DNA of 43,335 nt. Source: a virus. Below are positions 1-43,335 of the stretch, piece after piece (the stretch's first letter is position 1; every line of letters starts with the position of its first letter). The stretch lies in IMG/VR virus record IMGVR_UViG_3300010389_000035, positions 1 through 43,335 of that record. One strand, written 5' to 3'. A program made the translations under genes and the position numbers. The notes under the pieces were generated by a model. The model was not told the origin of the DNA, did no database searches, and saw only the letters and a list, made by a program, of their open reading frames with translations.

Positions 1-423
1 CAAGCGATCCGGGCATCAATGGAGAACCCGTTACTGACGGCGTTTAACAACCTGTCCCCTGCAGTACCAGTGTATTTCGACAACATCACTGCCGTTCCAC
101 CAAATACAACCACCGAGTATGTGCGCGTCAACATCACGTTCGGTCTAACCAACGAACCAACGCTTACCTCTAGCGTGGATAATGCCCGTGGTGCGTTAGT
201 AATCCGCTTGTTCACAGAAAAAGGCCGTGGTCCGGCCCGCAATCAAGAGTTAGTAACAACTGCTGTAAACGTATTAGAGACAATTAATAACACATCCAAA
301 ACTACTACAGGCGTCTTCGTAAAAGTAGGAGAGATAAACGGTCCTACATTTTCAGCTACTGATGAATCCCCGCACTTTGTAGGTCGTATTGATACAGGCT
401 ATGTAGCAACTGTGCTGACTTAA
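1..423 (+). CDS. Tail terminator / tail completion protein (5' truncated)
   Basis: The protein caps the tail tube and joins it to the head-side connector in siphoviruses. The frame is open from base 1. The intact copy at 41850-42281 shows that the true ATG lies nine codons upstream of the internal ATG at 19, so the window starts just inside the gene. The small alpha/beta protein of about 140 residues lies between the HK97 gp10-like neck protein (in the other copy) and the tail tube gene, the usual place for a tail terminator. It differs from the other copy at about 10 of 134 residues, nearly all conservative (I/V/L, D/E, S/T). The assignment rests on position and size rather than on a catalytic motif. 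Confidence 0.75.
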   Translation, partial: QAIRASMENPLLTAFNNLSPAVPVYFDNITAVPPNTTTEYVRVNITFGLTNEPTLTSSVDNARGALVIRLFTEKGRGPARNQELVTTAVNVLETINNTSKTTTGVFVKVGEINGPTFSATDESPHFVGRIDTGYVATVLT

Positions 424-446
424 ATAGTCGCTAACCTGTAAGAAGC

Positions 447-459
447 CGGGCAGTGCCCG
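447..459 (+). promoter_or_regulatory. Conserved leader hairpin before tail tube gene
   Basis: CGGGC-AGT-GCCCG forms a perfect 5-bp stem with a 3-base loop in the 63-base gap between the terminator and tube genes. The whole gap is almost unchanged in the second copy (hairpin at 42305-42317; one indel and one substitution in about 66 bases), while the tube gene behind it has diverged strongly. This suggests an RNA element controlling tube translation, or a homology block used in allele exchange. Confidence 0.5.
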
Positions 460-486
460 CAGAGACCCTTAATTTTTGGCGTACCA

Positions 487-1257
487 ATGGCCACCACCGT
501 TCTGTCCGGCACTTCAGGTGCCCTCTACTACAAGCCCGCTGGCACAACCAGCAGTTTTGCCGAGTCTAACGTCGATACTGGCGCAGACACCATCACTGTT
601 GGAACCTACTTGAATTTAAAAGTAGGTGATCCTGTGCAGTTTAGTGTGATCAACACTCAAACTGGCGGCGCAGGCACAGGCACACTTCCCGCAGGACTCA
701 GCCTTTCGACCACCTACTACGTTATTGCCTACACCGCCAGCACTGGAGTGCTGCAGGTGTCTGCAACCCTGGGTGGCGCGACAGTCACCATCACCGACGA
801 CGGTACAGCTGTTAGCCCCAACGCTTTCCAAGTTGCCTACGCCGAGTTTGCAGTAGTCGGACAGGTCCGTGACTGGAGCTTTGAAATCAACCGTGCTGAA
901 ATCGATGTAACCACCATCGGCCAAACCCCTGGTCAGTACGTTCCATTCCGCAGCTACATCTCCGGTTTCGGCGATGGTACGGGCAGCGCAACGGTCTACA
1001 TGACCGACGAAGACGCTTCCCTTAGCAACCGCATGATCGAGGACGTGCTTCAGCGCAACCAAACTGGTGCTGCGTTCAAGCTTTACACCGACCAAGTGTT
1101 CAGCAGCGGTTCAGTGAACGAAGCCGCAAGCCGTTCCATCGAGTTTGAAGCAGTGCTGACTTCTGCCAGCATGAACGTCACCCCTGACGACGCACAGTCT
1201 GTAAGCGTAAGCTTCCGCCCATCCGGCACCCCAAGCTTCGACTTCAGCCAGACCTGA
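487..1257 (+). CDS. Major tail tube protein (variant 1)
   Basis: 256 residues, the building block of the siphovirus tail tube. It lies between the tail terminator and the tail assembly chaperone, exactly where the tube gene is expected, and ends just before a strong terminator. The central motif around residues 130-170 (WSFEI..AEIDVTTIG, then SGFGDGTGSATVY) resembles the tube-fold signature also found in the proteins at 10337 and 10768. The variant at 42344-43117 is about 70% identical. Variation is spread through the protein, while the N-terminal 20 residues and the C-terminal DDAQSVSV motif are conserved. The ATG at 487 is chosen because the second copy keeps the same start. Confidence 0.8.
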   Translation: MATTVLSGTSGALYYKPAGTTSSFAESNVDTGADTITVGTYLNLKVGDPVQFSVINTQTGGAGTGTLPAGLSLSTTYYVIAYTASTGVLQVSATLGGATVTITDDGTAVSPNAFQVAYAEFAVVGQVRDWSFEINRAEIDVTTIGQTPGQYVPFRSYISGFGDGTGSATVYMTDEDASLSNRMIEDVLQRNQTGAAFKLYTDQVFSSGSVNEAASRSIEFEAVLTSASMNVTPDDAQSVSVSFRPSGTPSFDFSQT

Positions 1258-1284
1258 TAAAGTGCTACTTAAGTAGATACATAG

Positions 1285-1307
1285 CCCCGGTTTTTGCCGG
1301 GGTTTTT
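1285..1307 (+). terminator. Rho-independent terminator after tail tube gene
   Basis: CCCCGG, a 6-base loop, CCGGGG and then TTTTT. The equivalent place in the other copy (43145-43165) also has a terminator, but with a different stem and loop sequence, so the function is kept while the sequence has changed. It probably lets the highly needed tube transcript end before the chaperone and tape measure genes. Confidence 0.85.
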
Positions 1308-1319
1308 ATTGCGCTACGC

Positions 1320-1336
1320 TATAGTTACTTTATAGT
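1320..1336 (+). promoter_or_regulatory. Twin TATAGT candidate promoter before tail chaperone
   Basis: Two TATAGT hexamers (1320-1325 and 1331-1336) follow directly after the terminator T-run and stand 13 bases before the ATG at 1349. Both are kept in the second copy (43178 and 43189). A similar hexamer follows the terminators near 30057 and 40295. No convincing -35 element is visible. Reading it as a promoter is inference. Confidence 0.45.
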
Positions 1337-1348
1337 CAAGTACAAATC

Positions 1349-1881
1349 ATGCCCGCTGGATCTACTCGCGCCATTGACCGGTTGCGTAAAGCAGCAAATC
1401 TCCAGCCAAGCAAGCGCACAGTCGAGCTGTCTGACGGCACCACATTTGAGATGTGGATCAGCCCGCTAACCATGGCTGAACGCGAACGCGCCCAGAAGCA
1501 AGCCAAATCTGACGACGCTGGAGCGTTCGCACTGCAGCTGCTAATTGGCAAAGCACAGGACGAAAGCGGCGCCAAGCTTTTCTCTGCCGGTGAAATCGAT
1601 ATTTTAAAAAACGAAGTCAAAGACAGCGATCTGCAGTCTTTGATGCTGGCCATTCTTGCTGACGAAGACGAAGAGCCAATGGACCCAAAATCCTAGTTGC
1701 GGAACTTCGCAAAGACAACTGGCTCATGCTGCAATTTGGCGTTGCCAAAGAGCTTGGCATGAGCTTGACCGAAGTCCGCACCGCGATGACACCGGAAGAA
1801 TTAATCGGCTGGAGCGCCTATTTCCAGATCCTTAACGAGGACCAAGAAAAGCAAATGGAAAAAGCCCGCCGCCGAAGGTAA
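1349..1881 (+). CDS. Tail assembly chaperone, G/GT pair via -1 frameshift
   Basis: The zero-frame product is 115 residues and stops with TAG at 1694-1696. A slippery heptamer C-CCA-AAA (1684-1690) in the correct X-XXY-YYZ phase lies just before the stop. Slipping by -1 opens a frame from 1690 to the TAA at 1879-1881 and adds 63 residues (starts ILVAELRKDN, contains TPEELIGWSAYFQIL), giving about 177 residues. This is the lambda G/GT arrangement, in which the short form and the frameshifted form chaperone the tape measure during tail assembly. Position between tube and tape measure fits. The second-frame peptide has no good start of its own. Confidence 0.85.
1684..1690 (+). promoter_or_regulatory. 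Programmed -1 frameshift slippery site
   Basis: CCCAAAA read as C-CCA-AAA, two codons before the zero-frame stop. Both tRNAs can re-pair after a -1 shift (CCC, AAA). Confidence 0.8.
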
Positions 1882-1882
1882 C

Positions 1883-1902
1883 CTATTCTGGGCCTAGAAT
1901 AG
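1883..1902 (+). other. Hairpin between chaperone stop and tape measure gene
   Basis: CTATTCT - GGGCCT - AGAATAG forms a perfect 7-bp stem directly after the GT stop codon (1881) and 24 bases before the tape measure start. There is no T-run, so it is more likely an RNA stability or translation element than a terminator. Confidence 0.45.
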
Positions 1903-1926
1903 AAAACGACGTACCAGCTGTGGATC

Positions 1927-4900
1927 GTGGCATACAGAGCTGAAATTGAAATCGGTATAAAGGGCGCAGCGCGTTTAAAAGACCTGCAGAACAGGTTACA
2001 AAACCTAGCAACGTTAATAGACAAAAATAATAAAAAGCCTTTATTTGACAGAATTGCCGTACAAAGCGTAAACGAATACTCTGCCGCCTTATCTACAGCC
2101 AAAAGAAATTTAGACCAAGTACAAATTGAACTTAATGACGCTGGAAAAGCGACAGGTGATTATGCAAAAAATATCAGAGAGTTTGTAACAGCACTTGGTG
2201 CGTCTAATCAAGCACAGAAAATAACTAATGACCTTATTGACCAGGAAATAAGTGCTCGCACTCAAGCCACAGCAGCCCTTAAAGCTTATAACGCCGCAGC
2301 GGCTGCCCCCACACAACGGGGGGCTGCCACCACAATGTCAGGCGGCTATTTGCGCGGTGCCTTTAGGGGCGGTTCGCAGTACCCAGGCCCTATAGGGCCA
2401 GGTGCAGCTTCTAGTACAGCTTTATCTTCTGCTTTACCGGCTAGATCAGCACGTACCACCCAGTACCTAAGTCCTATTGGGCCTATTTCTCCTCAAGAGC
2501 GCACTGGACGCGCAGAACAGCTTGCAAGGGAGGCTGCACTAAAAAGCCAAGCTAACCAAAAAGAATTTGCAGCACAAAAAGCATTTCAAACCAAACTGTT
2601 TAATATTGAAAAACAATTTGAAAACAGTCTAATACGACAGCGTGTAGAGGCGGACAACGCCGAGTTTGATAGATTATTAAAACGGCTTGACGTAGAAAAA
2701 AGCAAAAGAAATGAAATAAATACCTTAACAGAAAAATCTAATAAAAAACAACTTGAAGACTTTGATCGACGTTTAAGAGAAACGGGCACTCTGCGGGGCC
2801 AGACCAGCCCGATTGGCGGAGCAGTAGGCATCCCAGGCAGTCCTGCCGCTAAACAGCGCACAGCCCGAAATAAAAAATTACAGGGTGCCGCAAGCAACGC
2901 AATCATCGGTGGTGCGTTCCCGCTGCTTTTCGGCCAAGGAGTCGGTGCCTCAGTAGGCGGTGCTGCTGGCGGCGCGTTAGGCGGACTTGCAGGAGGTCAA
3001 TTTGGCTTTGGACTGTCGCTAGTAGGCACTGCGGTTGGAACGGCAGTTGATACCTTAATTGCTAAAGCCGGAGACCTTGGCAAAGCTTTAAACCCGCTAA
3101 CTGCAGACATTGGTGCTTTAGCAGATGCCGCCGGACTCGCTGGTACAGAGAACGGAAAGCTAATTAAATCGCTGGAATCCTTTGTTGGGTCTGAAAAAGC
3201 TTTACAGCTGGCGTCTCAACAGCTAGCTGTAATTGTGGGCGAAGACGGTGTGCAGGCTTTAAAGGAGTATGGAGACGCAAACACTAACTTGTCAAATCAG
3301 CTTAGTAAAGCTTTCACAGATTTATCTGCATCTATTGCACCGTTTTTAAGCCAAATTACAGGGGCAATTGCACAGAGAGTTGAAACTACACGACTTGTAA
3401 AACGTGGGGTTAATGAATTTAGTGCTGACCCAGCTATAAAGAAAGCTCAAGACGAATTTTTACGACGTAAGATTAGCGAATTTGAGCTTGAGCAAAAAAT
3501 AGCTGATGTTGTGCGACAAAAAGAAGCAGCTTTGCAAAAAGCTGCAGATTCTCAACTACAGGCTACATCAGGTAGCCGTATTGGCCTTCAAATTGCTGAA
3601 CAAGAGTTTATTATTGAGCAAGGAAGAGGCAATCTTTTAGATGCAAGAGTACAAAAAAGTGAAAAGGAAATAATACTTTTAAAAGCCTCAGAAGAAGCAC
3701 AAGCTATTATTAGCCAAGAGGACAAAAAACAGCTAACATCTGCTCAAGCACAGCTTAAATTCGAAGAATTAAATGTAAAAACTACTACTTTAAAATTACA
3801 ACTAGAAAACGCTATAACTAAAGCTAAAGAAGATCAAATAAAGCAGCTAGAACGCGAAAACCAAGCTGCAAAACGTGCGGCAGCCGCAGAAGCAAAAAGA
3901 CTTCAGCAAGAAATGGAAGCACGGAACAGAGGTGTTACTTCGTCCCAAATAGGAAGTATGCAATCTTTGATTGCAGGCAGTAGAGCGGGATTACAAAGCA
4001 CCCGTGTATTTGAAGGAGAAAAAGCATTCCTAGACGAAAGCGAGAAAGCTTTGGAATACGAATTTAGACTCAAAACCCGTATATTAGATATTCAGTACAA
4101 GCAGCGAGCTTCACAAGCCAAATCTCAGAAAGAAGCAGAACATTTGTTTAACACGTATAACACACAATACGACACTATTGAACGGATATATTTTACTCAG
4201 TTACAACAAGTACGACAGCAAAAAGAGCAGCTTAGGGTACAAAAAGAAATTAACGCTTTGCAGCAAGCAGAAGAGACTTCCGATATCACGCGAGACTTTA
4301 CGCGCAATATTGCGGACGTGGAACGCAGGATTGCCTCGCCATTTGGAGGCGGCGATTCAGACATGTTAAACCTTAGAATCGAGCAACTTCGTCGAACAGA
4401 AGACATATACAGAGACATAGACACTCAGGTAAGTATTTTAAACAAACAATTAGAAGCAGACCCCAGTAATGAAATTATTGCGGACAACATAAAAGGTCTA
4501 GAAGAACGTAGACAAAAACTTGAGGCGCTTTTACCGGTTTTAGACCAAGTAGAGCAGGCGGAATTACGCCAGAACCAGTTAATGGAGAAGTACGGCTTTA
4601 TTGCAGACGAAGCCGCTACTGCAATGTCATCTGCTGTGCAGTCCATTGTTACGGGCACTGGTTCGGTCCAGGAAGCCTTTAGCGACATGTTCGCCAATAT
4701 CGGTAAAGCCTTTATTGATATGGCGACTCAGATGATTGCCAAGGCGTTAATCATGAAGGCGATAGGAATACTTACCAGCGCCTTTGGCGGTGGTGGTGGT
4801 GGTATTGGCTTTAACCCCAGCGCCCCAAGCATTACTGGAAATAGCATCGGCGATTTTGGCGGCGGCACTGCTTTTGCCGGTGCATTCGCAGAAGGCGGTT

Positions 4901-5253
4901 ACGTCACCGGCCCAACTAACGCTGTAGTCGGAGAAGGTGGCGAACCTGAGTACATCATCCCTGAATCCAAGATGCGTGAAAGCATGAGCCGTTATTCCAG
5001 GGGTTCACGCGGTAACTCTGTTATCCCCGCAAACGGTGGAGGCGGTGACACATCTGGCGGTGGAACGGCGACACTGGCACCAATTGACGTTCGCTATACC
5101 GTGGAACGCATCAACTCGGTTGATTACGTTACTGCTGATCAGTTCCAAGCCGGAATGAGGGAAGCAGCCAGCAGCGGTGCAAGGCAAGGCGAACAACGTG
5201 CTTTGTCTACGCTGAGGCAGAACACGACGCAGCGTAGGAGGATTGGAATCTGA
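1927..5253 (+). CDS. Tail tape measure protein
   Basis: 1108 residues, the longest tail-shaft gene, directly after the chaperone pair. This protein sets tail length and is ejected with the DNA. Long helical, charged coiled-coil stretches lie at about residues 200-300 and 500-900. A Gly/Ala-rich hydrophobic segment lies near 320-380. The C-terminal part has an amphipathic segment (around 900-960), poly-Gly linkers and the motif GGYVTGPTNAVVGEGGEPEY, typical of lambda H-like tape measure C-termini. The start is GTG at 1927; no strong Shine-Dalgarno is visible, so translational coupling to the chaperone is likely. It overlaps the next gene's ATG by one base (TGATG). Confidence 0.93.
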   Translation: MAYRAEIEIGIKGAARLKDLQNRLQNLATLIDKNNKKPLFDRIAVQSVNEYSAALSTAKRNLDQVQIELNDAGKATGDYAKNIREFVTALGASNQAQKITNDLIDQEISARTQATAALKAYNAAAAAPTQRGAATTMSGGYLRGAFRGGSQYPGPIGPGAASSTALSSALPARSARTTQYLSPIGPISPQERTGRAEQLAREAALKSQANQKEFAAQKAFQTKLFNIEKQFENSLIRQRVEADNAEFDRLLKRLDVEKSKRNEINTLTEKSNKKQLEDFDRRLRETGTLRGQTSPIGGAVGIPGSPAAKQRTARNKKLQGAASNAIIGGAFPLLFGQGVGASVGGAAGGALGGLAGGQFGFGLSLVGTAVGTAVDTLIAKAGDLGKALNPLTADIGALADAAGLAGTENGKLIKSLESFVGSEKALQLASQQLAVIVGEDGVQALKEYGDANTNLSNQLSKAFTDLSASIAPFLSQITGAIAQRVETTRLVKRGVNEFSADPAIKKAQDEFLRRKISEFELEQKIADVVRQKEAALQKAADSQLQATSGSRIGLQIAEQEFIIEQGRGNLLDARVQKSEKEIILLKASEEAQAIISQEDKKQLTSAQAQLKFEELNVKTTTLKLQLENAITKAKEDQIKQLERENQAAKRAAAAEAKRLQQEMEARNRGVTSSQIGSMQSLIAGSRAGLQSTRVFEGEKAFLDESEKALEYEFRLKTRILDIQYKQRASQAKSQKEAEHLFNTYNTQYDTIERIYFTQLQQVRQQKEQLRVQKEINALQQAEETSDITRDFTRNIADVERRIASPFGGGDSDMLNLRIEQLRRTEDIYRDIDTQVSILNKQLEADPSNEIIADNIKGLEERRQKLEALLPVLDQVEQAELRQNQLMEKYGFIADEAATAMSSAVQSIVTGTGSVQEAFSDMFANIGKAFIDMATQMIAKALIMKAIGILTSAFGGGGGGIGFNPSAPSITGNSIGDFGGGTAFAGAFAEGGYVTGPTNAVVGEGGEPEYIIPESKMRESMSRYSRGSRGNSVIPANGGGGDTSGGGTATLAPIDVRYTVERINSVDYVTADQFQAGMREAASSGARQGEQRALSTLRQNTTQRRRIGI

Positions 5254-5747
5254 TGGCTGACTCAACGCTTGCCTTTGCTCATTACCTGACACTCCGCACG
5301 CCAGTGGCTGAAGGAGGCTTTTCGTTTCAAAACTACTGGGTGAATGAAGACGCTCCATTCTTCAACGTAAACACAGGAGCGAGAGTCAATTTTGCATTTT
5401 TGCCCTTTGCATTTTCTGGGTCAACAGTGACTAAAGCTGGAGACAATCAGCCTGCATCCATTGCTTTTCCCAATAACGAGCTAAGCCGTCCTTTTGCGAC
5501 GATCGCTGTTCAGGATCAATACATCGCAAACGTTAGAACTGTTTTGATCAACCCAGACAACAGGGAAGATTACACATTGATCAGCCGTTACGTCGGGCAG
5601 ATTGTATCTGCAAAATGGTCGTCAGTAGCCTTGACGCTTGAGCTTGCTTCAGTGTTTGACGCTGTTGGATCTGACGTTCCACGCAAGCGTTTGAATCGTC
5701 AGCTAGTGGGCAGCCTGCCTCTTACCAGCCGAGTCAGAGTGTCTTGA
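5253..5747 (+). CDS. Minor tail protein (lambda L/M-like tail-tip component)
   Basis: 164 residues of beta-rich sequence. It starts at the ATG overlapping the tape measure stop and is followed with a 4-base overlap by a K-like protein and then a large J-like protein. In lambda-like tails this slot holds the M and L proteins that build the tail tip below the tape measure. No metal or catalytic motif is visible. The call is by gene order and size. Confidence 0.6.
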   Translation: MADSTLAFAHYLTLRTPVAEGGFSFQNYWVNEDAPFFNVNTGARVNFAFLPFAFSGSTVTKAGDNQPASIAFPNNELSRPFATIAVQDQYIANVRTVLINPDNREDYTLISRYVGQIVSAKWSSVALTLELASVFDAVGSDVPRKRLNRQLVGSLPLTSRVRVS

Positions 5748-6118
5748 CTGATCTTATTGATTTAATTGGACGGCCTTACCGTCTTGGCGCTGATGGAACG
5801 GGGGAGGATGGCGCAATCGACTGCATCCATCTGGTTTACATAGCTTTGGATCGTCTGGGCATTGAGACCCCGCAATTTAAGGAGTCTTGGTACGGGCAAA
5901 CGGTTAAGCAGTTTGGGCGTGATCTGTTGCGGTGGGGCGATCAAGTTGACCGGCCTCAGTATGATGGAGATGTGCTATTGCTAAGCGAGGGCAGTCCTGT
6001 CTTTGCGGTCTTTTGGAACAAAGGATGTCTCTACATAAATCTGCATCTGAACGCGGTGGCATGGAGCCCTATAGGCACAGAGTCGTTCAGCCACTGCTTC
6101 CGTACGAAAAGCGTTTAA
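5744..6118 (+). CDS. NlpC/P60-like tail-tip protein (lambda K-like), possibly degenerate
   Basis: 124 residues. The segment DGAIDCIHLVYIALDRLG (about residues 23-40) matches the catalytic-Cys helix of NlpC/P60 peptidases, which in phage tails cleave peptidoglycan during entry. At the place where the catalytic His is expected (HVGIY-type strand) the sequence reads NKGCLYIN, without a His, so activity is doubtful. The start is TTG at 5744, overlapping the previous stop by four bases, which implies coupling. The gene overlaps the start of the large tail-tip gene by more than 50 bases. Confidence 0.6.
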   Translation: MTDLIDLIGRPYRLGADGTGEDGAIDCIHLVYIALDRLGIETPQFKESWYGQTVKQFGRDLLRWGDQVDRPQYDGDVLLLSEGSPVFAVFWNKGCLYINLHLNAVAWSPIGTESFSHCFRTKSV

Positions 6119-9100
6119 TAAGTGCTCTTGGTTGCAGTGAAGAAGAGTACCGTCATTTTTCAGCAGAAGTACAACGTAGAAGCAAAAAAAGACCTGAAGC
6201 GTATGCTCATATTCCTGACATCAGGAACGACCCAAGCGGCGGTATATTAACTTCAATTCTTGTCAGTCTTGTCGTTGGCGCTATATCTACAGCAGCGTCT
6301 TACCTGTTAGCTCCTAAACCAAAGCAACCAGACCAACCAGCTGAGATCCGGCGTCGTCAGCTTGGCAGCCAGTCTGGGCGTACTATCTTTTCGCCTAGCT
6401 TCGGCTTTGATACAGCGCAAGAGCTTGCGGCTTATGGCAACGTTGTGCCTATTGTTTTTACTCGTAGGGAAGACACTTATGAAACAGGCGGCTTGCTAAT
6501 TTCACCGCAACTTGTCTGGTCTCGGATGAAGAGCTGGGGAGGCTATCAAGTCGCGGAGATTGTTGCAGTTGCAGGCCAAGGCAACATAGCCAAGCCTGAC
6601 CTCGCAGGAATTTTCCTTGGCAACAATGCTCTTGATGGTATTTACGAAACCTATTTTGATTTTTATTGGAACGGTGGCTTTGAAGTCTTGGGCGGCGGTA
6701 GTCGTTTGCGTGCATATAACTTGCGATATGGAGACCTTAGGATTGACGGCAACAACGACAACCCAGGGATAAGCGGAAGCGATCAAGCGTTTTATTGCCC
6801 AACACGTGAAGGCGCAAATCAGCCTGGTTTTTGTGGAGCGTTTAGCCCAACATCTCAAACGCGATTTGGGGTTTATTCCGGGATCCCAAACGGCACACCG
6901 GCTCGACCTGACTGGAAAGTGATTTCACTTTTGGACTCTGGCGAAGACGAGCAAAGAGACGAAGCGGCAACACAGATGCGAAAATACGTCGATGGATATT
7001 TAGCCATTACTCACCCTTATGGAGGTGGTATTGACGATGGAACGACAACTGCGGGGATGCCTGGAACGGGAGTAAATTATTGCCGTCGCGTTGGAGTTAT
7101 TGAGCATTATCCTGGAGGCACGGGTCCGAAAAACTTTGTCGAACATACTATTGAAGACAGCAGGACTCAAGCAAATCAGACTCTTGAGAAGTGGGGAAAT
7201 CTAACGAAAGAAGTTGAAGTCAACCCAGGCGACACGATTGTTATTTTGCTTGGCAAAGGAAAGCAAAAAGCTGAGCCTTTTCCGATCGTAGGAGACCACG
7301 ATTTTCCTCCAGCTGATCTAAGCGACATAAGGTCTTTAATCCAAGGCGAATCCACTCGTTACGATCAGTTGTTGAGCCAAGGTTCAACATGGATGATTGG
7401 GAGGTCCACTTGGCAAGTCATTGAGCGCCCTAACGAAAGGTACGACCCAGAAAGGCATTCAGCAAATGGATTCAGAATTACTCTGAAGTGCTTGGAAGGC
7501 TGGAGCCGCAATCAGCGCAAGATTGGCATTGTGGACCGTGCAGCAATCGAGCAAGAAAAGTATTTGCCGTTTTCAGACATCGAAGAGTCATACTATCCAA
7601 TCCTTAAGTATGAGATTGGCACGTTCCAGAACACTAGGGCTTGTGACGTAACTGAGATTGGCATTAAGTCTCAGGTGTGGACAAGATTCAACGGAATAAC
7701 AAATTTCAACACGCTAAAATCTCCGGGCATAATGGCCCGATTAAACGATAAAGATATTCAAGTTACTGGAGGGAAGATGACAACCTACGCCCATAGGATG
7801 TCATTGTTTGCTCTTGATGTGCGTTTAAGTGATTACGACGCGACGGCTACAAACAACCAAGGCTGGACAAATCTAGGGCCATATCTTTTCGCGGTGGTAG
7901 GAGATTCGCCTGTTGACATTTACTCGTTTATCAGGGTGACTCACCCTTCGCACAATCAGTTTGAGTACAGACTGAGACCTTTTAATAGCGCCATTCCAAC
8001 ACAGCAAAGCGCAGGGACAAACACTGTTTTTGTTCTTGATGGAGCGAGAACACCGTTGCAAAGCTGGACATTTGCAACATACCTTGGAACGTTTACGCTT
8101 GCTGGCAGAGGGTACTTTGCTCAGCCAATCGACTACTTTACCCATCTAGAGATGGCTATTGTTCCCGAGTTAATAACAGACGACGATGGAAAAGTTAACC
8201 TTGTATATGGAGGCTTCCAGCCAGACCCCTCAAAGAAAGATGTTAGCTTGGTAAGCATCACGGCAAACGAAACAGCCGGTATTTACACGGTGGGGCAAGC
8301 GATTGAACCAAGAACTTTAAGCAATATTTTGTCCATTGTTGCGGCTGAGGATCCTTATTTTGACAATATTCCAGTAGGCACGCAAAAGAATGTTAATTGG
8401 CAATATACAAGAGATTCAGGGCGTGAAGTCTACATGGACATGTCAATTCGATCTGTTGAGATTAACTACGACGGAACGCCTAGGAATAGGTGGTGGGAAA
8501 TCGCAGCTACAACCATCAGAGACCTAAATGGCGAGTGGAACGCAGGCGATACATTTGTCAAGTTTGCGCGAAATACAAACGGGGTTCAGTTTGCTTTTAA
8601 GTATGAGATTGTTTACGGCTCAACCTATCAAGAGTTTGACACCCCTCAGTTTGCCACCAGACTATTTCAGCGTTATAGCGGAGTGGCCGAAGTTTCGCAT
8701 TATGGGGATTTAATTAGTCGCAGCTGTGATGACAGCCCTGAGCATGAAGTTATTTATGTAAACGAAACGCTTAGCGAAGAGGATCCTGTCGATTATCAAG
8801 GATGCGCCATGGCTGGGTTAAAGTTAAAGTCAAGCGATAATTTTACGCAGCTTGACCAGCTTCGCTGTTATTTAAAAAATGGGCTTGAGGTGGAACGATT
8901 GCTGGATGGTGACGTTGGGGCTAGCAATCTACTTACCGACTTGATGTGGTATTTAACCACAAATAAAGACACCGGAGTCGGTTCAATTGTTCACTCTGGT
9001 TTGATCGACCGTGATGCGTTGATTGTAACCGCCAAGTATTTACGAGCTAATCAGCTGTTTTGGGATGATGTAATCGCTGAGCCTATCAATCTTCGCAGCT

Positions 9101-9948
9101 GGCTTGCTGCGCAAGCTCCTAGCGTTTTGTGCTTTACAAGCATGAAAAACGGCAGAATGTCGCTTGAGCCTGCTCTTCCTTACCGCAGTAGCGATGGGGT
9201 CATTGATGCATCTCAACCGGTAACAATCTCGGGAATGTTCACTGAGGGCAACATCATTGAAGACAGCCTAGAGATCAATTGGCTAGAGCTGGAAGAAAGA
9301 AAGCTGTTCCAATCTTCAATTCTTTACACTCGATCTAGGGTTAATCAGTTCCCAGAGCAAAGAACCCTTGTATGTCGTTATACGGACGTGCCAAACAGTT
9401 CAGAGCTTCCTGTTGAGGAGTTTGATTTTTCTCATATTCACAGCACCGAGCACGCAAAGAAAGTTGCTAGATACTTCCTGGCGCTTCGCCGCTACCAAAC
9501 CCACACGATTACGTTTCAAACCTTGCCTTGGGGTTTAAGCCTTGAGCCGGGCAAGCTTATTCGAGTCGCTAGCGAAATGAGCCCTTATCGCCCTGAGAAC
9601 AATGGGGTCATTAACGATGATGGCGGCGTGATTTCTGTGATTCCATTAGCTGATGGGAACTATCCCGTGTTTTTCTGGAACCGTCAAAACGCTGTTATTC
9701 AGGAGGGCACATTAGAAATCAAGAACGGTAAAGCTACTGAGCTGTTTGGAACGGTGTTTTCTGTAAGGGGAGGCTCTAACGAAGATTCGCAGATCTATCA
9801 GATTGAGGCTCTTGACGTGAACGAGGATGGAATCGTCACGATTAAGGCCAGCAATTACGCAGTAGACTCAGAAGGTAGGAGCTTACTGGCGCGTGACGCG
9901 CTTGGTGAGAGCAACAACTTTGAGTTTGTCGGGGGTGATGTGGACTAA
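6061..9948 (+). CDS. Tail-tip host-specificity protein (lambda J-like, with I-like N-terminus)
   Basis: About 1295 residues from the ATG at 6061. The frame is open from 6013, with alternative starts TTG 6013 and ATG 6025; no strong ribosome site decides. The N-terminus has a hydrophobic segment (SILVSLVVGAISTAASYLLAP) followed by a Pro/Lys-rich linker, as in lambda tail protein I, then a long beta-rich body as in J-type central fibre and hub proteins. It follows the K-like gene, the usual K-I-J order, here with I and J apparently fused. It probably forms the baseplate hub and contacts the receptor. TAATG overlap with the next gene. Confidence 0.8.
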   Translation: MEPYRHRVVQPLLPYEKRLISALGCSEEEYRHFSAEVQRRSKKRPEAYAHIPDIRNDPSGGILTSILVSLVVGAISTAASYLLAPKPKQPDQPAEIRRRQLGSQSGRTIFSPSFGFDTAQELAAYGNVVPIVFTRREDTYETGGLLISPQLVWSRMKSWGGYQVAEIVAVAGQGNIAKPDLAGIFLGNNALDGIYETYFDFYWNGGFEVLGGGSRLRAYNLRYGDLRIDGNNDNPGISGSDQAFYCPTREGANQPGFCGAFSPTSQTRFGVYSGIPNGTPARPDWKVISLLDSGEDEQRDEAATQMRKYVDGYLAITHPYGGGIDDGTTTAGMPGTGVNYCRRVGVIEHYPGGTGPKNFVEHTIEDSRTQANQTLEKWGNLTKEVEVNPGDTIVILLGKGKQKAEPFPIVGDHDFPPADLSDIRSLIQGESTRYDQLLSQGSTWMIGRSTWQVIERPNERYDPERHSANGFRITLKCLEGWSRNQRKIGIVDRAAIEQEKYLPFSDIEESYYPILKYEIGTFQNTRACDVTEIGIKSQVWTRFNGITNFNTLKSPGIMARLNDKDIQVTGGKMTTYAHRMSLFALDVRLSDYDATATNNQGWTNLGPYLFAVVGDSPVDIYSFIRVTHPSHNQFEYRLRPFNSAIPTQQSAGTNTVFVLDGARTPLQSWTFATYLGTFTLAGRGYFAQPIDYFTHLEMAIVPELITDDDGKVNLVYGGFQPDPSKKDVSLVSITANETAGIYTVGQAIEPRTLSNILSIVAAEDPYFDNIPVGTQKNVNWQYTRDSGREVYMDMSIRSVEINYDGTPRNRWWEIAATTIRDLNGEWNAGDTFVKFARNTNGVQFAFKYEIVYGSTYQEFDTPQFATRLFQRYSGVAEVSHYGDLISRSCDDSPEHEVIYVNETLSEEDPVDYQGCAMAGLKLKSSDNFTQLDQLRCYLKNGLEVERLLDGDVGASNLLTDLMWYLTTNKDTGVGSIVHSGLIDRDALIVTAKYLRANQLFWDDVIAEPINLRSWLAAQAPSVLCFTSMKNGRMSLEPALPYRSSDGVIDASQPVTISGMFTEGNIIEDSLEINWLELEERKLFQSSILYTRSRVNQFPEQRTLVCRYTDVPNSSELPVEEFDFSHIHSTEHAKKVARYFLALRRYQTHTITFQTLPWGLSLEPGKLIRVASEMSPYRPENNGVINDDGGVISVIPLADGNYPVFFWNRQNAVIQEGTLEIKNGKATELFGTVFSVRGGSNEDSQIYQIEALDVNEDGIVTIKASNYAVDSEGRSLLARDALGESNNFEFVGGDVD

Positions 9949-10337
9949 TGGCATTTCCTACTATTGCGCCGACATCAAGGTCTTTTGATTATGGCGACTG
10001 GCCTGTAAAGAAATTCAATTCTCAAAACGGGGCGGAAGTCAGAATCCTCTATGGAGACAAGAGGGTCAACCACAAGCTTTCGCTTACTTACGAAAACATT
10101 ACTGACGCTCAGGCCGAACAGTTTGCGCAGCATTATTACGACCAGAAAGGCACTTATCAGACTTTTGCCTTTGGCACTGCCATTTCAACGATTGGTCAAG
10201 GCTGGGAAGGCTCTTCAGACTTTTTCGATGCTGGAACGGCAGTTCAATGGCGATATGCAGAACCTGTCTCGATCACTCAAGTTCGACCGGGCATCAGTAG
10301 CGTTACAGTGAGCTTTATTGCTGTTGGAGTGAGCTGA
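9948..10337 (+). CDS. Minor tail protein, function unknown
   Basis: 129 residues, beta-rich, starting at the ATG that overlaps the stop of the tail-tip gene. Its opening (FDYGDWPVKKFNSQNGAEVR) and the later GTYQTFAF resemble small lambda M/L-type tail-tip subunits. It is coupled by a TGATG overlap to the tube-like gene at 10337. No enzyme motif is seen. Confidence 0.5.
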   Translation: MAFPTIAPTSRSFDYGDWPVKKFNSQNGAEVRILYGDKRVNHKLSLTYENITDAQAEQFAQHYYDQKGTYQTFAFGTAISTIGQGWEGSSDFFDAGTAVQWRYAEPVSITQVRPGISSVTVSFIAVGVS

Positions 10338-10768
10338 TGGCCAAGGTTTACACCGGCAGAGATGGCGCTTTACAGATAGCTGGCACGACTGTGGCCAAGG
10401 TCGTTAGCTTTGCGTTCCAGAGTGACTTGGAGACGTTAGAGACCACTACGTTGAGCGACAATATCCGCAGCTATGCCCCTGGCGTTGTCGGCTATTCAGG
10501 AAGCGCGTCTTTGCTCTATTACAAAGAGGACTCAGGCTCAATTAACACGACTGACCTCCTCAGCAAGCTGGTCAAAACCGGAACAGCTGGCGTTAGCTCT
10601 ACAGACACGGTTGAGCTTACGTTTCGATGGATCGATGGAACGGACAACAATGACATCAAGATGACCGCATACGTCACAAGTGCAAGCATGGGCGCTGCAA
10701 CAGCTGAACTTGCCCGAGCAGAGATTTCTTTTGTTGGTACGGGCGCGTTGTCAACCGCGACAATCTGA
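10337..10768 (+). CDS. Tail-tube-like protein A
   Basis: 143 residues. The segment LETLETTTLSDNIRSYAPGV followed by GYSGSASLLYY lines up with the tube protein motif (AEIDVTTIG...YVPFRSYISGFGDGTGSATVY) and with the protein at 10768. It is probably a tube-fold subunit in the distal tail, tail tip or fibre collar, arisen by duplication of the tube gene. The start overlaps the previous stop (TGATG). Confidence 0.55.
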   Translation: MAKVYTGRDGALQIAGTTVAKVVSFAFQSDLETLETTTLSDNIRSYAPGVVGYSGSASLLYYKEDSGSINTTDLLSKLVKTGTAGVSSTDTVELTFRWIDGTDNNDIKMTAYVTSASMGAATAELARAEISFVGTGALSTATI

Positions 10769-11637
10769 TGACCGTCTATTTAGGGACATTTGGGGAAGTT
10801 GAACTGCAAAGGCAGTTTGATGGTGGTGAGTTATCTTCTGTTATTAATACAAGTGACGTGAACGTTTCTAAGAAACGTTTTAGCTTTGATTTTGAGCATG
10901 GCCAGCTGATAACTGGCGATCAACTGCAAATTAAAAGCACAGACGGAAGCGCCTTAGATTTTATCGATAGCTACACGGATGACAGCATTACAAGGTTTAT
11001 TCATGTTGACGAGCTAGATGGCGTAAGGCTTTACACGAGTTTTGCTAACGCAGTCAATGGAGGCACTGCGAACGCAGTCACGCTTGCCGTTCCAAGCACT
11101 AACATCCCAATAATTGTTGCCGTACAAAACAGCACAGGCCGATTGCTGGCTCAAGTTAGTAGTTTTGAGCTTAATACTGAACGCGAAACCGTTGACACAA
11201 CAACGCTGTCAGATGAATTTAGGAGCCGAATTAGTACGTTGATGTCTGGCTCTGGTCAGATGACTTGTTTTTGGGAATACGCTGGCAACACTGTAAACGA
11301 GCTACCGCATTATTTGCTGGAACTGGCCTTAAGAACCCGCGTTGGCAGTCAATTCAAGGCAAAATTTTACATAAAAACAAATAACTACAACCCTGTTGGA
11401 ATTTCTAACACGGCTGACGATGATATTTGGTACGAACTGACCGGCGTGCTCACAGCTTGTGCTGTTCAGTTTTCACCTTCAGAAGCAGTCCAAATCACTG
11501 CTAATTTTATTACGACAGGAGCAATTCAGATCAGGATGAAAACTGATCCAATTAATGCCGCCTTGCAGGAAAACTCAGATCACGTACTTTTAGACCAAGA
11601 TGCTGCCGCTAAACTGCTCTTAGAGACCGACCAGTAA
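10768..11637 (+). CDS. Tail-tube-like protein B (enlarged)
   Basis: 289 residues. The middle part carries SFELNTERETVDTTTLSDEF followed by RSRISTLMSGSGQMTCFWEY, the same pattern as in the proteins at 487 and 10337, so it contains a tube-like domain with an added N-terminal region. It directly follows protein A with a one-base overlap. It is probably a structural subunit near the tail tip or fibre junction. Confidence 0.55.
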   Translation: MTVYLGTFGEVELQRQFDGGELSSVINTSDVNVSKKRFSFDFEHGQLITGDQLQIKSTDGSALDFIDSYTDDSITRFIHVDELDGVRLYTSFANAVNGGTANAVTLAVPSTNIPIIVAVQNSTGRLLAQVSSFELNTERETVDTTTLSDEFRSRISTLMSGSGQMTCFWEYAGNTVNELPHYLLELALRTRVGSQFKAKFYIKTNNYNPVGISNTADDDIWYELTGVLTACAVQFSPSEAVQITANFITTGAIQIRMKTDPINAALQENSDHVLLDQDAAAKLLLETDQ

Positions 11638-11657
11638 CCGCAGAGGAATGACCGCTC

Positions 11658-14090
11658 ATGGCTGACCTAAAGATTAGTGAGCTTTCGGCCCTTACCGGAG
11701 CAAACCTAGCTGCGGCTGATGAGCTGGCAATTGTTGACAACAGCGCATCTGAAACCAAAAAAATCACAGTCAGCGACCTGATTGACTCAGGCGTTGATCT
11801 GATTTCTGCCGGCGGAATACCTGGGGCCAAGATTTTATTTGGATCCGCAGAGATTGCAGGATCTGCTCTTGCAAATAATGCAGTCACAGCAACTCAACTG
11901 GCTGACGACGCTGTTACTGCTGCCAAGATTGCTGATGAAGCAACCGTTGACCTTGTCACAACGCTGCCGGGGTCTGGTGCGTTTACCGGACAGATCGCTT
12001 TAGACACTGACGATAATAAGATTTACATCTGGGACGGTTCTGCTTGGCAGAGCGTTAAGGGCGCTGGTTCGGTCAACACAATTGTTGGCAGCACCTCTGG
12101 GCTGGTCAATATCAACATCAGCACGAGCGGTGATCAGGTCACGATCACGCCAACGCTGGATAACACGACATCAGCAGCGCATTTCCTCGGTGGGCCTACG
12201 GGTGCCGGTGGAGCAGTTGCTTATAGGGCTATTGCTGGCACGGATTTACCTGTTGCGACGACATCGACCAAGGGCGGTGTTGTCGTCAATGGCAATGGCC
12301 TGGTAATGAGTGGAAATGAGATCCACGTTGACAACACCGTCACAGCAAACACAACTGAATTTCAGCTAACCCAATATGACGCCAACGGTTTAGTCACTAG
12401 CGGTCGTTTAGTTACAGCCTCAGATATGCCTGAAGCGGCTGCATCTACAAGAGGCGCTGTCTTTCCTGGTTCAGGTTTAACTGTTGCGTCTGGCGGTGAG
12501 CTGAATCACACCAATTCGATTACGCCTGGAACCTTTACCAAGGTCACAGTTGATGCTCAAGGGCATGTAAGTTCGGCCACAAACATTGCAGCGGCTGACG
12601 TTCCAGAGCTGGATGCAAGCAAGACAACAACAGGCGCTTTCCCTGCTGCCCGCATTCAGAACAGTTCGATTGATGGTTCAAAACTTGCTGATAGCTCTGT
12701 AACCAAGTTCGGTGGTGCGGGAGCAACTGACAACATTGTCACCTTCCCAACGGCTGACTTTAAGGGTCAATTCTTTTACGACGAGAAAAACGAAGATCTT
12801 TACGTCCATACGGGTAACTCATTTGTTCCAATCACGGTTATTAGCGGCAACCTGATTCTTGCTGGAATCTATGACGCAAGTACCAACCTGCTTGAAAGCG
12901 TAACAACTGCTGGTTCTGCTGCTGGCTTTACGGCAGGCAGTGCGTTACCAGCCCCTGCGGTCACCAACCTGAACTATTACGTTGTCGTCAGCATTAGCGG
13001 CACTGGTTCTGGCGCGGCACCTGGCGTGAGTTTGGCTCCGCCCGACATGCTCGTGAGTCTTGGCACGGGAACAACGTTCAGCTTGGTGGACGTTTCTAAC
13101 GCTATCGCTGGACAAACCGCCAGTAACATTTCAGTCACACCTGCGGGAAACATTGCCGCAACTGATGTCCAGGCTGCGCTCCAAGAGCTTGACACGGAAA
13201 AGGTTGGATCTGCTAGCCCAACGTTTACGGGCAACGTCACCATCGACACGAATGGAACGATCGTCTTTGAGGGCAGTGCGGCTGATGAGTATGAGACGAC
13301 TCTGACGGTTGTCAATCCAAACGCTGACCGGACGATCACACTGCCGAATGTAACTGGAACGGTTGTCACGACTGGTGACACAGGAAGCATCACTAGCGCA
13401 ATGATTGCGGATGGTGCAATCCTTAACGCTGACATCAACGCTTCCGCTGCTATTGCAGTCAGCAAGCTTGGCTTTGGTGCAGCGGCTCACCAGTTGGTTC
13501 AAACCAACTCATCAGGCAATGGAGTTGAGTTCACAAGCAATGTTGATGTGCCTGGAACGTTAGATGTGACTGGCGTTGCAACGTTCGACAGTACTTCAAC
13601 TTTTGCAGGAATCGCGACGTTTAATGCAAACATCGTGATGGAGGGCACGTCTGTTGACGCTAATGAGCTGACGTTGACCTGTAACCCAACATCTGATGTG
13701 ACGGTTACGTTGCCTGACGCTACGACGACAATTGCTGGCCTAGCAGTTGCTCAGAGCTTTACGAAGGCACAGCGTGGAGCGGTTACTGCGCTGACTGATG
13801 CGGCAACGATCGCGGTAGACCTAAGCTTGTCGAATAATTTCAGCGTCCAGCTCGGTGGTAATCGGACACTAGGCGATCCAACAAACGTGACTGCTGGTCA
13901 GTCTGGTGTGATCGTGGTCACGCAGGATGGAACGGGAAGCAGAACGCTTGCTTATGGCGGGACGAAGTATAAGTTTGCTGGAGGGACCGCGCCAGTTTTA
14001 ACGACCACGGGAGGTGCTGTTGATGTTTTGGCTTATTATTGCGAAAGTGCTACGCGCATTACAGTTACTTCATTGCTGAACGTCTCATGA
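11658..14090 (+). CDS. Tail fibre protein
   Basis: 810 residues, low in Cys and rich in Thr/Ala/Gly/Asp. It opens with MADLKISELSALTGANLAA, a start common in cyanophage fibres. Repeated beta segments include LNHTNSITPGTFTKVTVDAQGHV and TITLPNVTGTVVTTGDTGSI, as in trimeric fibre shafts. A good ribosome site (GAGG at about 11643) precedes the ATG. It overlaps the next gene by ATGA. It is likely a receptor-binding or structural side fibre. Confidence 0.75.
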   Translation: MADLKISELSALTGANLAAADELAIVDNSASETKKITVSDLIDSGVDLISAGGIPGAKILFGSAEIAGSALANNAVTATQLADDAVTAAKIADEATVDLVTTLPGSGAFTGQIALDTDDNKIYIWDGSAWQSVKGAGSVNTIVGSTSGLVNINISTSGDQVTITPTLDNTTSAAHFLGGPTGAGGAVAYRAIAGTDLPVATTSTKGGVVVNGNGLVMSGNEIHVDNTVTANTTEFQLTQYDANGLVTSGRLVTASDMPEAAASTRGAVFPGSGLTVASGGELNHTNSITPGTFTKVTVDAQGHVSSATNIAAADVPELDASKTTTGAFPAARIQNSSIDGSKLADSSVTKFGGAGATDNIVTFPTADFKGQFFYDEKNEDLYVHTGNSFVPITVISGNLILAGIYDASTNLLESVTTAGSAAGFTAGSALPAPAVTNLNYYVVVSISGTGSGAAPGVSLAPPDMLVSLGTGTTFSLVDVSNAIAGQTASNISVTPAGNIAATDVQAALQELDTEKVGSASPTFTGNVTIDTNGTIVFEGSAADEYETTLTVVNPNADRTITLPNVTGTVVTTGDTGSITSAMIADGAILNADINASAAIAVSKLGFGAAAHQLVQTNSSGNGVEFTSNVDVPGTLDVTGVATFDSTSTFAGIATFNANIVMEGTSVDANELTLTCNPTSDVTVTLPDATTTIAGLAVAQSFTKAQRGAVTALTDAATIAVDLSLSNNFSVQLGGNRTLGDPTNVTAGQSGVIVVTQDGTGSRTLAYGGTKYKFAGGTAPVLTTTGGAVDVLAYYCESATRITVTSLLNVS

Positions 14091-16939
14091 GTATTCCTGG
14101 AAGCGCGTCACCGCTATTTCTTGCATCGACAGCAGCAGCAGCAGGAGGTTACGATATACCCAGAAGCCTTAGATTCAATTCAGGGGATAGTGCTTATCTG
14201 AATAGAACTCCAAGCTCTGCGGGTAATCGCAGAACATTTACATTTTCGTTTTGGGCAAAACTAGGGGATCTAGCTGCCCAAAAAAACATTATTACTGCTT
14301 CTTCAACTCCTGGCGCAAGTAACGCATCTTCACCTAGAACAGAATTTCGTTTTACTGGTAACGGAGGCATATTGTTTGCTACTAACATCACTGGTTCTTC
14401 TTGGAACAGTTTAAGTACAACTGCAGTATTTAGAGACCCGTCCGCTTGGTATCACGTTGTTGTTGCTGTAGATACTACGCAAGCCACGGAATCTAATCGA
14501 GTTAAAATTTACGTTAATGGTGTTCAAGAGTTATGGAGCGGATCCGTTGCCGGTCAAAACGACGAAACACCTTACAACAATACTTATGGTCACGCTATTG
14601 GTGCTTACGCAAATAACTATAATGATTTCTTTGATGGTTATTTAGCTGAATTTATATCAATCGACGGTCAAGCCTTAGCTCCATCTGACTTCGGAGAATA
14701 CGATTCAAATTCAGTCTGGCAACCGAAGGAATATGCTGGAACGTATGGCACCAACGGTTTCCACCTTGATTTCTCGGATACAAGTTCTGACTCGGCGCTC
14801 GGGACGGACAGCAGCGGCCAAGGCAATGACTGGTCGGTTAATAATTTAGTTGCGGCAGGCAGTGCCTGGTATAACAGCCAGACGTGGAGTGACGTTCTTT
14901 ATACGGCTGGTACACCTTCTGACGCACCAACAGTTACAGCAAAAAGTTTTCTTTCGGGCTATCCGGCTACGTTACCATTTAACGGCAATACCAATAGAGC
15001 GGCAAACGAAACATACGCAGCAGAGTCTCTCAAGACAATTGTTTTTAGACCTGGCACTGCACTAACTGGTGTAACTAAGCTTGAAATTTTTACTAACGGT
15101 ACTAACACAACAGATGCTGGATACAACAGTGCCACTTCTGTGATTACCAGCAACACAAATGTTGGCTGGCAAACCCTTTACGACGGCACTGCTATTACTC
15201 TTAACTATGTTTGGGCTTATGAAAATAATGGTCAAGGTGCATTTAGCGGATTGAAAATTAATGGTCTTATGCTTGTGGACGCTGGTGTTTCCGATCCACT
15301 TGCGGCTGGTATCGACGCCCTACGTGATTCACCAGTCAACGGTGACTCTGCAAATGACACGGGCGCAGGCGGTGAAATAACGGGCAATTATGCGACGTTG
15401 AATCCGCTTTTAGGGGCGCAGACGTTGTCGAATGGCAACTTAGACGTTACTGGTGGCAGTAGCTGGCAAAGATCAGTTAGCACTATTGCAATGTCGAGCG
15501 GCAAATGGTATTGGGAATATGAAATCACTGCCAGTAATGAGCATATTGTTGGTGTTGGTCCTCTTGACATGCAGATGGGCGGCAACTTAGGTGCCGGAAG
15601 CCCGCCTGGGTCTGGTTATGGAACTGAACTTGGACAAGTTAACGGGACAGGCGCTAACGGCTCTTGGAGTAATACGGGTGGATCGACAACAGGTGATCTG
15701 ATTGGCGTGGCTTTTGATGCTGACGCGGGCAATATGTATATCTACAAAAACGGAACTGCTCTTAATAGTGGGACTGCTTCTCACACTGGATTAACAAACG
15801 GTCCTTATTACGCAGTATTTAGCTTAAATGGATCGTCAAGATCTGGGTCTGTCAACTTCGGCCAACGTAGTTGGGCCTATGCCGCACCTACTAATTTTAA
15901 AGCGTTATGCACTGCGAACCTAAGTGATCCTTTAATTGCAGATGGCTCGACGGCGTTTGATGCAAAGGCTTATGCCGGAACAGGCAGTGCTTTAACGATC
16001 ACTGGAATGAATCTAAGCCCTGACCTTATTTGGATCAAAGATCGGGGGCCTACTCCAGTTTCTGGACATAAGCTAGAAGATGCTGTTAGAGGTGCTGGCA
16101 AATATCTTTCCTCAAACACCACCGGTGCTGAGGTCTCGCCAAGCAATGGTGTTACTAGTTTCAATTCTGATGGATTTACGCTAGGAACCGACAATGCTTA
16201 CAACGACAGCGGGCATACGTTTATAGCCTGGACCTGGGACGCCGGATCTTCCACGGTAACTAATACTGACGGCAGCATATCTTCACAGGTACGTGCCAAC
16301 CCAAGTGTTGGGTTCTCGATTGTTAGTTTTACCGCTCAAGCAAGTGGCAGTGGAACCATTGGTCATGGTTTAGGAGTTACGCCAGAATTTGTAATAGTCA
16401 AATCTCGTGATGCTGCTTATAGCTGGATCGTGTGGCATAAATCCCTAACTTCTGCAGCTTACAGTCTGATTTTGAATACGAATGCAGCACAAAGCACTAG
16501 TATCGACGCGTGGAATAACACGCTACCAACGTCTTCGGTTTTTTCGCTTGGAGCCGATTATGCAGGTGCTAGCAACTCAGTCGCCTACTGCTTCGCACCT
16601 GTCGAAGGGTATAGCGCATTTGGTTCGTACACCGGCAACGGTTCTGCTACAGATGGTCCGTTCGTATATACCGGGTTTAAAATTGCATTTTTAATGATCA
16701 AAAATATCAGTGCCGCTTCAAATTGGATTATTTTAGATAACGCCAGAGATCCTATTAATGATGCCTCAAAACGGCTATCTCCTAATTTAAGCAATGCAGA
16801 AGATCCATCAAGTACTCTGGATTTTACGTCAACAGGGTTTAAAATAAGGAGAAATGGACAAACAGAGAACATTAATGGAAATACCTACGTCTATATCGCA
16901 TTTGCTTCGCATCCATTCAAAACGGCACGCGCCCGTTAA
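14087..16939 (+). CDS. LamG/SPRY-like carbohydrate-binding tail protein
   Basis: About 950 residues from the ATG overlapping the fibre stop; the frame is open from 14039 but the coupled ATG is the better start. Residues about 15-220 (RSLRFNSGDSAYLNRTP, FTFSFWAKLG, YHVVVAVDTTQ, VKIYVNGVQE) fit a concanavalin A/LamG lectin fold. The middle (SSGKWYWEYEITAS, DLIGVAFDADAGNMYIYKNG) resembles a SPRY-like domain. The C-terminal third has repeats of the type PDLIWIKDR / PEFVIVKSR / AFLMIKN. It probably binds cell surface polysaccharide. Confidence 0.75.
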   Translation: MSIPGSASPLFLASTAAAAGGYDIPRSLRFNSGDSAYLNRTPSSAGNRRTFTFSFWAKLGDLAAQKNIITASSTPGASNASSPRTEFRFTGNGGILFATNITGSSWNSLSTTAVFRDPSAWYHVVVAVDTTQATESNRVKIYVNGVQELWSGSVAGQNDETPYNNTYGHAIGAYANNYNDFFDGYLAEFISIDGQALAPSDFGEYDSNSVWQPKEYAGTYGTNGFHLDFSDTSSDSALGTDSSGQGNDWSVNNLVAAGSAWYNSQTWSDVLYTAGTPSDAPTVTAKSFLSGYPATLPFNGNTNRAANETYAAESLKTIVFRPGTALTGVTKLEIFTNGTNTTDAGYNSATSVITSNTNVGWQTLYDGTAITLNYVWAYENNGQGAFSGLKINGLMLVDAGVSDPLAAGIDALRDSPVNGDSANDTGAGGEITGNYATLNPLLGAQTLSNGNLDVTGGSSWQRSVSTIAMSSGKWYWEYEITASNEHIVGVGPLDMQMGGNLGAGSPPGSGYGTELGQVNGTGANGSWSNTGGSTTGDLIGVAFDADAGNMYIYKNGTALNSGTASHTGLTNGPYYAVFSLNGSSRSGSVNFGQRSWAYAAPTNFKALCTANLSDPLIADGSTAFDAKAYAGTGSALTITGMNLSPDLIWIKDRGPTPVSGHKLEDAVRGAGKYLSSNTTGAEVSPSNGVTSFNSDGFTLGTDNAYNDSGHTFIAWTWDAGSSTVTNTDGSISSQVRANPSVGFSIVSFTAQASGSGTIGHGLGVTPEFVIVKSRDAAYSWIVWHKSLTSAAYSLILNTNAAQSTSIDAWNNTLPTSSVFSLGADYAGASNSVAYCFAPVEGYSAFGSYTGNGSATDGPFVYTGFKIAFLMIKNISAASNWIILDNARDPINDASKRLSPNLSNAEDPSSTLDFTSTGFKIRRNGQTENINGNTYVYIAFASHPFKTARAR

Positions 16940-16962
16940 ACTCACCTTATCGATCAAGAGTC

Positions 16963-17499
16963 ATGCCTTACAAGCTCGGCGACCGCACCCTTCCTCTTGA
17001 TGTGGCGTGGGAACACAATTCAGTTCAATACCCTGCTAATTGGTTGCGGCTTTCTACAGAAGAAGACCGCACCAACCTTGGCATCACATGGGAAGCCTCA
17101 AGCGTCCAGAGCTGGGATCAGAAATTTTATTGGGGTTACGACGCTGACGGTAACTTGATCCCCAAGGATTATGCAGGGCTAAGCACGCTTTGGATCAACC
17201 AAACTAAGGACACAGCAAACAAATTACTGGCTCCATCTGATTGGCGCGTAATCAAAGCAAAGGAACGCGGAACGACGATGAATGCAGATTGGAAGACCTG
17301 GCGGCAAACCATCCGTACCGAATGCGGAACTAAAGTTGCAGCCATTGAAGCAACAGCAAGCATTGGCGACCTTGCCCCACATGTCGATATAGCAAGAGTC
17401 GAGGCTCTAGCCGAATATGTGACAGGATCGGACTACTATGTTTGGAGTCCTAACCCAGACGCTCCAGATTTTGCAGCCGCTGCAGAAGTTGAGTCATGA
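16963..17499 (+). CDS. Tail fibre assembly-type protein (Phage_tail_APC-like)
   Basis: 178 residues. The segment NKLLAPSDWRVIKAKERGT...NADWKTWRQTIR matches the C-terminal domain of many fibre assembly and tail assembly chaperone proteins, where a LLAxTDW..I...E...W..WR..LR pattern is typical. It lies directly after the fibre and lectin genes, as fibre chaperones usually do. It overlaps the next short gene by ATGA. Confidence 0.65.
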   Translation: MPYKLGDRTLPLDVAWEHNSVQYPANWLRLSTEEDRTNLGITWEASSVQSWDQKFYWGYDADGNLIPKDYAGLSTLWINQTKDTANKLLAPSDWRVIKAKERGTTMNADWKTWRQTIRTECGTKVAAIEATASIGDLAPHVDIARVEALAEYVTGSDYYVWSPNPDAPDFAAAAEVES

Positions 17500-17576
17500 C
17501 TTTTGTAGCTGTCGGTGCCCTTGGAACGTTGCTGCTCATCGGGTATTCGCTAATTGCGATCAATGAACCGTCTTGA
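17496..17576 (+). CDS. 26-residue single-span membrane peptide
   Basis: The ATG overlaps the previous stop (ATGA). The peptide MTFVAVGALGTLLLIGYSLI is one hydrophobic helix ending in AINEPS. Its place ahead of the lysozyme makes it a candidate lysis accessory peptide. It is too short for a firm call, but coupling and composition support translation. Confidence 0.45.
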   Translation: MTFVAVGALGTLLLIGYSLIAINEPS

Positions 17577-17588
17577 CCCCATAGCGCA

Positions 17589-17732
17589 ATGGACCGCCAC
17601 TCGTTTGAAAATTGGAAGCGTATCAAAGACGCGCTAGAAAAAGCTGAAAAAACCAACTGCATGTTTTACAAGCGTGCAGTTGCAATCTTGTCTGGTAGGC
17701 CAGACCCTTTAGACTCAAAACAACAAGTCTAG
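17589..17732 (+). CDS. Small basic protein of 47 residues, unknown function
   Basis: It starts at ATG 17589 (MDRHSFENWKRIKDALEKAE) and ends KQQV. It is helical, with a Cys-Met-Phe-Tyr-Lys segment. It is closely spaced between two membrane peptides in the lysis region. I do not recognise a function. Confidence 0.5.
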   Translation: MDRHSFENWKRIKDALEKAEKTNCMFYKRAVAILSGRPDPLDSKQQV

Positions 17733-17737
17733 GATTC

Positions 17738-18010
17738 GTGATTGAAATTTACGCTGCAATCCTAGGTGCGTCTTTAGGTATTGCTGGGATGAGCTTTTCT
17801 GGGTTTACCAGACGTACCAGCGAAAGTCGTGAAGCGGTTATTCGCCTCACTGCTGGCGTCGAATCTATTGCAACGAAACTTGAAGATTTACATCAGGACA
17901 TGAAGGCGGAAAAAGTACAGGCCACTGCTGACCGCCGCGAAATTTACGAACGTCTCAACGACCACGGAAACCGCATCACCGTTCTGGAGTACAAAAGCCC
18001 ACAAGGCTAG
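17738..18010 (+). CDS. Membrane-anchored coiled-coil protein, holin/lysis candidate
   Basis: 90 residues from a GTG start five bases after the previous stop. One N-terminal hydrophobic helix (IYAAILGASLGIAGMSFSGF) is followed by a charged coiled coil (AGVESIATKLEDLHQDMKAE and on). This layout of an N-terminal anchor and a helical tail is shared with several small phage lysis proteins. Holin or spanin-like function is inferred only from topology and position before the lysozyme. Confidence 0.5.
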   Translation: MIEIYAAILGASLGIAGMSFSGFTRRTSESREAVIRLTAGVESIATKLEDLHQDMKAEKVQATADRREIYERLNDHGNRITVLEYKSPQG

Positions 18011-18033
18011 TATTAGACAAAGTCTTGAACGCC

Positions 18034-18186
18034 ATGAACTTCGAAGAAATCATTAGCCACCCCGCTCTGTGGATCGTTGTCGCTGCCGCATCTGAGCTGA
18101 TCGGCATGAGCAAGCTAAAAGACAACAGCATCATCCAATTTTTGTTTACTGCACTCCGCAGCGTTAAGCCCGGAAAAAAGGGCTGA
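18034..18186 (+). CDS. 50-residue membrane protein, holin candidate
   Basis: ATG at 18034. The peptide has a hydrophobic helix (PALWIVVAAASELIGM) and a second partly hydrophobic segment (SIIQFLFTAL) ending in basic residues (RSVKPGKKG). Two short helices with a basic tail fit a small holin. It stands one short gene upstream of the endolysin. Confidence 0.5.
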   Translation: MNFEEIISHPALWIVVAAASELIGMSKLKDNSIIQFLFTALRSVKPGKKG

Positions 18187-18230
18187 TACCGCCTGACGGG
18201 CGCTGGATCGCTCTATTTAGCACCCGTTCC

Positions 18231-18419
18231 ATGTGGAGCAAATTAGACAGGGTTATTCAGCGCCGCAAATTTTACGCAACGTTACCCAAAAAACTAGATC
18301 AAGCTGAAGAGGACTGGCACGCAACCCAACCGGAAGCGATGCCACCTCCGCAACGCATCAACGACCTGCACCTTCGCGCACCGTGGCATGAGCCCAAACA
18401 CCCCGGTTCACCTAAATGA
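18231..18419 (+). CDS. Small basic protein of 62 residues, unknown function
   Basis: ATG at 18231. Rich in Lys, Arg, Pro and Trp (MWSKLDRVIQRRKFYATLPK; PPPQRINDLHLRAPWHEPKH). It overlaps the lysozyme start by 32 bases. No domain is recognised. Confidence 0.45.
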   Translation: MWSKLDRVIQRRKFYATLPKKLDQAEEDWHATQPEAMPPPQRINDLHLRAPWHEPKHPGSPK

Positions 18420-19014
18420 CCTATTCCGTTACTACCGGAAACTGCCACATCAGAGTGCTGCGCTAGTAGAGCTTGAAGCCGCAATTTTAAAAGTACAACC
18501 AAACATTCTTAACCGTGACCAGCCCTGGTACGGGACATGGATTTCAGCTGTAAACGACAAAAGCTATGGTGCGGCGGTAGAGCTGATCAAAGAATTTGAA
18601 GGTTGTCATTTAACTTCATATTTGTGTCCTGCTGGCATACCAACGATTGGTTATGGAAACACCCGGTATCCCGAAGGCCGAAGCGTAAAGCTCGGCGAAA
18701 AAATCAGCCAGCAAAGGGCAGAAGAAATGTTGAACTTAGAGATACAACGCACCGCAGACATTCTTGAAGCCGACATACCGTTTTGGAAAAGCATGAGTTC
18801 CAACCAAAAATCAGCTTTGATCAGCTTTGCCTTCAACCTTGGAGCGTATTTTTACGGTTTACCAGGATTTAGCACAATCAGCCGCGTATTAAAGAACCAC
18901 GAATGGGATCAAGTCCCAGATGCTTTATTGCTTTACCGAAACCCTGGTTCGCATTTTGAGGAAGGGTTACGCCGTCGTCGTATCGAAGAAGGTCGTATTT
19001 GGTCAACGCCGTAA
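18388..19014 (+). CDS. Endolysin, GH24 lysozyme (muramidase)
   Basis: 208 residues. E71, C80 and T86 in KEFEGCHLTSYLCPAGIPTI have the spacing E-x8-(D/C)-x5-T of the phage lysozyme catalytic triad, with Cys in place of Asp as in the P21-like endolysins. IGYGNT follows, and SALISFAFNLG fits the helical lobe. An additional N-terminal segment of about 60 residues is not part of the lysozyme fold and may bind the wall. It hydrolyses peptidoglycan to release virions. No signal peptide is seen, so a holin is needed; three membrane peptides upstream are candidates. Confidence 0.9.
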   Translation: MSPNTPVHLNDLFRYYRKLPHQSAALVELEAAILKVQPNILNRDQPWYGTWISAVNDKSYGAAVELIKEFEGCHLTSYLCPAGIPTIGYGNTRYPEGRSVKLGEKISQQRAEEMLNLEIQRTADILEADIPFWKSMSSNQKSALISFAFNLGAYFYGLPGFSTISRVLKNHEWDQVPDALLLYRNPGSHFEEGLRRRRIEEGRIWSTP

Positions 19015-19027
19015 TTTTTCCGGCGTT
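19005..19027 (+). terminator. Hairpin over the lysozyme stop codon
   Basis: AACGCCG ... CGGCGTT, a 7-bp stem whose loop (TAATTTTTC) contains the stop codon. There is no T-run behind it, so it may protect the mRNA end or attenuate transcription instead of fully terminating. Confidence 0.4.
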
Positions 19028-19076
19028 ACCATATAAACAGCTGCAAGTCAAATAGGTTGTTGCAGTTTATGGCGCG

Positions 19077-19391
19077 GTGGTAGTGGACCACCAGATCGAC
19101 GGGACCGAGCTGGTTTCCCGTAAAAAAGCCAAGGTGCGCTTTCGCGATCAAATTTTGCAGCAATGGAACTACTGCTGTGCTTACTGCGCTGAACCGTTAG
19201 GCAAGAATGCAACCTTAGACCACGTCGTACCAAAGTGGAAAGGCGGTATGACAGAACGACGAAATCTAGTTGGATGCTGCTTTTCCTGCAATAGCCATAA
19301 GTCAGGCCATGACTGGCAGAAATGGTACAAAGAACGGGATTACTGGAACGAAGCCCGCGAAGCCCGCATTTCAGAATGGATGGAACAGTGA
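19077..19391 (+). CDS. HNH endonuclease
   Basis: 104 residues from GTG at 19077 (GTG 19083 also possible). A CxxC knuckle (C34, C37) is followed by LDHVVPKWKGG (D48, H49), then N63 and a second CxxC pair (C68, C71) with N72 and H74: an intact beta-beta-alpha-metal fold. Stand-alone HNH proteins act as homing nucleases or assist terminases in DNA packaging. This one is far from terminase, at the end of the late region and before a strong terminator, so a mobile or homing role is also possible. Confidence 0.85.
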   Translation: MVVDHQIDGTELVSRKKAKVRFRDQILQQWNYCCAYCAEPLGKNATLDHVVPKWKGGMTERRNLVGCCFSCNSHKSGHDWQKWYKERDYWNEAREARISEWMEQ

Positions 19392-19420
19392 AGCACGTCT
19401 GCAATGGTACGTGCTTTTTG
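19391..19420 (+). terminator. Rho-independent terminator at the end of the late operon
   Basis: AAGCACGT, a 10-base loop, ACGTGCTT and TTTG: an 8-bp stem directly at the HNH stop. It closes the rightward late transcript where it meets the leftward early block. Confidence 0.75.
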
Positions 19421-19478
19421 TTCGTTAGTAGTCTCTACGCACAAGCCACCGCCGAGCGTGCATACTACGAACCACTGT

Positions 19479-19715
19479 TCAGGTAACCCCAGAGTCTTGC
19501 TCATACTCTGGTCCGTTAGACGAATTGCGGTATATACGTTCTAACTGGTTTGCCACTGGATTACTATCACCGATGGGCATTCCGTCAAATGGGTCATTAG
19601 CGATAAAAAGCAACGGCCCATCCATTTCTTTAACGGCGAGCATACCAATGCGAGGACTACGCACCAGTATGTCAAGAGCCATACGCTCGACCCAGTTCAA
19701 AAAGATAACTTTCAT
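19479..19715 (-). CDS. Small protein of 78 residues, unknown function
   Basis: Last gene of the leftward block. The start is the ATG overlapping the thyX stop (ATGA); an upstream in-frame start inside thyX is less likely. The first part (MKVIFLNWVERMALDILV...RIGMLAVKEMDGPLLFIAND) has alternating hydrophobic strands. I do not recognise the family. Coupling to thyX suggests a shared role in nucleotide supply or host takeover. Confidence 0.6.
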   Translation of the reverse strand: MKVIFLNWVERMALDILVRSPRIGMLAVKEMDGPLLFIANDPFDGMPIGDSNPVANQLERIYRNSSNGPEYEQDSGVT

Positions 19716-20350
19716 AGGTTCAGTGTAGGAAAAACGGCCTGGTACACCGTTGGAAAGCACTGCTTAAACACGGCTGCACATTTAAAAGCGACCTGCCGGT
19801 GTTCGAGCTGTGTATCGTTATCAGCCCGCAACTGGATGTAATGCACCCAAGACCTTAGTGTCCCCTGCATGTAAAGGGTAGTAGGAGTACAGAGTGGCAG
19901 GATGCGTCTAGCCGTCTCCTTGGCAACGCCCCGTTCCAGTAGGGAGTCATAAAACAAAAAGGCATCAGCAATGATGCGACCAGCACCCGCTTGGAAATTT
20001 TCTTGATGCTGTGGGTGCAGATCACTGATGCTGTTCTGTCGATTTTTAAAATCTTGCCGCCGAAAATAGGGTATCTCAGCCGGTTGTGTCTTGCTGTATC
20101 GGGTAGAAAATTCCTGGAACGAAAAAGACCGATGCCGCAGTATCTGCGCAGCAATGTCACGTTCAGTATCGATTTGAACGCACATATTTGCCATCTCAAA
20201 TGGCGACCAGTGCTTGTGCTTAACAAGGTATTTAAGCAGCCCTGGTCCGGTTTCCCAATTGTCTTCATTGCTGGGATTACTAACACGTGCCATGCGCACG
20301 ATCAGTTTTTCAGCGTCTGGAGTTGCCCAGACTAATTCAACATTGCTCAT
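19712..20350 (-). CDS. thyX: Flavin-dependent thymidylate synthase ThyX
   Basis: 212 residues. It makes dTMP from dUMP using FAD, NADPH and methylene-tetrahydrofolate. The ThyX signature RHRSFSFQEFSTRY (residues 72-85, R-H-R-x7-S) is intact. HWSPFEM (47-53) and LRADNDTQLEHRQVA near residue 175 are further family motifs for FAD and dUMP binding. Length is normal. It is coupled on both sides by ATGA overlaps, to a zinc-ribbon protein upstream and the 78-residue protein downstream. The role is to boost thymidine supply for phage DNA synthesis. Confidence 0.95.
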   Translation of the reverse strand: MSNVELVWATPDAEKLIVRMARVSNPSNEDNWETGPGLLKYLVKHKHWSPFEMANMCVQIDTERDIAAQILRHRSFSFQEFSTRYSKTQPAEIPYFRRQDFKNRQNSISDLHPQHQENFQAGAGRIIADAFLFYDSLLERGVAKETARRILPLCTPTTLYMQGTLRSWVHYIQLRADNDTQLEHRQVAFKCAAVFKQCFPTVYQAVFPTLNL

Positions 20351-20571
20351 GAATAAAGCGCAGAGATCAGACGTTGCACCACATCTTTTTTAATGTGGTA
20401 GTGCTTGTCGCAGTGGATGTGTGGTTTATCCACAGAAATTTCTACTGAATATGAAAGTGCAGAGCACACCGTACATTTCCAAGTTCGTGTCGTCGCTACT
20501 TCGTGTGACCTACGAGTACCTATGGTTTTTACGATGCCCCTACCTGAAGCCCCACAACTAGAACATTCCAT
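20347..20571 (-). CDS. Zinc-ribbon protein of 74 residues
   Basis: The start ATG overlaps the sigma factor stop (TAATG) and the end overlaps the thyX start (ATGA). The N-terminus MECSSCGASGRG and the later TWKCTVCSAL give two CxxC pairs that can bind zinc. His-rich residues follow (PHIHCDKHYHIKK). Position between a sigma factor and thyX suggests a transcription-linked or nucleic-acid-binding accessory. The exact function is unknown. Confidence 0.65.
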   Translation of the reverse strand: MECSSCGASGRGIVKTIGTRRSHEVATTRTWKCTVCSALSYSVEISVDKPHIHCDKHYHIKKDVVQRLISALYS

Positions 20572-21428
20572 TACAGCGGCCCACAAGTACCTAGTTTTGC
20601 AAGCACATTAAGTTTTCTTAAGGCCTTATGGTATCTTTGCCTTACACGCTCTCTAGATATACCCAAGTCTTTTGAAATTTTTATGTAGGTCTGTGCTTCG
20701 CCGCCATCAAAAGCAAAAACACGTTCAACGATGGTGCGATCTACAGGGCTTAACGACATCAACAACCTGTCCACCGTATCACCGCAAAAGAGGTTGTCAA
20801 GTTTGTCCATGGGATGCGCCCCATCACTAATAACCTCAATCAACGAATGTTCAGAATCCAACCCAGTTCTAGGTTTATCTAAGCTAAGGCAATCCTCACT
20901 GCGTTCCAGGTACTCCCGCAACCGCTTAGGGGATGTAGCACAGTATTCTGCGCTTTCTTCTAAGGTAGGCGGCCTACCGTGCGACAGCTCAAACTGGGGT
21001 GCCCACTGACGCAGTTTTAGTAATATTTCCCCGGCATGGGACGGAATGCGAATCATACGGTCGTGGTAACTCAAATAGCGGCTAATGGCCTGCCTGATCC
21101 ACCAATAGACATACGTGGACAAAGCGTAACCACGCTCAGGATCAAACTTTTTAATGCCGTGAGCAAGCCCGATGTTTCCTTCTTGCACAATGTCAAACAT
21201 TTCTGTGCGCCTGGAACGTAATGTGTAACGTTTTGCAATAGAAACCACAAGCCTTAGGTTGCAGTTAATGAGCTTTTGGTAGGCGCGCTTACCTACCTTT
21301 ATTTGTTTTTCGGTCGGGTTTTCAGCTGTAACCCAAACCTGAATCTGTCGCGCCAGCAGTATTTCTTGCTCTTTGTTCAAGAGCGGATACCGGACAATGT
21401 CCTTCAGGTATTCACTAAAACCGTCCAT
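20571..21428 (-). CDS. Cyanobacterial-type group 2 RNA polymerase sigma-70 factor
   Basis: 285 residues. Region 1.2 (FSEYLKDIVRYPLLNKEQEI, near residue 5), region 2 (NLRLVVSIAKRY, MFDIVQEGNIGLAHGIKKFD, ALSTYVYWWIRQAISR; about 57-120), region 3 and region 4 with its helix-turn-helix (ISKDLGISRERVRQRYHKAL; about 250-270) are all present. There is no large region 1.1, as in group 2/3 sigma factors. The similarity to host SigA-type factors is far higher than for T4 gp55-type factors. It probably directs host RNA polymerase to phage promoters, perhaps the TATAGT junction sites. It lies in the leftward early block with overlap to both neighbours. Confidence 0.95.
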   Translation of the reverse strand: MDGFSEYLKDIVRYPLLNKEQEILLARQIQVWVTAENPTEKQIKVGKRAYQKLINCNLRLVVSIAKRYTLRSRRTEMFDIVQEGNIGLAHGIKKFDPERGYALSTYVYWWIRQAISRYLSYHDRMIRIPSHAGEILLKLRQWAPQFELSHGRPPTLEESAEYCATSPKRLREYLERSEDCLSLDKPRTGLDSEHSLIEVISDGAHPMDKLDNLFCGDTVDRLLMSLSPVDRTIVERVFAFDGGEAQTYIKISKDLGISRERVRQRYHKALRKLNVLAKLGTCGPL

Positions 21429-21682
21429 CAGTAAGAAACTTCCACAATGCTTGGTACGCAGCCCATGCTGTCTTCGAGGCTACGTGCCACTTGACAAGCT
21501 TTCTCAATAGTCACATAGGAACAGGCGTCTTCTGCTATGAGCGTCAAATAAATACCATTGTTTGCAGGAAGTTTTTCGTAGTAGGCCGCAAGGTAAAAAG
21601 CTTGACCTTCGTGTGTTGTTTTAAGTGCGTAACGAGTCATTGGCTGGTAAGTATCAGACCCAGGAAGAGTAGCACAGTACAA
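21428..21682 (-). CDS. Small protein of 84 residues, unknown function
   Basis: It ends with an ATGA overlap into the sigma gene. A later start at MTRYALKTTHEGQAFYLAAY (residue 15) is possible. The sequence is an alternating beta/alpha small protein (GIYLTLIAEDACSYVTIEKA). No domain is recognised. Coupling suggests co-expression with the sigma factor. Confidence 0.6.
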   Translation of the reverse strand: MYCATLPGSDTYQPMTRYALKTTHEGQAFYLAAYYEKLPANNGIYLTLIAEDACSYVTIEKACQVARSLEDSMGCVPSIVEVSY

Positions 21683-21688
21683 ATCCTT

Positions 21689-21958
21689 TTACTCGGAATC
21701 TTCAGGAGCTTTACGTGACTTAATACGGCCTTCCACACGTTTACGAACAGAAGCACGCCAAGCAGCTTCATCCTTAGCCACTGCCTCGTTATAAATTGCA
21801 GCAGGGTATTCCCGTTCCAATGCTTTGTACACCGCGCCGCGAATCCAAGCGGTGGGACGTGTGCTAGCCTTTTCAGCTAAGTCAAACAGTAATTTCGCCC
21901 TATGCGGATCAAGAAGGATCTGCATATAGGTTTTATTTCCGTGCCGAATCGCCATCAA
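21689..21958 (-). CDS. Ribbon-helix-helix-like DNA-binding protein
   Basis: 89 residues. NKTYMQILLDPHRAKLLFDL then AEKASTRPTAWIRGAVYKAL gives a short strand followed by two helices, the CopG/Arc-type pattern, and TAWIRGAVYKALE fits the second helix. The C-terminus is basic (RKRVEGRIKSRK). It is likely a transcriptional regulator of early phage genes. It lies just upstream of the sigma operon. Confidence 0.65.
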   Translation of the reverse strand: MMAIRHGNKTYMQILLDPHRAKLLFDLAEKASTRPTAWIRGAVYKALEREYPAAIYNEAVAKDEAAWRASVRKRVEGRIKSRKAPEDSE

Positions 21959-21992
21959 GTAGTAGCCCAGTAGATTTCAGTCTAGCATTGTG

Positions 21993-22169
21993 CTACCAAA
22001 GAATGGAACTATCGACATGCTTACGCCAGCCAGTCTGCTGATCCTTACGAGCTTTTGTGCGCTGTTTACGGCAGCCTCGCCTTATTTCCCTAGCACCTTC
22101 AAGAAAGTTAGCTGCGCGGAGCAAATCTGCAGTAGTAGCACGGGCTATCTCGTACTGCAGGAACTTCAT
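21993..22169 (-). CDS. Small basic protein of about 58 residues, unknown
   Basis: The frame is open from 22208. The ATG at 22169 (MKFLQYEIARATTADLLRAA) gives a compact helical basic protein (GCRKQRTKARKDQQTGWRKH) and a smaller overlap with the neighbour. Evidence is composition and gap filling only. Confidence 0.4.
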   Translation of the reverse strand: MKFLQYEIARATTADLLRAANFLEGAREIRRGCRKQRTKARKDQQTGWRKHVDSSILW

Positions 22170-22296
22170 GATTATCTGCCGCCCTGTTTCCGGTGGCATA
22201 GGCAGCATCCATCACTTCCGCAAGACTACAGTAATAATCTATTTCCTGAGGGGTACGGAAGGACCATCCGTTGACTGTTCGATAGATGCTGACCAT
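22108..22296 (-). CDS. Small protein of 62 residues, unknown
   Basis: MVSIYRTVNGWSFRTPQEID, then YYCSLAEVMDAAYATGN. It starts just downstream of the DNA polymerase stop at 22310 and overlaps the next small gene in another frame. The C-terminal part inside the overlap looks less protein-like. A single-base change joining the two frames would give one longer protein, so a frameshift is possible. Confidence 0.4.
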   Translation of the reverse strand: MVSIYRTVNGWSFRTPQEIDYYCSLAEVMDAAYATGNRAADNHEVPAVRDSPCYYCRFAPRS

Positions 22297-22309
22297 GCTG
22301 CGCTACTTA

Positions 22310-24247
22310 TTAATGGATCTCGGACCAACGCTTCCCTATAGAAGGTTCAGCTAGAGGCGGAATGTCTCCCAACCACTTAGCTTCGGCGCTTTCCATTACT
22401 TGTTTTAGCTGGTCCGCCCACTGCTGAGCCTTTTCTTCACGAACAAGTAAGAGAATTTCATCGTGGATACAAGCTGCAATTTTTACTTCCTGTTCACCAG
22501 CTTCCAGAACCTTTGGCCAGAGGTTACCTAGGGCGCACTTAAGGATGGCCGCACCAGCTCCTTGGATTGGAGTGTTGCACCTTACCGTAAGGCGGTTCAT
22601 GCCACCTGGCAGAAAACGCCGCATATCAGAGCCCGGAATACGAATTTCGGCCCACCGATTACTTGCTGTTTTTGATGCGTCTGCAGCATTCTGATTTTGC
22701 CACTGTTTCACACCTGCATAAGTGCTCAACCATTGGTTACGAATTGTTGCAGCTGCCTCCACAGTCATGGTGACACCAGAGCTAGCAGCGTAATTCCGCA
22801 AACCTTTAGCCCCCGACCCATACAGCAAACCAAAATTGGCGCTTTTCGCGATCTGCCTAGAACAACCAATTGCCTCAGCGGTAACTGTGTGAAGGTCTTC
22901 ACCAGCCTGGAACGCCTTGGTCATTTTTTCATCCTGCGCCACTGCTGCAGCGAGTCGAAGTTCCATCTGACCAAAATCCGCATCCACAAGTAGCCAACCA
23001 TCAGGAGCCTCAACACATTGCCGAAACTCTGTATCACGGGGAATCTGCTGATTGTTGGGCTTAATGCAGGACATACGGCCTGTTTCCGATCCAAGCTGGA
23101 GGTAGCTGGCACGCACAAAGCCATCCGGGTCCATTTTTTCAAGCATCCCTTCAGCCATTTGACGACGCTTTTCACTTTTCTTCCATGCCAAATAGGTCTG
23201 TATGACGTGGTGGTCCGCAGCGTAATCCTGAAGTGCTGCTTTACTAGCACTAGGCTTGCCTGTTTTACTGTCCCTTGGCACTGTCCCTAAAAGTGCTGTG
23301 AACTTTTTCAACAATTGCTGGGGGCTTTTCAGATTAAAACCTGCTTCTATCCTGGTCCCACGACGAGCATCACCTGTAGCTTGCGGCCTGAGGTTAAACG
23401 TTTGCGGCGCCGTCTCAATCTGTTCAATTTCCGCATACCACTTTTCGTAGTCTGAGTCTTCATGCCCCATTTGCGTGACAAGGTCTCGAAGCTTTGAAAG
23501 TCTTTGAGTATTTGCTGTTTCTCTTGGAAGCTTGTGTTCTTCAGGAAGCGCATTATCAAGTTCCCGTAAAAAGTCTCTACCGAGCGCAGTAATGTCGTGC
23601 TGGTAATCATCACAAAGCTGCTCAAGACTGGAACGGTTCCAAGGAAGCCCGGTACGCCACATCTGGGCCATAGCGGGAAGTGCTCTGCACTCTAATGCGT
23701 AAGCTTCGGCAAGCCTTGCATTTTGTAGTGCTGTTGTAAGTGGATAATCCAGCTGCAGCAACACCTCAACATCCTTAGCGGCATAGACCAACTGGTCCCG
23801 ACTTAAGACTGGAACGCTCCAATCAGACCGTTGTTGTTCCTTGTCGAGGTCAATTTTCAGGACACGTTTGGCCACATGGGCTAATCCGTGTCTGAGCTTA
23901 GGCGTTCCATTGTGGTGGAGCTTACTGGCAAGCATGGTGCAGCCAATTCGGCCCCGCACATAGATGCCATGTTCTTGAAGCCAGCCAAGGTCAAACACTG
24001 CGTTATGGGCTAACCAGTAACGGTCTCCATTGGTAAAGAACAGGCGGAGTTTTTCCCAGCCTCCTGCGTCTAATTCAAAGCAGTCAATGATGACAATGGT
24101 TTTACTAACTTCGCAACCCAGCTGGATCAAGCGAAGTTTGCCAATTTCAGGCTGCAGCTGGAGCGTTTCCGTATCGAAAGCGATAGAAATCGATGTCGAG
24201 ATCCGGTGTAGATGCTCGACACCAAAAAACAAGTTGTAGTCAGACAT
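22310..24247 (-). CDS. Family A DNA polymerase with 3'-5' exonuclease
   Basis: 645 residues, replicative polymerase of the Pol I type without a 5' nuclease. Exo motifs: AFDTETL (D25, E27), HNAVFDLGWL (D86) and YAAKDVEVL (about 155). Polymerase motif A is VDADFGQMELRL (near 420). Motif B is RQIAKSANFGLLYGSG (near 465-480), with Phe at the place of E. coli Phe762. Motif C is CIHDEILLLV (near 593). All catalytic residues are visible, so it should be active and proofreading. Phe at 762 has been associated with virulent phages. It lies downstream of the primase-helicase in the leftward replication block. Confidence 0.96.
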   Translation of the reverse strand: MSDYNLFFGVEHLHRISTSISIAFDTETLQLQPEIGKLRLIQLGCEVSKTIVIIDCFELDAGGWEKLRLFFTNGDRYWLAHNAVFDLGWLQEHGIYVRGRIGCTMLASKLHHNGTPKLRHGLAHVAKRVLKIDLDKEQQRSDWSVPVLSRDQLVYAAKDVEVLLQLDYPLTTALQNARLAEAYALECRALPAMAQMWRTGLPWNRSSLEQLCDDYQHDITALGRDFLRELDNALPEEHKLPRETANTQRLSKLRDLVTQMGHEDSDYEKWYAEIEQIETAPQTFNLRPQATGDARRGTRIEAGFNLKSPQQLLKKFTALLGTVPRDSKTGKPSASKAALQDYAADHHVIQTYLAWKKSEKRRQMAEGMLEKMDPDGFVRASYLQLGSETGRMSCIKPNNQQIPRDTEFRQCVEAPDGWLLVDADFGQMELRLAAAVAQDEKMTKAFQAGEDLHTVTAEAIGCSRQIAKSANFGLLYGSGAKGLRNYAASSGVTMTVEAAATIRNQWLSTYAGVKQWQNQNAADASKTASNRWAEIRIPGSDMRRFLPGGMNRLTVRCNTPIQGAGAAILKCALGNLWPKVLEAGEQEVKIAACIHDEILLLVREEKAQQWADQLKQVMESAEAKWLGDIPPLAEPSIGKRWSEIH

Positions 24248-24256
24248 GGGTGGTCT

Positions 24257-24679
24257 TCAAAGAAGTGTGTATTCAGGAAGTGGGCCTGTCCATTCGGACT
24301 CGTGTTGGCCTTCGGGACTGTACCAGCCGGTGTCATCAATACGCCAGCCAGCTGTGCAACGTTTAAGAGCCTTGTAATTTTCCCAAACAGGTTCTTCAGG
24401 AAAAGGATTTCCGTAGTCGTGTTCCCAGTCGTGTTCGCTGATGCCGGTGGGTGTGTACCAGCCACCTTCATCAGCTTCCCAGCCTTCTGCAGTGCGCATT
24501 TTCCAAAGCTTGTCTTGGTCAGCCATAGCGCGATCAACCTGAGCAGCGTTCACAGCGTAATTGTCAAACCAAGCAGCAACCCGAAGATTGTAATCTGCGG
24601 CCTCATTTTGTAAGTAGCTTGGAACGTTCTTGAGTTTTACACTTGCAAAGGTGCTGGTGTCAAATGGGTGTGTAGACAT
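24257..24679 (-). CDS. Protein of 140 residues with duplicated GW-rich motif
   Basis: The C-terminal half holds two related units, GWEADEGGWYTPTGISEHDW and GWRIDDTGWYSPEGQHESEW, about 43 residues apart, with pattern GWxxDxxGWYxPxGxxExxW. It is acidic and aromatic. The N-terminal part is helical (YLQNEAADYNLRVAAWFDNY). I do not recognise a family. It sits 9 bases upstream of the DNA polymerase start, so it may be a replication accessory or a host-factor binder. Confidence 0.6.
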   Translation of the reverse strand: MSTHPFDTSTFASVKLKNVPSYLQNEAADYNLRVAAWFDNYAVNAAQVDRAMADQDKLWKMRTAEGWEADEGGWYTPTGISEHDWEHDYGNPFPEEPVWENYKALKRCTAGWRIDDTGWYSPEGQHESEWTGPLPEYTLL

Positions 24680-24681
24680 GA

Positions 24682-24918
24682 TTAAAGAGGAAAGGTTTCG
24701 TAAGAGGTTTGCAAGAGGTTTTTGATTATTACCTCTAGTTCTGCAACCCTATCAGTGGAGTCAAGGTCGCAGATAATTGGGACTTCAGCTGTAAACCATT
24801 TGTAACCACAGCTGGGGCATTTACGGCCCCGCACAATGCTGCTTTCAAAACGGGGTTTAGTTTGAGTAACCCACCGATCACCTTTTTGCGGTGATCGGTT
24901 GCAGTCTGGGCAATTCAT
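24682..24918 (-). CDS. Zinc-ribbon protein, NrdR-N-terminus-like
   Basis: 78 residues. MNCPDCNRSPQKGDRW followed by SSIVRGRKCPSCGYKWFTAE gives two CxxC pairs with a basic run between them, closely matching the zinc ribbon of NrdR (CPxC...RRRxCxxCxxRFTTxE). The ATP-cone domain of NrdR is missing; a short helix (DSTDRVAELEVIIKNLLQ) follows instead. It might bind DNA or regulate nucleotide genes. The stop of the upstream DUF3310 gene overlaps its start. Confidence 0.6.
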   Translation of the reverse strand: MNCPDCNRSPQKGDRWVTQTKPRFESSIVRGRKCPSCGYKWFTAEVPIICDLDSTDRVAELEVIIKNLLQTSYETFPL

Positions 24919-25157
24919 CTGAGAGGATCGTCATACGGATTAAGTTCAAATTCTGAAATCAAACGGCGTAAGTACCACTCCGCTTTACGGAGATCTTCAA
25001 CGCCATTTTTTTGGCGATACCTCCAGGTGTATTTGATGCAATTGCCGCGCAGATACCCAATAAATTCATCGAATGTCATTGCGGCTTTGATTGCTTCAAT
25101 ACACTCCACGCCGTTACTGCTTTGATAGTGCGCTGGAGCGTTGACAGGATCAGTCAT
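24915..25157 (-). CDS. DUF3310-family protein
   Basis: About 80 residues from MTDPVNAPAHYQSSNGVECI (a start three codons upstream is possible). The pattern PAHYxxxxGVECIEAI...GYLRGNCIKYTWRYRQKNG...DLRKAEWYLRRL is the DUF3310 signature, common in phage early regions and sometimes annotated as nucleotide kinase, without proof. It overlaps both neighbours. Confidence 0.8.
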   Translation of the reverse strand: MTDPVNAPAHYQSSNGVECIEAIKAAMTFDEFIGYLRGNCIKYTWRYRQKNGVEDLRKAEWYLRRLISEFELNPYDDPLR

Positions 25158-25413
25158 CAAATTCAATCGGAGGAATTACGCACCAGTCAGTAATCCAGGG
25201 CAACATACGCTGCACCTGTTCGCGTGTTGGTGCGTTTGTATGGTCTAGTGGTTCGTCCCAGAGGATGACTGCTTCGCAATGCGCGGAGTCAAATTCTGGC
25301 GGGTCTACTTGAGTTGCAGGTAAGACCTGAACCGCATCATCAACAATGGCTTCGACACGCAGGATGTCGGATCCTTTGCTGTAGCTGTAGCTGATTAGTT
25401 GAGCGTGGGCCAT
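25150..25413 (-). CDS. Small protein of 87 residues, unknown function
   Basis: The ATG at 25413 (MAHAQLISYSYSKGSDILRV) is preferred over the GTG at 25449 because a Shine-Dalgarno GGAG lies seven bases upstream. It is beta-rich, with a C-terminal DWCVIPPIEFDD. No family is recognised. It ends 8 bases inside the DUF3310 gene. Confidence 0.55.
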   Translation of the reverse strand: MAHAQLISYSYSKGSDILRVEAIVDDAVQVLPATQVDPPEFDSAHCEAVILWDEPLDHTNAPTREQVQRMLPWITDWCVIPPIEFDD

Positions 25414-25448
25414 GGTGGGGCTCCGAACTACTTGCTTACAGTAGCACA

Positions 25449-25775
25449 CTATGCAAGGTGTGCCGTAATGCTGGGGAAGAACTCATGTGCGTAGGTGCTC
25501 AGGACGCTGGCATCAATACCAGAATTGAGCGCAATGTCTATGTCGCGTTCCAGGCGGCAGAAATCCTCAGGCGTGTCCTGATATATGTCTTCACAAAGAC
25601 TGATTGGCAGCAGGTCCGTTCCATACGCCGTGTAACGCACAATTGCTAAATAGGGTTTTGGTCCCTTTAGCTCGTAGTAGGTGATGGTGGCCCAGTCTTC
25701 CATTGGACCGCAGTACCTGACACCAGTCTGACTCAAGAGCCAATTATTGAACTGGCTGGAGTAAGCATGAATCAT
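25449..25775 (-). CDS. Protein of 108 residues, unknown function
   Basis: The ATG at 25775 (MIHAYSSQFNNWLLSQTGVR) is preferred to the TTG at 25883, which would run opposite most of the rightward gene at 25767. Features are MEDWATITYYELKGPKPYLA and a helical C-terminus. No domain is recognised. The start region overlaps head-to-head with the rightward gene by nine bases. Confidence 0.55.
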   Translation of the reverse strand: MIHAYSSQFNNWLLSQTGVRYCGPMEDWATITYYELKGPKPYLAIVRYTAYGTDLLPISLCEDIYQDTPEDFCRLERDIDIALNSGIDASVLSTYAHEFFPSITAHLA

Positions 25776-25985
25776 AATGTAGCAGTAGTGATCAGCGTTT
25801 TTAGAGTGGATCCGAATCGCGAATTTATCTACGAGCGGTATGCTCGTCAAATTTCCAGCTGTGAAGACACGAAGGAACTGCAAGAATTGGCCTGCAAGTT
25901 CCTTCGCCTTTACTTAACGCAACAAGAAGTTGTGGAAGGTCTAATCAAAAGGGGCTGGCTACCCGACGACCCTGTATTGCGTTGA
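25767..25985 (+). CDS. Rightward small helical protein inside the leftward block
   Basis: 72 residues (MNHNVAVVISVFRVDPNREF, then IYERYARQISSCEDTKELQE and LACKFLRLYLTQQEVVEGLI). A strong ribosome site GGAG lies five bases before the ATG. It fills the gap between two leftward genes exactly, overlapping both by a few bases, so it is not a shadow. The second half predicts a helical hairpin of the size and pattern of NblA-type phycobilisome-degradation proteins, but key NblA residues cannot be confirmed by eye. It is the only rightward gene in about 10 kb, so it needs its own promoter or read-through of an antisense transcript. Confidence 0.65.
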   Translation: MNHNVAVVISVFRVDPNREFIYERYARQISSCEDTKELQELACKFLRLYLTQQEVVEGLIKRGWLPDDPVLR

Positions 25986-26279
25986 CAGCCGTCTGGCGGT
26001 TTCAGCACGAGCATTCTTGTTGTTGCTTACTTGCACAGCAGTCTCCTTGAAACAAGCACGCTTTGTTTCTGTAGGAATGCAGTTAAGCATCTTTTCGATC
26101 TTGAATTGTAAAAACTCTTCATCTTCGGTTGGGTCTTCGCAGCCATGCCGTGCAGCTTGCACAGCGTTGGATAGAGAACTAATAGCCCAGTAACAAAATG
26201 CCGGGGACTCCAGTAGGTCTCTCAACAGGATCTTTTCAGAAGCGACAAGCACTTTGTCTGGCACGTCAAATGTAGGCAT
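25959..26279 (-). CDS. Helical protein of 106 residues, unknown function
   Basis: MPTFDVPDKVLVASEKILLR, then SPAFCYWAISSLSNAVQAAR and EEFLQFKIEKMLNCI. Entirely helical. It overlaps tail-to-tail with the rightward gene ending at 25985. No domain is recognised. Confidence 0.55.
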   Translation of the reverse strand: MPTFDVPDKVLVASEKILLRDLLESPAFCYWAISSLSNAVQAARHGCEDPTEDEEFLQFKIEKMLNCIPTETKRACFKETAVQVSNNKNARAETARRLSTQYRVVG

Positions 26280-26320
26280 GATTTTGATTAGTAGTAGTAA
26301 AGTAGTGGACCGCTAGAATC

Positions 26321-26845
26321 CTACACGAAGTCCTCGTCAAAGTCACCAGCCAAGAATTTATTTATTAATTTCTTCAAAAAGTACGTCCTTTTTACATCCA
26401 TAGCGTCCAACTTTGCATCCATACGCTCCACCAAATTTGAAGGCATATTGCTAACGGTAAAGGTTTGTTTTTGCGTTGGTGCAGGCGCGAGTAACTGCAC
26501 TTTTTTGTTTTCCGGTTTAAAAGTGTTAATAAGCGTACCAAAAGCCTTGCCGTCGTATCTTGTAGATGGCTGCTGAGCAAGCACCTTAATGGTAGTACCA
26601 GGCTGAAGACTAGATAAAGTTTTATGTTGCTCCTGAATAGGCATATCACTATCGCAATAACAACGCATAGTAGTAGCAGGACTATTTAAGCGGTCATATA
26701 TTTCTGGCGACGGATTTATAATTGTGCCTTCAACAAACGGACGTTTACCAGTATCAGCAGCAGCAAAAGTTACACAAACTTCAACAGGAAGGCTAGCTGC
26801 GTATCTAGCCAGCTTGAAATTAAGTTCAGTTTCTTGTGACAGCAT
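26321..26845 (-). CDS. Protein of 174 residues, unknown function
   Basis: It has a beta-rich N-terminal and middle part (PVEVCVTFAAADTGKRPFVE; SLQPGTTIKVLAQQPSTRYD), then a Gln/Pro linker and a C-terminal helical domain (NLVERMDAKLDAMDVKRTYF, LKKLINKFLAGDFDEDFV). The acidic tail DFDEDFV resembles those of phage SSB-like proteins, but no OB-fold can be proved by eye. It lies directly downstream of the primase-helicase. Confidence 0.55.
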   Translation of the reverse strand: MLSQETELNFKLARYAASLPVEVCVTFAAADTGKRPFVEGTIINPSPEIYDRLNSPATTMRCYCDSDMPIQEQHKTLSSLQPGTTIKVLAQQPSTRYDGKAFGTLINTFKPENKKVQLLAPAPTQKQTFTVSNMPSNLVERMDAKLDAMDVKRTYFLKKLINKFLAGDFDEDFV

Positions 26846-26890
26846 GTGAAGGCTGGTTAGGCCCTCACATACTACACAGACAAACCTAGG

Positions 26891-29287
26891 TCAGTCGGAC
26901 CACTTGTCCCAAGCCGCATTCATCAGAGCGTCCGATTCTTCCTTGGTACGATCCATTTCCCTCGCGCGGGGATATTGCCCTGAGTGTCCAGTATGGGCAG
27001 AACCCGCACCAGCACTGGGCTCTGAGGCTGGACAGCCCCCTATATCAGCTGCAATGTGTCCAGGCTCGGCATCCGCACCTAAATCAAGGCTGGACACTTC
27101 TTCCGTTTCTGGGGTGCTGTCCACCCTGAGATTCGTTCCAGTGGAAGGGTTTTCCTTGGGTGGACACACATACGCAACCTCTCCACACGCGAGTACAGCC
27201 TGGTACGTCTTTTTTCCGTACCTACCAGTTCCTGAAATCTCAGAAATAAGGCCGCGCTTCACCAGCCGTTGGAGCGACTTCTGAATGGCGGCAGTTTTTC
27301 CACCCACCACTGGATCGGAATTGAGGTCTGTATTGGAAAAAGCACGGGGGTGACCAACACGAAGCCTCTGGAGCACCTTGTCAGTGACGCTGGAAGGCGA
27401 TGTATTGCTGTCATCGACCTCTGGGGTGAAATCAGCCACAGAGAAGCTCAGGTCGTCTTCCTGGCGCATGATGAGCGCCGTACCGGAACGACCAGACCGA
27501 GACTTCTCAATCGTGATGATCCGGCTGTGAGCTGGGGCGGAACCTTTTTCCACGTCCTCTTTGCTGGGTTTACGGAGAGACCATGTTTCGTCCACAGCAT
27601 CCCGAATGGCAGAAGTGCCACGAAATCCACCCTGCTTGTTGGCGTGGTGAATGATCAGGATGGTTGTTGCAGGGAACAGCACTCCGTTATTCCTGGTCAA
27701 CCAATACAACGGCGTCGCAAAATCAGATTTGTTTTCATCAAATGCCCTACCACCAGAGCAACCGATCAGCGAGTCAATAACAACAAGCTTGGGCTGCACT
27801 TTTTCCATCAGCTTGATGAACTGGGCATAACGCTGGAGCGACCAGTCTGTGAGCAACTTGGTGTTGGAGTCCAGCGGATACTCAACTTCTTCGAGTTGCT
27901 CTTTTAGCTGGATGAGTGGCTGGTCACCATTTAGGAGCAGCACAGGGCCTTGCTGGACTGGAACGTGCTTCCCACGGACCACAAAAGGTGCTCCGGTAGC
28001 AATGTGCTTTGCCAAGGTCCAAGCAGACATGGACTTGCCGTCACCACCAGCGCCATAGATCAGAACAACCGAAGGATGCGGGAGCACATCAGGGATCAGG
28101 TATTCACGCTGACCCTCTAAATCTTGGAGCGCAGCCACATCCATAAGCCCCTTAGCGCCTTCAAACTGAATCTGGTCAACAATCAGCTTTTCAAGTGCAA
28201 ATTGGTCCCGATAACCAGCATCAAGGGCCAAGCTATTCAGCTTGAAGTTCATTTCAGCGGGGTTATCTAGCTCCAGATAGGACCGAGCCTTTTCAATTAC
28301 TTCCTCAAAGGACAGCGAAACCCGCTGATAGAAAACAGGCTTGGCTTCAACTTCATCAACAATTGCGCCGCAGTTATCACGGGTGAAGCGTTGCCGTTCT
28401 GGGTCGTAATGATCGGCCAGCCGGATAAGGCTTCCAAAGCCCAAACCGCCTTGGGACTTAAAACCATTTTCCCAGCGACTTAGGCAAGGATCTTTGCCAT
28501 CAGCCCAGTCATCTTCATATTCAGAATCCTGGAGCGACCATTCACGCCACAGGTTGAGACCTTCGTCACCAGGCAGGTCGGACTGGAGCATTGCCCCGAT
28601 CTGCCACCAAAGCTGTTCAGAGCCCCGGCCTTGTGGCTGAATGACGGACAAACAGGATTGAGCAATGGCGATGCGTTCTTCGGTGGAACGCATTGACCAG
28701 CGGCCATCACGGACTGATTTAGTAACTTTCTTGTCGTTCTTGGCCTTGAACGACTGCTTCATAAGCTCTACAAGCCACCCAGGAGCTTCTGGAACAGCGT
28801 TTAGGTCACCTTCAAGCGTGTATGTACCACCAGCGGGATAGGCACCGTTTAGAAGCCCTTGACGGCCCCACAGAACTTCCCAGCCTTCACCGCTACCGGC
28901 AAGGCTGATGTCTGAAACTTCAGTCCAAAGTTCGGATGGAACGCTAAACAGAAACTTTGCAGCCGCTTTCTTGGGCGATGTAATGCGTGGAGCCTTGGCT
29001 AGGTCTTTGCCCCACTTGGACTCAACAGCGCCAAGGTTGGCATCAACGTCAAGGATCACCAGACCTTCAGAGCGTGGTCCGGTAAAGACACCAACAGCCT
29101 GGAACTTTTCGGGCTCACGTTCAATGACCATCGCCGTGGCTTCGGGCGACATCTTGTCGTGGTGCGCCCTACCAAGCGGATTTTTGCCACAGGCTTCACC
29201 GCCTTTCGGCATTGGAACGCCTTTTTTGTAGATCGGCGCTGTTGCCCACTGGTTCGGCAAAGACCGAACAAACGACAGCAGATTCAT
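26891..29287 (-). CDS. Primase-polymerase / RepA-like helicase fusion
   Basis: 798 residues. The N-terminus is a bifunctional primase/polymerase (AEP type) with VILDVDANLG (D80, D82) and WEVLWGRQGLLNGAYP near 145. A PriCT-2-like region near 215-320 (CLSVIQPQGRGSEQLWWQIG) follows. The AAA/RecA helicase core has Walker A GAGGDGKS near 410 and Walker B LVVIDSLIG near 500. The C-terminal part has a winged-helix-like stretch (LQRLVKRGLISEISGTGRYG) and a Ser/Glu-rich tail. It primes and unwinds DNA for the family A polymerase. AGGAG lies eight bases before the ATG. It is the first gene of the leftward block. Confidence 0.93.
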   Translation of the reverse strand: MNLLSFVRSLPNQWATAPIYKKGVPMPKGGEACGKNPLGRAHHDKMSPEATAMVIEREPEKFQAVGVFTGPRSEGLVILDVDANLGAVESKWGKDLAKAPRITSPKKAAAKFLFSVPSELWTEVSDISLAGSGEGWEVLWGRQGLLNGAYPAGGTYTLEGDLNAVPEAPGWLVELMKQSFKAKNDKKVTKSVRDGRWSMRSTEERIAIAQSCLSVIQPQGRGSEQLWWQIGAMLQSDLPGDEGLNLWREWSLQDSEYEDDWADGKDPCLSRWENGFKSQGGLGFGSLIRLADHYDPERQRFTRDNCGAIVDEVEAKPVFYQRVSLSFEEVIEKARSYLELDNPAEMNFKLNSLALDAGYRDQFALEKLIVDQIQFEGAKGLMDVAALQDLEGQREYLIPDVLPHPSVVLIYGAGGDGKSMSAWTLAKHIATGAPFVVRGKHVPVQQGPVLLLNGDQPLIQLKEQLEEVEYPLDSNTKLLTDWSLQRYAQFIKLMEKVQPKLVVIDSLIGCSGGRAFDENKSDFATPLYWLTRNNGVLFPATTILIIHHANKQGGFRGTSAIRDAVDETWSLRKPSKEDVEKGSAPAHSRIITIEKSRSGRSGTALIMRQEDDLSFSVADFTPEVDDSNTSPSSVTDKVLQRLRVGHPRAFSNTDLNSDPVVGGKTAAIQKSLQRLVKRGLISEISGTGRYGKKTYQAVLACGEVAYVCPPKENPSTGTNLRVDSTPETEEVSSLDLGADAEPGHIAADIGGCPASEPSAGAGSAHTGHSGQYPRAREMDRTKEESDALMNAAWDKWSD

Positions 29288-29318
29288 TTGCTAAACTCCT
29301 ACAGGGAAACACGGATAC

Positions 29319-29349
29319 GCGCCCTAGAGTCTGACCAACTCTGGGGCGC
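29319..29349 (-). promoter_or_regulatory. Long leader hairpin upstream of primase-helicase
   Basis: GCGCCCTAGAGT - CTGACCA - ACTCTGGGGCGC forms a 12-bp stem with one G-T pair. It lies 32 bases before the primase ATG in the divergent spacer. On the rightward strand it is followed by TTTT and could terminate stray rightward transcription; on the leftward transcript it would be a leader structure next to the ribosome site. Confidence 0.6.
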
Positions 29350-29385
29350 TTTTCATTGTAGCGGAGCTGTCCACCCTCATCAGTG

Positions 29386-29394
29386 TGCTATATT
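29386..29394 (+). promoter_or_regulatory. Extended -10 promoter candidate (TGCTATATT)
   Basis: A TGn extended -10 element with TATATT, 44 bases before the ATG at 29438, in the divergent spacer between the leftward replication block and the rightward ssDNA-binding-like gene. No good -35 is visible, as is usual for extended -10 promoters. Confidence 0.45.
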
Positions 29395-29437
29395 TGCGGA
29401 GCACAGGGCATTTCTAGCCCACAGCTAAAGCCATTCA

Positions 29438-30016
29438 ATGGGTTTCCTAAAGAACAAAGAGGCCGTTTTAGGCGGCGCAGGCGGCGGTTATCTAAACCCC
29501 AGCAAGATCCAGGCAGGCAGCCAGGTTCGTTTTGCGCTACTCGCCGAAGAGCCACTCGAATTTTATGAGTGCTGGGGCGAAGCTACAGACGGCAGCGTCA
29601 GGCCATTCCGTTTTCTTGACGATCCATCACCCGCTGATGTTGAGCAGGAAATGGGGCCAGGCTATTCACGCCGCATGAACCGTGAAGGCACTGGACCGGA
29701 AGCAGTCAAGTTTGCGATTGCTGTGCCCTGCTACAGCCACGAATCAAGAACCATTCAAGTTCTGAGCATCACCCAGAAGTCGATCATCAAGGAATTTGAC
29801 AGCCTTTCCCAAATGGAAGACTACGAAAACTTGATGGAATGGGACTTTGTTTTGAGCAAGGAAGGCTCAGGACTGAACACGGAGTACACGTTGCGGCCTG
29901 TACCCCGGAAGAGCAGCCAAGCGGTACTGGATAAGGCATGGCAAGCAGCACTAGATGCTGGCTTTGACATCACCAGGCTGATTGCTGGTGGTAATCCATT
30001 CAAGGAAGCTGCCTAG
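29438..30016 (+). CDS. Putative single-stranded DNA-binding protein
   Basis: 192 residues. The central part is beta-rich and fits an OB-fold-like pattern (AVKFAIAVPCYSHESRTIQV, LSITQKSIIKEFDSL, WDFVLSKEGSGLNTEYTLRP). It begins with a Gly-rich segment (LGGAGGGYLNPSKIQAGSQV). Such proteins near phage primase and recombination nuclease genes usually bind ssDNA. It is divergent from the primase-helicase and has its own terminator, as expected for a product needed in large amounts. Evidence is by fold pattern and position only. Confidence 0.55.
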   Translation: MGFLKNKEAVLGGAGGGYLNPSKIQAGSQVRFALLAEEPLEFYECWGEATDGSVRPFRFLDDPSPADVEQEMGPGYSRRMNREGTGPEAVKFAIAVPCYSHESRTIQVLSITQKSIIKEFDSLSQMEDYENLMEWDFVLSKEGSGLNTEYTLRPVPRKSSQAVLDKAWQAALDAGFDITRLIAGGNPFKEAA

Positions 30017-30028
30017 CACCTAACAAGT

Positions 30029-30069
30029 CCCCGTGTTCCTATGGCACGGGGCTTTTTATTGGCTATAGT
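30029..30069 (+). terminator. Terminator followed by TATAGT candidate promoter
   Basis: CCCCGTG (30029-30035), a 9-base loop, CACGGGG (30045-30051), then CTTTTT. It is followed at 30064-30069 by TATAGT in the same TTTTTATTGGCTATAGT arrangement as at 1303-1325. It would end the ssDNA-binding-like transcript and restart transcription for the nuclease operon. Confidence 0.75.
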
Positions 30070-30091
30070 AAATATGGGAAAGAGTATTTTA

Positions 30092-30244
30092 ATGTCTCCA
30101 CAGGAACAAGTACAAGCGCAGCGAGAACGGCAGAATAGGCTGGAACGTATGTACATGGACGATGGCCGAGACGACCCCAAGCATCCATACCACAGCTTGT
30201 TCACCGGACTCGGTGAAGGTACCGGAAACAAAAATAGTGACTGA
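30092..30244 (+). CDS. Small protein of 50 residues, unknown
   Basis: ATG at 30092 (MSPQEQVQAQRERQNRLERM) follows an AAAGAG ribosome site and stands behind the candidate -10 at 30064. The earlier ATG at 30074 would lie almost at the transcript start. Strongly helical and charged, ending GNKNSD. Function unknown. Confidence 0.5.
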   Translation: MSPQEQVQAQRERQNRLERMYMDDGRDDPKHPYHSLFTGLGEGTGNKNSD

Positions 30245-30368
30245 ACCCGACTCGATGGTACGTATCACGGTCGGCGATAAGGTGGGTTGGGTTAGTTCAT
30301 ATCACTTAATAGTCCCGAAGGAAAATCAGCTTATAAACGCATGGCTAGCCAAACACAGGAAAAGCTGA
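30237..30368 (+). CDS. Small protein of 43 residues, unknown
   Basis: The GTG at 30237 overlaps the previous stop; an ATG at 30255 is also possible. The peptide DSMVRITVGDKVGWVSSYHL, then IVPKENQLINAWLAKHRKS, looks like a small SH3-like barrel plus a helix. It overlaps the nuclease start by 28 bases. Confidence 0.45.
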   Translation: MTEPDSMVRITVGDKVGWVSSYHLIVPKENQLINAWLAKHRKS

Positions 30369-31165
30369 ATAACCTAGGTAGAAATACCCTGGTACGTGAT
30401 GATTCTGGCCCTTTCCGCGTGTATCGGGATGACGCTGGCAGCGTTTTTCACAGTGTTACGCACATCCTCAAAGAAACGGCACCCGAATGGCAACAACAAG
30501 CCCTGGAACGGTGGCTCACTAGACCGACTGCTACAGAAGACCGAGACATGGCTGCAAAGCGTGGAACGCTTGCCCACGATCACGCGGAACGTCTACTACG
30601 AGTCACCAGAAAACTCGCCATCCAAACCGCCAAAAAACGAAAAAGCCTAAAAGACAACAAGGAGGGCCTGGAACGTTGCCCACCAGCCATCACCAGCTGG
30701 GCCCTCGATAAAGCCATTCAAAGCGCACCTAGGGTTGCCTGGAGCGCATCAGGCTATGCCCGTGGCCTACGTGGCTGGATCGAATCCAACCTTGCCGCCA
30801 TTCATGCAATCGAGTTCAGTGTCCGGCATCCGCTTGGATTTGCTGGAACGGCAGACGCCCTGCTGGAGGTAAAAGACCGGAAAGGGCTATATGTAGTGGA
30901 CTGGAAGACCAGCGTCCGCGAAAGAAACGAAGACATGTTACAAAACTACATAGACCAATGCGGTGCATACTCGCTGGGACTACGTGAAATGACCGGCATA
31001 CAAGCAGCTGGAGCGTTAATCGTGGTGGCACGCCGCACCGGAGCCCCACAAGTTCGCGAGCTATCCGCATTAGAGCTGATCGGCGCTGAAACGCGATTCA
31101 AAGAAAGGGTGGAACGTTATTTCTCGGGCCTGGCGGCCCTCGAAAACGCCATTCATCAGGAATAG
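30341..31165 (+). CDS. PD-(D/E)XK exonuclease (RecB/Cas4-like)
   Basis: 274 residues. AAKRGTLAHDHAERLL carries the N-terminal His, GTADA gives D172, VVDWKTS gives D187 and K189, and QCGAY (206-210) is the QxxxY motif: the complete RecB-family nuclease core. Phage members work in recombination, DNA degradation or end processing. It is coupled to two small upstream genes. The gene carries six of the TGGAACG heptamers, all on the coding strand. Confidence 0.88.
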   Translation: MASQTQEKLNNLGRNTLVRDDSGPFRVYRDDAGSVFHSVTHILKETAPEWQQQALERWLTRPTATEDRDMAAKRGTLAHDHAERLLRVTRKLAIQTAKKRKSLKDNKEGLERCPPAITSWALDKAIQSAPRVAWSASGYARGLRGWIESNLAAIHAIEFSVRHPLGFAGTADALLEVKDRKGLYVVDWKTSVRERNEDMLQNYIDQCGAYSLGLREMTGIQAAGALIVVARRTGAPQVRELSALELIGAETRFKERVERYFSGLAALENAIHQE

Positions 31166-31338
31166 CAGGACGCTAAAAATTCGCCTTTACCTAGATCGCC
31201 GCACACAAGCGGCCAGGGCCGGATTTGCCATTCAAGCAGCTGGAACGTGTCACCACATGCCGCCAGCGCACAGCGGGTCGCGTGATGCACCGACGTGGAT
31301 ATTACGAAATATTTCGTGGTGGTTCGTCCATCGCCCAT
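31156..31338 (-). CDS. Possible small protein of 60 residues
   Basis: MGDGRTTTKYFVISTSVHHA, then a segment with LLEWQIRPWPLVCGDLG. The composition looks protein-like and it could be the second gene of a short leftward unit after 31446-31811. It converges with the nuclease gene (10-base overlap). No ribosome site is visible and no family is recognised. If it is not a gene, 31166-31445 is a 280-base spacer with hairpins. Confidence 0.35.
   Translation of the reverse strand: MGDGRTTTKYFVISTSVHHATRCALAACGDTFQLLEWQIRPWPLVCGDLGKGEFLASCYS
31304..31317. repeat. 14-bp perfect palindrome
   Basis: ACGAAATATTTCGT, a perfect dyad in the spacer or inside the putative small gene. It could be an operator site. 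No second copy was seen. Confidence 0.5.
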
Positions 31339-31414
31339 GGTGAGCAGCACTAAACGCGGGCACGCAAAAAAGCCGTGCGTTCTGGTGCTTTGCATCAGCG
31401 CAAAAATTTAGGGA

Positions 31415-31439
31415 GCCAGCCCCTAGGTTAGGAGCTGGC
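31415..31439 (-). terminator. Hairpin downstream of leftward HTH gene
   Basis: GCCAGC-C-CCTA-GGT-TAGG-A-GCTGGC makes a long stem with one mismatch and a 3-base loop, seven bases beyond the end of the leftward gene at 31446. On the leftward strand an ATTTTT run follows about ten bases later. It is probably a terminator or mRNA end structure. Confidence 0.5.
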
Positions 31440-31445
31440 ACGGTG

Positions 31446-31811
31446 TCAAGCGTGCGGCGATTGCAGGGGGGATATTTTTTCGTGTTTCAAGCCGCGCCAA
31501 GCGCGGGCCTTGTCCATGGATTGAACCAGCTTGGCCATGGCTGGAACGTCTCCACTTGCGGCGGCAATGTTGAAATGGTGCTGAAGCGTGGCGAGAATCG
31601 AAAGCGGTTCCAGGTCTTGCTCGGATTCTGCTGGTCCGTCATCGCTGGAATCAATTGTTTGCTGTGCTTGACGGATAGCGTCATAACTGACGGATCGGCT
31701 GATATGGAACCGGACAGATGCCATGGTTGCCGCGCTGGAATGGGTGATCCCGGATTCCAGCCATCCCCGGATGACTGACTGGCGTTGCTCGATTTCTGCT
31801 TTGGTTGCCAT
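31446..31811 (-). CDS. Helix-turn-helix protein, small-terminase-like or regulator
   Basis: 121 residues from the ATG at 31811 (MATKAEIEQRQSVIRGWLES); the longer open frame upstream looks non-coding. The first 60 residues fit a DNA-binding HTH (GITHSSAATMASVRFHISRS, VSYDAIRQAQQ). The C-terminal half (LATLQHHFNIAAASGDVPAM, AKLVQSMDKARAWRG) resembles the helical oligomerisation part of small terminases and of the protein at 35091. It is transcribed opposite to terminase. It could be a second TerS or a regulator of the late region. Confidence 0.55.
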   Translation of the reverse strand: MATKAEIEQRQSVIRGWLESGITHSSAATMASVRFHISRSVSYDAIRQAQQTIDSSDDGPAESEQDLEPLSILATLQHHFNIAAASGDVPAMAKLVQSMDKARAWRGLKHEKISPLQSPHA

Positions 31812-31958
31812 GGTGTGGCGAGACTGTACGAAAGCACAATAAACGAGATTTTCCGGACTTGCAAGACAATTGGCGAATGTTGGCGCTTTTCGAGTTTGGG
31901 GGTTGCGGTTCCTTCTATTGTGTGAGAGGATTAGCGGGAACCCCACCCAAGGGCAATT

Positions 31959-32225
31959 ATGCGAACAACTAAGCACCACCTAGAAGGATCCCTACAAACT
32001 CTAAACGAGATGCTGGGCCGTCCCGATAGTCCTTATGTTGACGGCAAGCCGGTCTCTGGCTGCATTTCTTACGAGAGCTGGAGTGGCTCATATTTCATAA
32101 CGGAATCTGAGGGAAGTGGTATCCGTCATTTATCTGACAATGGGACATTGCGAGAAGCCCATGCCTGGGTCTGCGCTGCTATTAGAGGCGTTCAACTAAG
32201 CAAGAACCAAGACTTTAGCCGTTAA
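31959..32225 (+). CDS. Protein of 88 residues, unknown function
   Basis: MRTTKHHLEGSLQTLNEMLG, then PDSPYVDGKPVSGCISYESW and a C-terminal helix (TLREAHAWVCAAIRGVQL). Compact alpha/beta. It starts the rightward accessory cluster ahead of terminase and is divergent from the HTH gene, with a 147-base spacer. Small proteins of this style are frequent in phage accessory regions, but I know no function. Confidence 0.6.
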   Translation: MRTTKHHLEGSLQTLNEMLGRPDSPYVDGKPVSGCISYESWSGSYFITESEGSGIRHLSDNGTLREAHAWVCAAIRGVQLSKNQDFSR

Positions 32226-32227
32226 GT

Positions 32228-32256
32228 TTGACATTCTGCCGTCTTGCGCCTATTTT
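32228..32256 (+). promoter_or_regulatory. Sigma-70 promoter, TTGACA-17-TATTTT
   Basis: A perfect TTGACA at 32228-32233, a 17-base spacer and TATTTT at 32251-32256. It lies 46 bases before the ATG at 32302 and is the best-matching vegetative promoter seen in the window. It suggests that the genes from 32302 on are read early by unmodified host RNA polymerase. Confidence 0.7.
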
Positions 32257-32301
32257 CTGGGAGCGGAGCTAACCGCACTAAAAACACTACAACTAAAAAC
32301 A

Positions 32302-32589
32302 ATGCAAACCACTACAGCAACGGAAACCACAACCACATTTCGCAATCCTGCGAACTTCCATATTTCATTCCATAGCGTTACAGCGTCTGATCCTTACGGC
32401 GAGGCTGAGCGTCATATTGTCGAGATTGTGCCGGAGGGTGACGCGATCATGGGGTGCTTGGTGCGGATTGTTTCCAGTCTCCAGGATTCGGCCACTGGCT
32501 CGTTTAAGTCTCAGTTGGCTGTTGAGCGGTTGCAACGGCTAGCCGGTGCCATGGGTCTGGAGTACATCGTTAAGTCTGAGGAAGTTTGA
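32302..32589 (+). CDS. Protein of 95 residues, unknown function
   Basis: A Thr-rich start (MQTTTATETTTTFRNPANFH) is followed by an alpha/beta body (RHIVEIVPEGDAIMGCLVRI, LAVERLQRLAGAMGLEYIV). It is expressed from the strong promoter at 32228. Function unknown. Confidence 0.55.
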   Translation: MQTTTATETTTTFRNPANFHISFHSVTASDPYGEAERHIVEIVPEGDAIMGCLVRIVSSLQDSATGSFKSQLAVERLQRLAGAMGLEYIVKSEEV

Positions 32590-32592
32590 ACG

Positions 32593-33024
32593 ATGGAACC
32601 CTTAACTTTGTTTCCGACCCCATCGCAGGATTCGGACTTTTTACAGCTGCACTACGTTAACCACTGCGGTTATCCAGAGGGTGCAACCACTGGTTTGTAT
32701 CTTCACCCTTGGGCCGTACACGATCACATCGGTCTAGCCGCTGAAGTGGAGATTCTGCGCGATCCCTTAGACGATGGTTTCCGCGTCGTGCTTAAGGTCT
32801 ACAGCTGGGCCGTTGCTCCTTTCGGTGATGGTGGAATTAACTGCTTTGATCGCTGGGCGTGTCACGCGCAATGGTGGGAGTCTGGCGAGACACTAAGTAC
32901 CTTCCTTGACGCTGAAGCACTGGCCCTATTTAGCTGGAAGCGTTGGCGCGAGACTGGTAGAGCCGGTTCTTCAGGATTGACGCTGCGAGATGACCTCGAC
33001 AATTGCTTCAATCCTATGGTGTGA
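32593..33024 (+). CDS. Protein of 143 residues, unknown function
   Basis: It starts three bases after the previous stop. Rich in Trp, His and Asp (HPWAVHDHIGLAAEVEILRD, FDRWACHAQWWESGETLSTF). No known motif. Likely an early accessory protein, co-transcribed with the gene at 32302. Confidence 0.55.
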   Translation: MEPLTLFPTPSQDSDFLQLHYVNHCGYPEGATTGLYLHPWAVHDHIGLAAEVEILRDPLDDGFRVVLKVYSWAVAPFGDGGINCFDRWACHAQWWESGETLSTFLDAEALALFSWKRWRETGRAGSSGLTLRDDLDNCFNPMV

Positions 33025-33055
33025 CAGCTTGAGAATTGATTGTTGGGGTTAGGCG

Positions 33056-33083
33056 TTGAAATCCTGCCCCAATGCTCTAATGT
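33056..33083 (+). promoter_or_regulatory. Sigma-70 promoter candidate, TTGAAA-16-TAATGT
   Basis: TTGAAA at 33056-33061, a 16-base spacer and TAATGT at 33078-33083, 43 bases before the ATG at 33126. Confidence 0.5.
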
Positions 33084-33125
33084 ATTAATCAAGCGGGACA
33101 CACACCGCACAACTCAAACTTAAAA

Positions 33126-33311
33126 ATGTCTTCATCACGCTATTTCATCGAGATTTTCCACAGCCCCTACGGCGAGGGATCTCCCGACTGGCACTCTTAC
33201 GACCATGGCACAAGGCAAGCTGCTCTCAGTAATGCTCGCTACTGGAGAGAACAGCTAGGCGCGGACAAAGTTGCTTTGTGGGATCGCTCTCCTACAGAGA
33301 TTAATTTTTGA
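33126..33311 (+). CDS. Small protein of 61 residues, unknown function
   Basis: MSSSRYFIEIFHSPYGEGSP, then a helix (TRQAALSNARYWREQLGADK) and a strand (VALWDRSPTEINF). It has its own candidate promoter and a following hairpin. No family is recognised. Confidence 0.55.
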   Translation: MSSSRYFIEIFHSPYGEGSPDWHSYDHGTRQAALSNARYWREQLGADKVALWDRSPTEINF

Positions 33312-33318
33312 CCTGTAT

Positions 33319-33343
33319 GCGCGCTCACATCGGGCGCGCTTTC
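33319..33343 (+). terminator. GC-rich hairpin with short T-run
   Basis: GCGCGC, a 9-base loop, GCGCGC and TTTC, just after the stop of the 61-residue gene. Probably a terminator of moderate strength. Confidence 0.5.
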
Positions 33344-33366
33344 TGAGATCACGCTCAGCTATCACA

Positions 33367-33621
33367 ATTCGTAACACCAATCCGATTTAACATGACTTCA
33401 TCAACACGATCACGATTCGTATCAGCCAGCGTCTTCGCTATCAGCGGTATCGTGGCGATTTTTTCAGCGGTCACGGTTGCCAGCGTGCTAGTTGACAACC
33501 CCAAGGGCCCTGACGTGGCTGGGCAAGCCGTGGCACTAGTTGCCTGTGCTGGCTTGGCCGGGACTTGCCTGACCCTGGCAGCCGCCGCCGCTACTGATGC
33601 CGATTGATACGAATTCGTATC
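33367..33621 (+). repeat. ATTCGTAWC half-sites and 16-bp palindrome around the membrane-protein gene
   Basis: ATTCGTAAC at 33367, ATTCGTATC at 33415 and again at 33613, where it is half of the perfect palindrome GATACGAATTCGTATC (33606-33621). The palindrome overlaps the stop codon of the gene at 33392. The arrangement suggests a DNA-binding protein site upstream of the terminase operon. Confidence 0.5.
33392..33607 (+). CDS. Small membrane protein, two hydrophobic helices
   Basis: 71 residues. VSASVFAISGIVAIFSAVTV and AGQAVALVACAGLAGTCLTL are two membrane-spanning segments joined by LVDNPKGPDV. It ends in DAD. It is not near the lysis cassette, so host membrane takeover or superinfection exclusion are possibilities as well as a second holin. 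Function unknown. Confidence 0.6.
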   Translation: MTSSTRSRFVSASVFAISGIVAIFSAVTVASVLVDNPKGPDVAGQAVALVACAGLAGTCLTLAAAAATDAD

Positions 33622-33732
33622 GGTCACAAAATGTTACAATCGACCCGTTCTCAACAAGGGGGGCGGGTTCGCAACAAGGGCGGCCAATAGAAGGACATAG
33701 GGAACCTGCTGGTACGTGGGAAACATCTGTTA

Positions 33733-33823
33733 CTGTAATACTAAGGGGGTATCCCCCAAAAGTCAACTATCCTGTAGTACAGGCCCCAAAAAAATACGCA
33801 CCAAATACCTTCTTCTGTAATAC
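33733..33823 (+). promoter_or_regulatory. Three CTGTARTAC sites before terminase
   Basis: CTGTAATAC at 33733, CTGTAGTAC at 33772 (inside the perfect dyad CCTGTAGTACAGG, 33771-33783) and CTGTAATAC at 33815, directly touching the ATG at 33824. Spacing is 39 and 43 bases, about four helical turns. A GGGGGTATCCCCC hairpin lies at 33745-33757 between the first two. This looks like a cooperative operator controlling the packaging and head operon. Confidence 0.55.
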
Positions 33824-35077
33824 ATGGCCGTACGCACACCACCCCCGCTATCGCTACGGCACGCACAGGGTGAAGTTTTCAACAGCGACGCACGTTTTCG
33901 CGTACTAGTCGCAGGCCGCCGCTTCGGAAAGTCCTACTTAGCCTGCATCGAACTCTTGCGTGGAGCGATTGCTGCACCCGGCGAAACGTTCTTTTATTGC
34001 GCCCCGACGTACCGAATGGCAAAAGACATCGCCTGGAAGGTGATGAAACGCATTGTCCCCGCCGCCTGGATCAAATCCAAGAACGAAACGGACCTCAAGC
34101 TGGAACTTGTCAACGGTTCCACGATCGAACTAAAGGGCACCGAAAACGCAATGGCACTGCGAGGCCGCAGCCTTTCCGGCGTGGTACTTGACGAAGCCGC
34201 ATTTATGGACGCCGCTGTCTGGTTCGAGGTGATCCGCCCCGCACTAGCGGACAAACAGGGCTGGGCCTTATTTATTTCCACCCCCGATGGAACGGCCAGC
34301 TGGTTTTACGAACTCTGGCAGTACTGCATCACAGGCGACACGAACTGGAAACGGTGGAGCTTCACTACGATTGAAGGCGGCAACGTCCCACCGGAAGAAA
34401 TCGAAGCTGCACGAGGCCAACTCGACCCACGAACTTTCCGCCAAGAGTTCGAGGCCAGCTTTGAAAACCTATCCGGCCTCGTTGCCGTCTCATTCGGCGA
34501 CGCAAACATCACCACAGACGCGAAGGACATCCCAATCCTCCCGCTACTACTAGGCGTCGACTTCAACGTGGACCCAATGACGGGCATCTGCGCAGTAAAA
34601 ACCGACGACATCCTCTACGTTTTCGACGAAATCCACCTAACGGGCGGCGCCACCACCTGGGATTTCACGGAAGAAGTAATCCGCCGCTACGGCCTGGAAC
34701 GCCGAATCATGGCCTGCCCCGACCCCACGGGTGGTGCGCGTAAAACCCAAGGCGTAGGCGTCACAGACCACAACATCCTACGAAAATCCGGTTTTACGGT
34801 CTGCTCACCACGCAGCCCATGGAAAGTACGCGACAAAATCACCGCCGTCAACACCGCATTACTAGACGCCACTGGAACGCGCCGCTGCTTCATCCACCCG
34901 CGCTGCAAGGAACTAATCAAATCATTCCGCAGCTTGACCTATGCCCCTGGAACGGGCCTACCGAACAAAAATTTAGGCGTAGACCACGCATTTGACGCCT
35001 TCGGCTACTTATGCCTACAACAATTCAACCTCGCGAAATCAGGCGTAATGGGCAAAACTTCATATAGGTTGTATTGA
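33824..35077 (+). CDS. terL: Terminase large subunit
   Basis: 417 residues. ATPase and nuclease of the packaging motor. Walker A AGRRFGKS (residues 30-37), Walker B VVLDEAA (about 119-125) and an STP coupling motif (FISTPDG) are followed by the RNase H-like nuclease with LLGVDFNVDP (Asp near 245) and a C-terminal DHAFDAFGY. The length is short but complete for the family. It opens the rightward packaging and head operon, preceded by the triple CTGTARTAC site. Confidence 0.95.
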   Translation: MAVRTPPPLSLRHAQGEVFNSDARFRVLVAGRRFGKSYLACIELLRGAIAAPGETFFYCAPTYRMAKDIAWKVMKRIVPAAWIKSKNETDLKLELVNGSTIELKGTENAMALRGRSLSGVVLDEAAFMDAAVWFEVIRPALADKQGWALFISTPDGTASWFYELWQYCITGDTNWKRWSFTTIEGGNVPPEEIEAARGQLDPRTFRQEFEASFENLSGLVAVSFGDANITTDAKDIPILPLLLGVDFNVDPMTGICAVKTDDILYVFDEIHLTGGATTWDFTEEVIRRYGLERRIMACPDPTGGARKTQGVGVTDHNILRKSGFTVCSPRSPWKVRDKITAVNTALLDATGTRRCFIHPRCKELIKSFRSLTYAPGTGLPNKNLGVDHAFDAFGYLCLQQFNLAKSGVMGKTSYRLY

Positions 35078-35090
35078 GCTACACAAACCA

Positions 35091-35585
35091 ATGGTTAATT
35101 ACGAGGGCCCAAAAAAGCGCAGTCGTGGTGATAAACGCGCCCAAGAGTACATCGAAGCACGACAACGCCGCATGTACCGCCACCAACTCGACGGCCACAG
35201 CGTGCGCCAAATCGTATATGAGCACAGTGCCCGCGAAGGAATCAGCATCCCCACTGCCTGGCGCGACTGGGACCAAGTAAAACAATGGACCGAAGAGGAC
35301 TGGATCCGCGACCGCGAAGCAATGCTGGGCCGCATCCAAACCATGCGCCTCCGCGTCGTCCACGCCGCCATGAAAAAGGGCCACTACCAAGTCGCCGCGC
35401 AAGTTTTGGATTCCCTGGGACGTGTCCTGGGCGAAAACACACCCGAACAGGTATCGGTCCAAGTGCCATCACTAAGTATCCAAGTAGAACCAAAAGTAGT
35501 CACCGCGCAACTACCGCAAAGCGACGTAATCGAAGCCGAAATAACACCACAAAAAGAAGTAGATTCAGCTGAACCCAGCGAGTAA
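35091..35585 (+). CDS. Small-terminase-like DNA-binding protein
   Basis: 164 residues. The basic N-terminus and an HTH-like segment (MYRHQLDGHSVRQIVYEHSA, GISIPTAWRDWDQVKQW) are followed by helices (MLGRIQTMRLRVVHAAMKKG, HYQVAAQVLDSLGRVLGE) and an acidic, Pro-rich tail. This matches the layout of small terminases: DNA-binding head, oligomer helices, flexible tail. The order TerL then TerS is reversed from the usual one. It could alternatively be the partner of the HTH protein at 31446. Confidence 0.6.
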   Translation: MVNYEGPKKRSRGDKRAQEYIEARQRRMYRHQLDGHSVRQIVYEHSAREGISIPTAWRDWDQVKQWTEEDWIRDREAMLGRIQTMRLRVVHAAMKKGHYQVAAQVLDSLGRVLGENTPEQVSVQVPSLSIQVEPKVVTAQLPQSDVIEAEITPQKEVDSAEPSE

Positions 35586-35589
35586 ATCA

Positions 35590-35655
35590 ATGCCCGGACA
35601 CTACGGCCAAGGCAAAAAGAAGAAGCCCAAGGGAAAGAAAGGCCCCAAGAAGTAG
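35590..35655 (+). CDS. 21-residue Lys/Gly-rich peptide
   Basis: MPGHYGQGKKKKPKGKKGPK-K, starting four bases after the previous stop. It is short but very basic and stands first in a run of basic head-region proteins. It may neutralise DNA or bind nucleic acid in the capsid. Confidence 0.5.
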   Translation: MPGHYGQGKKKKPKGKKGPKK

Positions 35656-35680
35656 AATATGAACAGCTGTCGCGATTTCC

Positions 35681-35848
35681 ATGGCAAAACGCGGTTTATA
35701 CGCCAATATCCACGCCAAGCGTAAGCGCATCAAGGCTGGCGCGGACGAAAAGATGCGCAAACCAGGCTCAAAAGGCGCTCCAACCGCTGGCGCATTCAAA
35801 AAAGCGGCCAAAACGGCCAAAAAACGTAAACCAAAGGGCAAAAAGTAA
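35681..35848 (+). CDS. Small basic protein of 55 residues
   Basis: MAKRGLYANIHAKRKRIKAG, then KMRKPGSKGAPTAGAFKKAA and a Lys-rich end. The pattern RGLYANIHAKRxRIKxG...EKMRKPGxKGAPTAxAF is one I associate with a widely distributed small phage protein of unknown role. The TAA overlaps the next ATG (TAATG). Confidence 0.7.
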   Translation: MAKRGLYANIHAKRKRIKAGADEKMRKPGSKGAPTAGAFKKAAKTAKKRKPKGKK

Positions 35849-36198
35849 TGGCTGGTGTCGCTACAACCGCTGTCGACCGGTTCACAAACGTCGTCGAATA
35901 CACAGGGGCAACAATGTCCGCCGTAGATGACTGGTTCGCCGTTCATGGCCACACCAGTGAATATTCATTTGCAGCTGCCGTCACAAGCGAAGCCAACTTC
36001 ACCTTGGCTTTAGAGGCAAATTTCAACGGCAACGGCAGCTGGTTCACAATCGACACCAGTAAGACCATCAATGCATCGGGCCAATACGTCTACTTTTACA
36101 GCGGGAAGCCCGCATCCCAGATCCGCATGAGGATCGCTTCCATTTCCTCTGGAACGGTATCTTTAACGCCCCATATTGTCACTGCTTACCACGGCTAA
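35848..36198 (+). CDS. Structural-type protein of 116 residues
   Basis: A beta-rich small protein (NFTLALEANFNGNGSWFTID, GQYVYFYSGKPASQIRMRIA, SLTPHIVTAYHG). It lies in the head operon and is coupled by TAATG on both sides. It could be a head decoration or head fibre protein. No motif decides. Confidence 0.5.
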   Translation: MAGVATTAVDRFTNVVEYTGATMSAVDDWFAVHGHTSEYSFAAAVTSEANFTLALEANFNGNGSWFTIDTSKTINASGQYVYFYSGKPASQIRMRIASISSGTVSLTPHIVTAYHG

Positions 36199-36377
36199 TG
36201 GGCACCCGAATCATCAGCGGCTTCTGCACCCACCTTGAAGTGGACTCAGAAAGCCGCGTTACCGAAGCTTCATTTGCGTTTATGACGCCCCAAGACCCCG
36301 AGGACTTCGGAGGTCTGATGGTGCGTCTTGCTAGCGGCATCGAAGTAATGATTGAAGTGGAGGATGACGATGATTGA
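36198..36377 (+). CDS. Small acidic protein of 59 residues
   Basis: MGTRIISGFCTHLEVDSESR ... ASGIEVMIEVEDDDD. The start overlaps the previous stop and the end overlaps the next ATG. It is acidic, while its neighbours are very basic, so they might pair. Function unknown. Confidence 0.5.
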   Translation: MGTRIISGFCTHLEVDSESRVTEASFAFMTPQDPEDFGGLMVRLASGIEVMIEVEDDDD

Positions 36378-36642
36378 ATACCGCGGCGAAAAATTTAGCG
36401 GTTATAACAAGCCAAAACGCACGCCAGGCCACGCAAAGAAAAGCCATGCGGTGCTTGCCAAAGAAGGCGACACGGTAAAGCTGATCCGTTTCGGCCAACA
36501 AGGCGTCAAAGGCAGCCCAAAAAAGGAAAACGAAAGCGAATCCGCCCGAAAACGGCGCGAAGCATTTAAGAAACGCCACGCCGCTAATATCAAAAAAGGT
36601 AAAATGTCCGCCGCTTACTGGGCAAATCGCGAGAAATGGTAA
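36370..36642 (+). CDS. DUF6321-like basic protein of 90 residues
   Basis: From ATG 36370 (MIEYRGEKFSGYNKPKRTPG). KSHAVLAKEGDTVKLIRFGQ, then QGVKGSP and the end KKRHAANIKKGKMSAAYWAN form a pattern that I associate with a conserved phage family (DUF6321). Very basic, in the head operon right before portal. Likely a nucleic-acid-binding head component. Confidence 0.7.
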   Translation: MIEYRGEKFSGYNKPKRTPGHAKKSHAVLAKEGDTVKLIRFGQQGVKGSPKKENESESARKRREAFKKRHAANIKKGKMSAAYWANREKW

Positions 36643-36646
36643 CTAA

Positions 36647-38125
36647 ATGACCTATGCAGTTCCCGGCCAGATCCGCACCCACCTTGTAAGCTCCAGCACG
36701 ATCGGTGGAGCAGACAGCCCGTTCACCCGCACCCAGGCGGTACTGGACATGATGAAGGGCTGGGAAATCATGAAAGCCGTGACCCTTGGCACGGAATACC
36801 TCCGCGAAAACAGCGAAGCCTTCCTACCAATCGAGCCCCGCGAGGATTACACCGCATATTTAGCGCGAGTAAACCGCGCTGTATTTTCACCGTTTACCCA
36901 ACGCCTGGTGCGTGCCGCCGCAGGGTTAATTCTGCGTAAACCAATCAGTTTGGTAGGCGACCCATATTGGACGGATATTTTCGCAAAGGACGTTGATGGC
37001 TGCGGTTCAGATCTAGACGAGTATGCCCGCCGCCTGCTGCTGTGCTCCCTAAACTACGGTCATTGTCATACATTAGTAGATTTTCCGGCCCCAACGGGTG
37101 CCCGCAGCCTTGCGGAAGAGCGCGAGCTTAACCGCCGCCCGTACTGGATCGAAATCGACCCAGAGAACATCTACGGCTGGCGCCTGGACCGTGAAGTCAA
37201 CTACGGAAATCTTGTCCAAGTCCGCATCAAAGAAAAAGCAGTAGTTCCCGACGGCGAATTTGGCGAGAAAGTCTACGACCAGATCCGTGTAATCGAGCCT
37301 GGCCAATACCGCATCTACCGCCAGGTCGAAACCAAAAAGGACATGCAGGGAGGCTTCCCATATCCAAACGCCTTCGACGCAACAGATGCCACCTCGGACT
37401 ACGAGTTAGTGGAATCAGGCGACTACAGCCTGGGTCAAATCCCGCTGGTCACAACATATTCCGGCAAAGTAGACACCCTTACAAGTAAGCCGCCCTTACT
37501 TGACATCGCCTATTTAAACCTGGCCCATTTCCAGCGCCAAGCCGACCTAATCCACAGCCTGCACATTGCAAGCCAACCAACGTTAGTTCTGGAAGGCTGG
37601 GACGACCAAACCAAGGACATGGCTATCGGCGTGAACTACGCAATGGCCACGCAACCGGGCAACAAGGTTTACTACGTCGAACCAGCAGCCAGCGCATTTG
37701 AAGCGCAATCCAACGAGATCCGCGAGCTACAGATGCAGATGGCCACCCTTGGCATCAGCACACTTAGCCAGCAAAAGTTTGTTGCCGAATCTGCCGACGC
37801 ACGCCGCCTGGACCGTGTCGACACAAATTCAATGCTGTCGATGGTATCTCTTGACCTGGAACAAGCCCTACAAAAAGCGTTTAATTTAGCCGCCGACTAT
37901 GTAGGAATCGAACCACCCGAAGTAAAGATCAGCCGCGATTTTGACATCGACCGTTTAATCGGCCAAGACGTAACCGCGCTGACGGCATTGTTCGAGCAAG
38001 GTGTCTTGGGCCGCGACGAGTTCCGCCAAATCCTTGTCCAAGGTGAAATCCTGCCTACCGCTAGTGAGCAACAGCAGGCTGGTACTGAAACTGAGGACAG
38101 TGAGTCCGACCCAACTGAGGAATAA
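36647..38125 (+). CDS. Portal protein (DUF4055-like)
   Basis: 492 residues. It forms the dodecameric ring at the capsid vertex through which DNA is packaged. It follows terminase and precedes scaffold and coat. Segments such as PFTQRLVRAAAGLILRKPIS and PQLLDIAYLNL-type helices (PPLLDIAYLNLAHFQRQADL), and the long helix EIRELQMQMATLGISTL..., fit the wing and stem helices of siphovirus portals. An acidic Glu/Ser-rich C-terminal tail is present. Confidence 0.85.
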   Translation: MTYAVPGQIRTHLVSSSTIGGADSPFTRTQAVLDMMKGWEIMKAVTLGTEYLRENSEAFLPIEPREDYTAYLARVNRAVFSPFTQRLVRAAAGLILRKPISLVGDPYWTDIFAKDVDGCGSDLDEYARRLLLCSLNYGHCHTLVDFPAPTGARSLAEERELNRRPYWIEIDPENIYGWRLDREVNYGNLVQVRIKEKAVVPDGEFGEKVYDQIRVIEPGQYRIYRQVETKKDMQGGFPYPNAFDATDATSDYELVESGDYSLGQIPLVTTYSGKVDTLTSKPPLLDIAYLNLAHFQRQADLIHSLHIASQPTLVLEGWDDQTKDMAIGVNYAMATQPGNKVYYVEPAASAFEAQSNEIRELQMQMATLGISTLSQQKFVAESADARRLDRVDTNSMLSMVSLDLEQALQKAFNLAADYVGIEPPEVKISRDFDIDRLIGQDVTALTALFEQGVLGRDEFRQILVQGEILPTASEQQQAGTETEDSESDPTEE

Positions 38126-38175
38126 ACGCCAAGGCATAAGTTCTTGTAAACTACACAAGTAGACTAAACGAGTAC

Positions 38176-38367
38176 ATGGAGTATGCCTACATGGGCAAAT
38201 CACTAGAAAAGGTACTAAAACCCGACGGTTCTGAAGTATGGGAACTCGTGGAATTACGCGAACCCCAGCCCGAACCAGAACCAGAACCCGAGGTATGTAA
38301 AGCTGTGCGTAAGCGCAAGCCATCAAAGCCTGCGGAAGAAACCCCTACCTCTACTTTTGACTTCTGA
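38176..38367 (+). CDS. Small Pro/Glu-rich protein of 63 residues
   Basis: MEYAYMGKSLEKVLKPDGSE; a second ATG at 38191 is preceded by GGAG. The middle has a (PE)n run (QPEPEPEPEV) and then Lys-rich residues. Just upstream lies a CTTGT...ACAAG dyad (about 38143-38159). It ends two bases before the scaffold start. It may be a scaffold-linked or head accessory protein. Confidence 0.5.
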   Translation: MEYAYMGKSLEKVLKPDGSEVWELVELREPQPEPEPEPEVCKAVRKRKPSKPAEETPTSTFDF

Positions 38368-38369
38368 CT

Positions 38370-39095
38370 ATGGAAGAGCACGTCATCCAGGAAACGCCCG
38401 TGGCGAGTCCTGACCAGCCTGTGGCTGCAGCCGACACCGCTCCACAGCAACAAGACTCGTCACTTGCTGCAAAAGCTGAATATGAAGCGCAACTTGCTGC
38501 ATTAAAACAGCAAGCAGTTGAAGCCGAGGAACGTTTCCAAGGCATCAAAAGCAAGCTCGACGATGTCTACAAAAAGCAGGACGACCAGCGCAAGAAAACG
38601 TTGGAAGACCAAGGCCAGTGGAAAGACCTTTGGGAAGAAGCGAACAAAAGCGCCCAAGAAAAGGACACGCAAATCAGCGCACTGGAACGTCAGCTGGCGG
38701 ACCTAAAGGTCTCCAACGAGGAGGCATCCATGCGTACAAAAGCTCTATCAGCGATCAGCCGAGCCGGTGCCATCAACGCCGAGCAGATGCTGCTGCTGGT
38801 ACAAAACAACCTGCACAAAAAAGACAACGGCGACGTTGTAATTTTGGACAAAGGTGTCGAACAAGATATTACTAACTACCTAGGCAATTTAAAGAATCCT
38901 GGTTCAGGTTTTGAGCACCACTTCAAGCCCAGCAGTGCCGCTGGTATGGGAGCCAAGCCCACACCAAATTCTGCTATTGCCCCTGGGATGGCTAATCCAT
39001 TCAAGGCCGGTAGTATTAACATAACGAGACAAATGCAACTAAAAGCAGAGGAGCCTGAACTTGCAGCTGTGCTGGAAAGGGAAGCTTCTTTGTAG
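38370..39095 (+). CDS. Capsid scaffolding protein
   Basis: 241 residues. A Gln/Ala-rich N-terminus is followed by a long charged coiled coil (about residues 30-120: KAEYEAQLAALKQQAVEAEE; SAQEKDTQISALERQLADLK), then a helical C-terminus ahead of the coat gene. Size, coiled coil and place between portal and major capsid protein are typical of scaffold proteins that shape the procapsid. Confidence 0.8.
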   Translation: MEEHVIQETPVASPDQPVAAADTAPQQQDSSLAAKAEYEAQLAALKQQAVEAEERFQGIKSKLDDVYKKQDDQRKKTLEDQGQWKDLWEEANKSAQEKDTQISALERQLADLKVSNEEASMRTKALSAISRAGAINAEQMLLLVQNNLHKKDNGDVVILDKGVEQDITNYLGNLKNPGSGFEHHFKPSSAAGMGAKPTPNSAIAPGMANPFKAGSINITRQMQLKAEEPELAAVLEREASL

Positions 39096-39110
39096 CCCCG
39101 GTGGGGCTTG
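39094..39110 (+). terminator. Hairpin between scaffold and coat genes
   Basis: AGCCCC-GGT-GGGGCT with a short TT tail just over the scaffold stop. A second dyad (CCAAG/CTTGG) follows within 30 bases. This pair probably stabilises the coat mRNA or attenuates upstream reading. Confidence 0.45.
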
Positions 39111-39166
39111 TCTCACCAAGTCCGTGGCTTGGACCCCGCACACACCTTTAACGTTGGTTTTCTAAG

Positions 39167-40249
39167 ATGGCCGCACCATTTCAGAATTATTCCGGCGGTG
39201 TCCTTCTCGCGGACATCGTAAAGAGGAATAATCTCAGCACCTATGTGTCTGAGGCAGTAAAAGAGCGCAGCTTGTTCATCAAGTCTGGCGCTGTTGTTCG
39301 TAATCCTTTGCTGGATGCCCGCGAAGGCGGCACCCGCATCCAAGTCCCTGAGTTCAATCCAGTATCTCCAACTGAGGAGATCATGGACGGTACAGCTACG
39401 TGGGGCACAAGCACCGCTGGCTACCTGACTCCACAGAAGATTGGCACGGGCACCCAGATTGCTTCCATCTGCCATCGCGGTTTCGCGTATGCAGTGGACG
39501 ACGTTGCAATGTTGGCAGCGGGCGAAGACCCAATGCTTCACATCCGCAACCAGCTTGCCGATGCAATCAACAAGCTGAACAGCGCACGCCTGTTCTCGCA
39601 GCTTGCCGGTCTGTTCGGCACAGCATTGTCTGCCCATTCATTGGACAAGGCAATTGGTGCAACTTCAGGACAAGGCGAAGCCAACTTCCTGACCGCAGCC
39701 AATTTGGCTGAGGCCCGCGCTGCTCTTGGCGAGCGTGGCGATGAGCTGGACACCTTGATTGTCCACCCATCCGTTGGTTTCTACCTGTATCAGGTCGGCC
39801 TTCTTACCTTCAGCACCTCTGCACTGGCCGCTTCTGGCGCCGTGACCTGGGGCGGTGGCGGCGTAGGCGTCGGCGCACGCAGCATCGGCGAATTCGCTGG
39901 CTGCAACGTGATCATGGACCCACAGGTCAACACTGTGATCCCTGGCACGGCAACCCACGTCAAGGAGTTCCGCTGCTACCTGATGAAGGGTGGTTCAGTT
40001 CTGGAAGGCGTCCAGCAGGATCTGCGCATTGAAGCAGACCGCAACGTGCTCTCGAAGCAAGACGTGCTTTCTGTGGACTACCACACCGCCTATCACGTGA
40101 TGGGCACCAAGTGGACTGACGCTGGTGACAACCCCACCAACGGCAACCTGGCCACCGCTAACAAGTGGTCTGCCACCTACGACATCGACCTGATTCCTAT
40201 GGTCGAGCTGATCGTCAACAGCCCACTGGACACCAGCGCAATCGCCTGA
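39167..40249 (+). CDS. Major capsid protein
   Basis: 360 residues, HK97-fold type by context. The N-terminal MAAPFQNYSGGVLLADIVKR and VSEAVKERSLFIKSGAVV lead into GTRIQVPEFNPV (E-loop region), with an A-domain-like ELDTLIVHPSVGFYLYQVGL and a P-domain. It follows scaffold and is flanked by its own terminator. No strong Shine-Dalgarno is seen, which is unusual for the most abundant phage protein. Confidence 0.88.
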   Translation: MAAPFQNYSGGVLLADIVKRNNLSTYVSEAVKERSLFIKSGAVVRNPLLDAREGGTRIQVPEFNPVSPTEEIMDGTATWGTSTAGYLTPQKIGTGTQIASICHRGFAYAVDDVAMLAAGEDPMLHIRNQLADAINKLNSARLFSQLAGLFGTALSAHSLDKAIGATSGQGEANFLTAANLAEARAALGERGDELDTLIVHPSVGFYLYQVGLLTFSTSALAASGAVTWGGGGVGVGARSIGEFAGCNVIMDPQVNTVIPGTATHVKEFRCYLMKGGSVLEGVQQDLRIEADRNVLSKQDVLSVDYHTAYHVMGTKWTDAGDNPTNGNLATANKWSATYDIDLIPMVELIVNSPLDTSAIA

Positions 40250-40273
40250 TACATCCAGTACAAGCTGATATTG

Positions 40274-40308
40274 CCCCGCTTCGGCGGGGTTTTTTATTGG
40301 GCTAAAAT
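40274..40308 (+). terminator. Terminator plus TAAAAT candidate promoter after coat gene
   Basis: CCCCGC-TTCG-GCGGGG stem and TTTTTT (40274-40295), then GCTAAAAT at 40301-40308. The same T-run-ATTG-G-GCTA pattern is found at 1303-1325 and 30053-30069. It would separate coat transcription from the connector and tail operon. Confidence 0.8.
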
Positions 40309-40332
40309 TAGAGAAAGTATCCCTGCAGTCTT

Positions 40333-40863
40333 GTGGCCGCAACAATTGATGCCACATTAAAGGGCGCAAACTCCAACAGCTTTGTAACGCTGGCGGAAGC
40401 AAACGCCTATTTCGAGACCGTTCCAAGTTCTTCAACTTGGGACAACAAAACAGACGACCAAAAGAACCGTGCTTTGATTAGCGCAACCCGTTGGATCGAC
40501 AGCCTTAATTTTTACGGTGACCGCTGCGATAGCGGCCAAGCCTTGAGCTGGCCCCGCAACAACTACCACATTGACCGTGTGGAACTGACGTGTTCCGCTA
40601 TCCCAGTAGACATCAAATATGCCGTCTACGAGCTGGCACGTGCTTTAGCAAACGACACCAGTGCCATAACCGGAAACAAGGGCACCGAGGGTTTATATGA
40701 AGAAGTAGAGCTAGGCGAACTGAAGGTGAAATACAACACAGACAGCCAAGCAGTTGGCGCTGTGAACAACATTTTCGATGTCTACCCGTGGTTACAGTCT
40801 TACCTTGGAGCCTTCACCCTAGGCGGTTCTGGGGGCTATCAAGTGCGCGTGGTTCGAGGTTGA
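40333..40863 (+). CDS. Head-tail adaptor (DnaT-like / gp6-type connector)
   Basis: 176 residues from GTG at 40333 (MAATIDATLKGANSNSFVTL). AEANAYFETVPSSSTWDNKT and ALISATRWIDSLNFYGDRC form the conserved helical start of the adaptor family often annotated as DnaT-like. Directly downstream of coat, it probably binds the portal ring. Confidence 0.75.
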   Translation: MAATIDATLKGANSNSFVTLAEANAYFETVPSSSTWDNKTDDQKNRALISATRWIDSLNFYGDRCDSGQALSWPRNNYHIDRVELTCSAIPVDIKYAVYELARALANDTSAITGNKGTEGLYEEVELGELKVKYNTDSQAVGAVNNIFDVYPWLQSYLGAFTLGGSGGYQVRVVRG

Positions 40864-40864
40864 C

Positions 40865-41242
40865 ATGTCAAAAATCGACGATACCTTTTCAGCGATTCCA
40901 GCCCAGATTCTTAATGACTGGGGCCAAGACATCACGTACATCAAAACGGTAACACCCCGTGTATACGAGCCAAGCACGGGCGAAATATATGGTGCTGACG
41001 TTGAGACAACAGTGAAAGGAATAATTACCCGTTTAACGCCCCAGGAATCGCAGGGACTGTACCAAACCACCGACGTAAAGATTTTGATTGGTACGGCAGA
41101 GCTTGGCGATTATTACCCAACAGAAGCCGACCGCGTGCAGTATCCGCAGGCAGGTGAAACCCGCGAAGCCAAGATCATTAGCATTTTGACCTATCGTGGT
41201 GACAACCCGGTGTACCACACCCTGATCGTGAGGCCACAGTAA
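40865..41242 (+). CDS. Head closure (stopper) protein
   Basis: 125 residues, beta-rich (LNDWGQDITYIKTVTPRVYE, VKGIITRLTPQESQGLYQTT). Size and order after the adaptor match the SPP1 gp16/HK97 gp7-type stopper that closes the portal channel. It starts one base after the adaptor stop and ends by overlap with the next ATG. Confidence 0.65.
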   Translation: MSKIDDTFSAIPAQILNDWGQDITYIKTVTPRVYEPSTGEIYGADVETTVKGIITRLTPQESQGLYQTTDVKILIGTAELGDYYPTEADRVQYPQAGETREAKIISILTYRGDNPVYHTLIVRPQ

Positions 41243-41853
41243 TGGCTAAAGGTTTTGGGATAGGCAAACAACTAGACCGCGACGTTTCATCGGCTCTTTT
41301 AATCGGTGCCATTAAAGCTGCGGAGCGCACAGTAGACGAGTTACAAGAGGAAGGCCCTAGTTGGACAGGCCGTTTCTCTAATTCTTGGCAAATTCAAGGC
41401 CCGCAAGGACAGCAAGTTAAGGGTGACGGTGGTCCAGGAGATGCCCGACCACTCAGATTTCGTGAAGGTCCGTTTACTGGACCGCAAGCAGCAGCAACGC
41501 TTTTAAGGACCAAAGTAACTACGGATAAGGTTGTATTTACTATTTCAAACTTTTCGGATCACGCAGCGGAAGCTATTGATGCCGTGGAACATGACAAAAC
41601 TTACTATCCAAAAGGTTGGGCAATATCTCCAGATGGCCCACAAACCTCACAAGGTCAAGCCAACTTTGACCCGGTTAATGGTGGACGTAAAGACAGTAGT
41701 CGTAGAGGGGATACAGGCGGCGGTGATCCAAAAAGCATCTCAAGTCGTACAGCCCCCTTGGACTGGTTTGCAACTTTTGCAGAAGGAGGCCGCCTAGACA
41801 AAGCAATTAAAATAGAAATGGACAAAGCCTTGGCAAAAGCGTTTAGAAAATGA
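41242..41853 (+). CDS. Neck protein, HK97 gp10-like
   Basis: 203 residues. RTVDELQEEGPSWTGRFSNS and a later VVFTISNFSDHAAEAIDAVE fit HK97 gp10-like proteins, which link stopper and tail terminator. Order and coupling (overlaps on both sides) agree. A Ser/Gly/Arg-rich insert near residue 150 is unusual. Confidence 0.65.
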   Translation: MAKGFGIGKQLDRDVSSALLIGAIKAAERTVDELQEEGPSWTGRFSNSWQIQGPQGQQVKGDGGPGDARPLRFREGPFTGPQAAATLLRTKVTTDKVVFTISNFSDHAAEAIDAVEHDKTYYPKGWAISPDGPQTSQGQANFDPVNGGRKDSSRRGDTGGGDPKSISSRTAPLDWFATFAEGGRLDKAIKIEMDKALAKAFRK

Positions 41854-42281
41854 ACTACCAAGCGATCCGGGCATCAATGGAGAACCCGTTACTGACGGCG
41901 TTTAACAACCTTGTGCCAGCAGTTCCTGTTTATTTCGACAACATCACTGCCGTACCACCAAACACAACCACCGAGTATGTGCGCGTCAACATCACATTTG
42001 GCATAACCAACGAACCAACGCTGACCTCTAGCGTAGACAATGCCCGTGGTGCGCTTATTATCCGTGTATTCACGGAGAAAGGCCGTGGCCCGGCCCGAAA
42101 CCAAGAATTGGTAACGACTGCCGTAAACGTATTAGAGACTATTAACGAAACGTCTAAAACTACTACAGGTGTATTCGTAAAATTAGGTGAAATAAATGGA
42201 CCAAGTTTTTCAGCTACGGAAGATTCACCGCACTTTGTAGGCCGCATTGACACAGGTTATATAGCAACGGTGCTGACTTAA
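41850..42281 (+). CDS. Tail terminator / tail completion protein (complete copy)
   Basis: 143 residues, ATG overlapping the previous stop (ATGA). This is the complete version of the truncated gene at window position 1. It confirms the start and shows nine extra N-terminal residues (MNYQAIRAS). It differs from the first copy at about 10 of 134 residues, with the TTTEYVRVNITFG and KGRGPARNQELVTTAVNVLE cores unchanged. Confidence 0.78.
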   Translation: MNYQAIRASMENPLLTAFNNLVPAVPVYFDNITAVPPNTTTEYVRVNITFGITNEPTLTSSVDNARGALIIRVFTEKGRGPARNQELVTTAVNVLETINETSKTTTGVFVKLGEINGPSFSATEDSPHFVGRIDTGYIATVLT

Positions 42282-42343
42282 ATAGTCGCTAACCTGTAAG
42301 AAGCCGGGCAGTGCCCGCAGAGACCCTTATTTTTGGCGTAGCA

Positions 42344-43117
42344 ATGGCCACCACCGTTCTGTCCGGCACTTCAGGTGCTCTTTATTACAAACCGGCTGGC
42401 ACGTCCAGCACGTTTGCTCCTGCGGGAGTGAACATCGCAACTGACACGATTACCGTACCCACTTATTTGGGGTATAGGGTAGGCGATCCAGTGCAATTCA
42501 GCCTAGTCAACACCACTACAAACGGCGCAGGCACTGGCACGCTGCCTGCTGGTTTGTCCACAGGAACCACCTACTACGTCATCAGCTACACAGCATCCAC
42601 TGGTGCGATGCAGGTATCGGCCACTGAGGGCGGATCCGCTGTGGATCTAACCGATGTTGGAACAGCAACGTCCCCCAATAAATTCCAGGTTGCCTACGAC
42701 GCTTTTGTTGTAGTCGGTCAGGTGCGGGAATGGTCTTTTGAAATGACCCGCGCTGAGATTGATGTAACCACCATCGGTCAAGGCAACCAGCAATACGTTC
42801 CATTCAGGACATTTATTGCTGGCTTTGGCGAAGGCTCAGGATCTGCGACGTTCTATTTTACGAACGAAGACGCAGATATGGGCAACCGCATTATCGAAGA
42901 CGTTCTACAGCGCCAACAAACAGGTGCAGCCTTCAAGCTGTATATCGACCGTGTGTTTACGGGCGGTGTTGTTGACGACACGCTGAGCCGCTCGGTCGCC
43001 TTCGACGCAGTCCTTACTTCAGCCAACTTGGCCGTCAACCCTGATGACGCCCAATCTGTGTCGGTAAACTTCCGTCCAGCAGTGGCACCTGTGTTTGACT
43101 TCAGCGTCACCGCATAA
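42344..43117 (+). CDS. Major tail tube protein (variant 2)
   Basis: 257 residues from the ATG at 42344, the same start as in copy 1; a GTG at 42311 in frame is part of the conserved leader. About 70% identical to the tube protein at 487-1257, with conserved ends and core motifs (TRAEIDVTTIGQ, GFGEGSGSATFYF, IEDVLQRQQTGAAFKLY). Substitutions are dense in residues 21-60 and 205-220, which could be surface loops. Confidence 0.8.
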   Translation: MATTVLSGTSGALYYKPAGTSSTFAPAGVNIATDTITVPTYLGYRVGDPVQFSLVNTTTNGAGTGTLPAGLSTGTTYYVISYTASTGAMQVSATEGGSAVDLTDVGTATSPNKFQVAYDAFVVVGQVREWSFEMTRAEIDVTTIGQGNQQYVPFRTFIAGFGEGSGSATFYFTNEDADMGNRIIEDVLQRQQTGAAFKLYIDRVFTGGVVDDTLSRSVAFDAVLTSANLAVNPDDAQSVSVNFRPAVAPVFDFSVTA

Positions 43118-43144
43118 ATTACTGCAACTGGATTAAACAATGAA

Positions 43145-43165
43145 CCCCGGTCTTCGGGGTTTTTT
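43145..43165 (+). terminator. Terminator after tube gene, copy 2
   Basis: CCCCG-GTCTT-CGGGG and TTTTTT. Its loop and stem differ from the terminator at 1285, while the flanking chaperone leader is nearly identical. Confidence 0.8.
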
Positions 43166-43206
43166 AATGCGCTACGCTATAGTTAATTTATAGTCAAGTA
43201 CAAATC

Positions 43207-43335
43207 ATGCCCGCTGGATCTACTCGCGCCATTGATCGGTTGCGTAAAGCAGCAAATCTCCAGCCAAGCAAGCGCAAAGTTGAGCTGTCTGACGGCACCA
43301 CATTTGAGATGTGGATCAGCCCGCTAACCATGGCT
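43207..43335 (+). CDS. Tail assembly chaperone, truncated at window end
   Basis: First 43 codons of the chaperone (MPAGSTRAIDRLRKAANLQP and on), almost identical to the start of the gene at 1349, differing mainly in the T/K exchange at RT/RK(V). It is preceded by the same twin TATAGT boxes (43178, 43189). Confidence 0.85.
   Translation, partial: MPAGSTRAIDRLRKAANLQPSKRKVELSDGTTFEMWISPLTMA

Follow-up and report, generated by a model that had tools for sequence, protein, structure and literature searches.

Wild populations of marine phages contain near-identical regions beside highly variable genes, described as metaviromic islands (PMC3909814). In the parts of that study drawn on here, the islands hold mostly host-recognition genes and list three tape measure proteins, and the tail tube is not among the island genes examined. 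Discussion of variation within phage populations usually centres on receptor-binding proteins; the present locus concerns an internal structural gene, the tail tube, in a 43,335-bp IMG/VR contig of a marine virus, the whole of which was analysed and is referred to below as the window. Since such mixing of conserved with highly variable stretches is established for marine phage populations (PMC3909814), the general kind of pattern was already known, at least from what that study describes, and the new part is the existence of discrete tube alleles with gene-level borders. Unlike the islands as described there, the window's locus comprises a core tube gene with few discrete alleles and sharp borders. 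Our literature search on allelic major tail proteins found nothing matching. The bacterial defence DSR2 (a Bacillus system) senses the monomeric tail tube protein (PMC10981675, PMC11087589), which shows that a tube protein can trigger immunity, although any bearing on this virus and its host would be by analogy only.

Two cyanophages resemble the locus in gene content and order. KBS-S-2A, a siphovirus of Synechococcus WH7803, has the same order of Hc1, Ne1, terminator, tube, chaperone and tape measure with one tube copy, and its tube is 71.7% identical to allele A of the window; unlike the window, it lacks the conserved leader ahead of the tube, and its portal is only 32% identical. Cyanophage S-2L has a syntenic tail module, its tube homologue (33%) is annotated as the major tail protein, and it gave the best portal match covering most of the query (37%); it is remote, and no leader element was seen in it. 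With these cyanophage kin as the sole basis, the host is probably a cyanobacterium. The genome collection returned one 52% relative, in a contig of a gammaproteobacterial MAG, which is uninformative on the host.

The window virus is a siphovirus of the Caudoviricetes with an HK97-like head-neck-tail module. Terminase, portal, capsid, adaptor, head closure, Ne1, terminator, tube, chaperone and tape measure were all recognised, from PHROG and Pfam matches or, for Ne1 and tube, from synteny and fold; no sheath gene was present among the annotated genes, the annotation covering part of the open reading frames. At the right end the order is portal, major capsid, Ad1, Hc1, Ne1, tail terminator, tube and the first 43 chaperone codons, and at the left end it is a terminator that lacks the initial 9 bases, followed by tube, the whole chaperone and tape measure. 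On the plus strand, as are all features of this locus, the right end carries Ne1, an HK97 gp10-like tail-completion gene (41242–41853; Pfam HK97-gp10_like match slightly under the cut-off), the complete terminator of haplotype B, which forms the conserved 5′ flank (41850–42281; PHROG 179, E 4e-11; Pfam PF13554 above the cut-off), tube allele B of 257 aa (42344–43117) and the first 43 codons of the haplotype B chaperone (43207–43335). The left end carries the truncated terminator of haplotype A (1–423), tube allele A of 256 aa (487–1257), the tail assembly chaperone forming the 3′ flank (1349–1696; PHROG 344 and 20784) and the tape measure gene (1927–5253). A terminator-like stem-loop with a T-run lies 3′ of tube A (1283–1304), found by consensus match only (3 found vs 2.1 expected); its counterpart 3′ of tube B is a palindromic stem-loop followed by a T-run (43143–43161), which the search output placed on the minus strand owing to the palindrome.

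The tube assignment draws on a predicted structure and on the S-2L homologue. The AlphaFold2 model (pLDDT 75.9, with low confidence at residues 138–160) has a predicted beta-sandwich fold, and its best PDB match was the T1 tail tube (E 5.8e-5), followed by the R4C and GTA tubes. Sequence identity to these three is low (11–18%), and unlike them the window tube has a well-predicted inserted region of about 95 residues (residues ~20–118). At the sequence level, the tube showed no strong match to families, and its profile found nothing meaningful among PDB sequences.

A comparison of the first with the last 4 kb by blastn gave one collinear alignment, with chance ruled out (E = 0), in which positions 1–1477, spanning the partial terminator, tube A and the chaperone start of haplotype A, match 41859–43335, the same locus in haplotype B. 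Both copies are exactly 1477 bases long, the alignment touches the first and last window bases, and its identity is 1181/1500 columns, or 79%; no further repeat was detected by blastn within the 43,335-bp window. The sequence-only reading had described the same segment at both ends at a fixed offset, with tube proteins only about 70% identical, and both points hold, the measured tube identity being 71.1% at the amino acid level. It had also described near-identical flanks. This is correct for the leader and the chaperone start, where exact runs of 60 bp (412–471, leader), 49 bp (1329–1377) and 40 bp (1379–1418) occur, but the terminator part is only about 87–88% identical. The overlap ends exactly, with the first 53 and last 54 bases identical between copies. 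As only these 53 and 54 exact bases flank a 79% overlap, the ends do not form an exact terminal repeat, and they suggest the signature of an assembly-graph bubble. The assembler's k could not be recovered because the internal 60-bp run exceeds the exact ends.

The window's right end stops, and its left end starts, inside one head-to-tail module, which is why a circle of about 41,858 bp is proposed: with one copy removed, the joined ends form one canonical module on a 41,858-bp circle. To examine the junction we used IMG/VR relatives collected by searching with both tubes, the capsid and the chaperone. Several bridge it with high identity on both sides (L003, L004 and others); L004, 98% identical in nucleotides to tube A, runs on one contig from portal through a single tube to T3. 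Gene order thus closes and relatives span the junction. Contigs of near-complete relatives begin at differing genes, and five of these relatives have exact terminal repeats of 127 or 77 bp. The 46,860-bp relative G010 (loci L399 and L400) has a terminal overlap of 1154 bp at 96.6% identity in another tail gene, with an exact run of 127 bp at one end and 83 at the other, and is a second circular genome masked by haplotype differences; a further relative (G002) has an imperfect end overlap of 193 bp (96.9%) in its terminase gene. These overlaps resemble the window's at other genes, so an assembly that closes imperfectly on two variants is a general outcome for this group. Such overlaps can mark two-haplotype circular viral genomes, which exact-repeat tests miss.

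The same relatives bear on whether the window instead holds a true tandem duplication, that is, a 43,335-bp circle carrying terminator, tube and chaperone twice, with the copies diverging afterwards. The arrangement is geometrically a tandem repeat, and joining 43335 to 1 keeps the reading frame, chaperone codon 43 running into terminator codon 4, as would happen by chance in one case in three. That join, however, would leave only 43 codons of the chaperone, joined to a start-less terminator, and the contig ends would need to coincide exactly with the duplication junction. The sequence-only reading had suggested a search for genomes with two tube genes; none of the 224 relative loci with a tube has a second adjacent one, and the 12 near-complete relatives (40–47 kb) each have one tube at the locus, with weak second matches (25–44% identity) far away elsewhere. 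Among distinct blocks from close relatives, 37 of 37 have a single tube gene between terminator and chaperone. Alleles A and B, moreover, are each met separately as single alleles; because of this, and because B's nearest kin outside the core clade (defined below) belong to another clade, their origin is not a duplication within this virus. We regard a duplication as extremely unlikely.

In a further alternative, a mis-assembly would have fused two different viruses, making the circle fortuitous. The terminator gene, too, is about 12% different between the two haplotypes, but a difference of this size is ordinary in this population, gene order closes perfectly, and the relatives that bridge the junction match with high identity on both sides; this origin is very unlikely. 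That the overlap sits exactly at both contig ends would also be expected if a linear phage genome carried physical, non-identical terminal repeats. Copies passed through concatemers stay identical, however, and relatives' contigs end at other genes, with this locus internal, so that such repeats are hardly credible.

Gene order and the relatives instead point, very probably, to a complete siphovirus genome, closing as a circle of about 41,858 bp, whose old, discrete tube alleles are exchanged between backbones. The contig would have gone beyond the point where it began and finished on another, coexisting tube-locus haplotype, which would be why both ends show one locus with different alleles. 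This agrees with the earlier proposal of a circularly closing genome of about 41.9 kb in which assembly met two tube variants, for which the gene order, the bridging single-copy relatives and the similar overlaps in relatives all speak. By eye, the chaperone-sampled set showed no clear excess of contig ends inside the tube gene. Both alleles are present in independent contigs; A and B were not found together in one sample among the fetched contigs, and their coexistence in the source sample is inferred from the window itself.

We then compared the alleles within a core clade, defined by chaperones at least 88% identical in amino acids. All testable core-clade contigs carry either A (90–100% aa identity to A) or B (96–98% to B), and sampling by chaperone, which is blind to the tube, yielded A in 27 cases, B in 5 and an undetermined class in 1. 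In 38 terminator–tube–chaperone blocks (31 A and, for B, just 7 distinct full blocks), the fixed A/B differences number 142 and all fall at 42404–43125, between tube codon 21 and 8 bp beyond the stop, an interval that we take as the exchanged cassette. The terminator (432 bp) and chaperone (348 bp) contain none, and A and B have 75 and 41 polymorphic sites in common there, respectively. Mean divergence between and within classes was 0.102 and 0.090 in the terminator, 0.334 and 0.073 in the tube, and 0.076 and 0.076 in the chaperone. Third positions differ by 0.56 between A and B in the tube, with the flanks close to within-class values; NG86 dS between A and B is 1.4–1.7 (~1.5) vs 0.06–0.37 within classes, and dN is about 0.25. 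Forty-nine tube residues are fixed differently, 16 in residues 21–118, 33 in 119–256 and none in 1–20. Label permutation of the fixed differences was trivially zero and carries no weight. Terminator genes are slightly structured by tube class (p 0.003), which means that exchange falls short of complete.

The trees of tube and backbone conflict. A single A/B change is needed on the tube tree, and 4–5 on the terminator and chaperone trees. In the capsid tree, core A and B viruses form one clade (99), and grouping core B with outer B is rejected (AU test, p 1.3e-6); in the tube tree, core B joins outer B with support of 99.9 and a core A+B clade is rejected (AU test, p 0.014). The alleles thus form trans-species lineages, and from these opposite trees at least one tube lineage must have crossed clade boundaries or predate them. 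The earlier suggestion that tube alleles are exchanged as cassettes between near-identical flanks is borne out in that differences are confined to the tube and capsid and tube trees disagree, but needs amending in that the flanks are freely shared rather than near-identical overall. Its picture of two variants fits the window's ends but is too narrow, since there are at least four tube classes (A, B, C and D; tube C of L237 is 76% identical to A), and Ne1 and the tape measure are exchanged likewise.

Ne1 falls into 5 classes among the relatives, 30–67% apart in amino acids, and the tape measure into at least 13, with long open reading frames of 812–1680 aa, some cut by contig ends. Both A and B occur with Ne1 classes 0 and 1 and with tape-measure N-terminal classes 0, 4, 7 and 9, and no linkage of tube class to either was seen, in small numbers. 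The window's Ne1 is 99.8% identical to those of L040 (tube A) and L237 (tube C), with 1 mismatch in 609 bp and 370 bp exact, and beside it the Hc1 and terminator flanks are about 72–90% identical; this amounts to a recent single-gene exchange over three tube backgrounds, A, B and C. Tail genes thus reassort gene by gene, because Ne1 and the tape measure are multi-allelic and untied to tube class and a 99.8% identical Ne1 occurs on A, B and C. In L159, which has a class D tube (52%), the capsid is 97% identical and the stretch from Hc1 to chaperone is diverged (about 50–75% alike), a pattern that we read as exchange of a larger tail block. The range of about 812 to 1680 aa for the tape measure in close relatives predicts big differences in tail length within one virus population.

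Between terminator and tube lies a conserved non-coding leader, GCTAACCTGTAnnnAGCCGGGCnGTGCCCGC, with the hairpin CGGGC-AGT-GCCCG. In the window it occurs only at 430–460, ahead of tube A, and at 42288–42318, ahead of tube B. It precedes the tube start by 19–30 nt in all 163 testable distinct instances from the fetched contigs, and of 121 loci sampled by protein, 115 contain the hairpin core. The 5-bp stem and triloop are nearly invariant, so covariation support for the hairpin is minimal, and no Rfam family matches the leader. At the 5′ border of the cassette, the longest exact homology comes from the leader together with the tube's conserved first codons. That the leader acts in tube expression would be a guess. 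In the leader consensus fold, an invariant GCTA pairs with the region around the start codon (no covariation). Immediately ahead of the tube ATG (about 477–486 and 42334–42343, and in relatives' leaders) the haplotypes vary: some read GGCGTACC and others the reverse complement, GGTACGCC, and either version can form a small TTGG/CCAA hairpin.

At the level of sequence, these comparisons establish a single locus with two or more alleles, sharp borders, conflicting trees and independent assortment. Mechanistically, few old, discrete tube alleles would move between backbones by homologous recombination during co-infection, crossing over upstream in the conserved leader and first tube codons and downstream in the intergenic region or chaperone start. 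Ne1 and the tape measure are exchanged independently, and terminator, chaperone and capsid stay common to the population. With gene-level precision, and irrespective of Ne1 and tape measure, a few ancient tube alleles pass between similar genomes. As to cause, neutral mosaicism, in which conserved junctions serve as entry points for diverged genes and selection does not favour alternative tubes, is plausible, if short of probable: mosaicism extends to Ne1, tape measure and T3, which are unlinked to tube class, but, judged informally, few discrete classes recur at appreciable frequency, B is shared between clades, and capsid, terminator and chaperone are not replaced. Retention of the alleles by selection on tail proteins, for example for escape from host tube sensors, is a tentative proposal made by analogy. 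It is doubtful that long-lasting balancing selection keeps tube alleles across phage species, re-dealt gene by gene, with hosts sensing particular tubes and the leader serving as both expression element and recombination arm. The alleles offer a natural set for asking whether tube-sensing host defences drive phage evolution.

Elsewhere in the window, two distal tail proteins (10337–10768 and 10768–11637) resemble tube-domain paralogues, and two relatives (G011 and G013) have weak tube-like matches (25–35% aa) in comparable downstream places. A large tail protein with SPRY and DUF7483 domains (14039–16939) is a candidate receptor-binding protein. The replication arm encodes, on the minus strand, a ThyX-type thymidylate synthase (19712–20350), a sigma-70 family factor (20571–21428) and an NrdR-like zinc ribbon (24682–24918).
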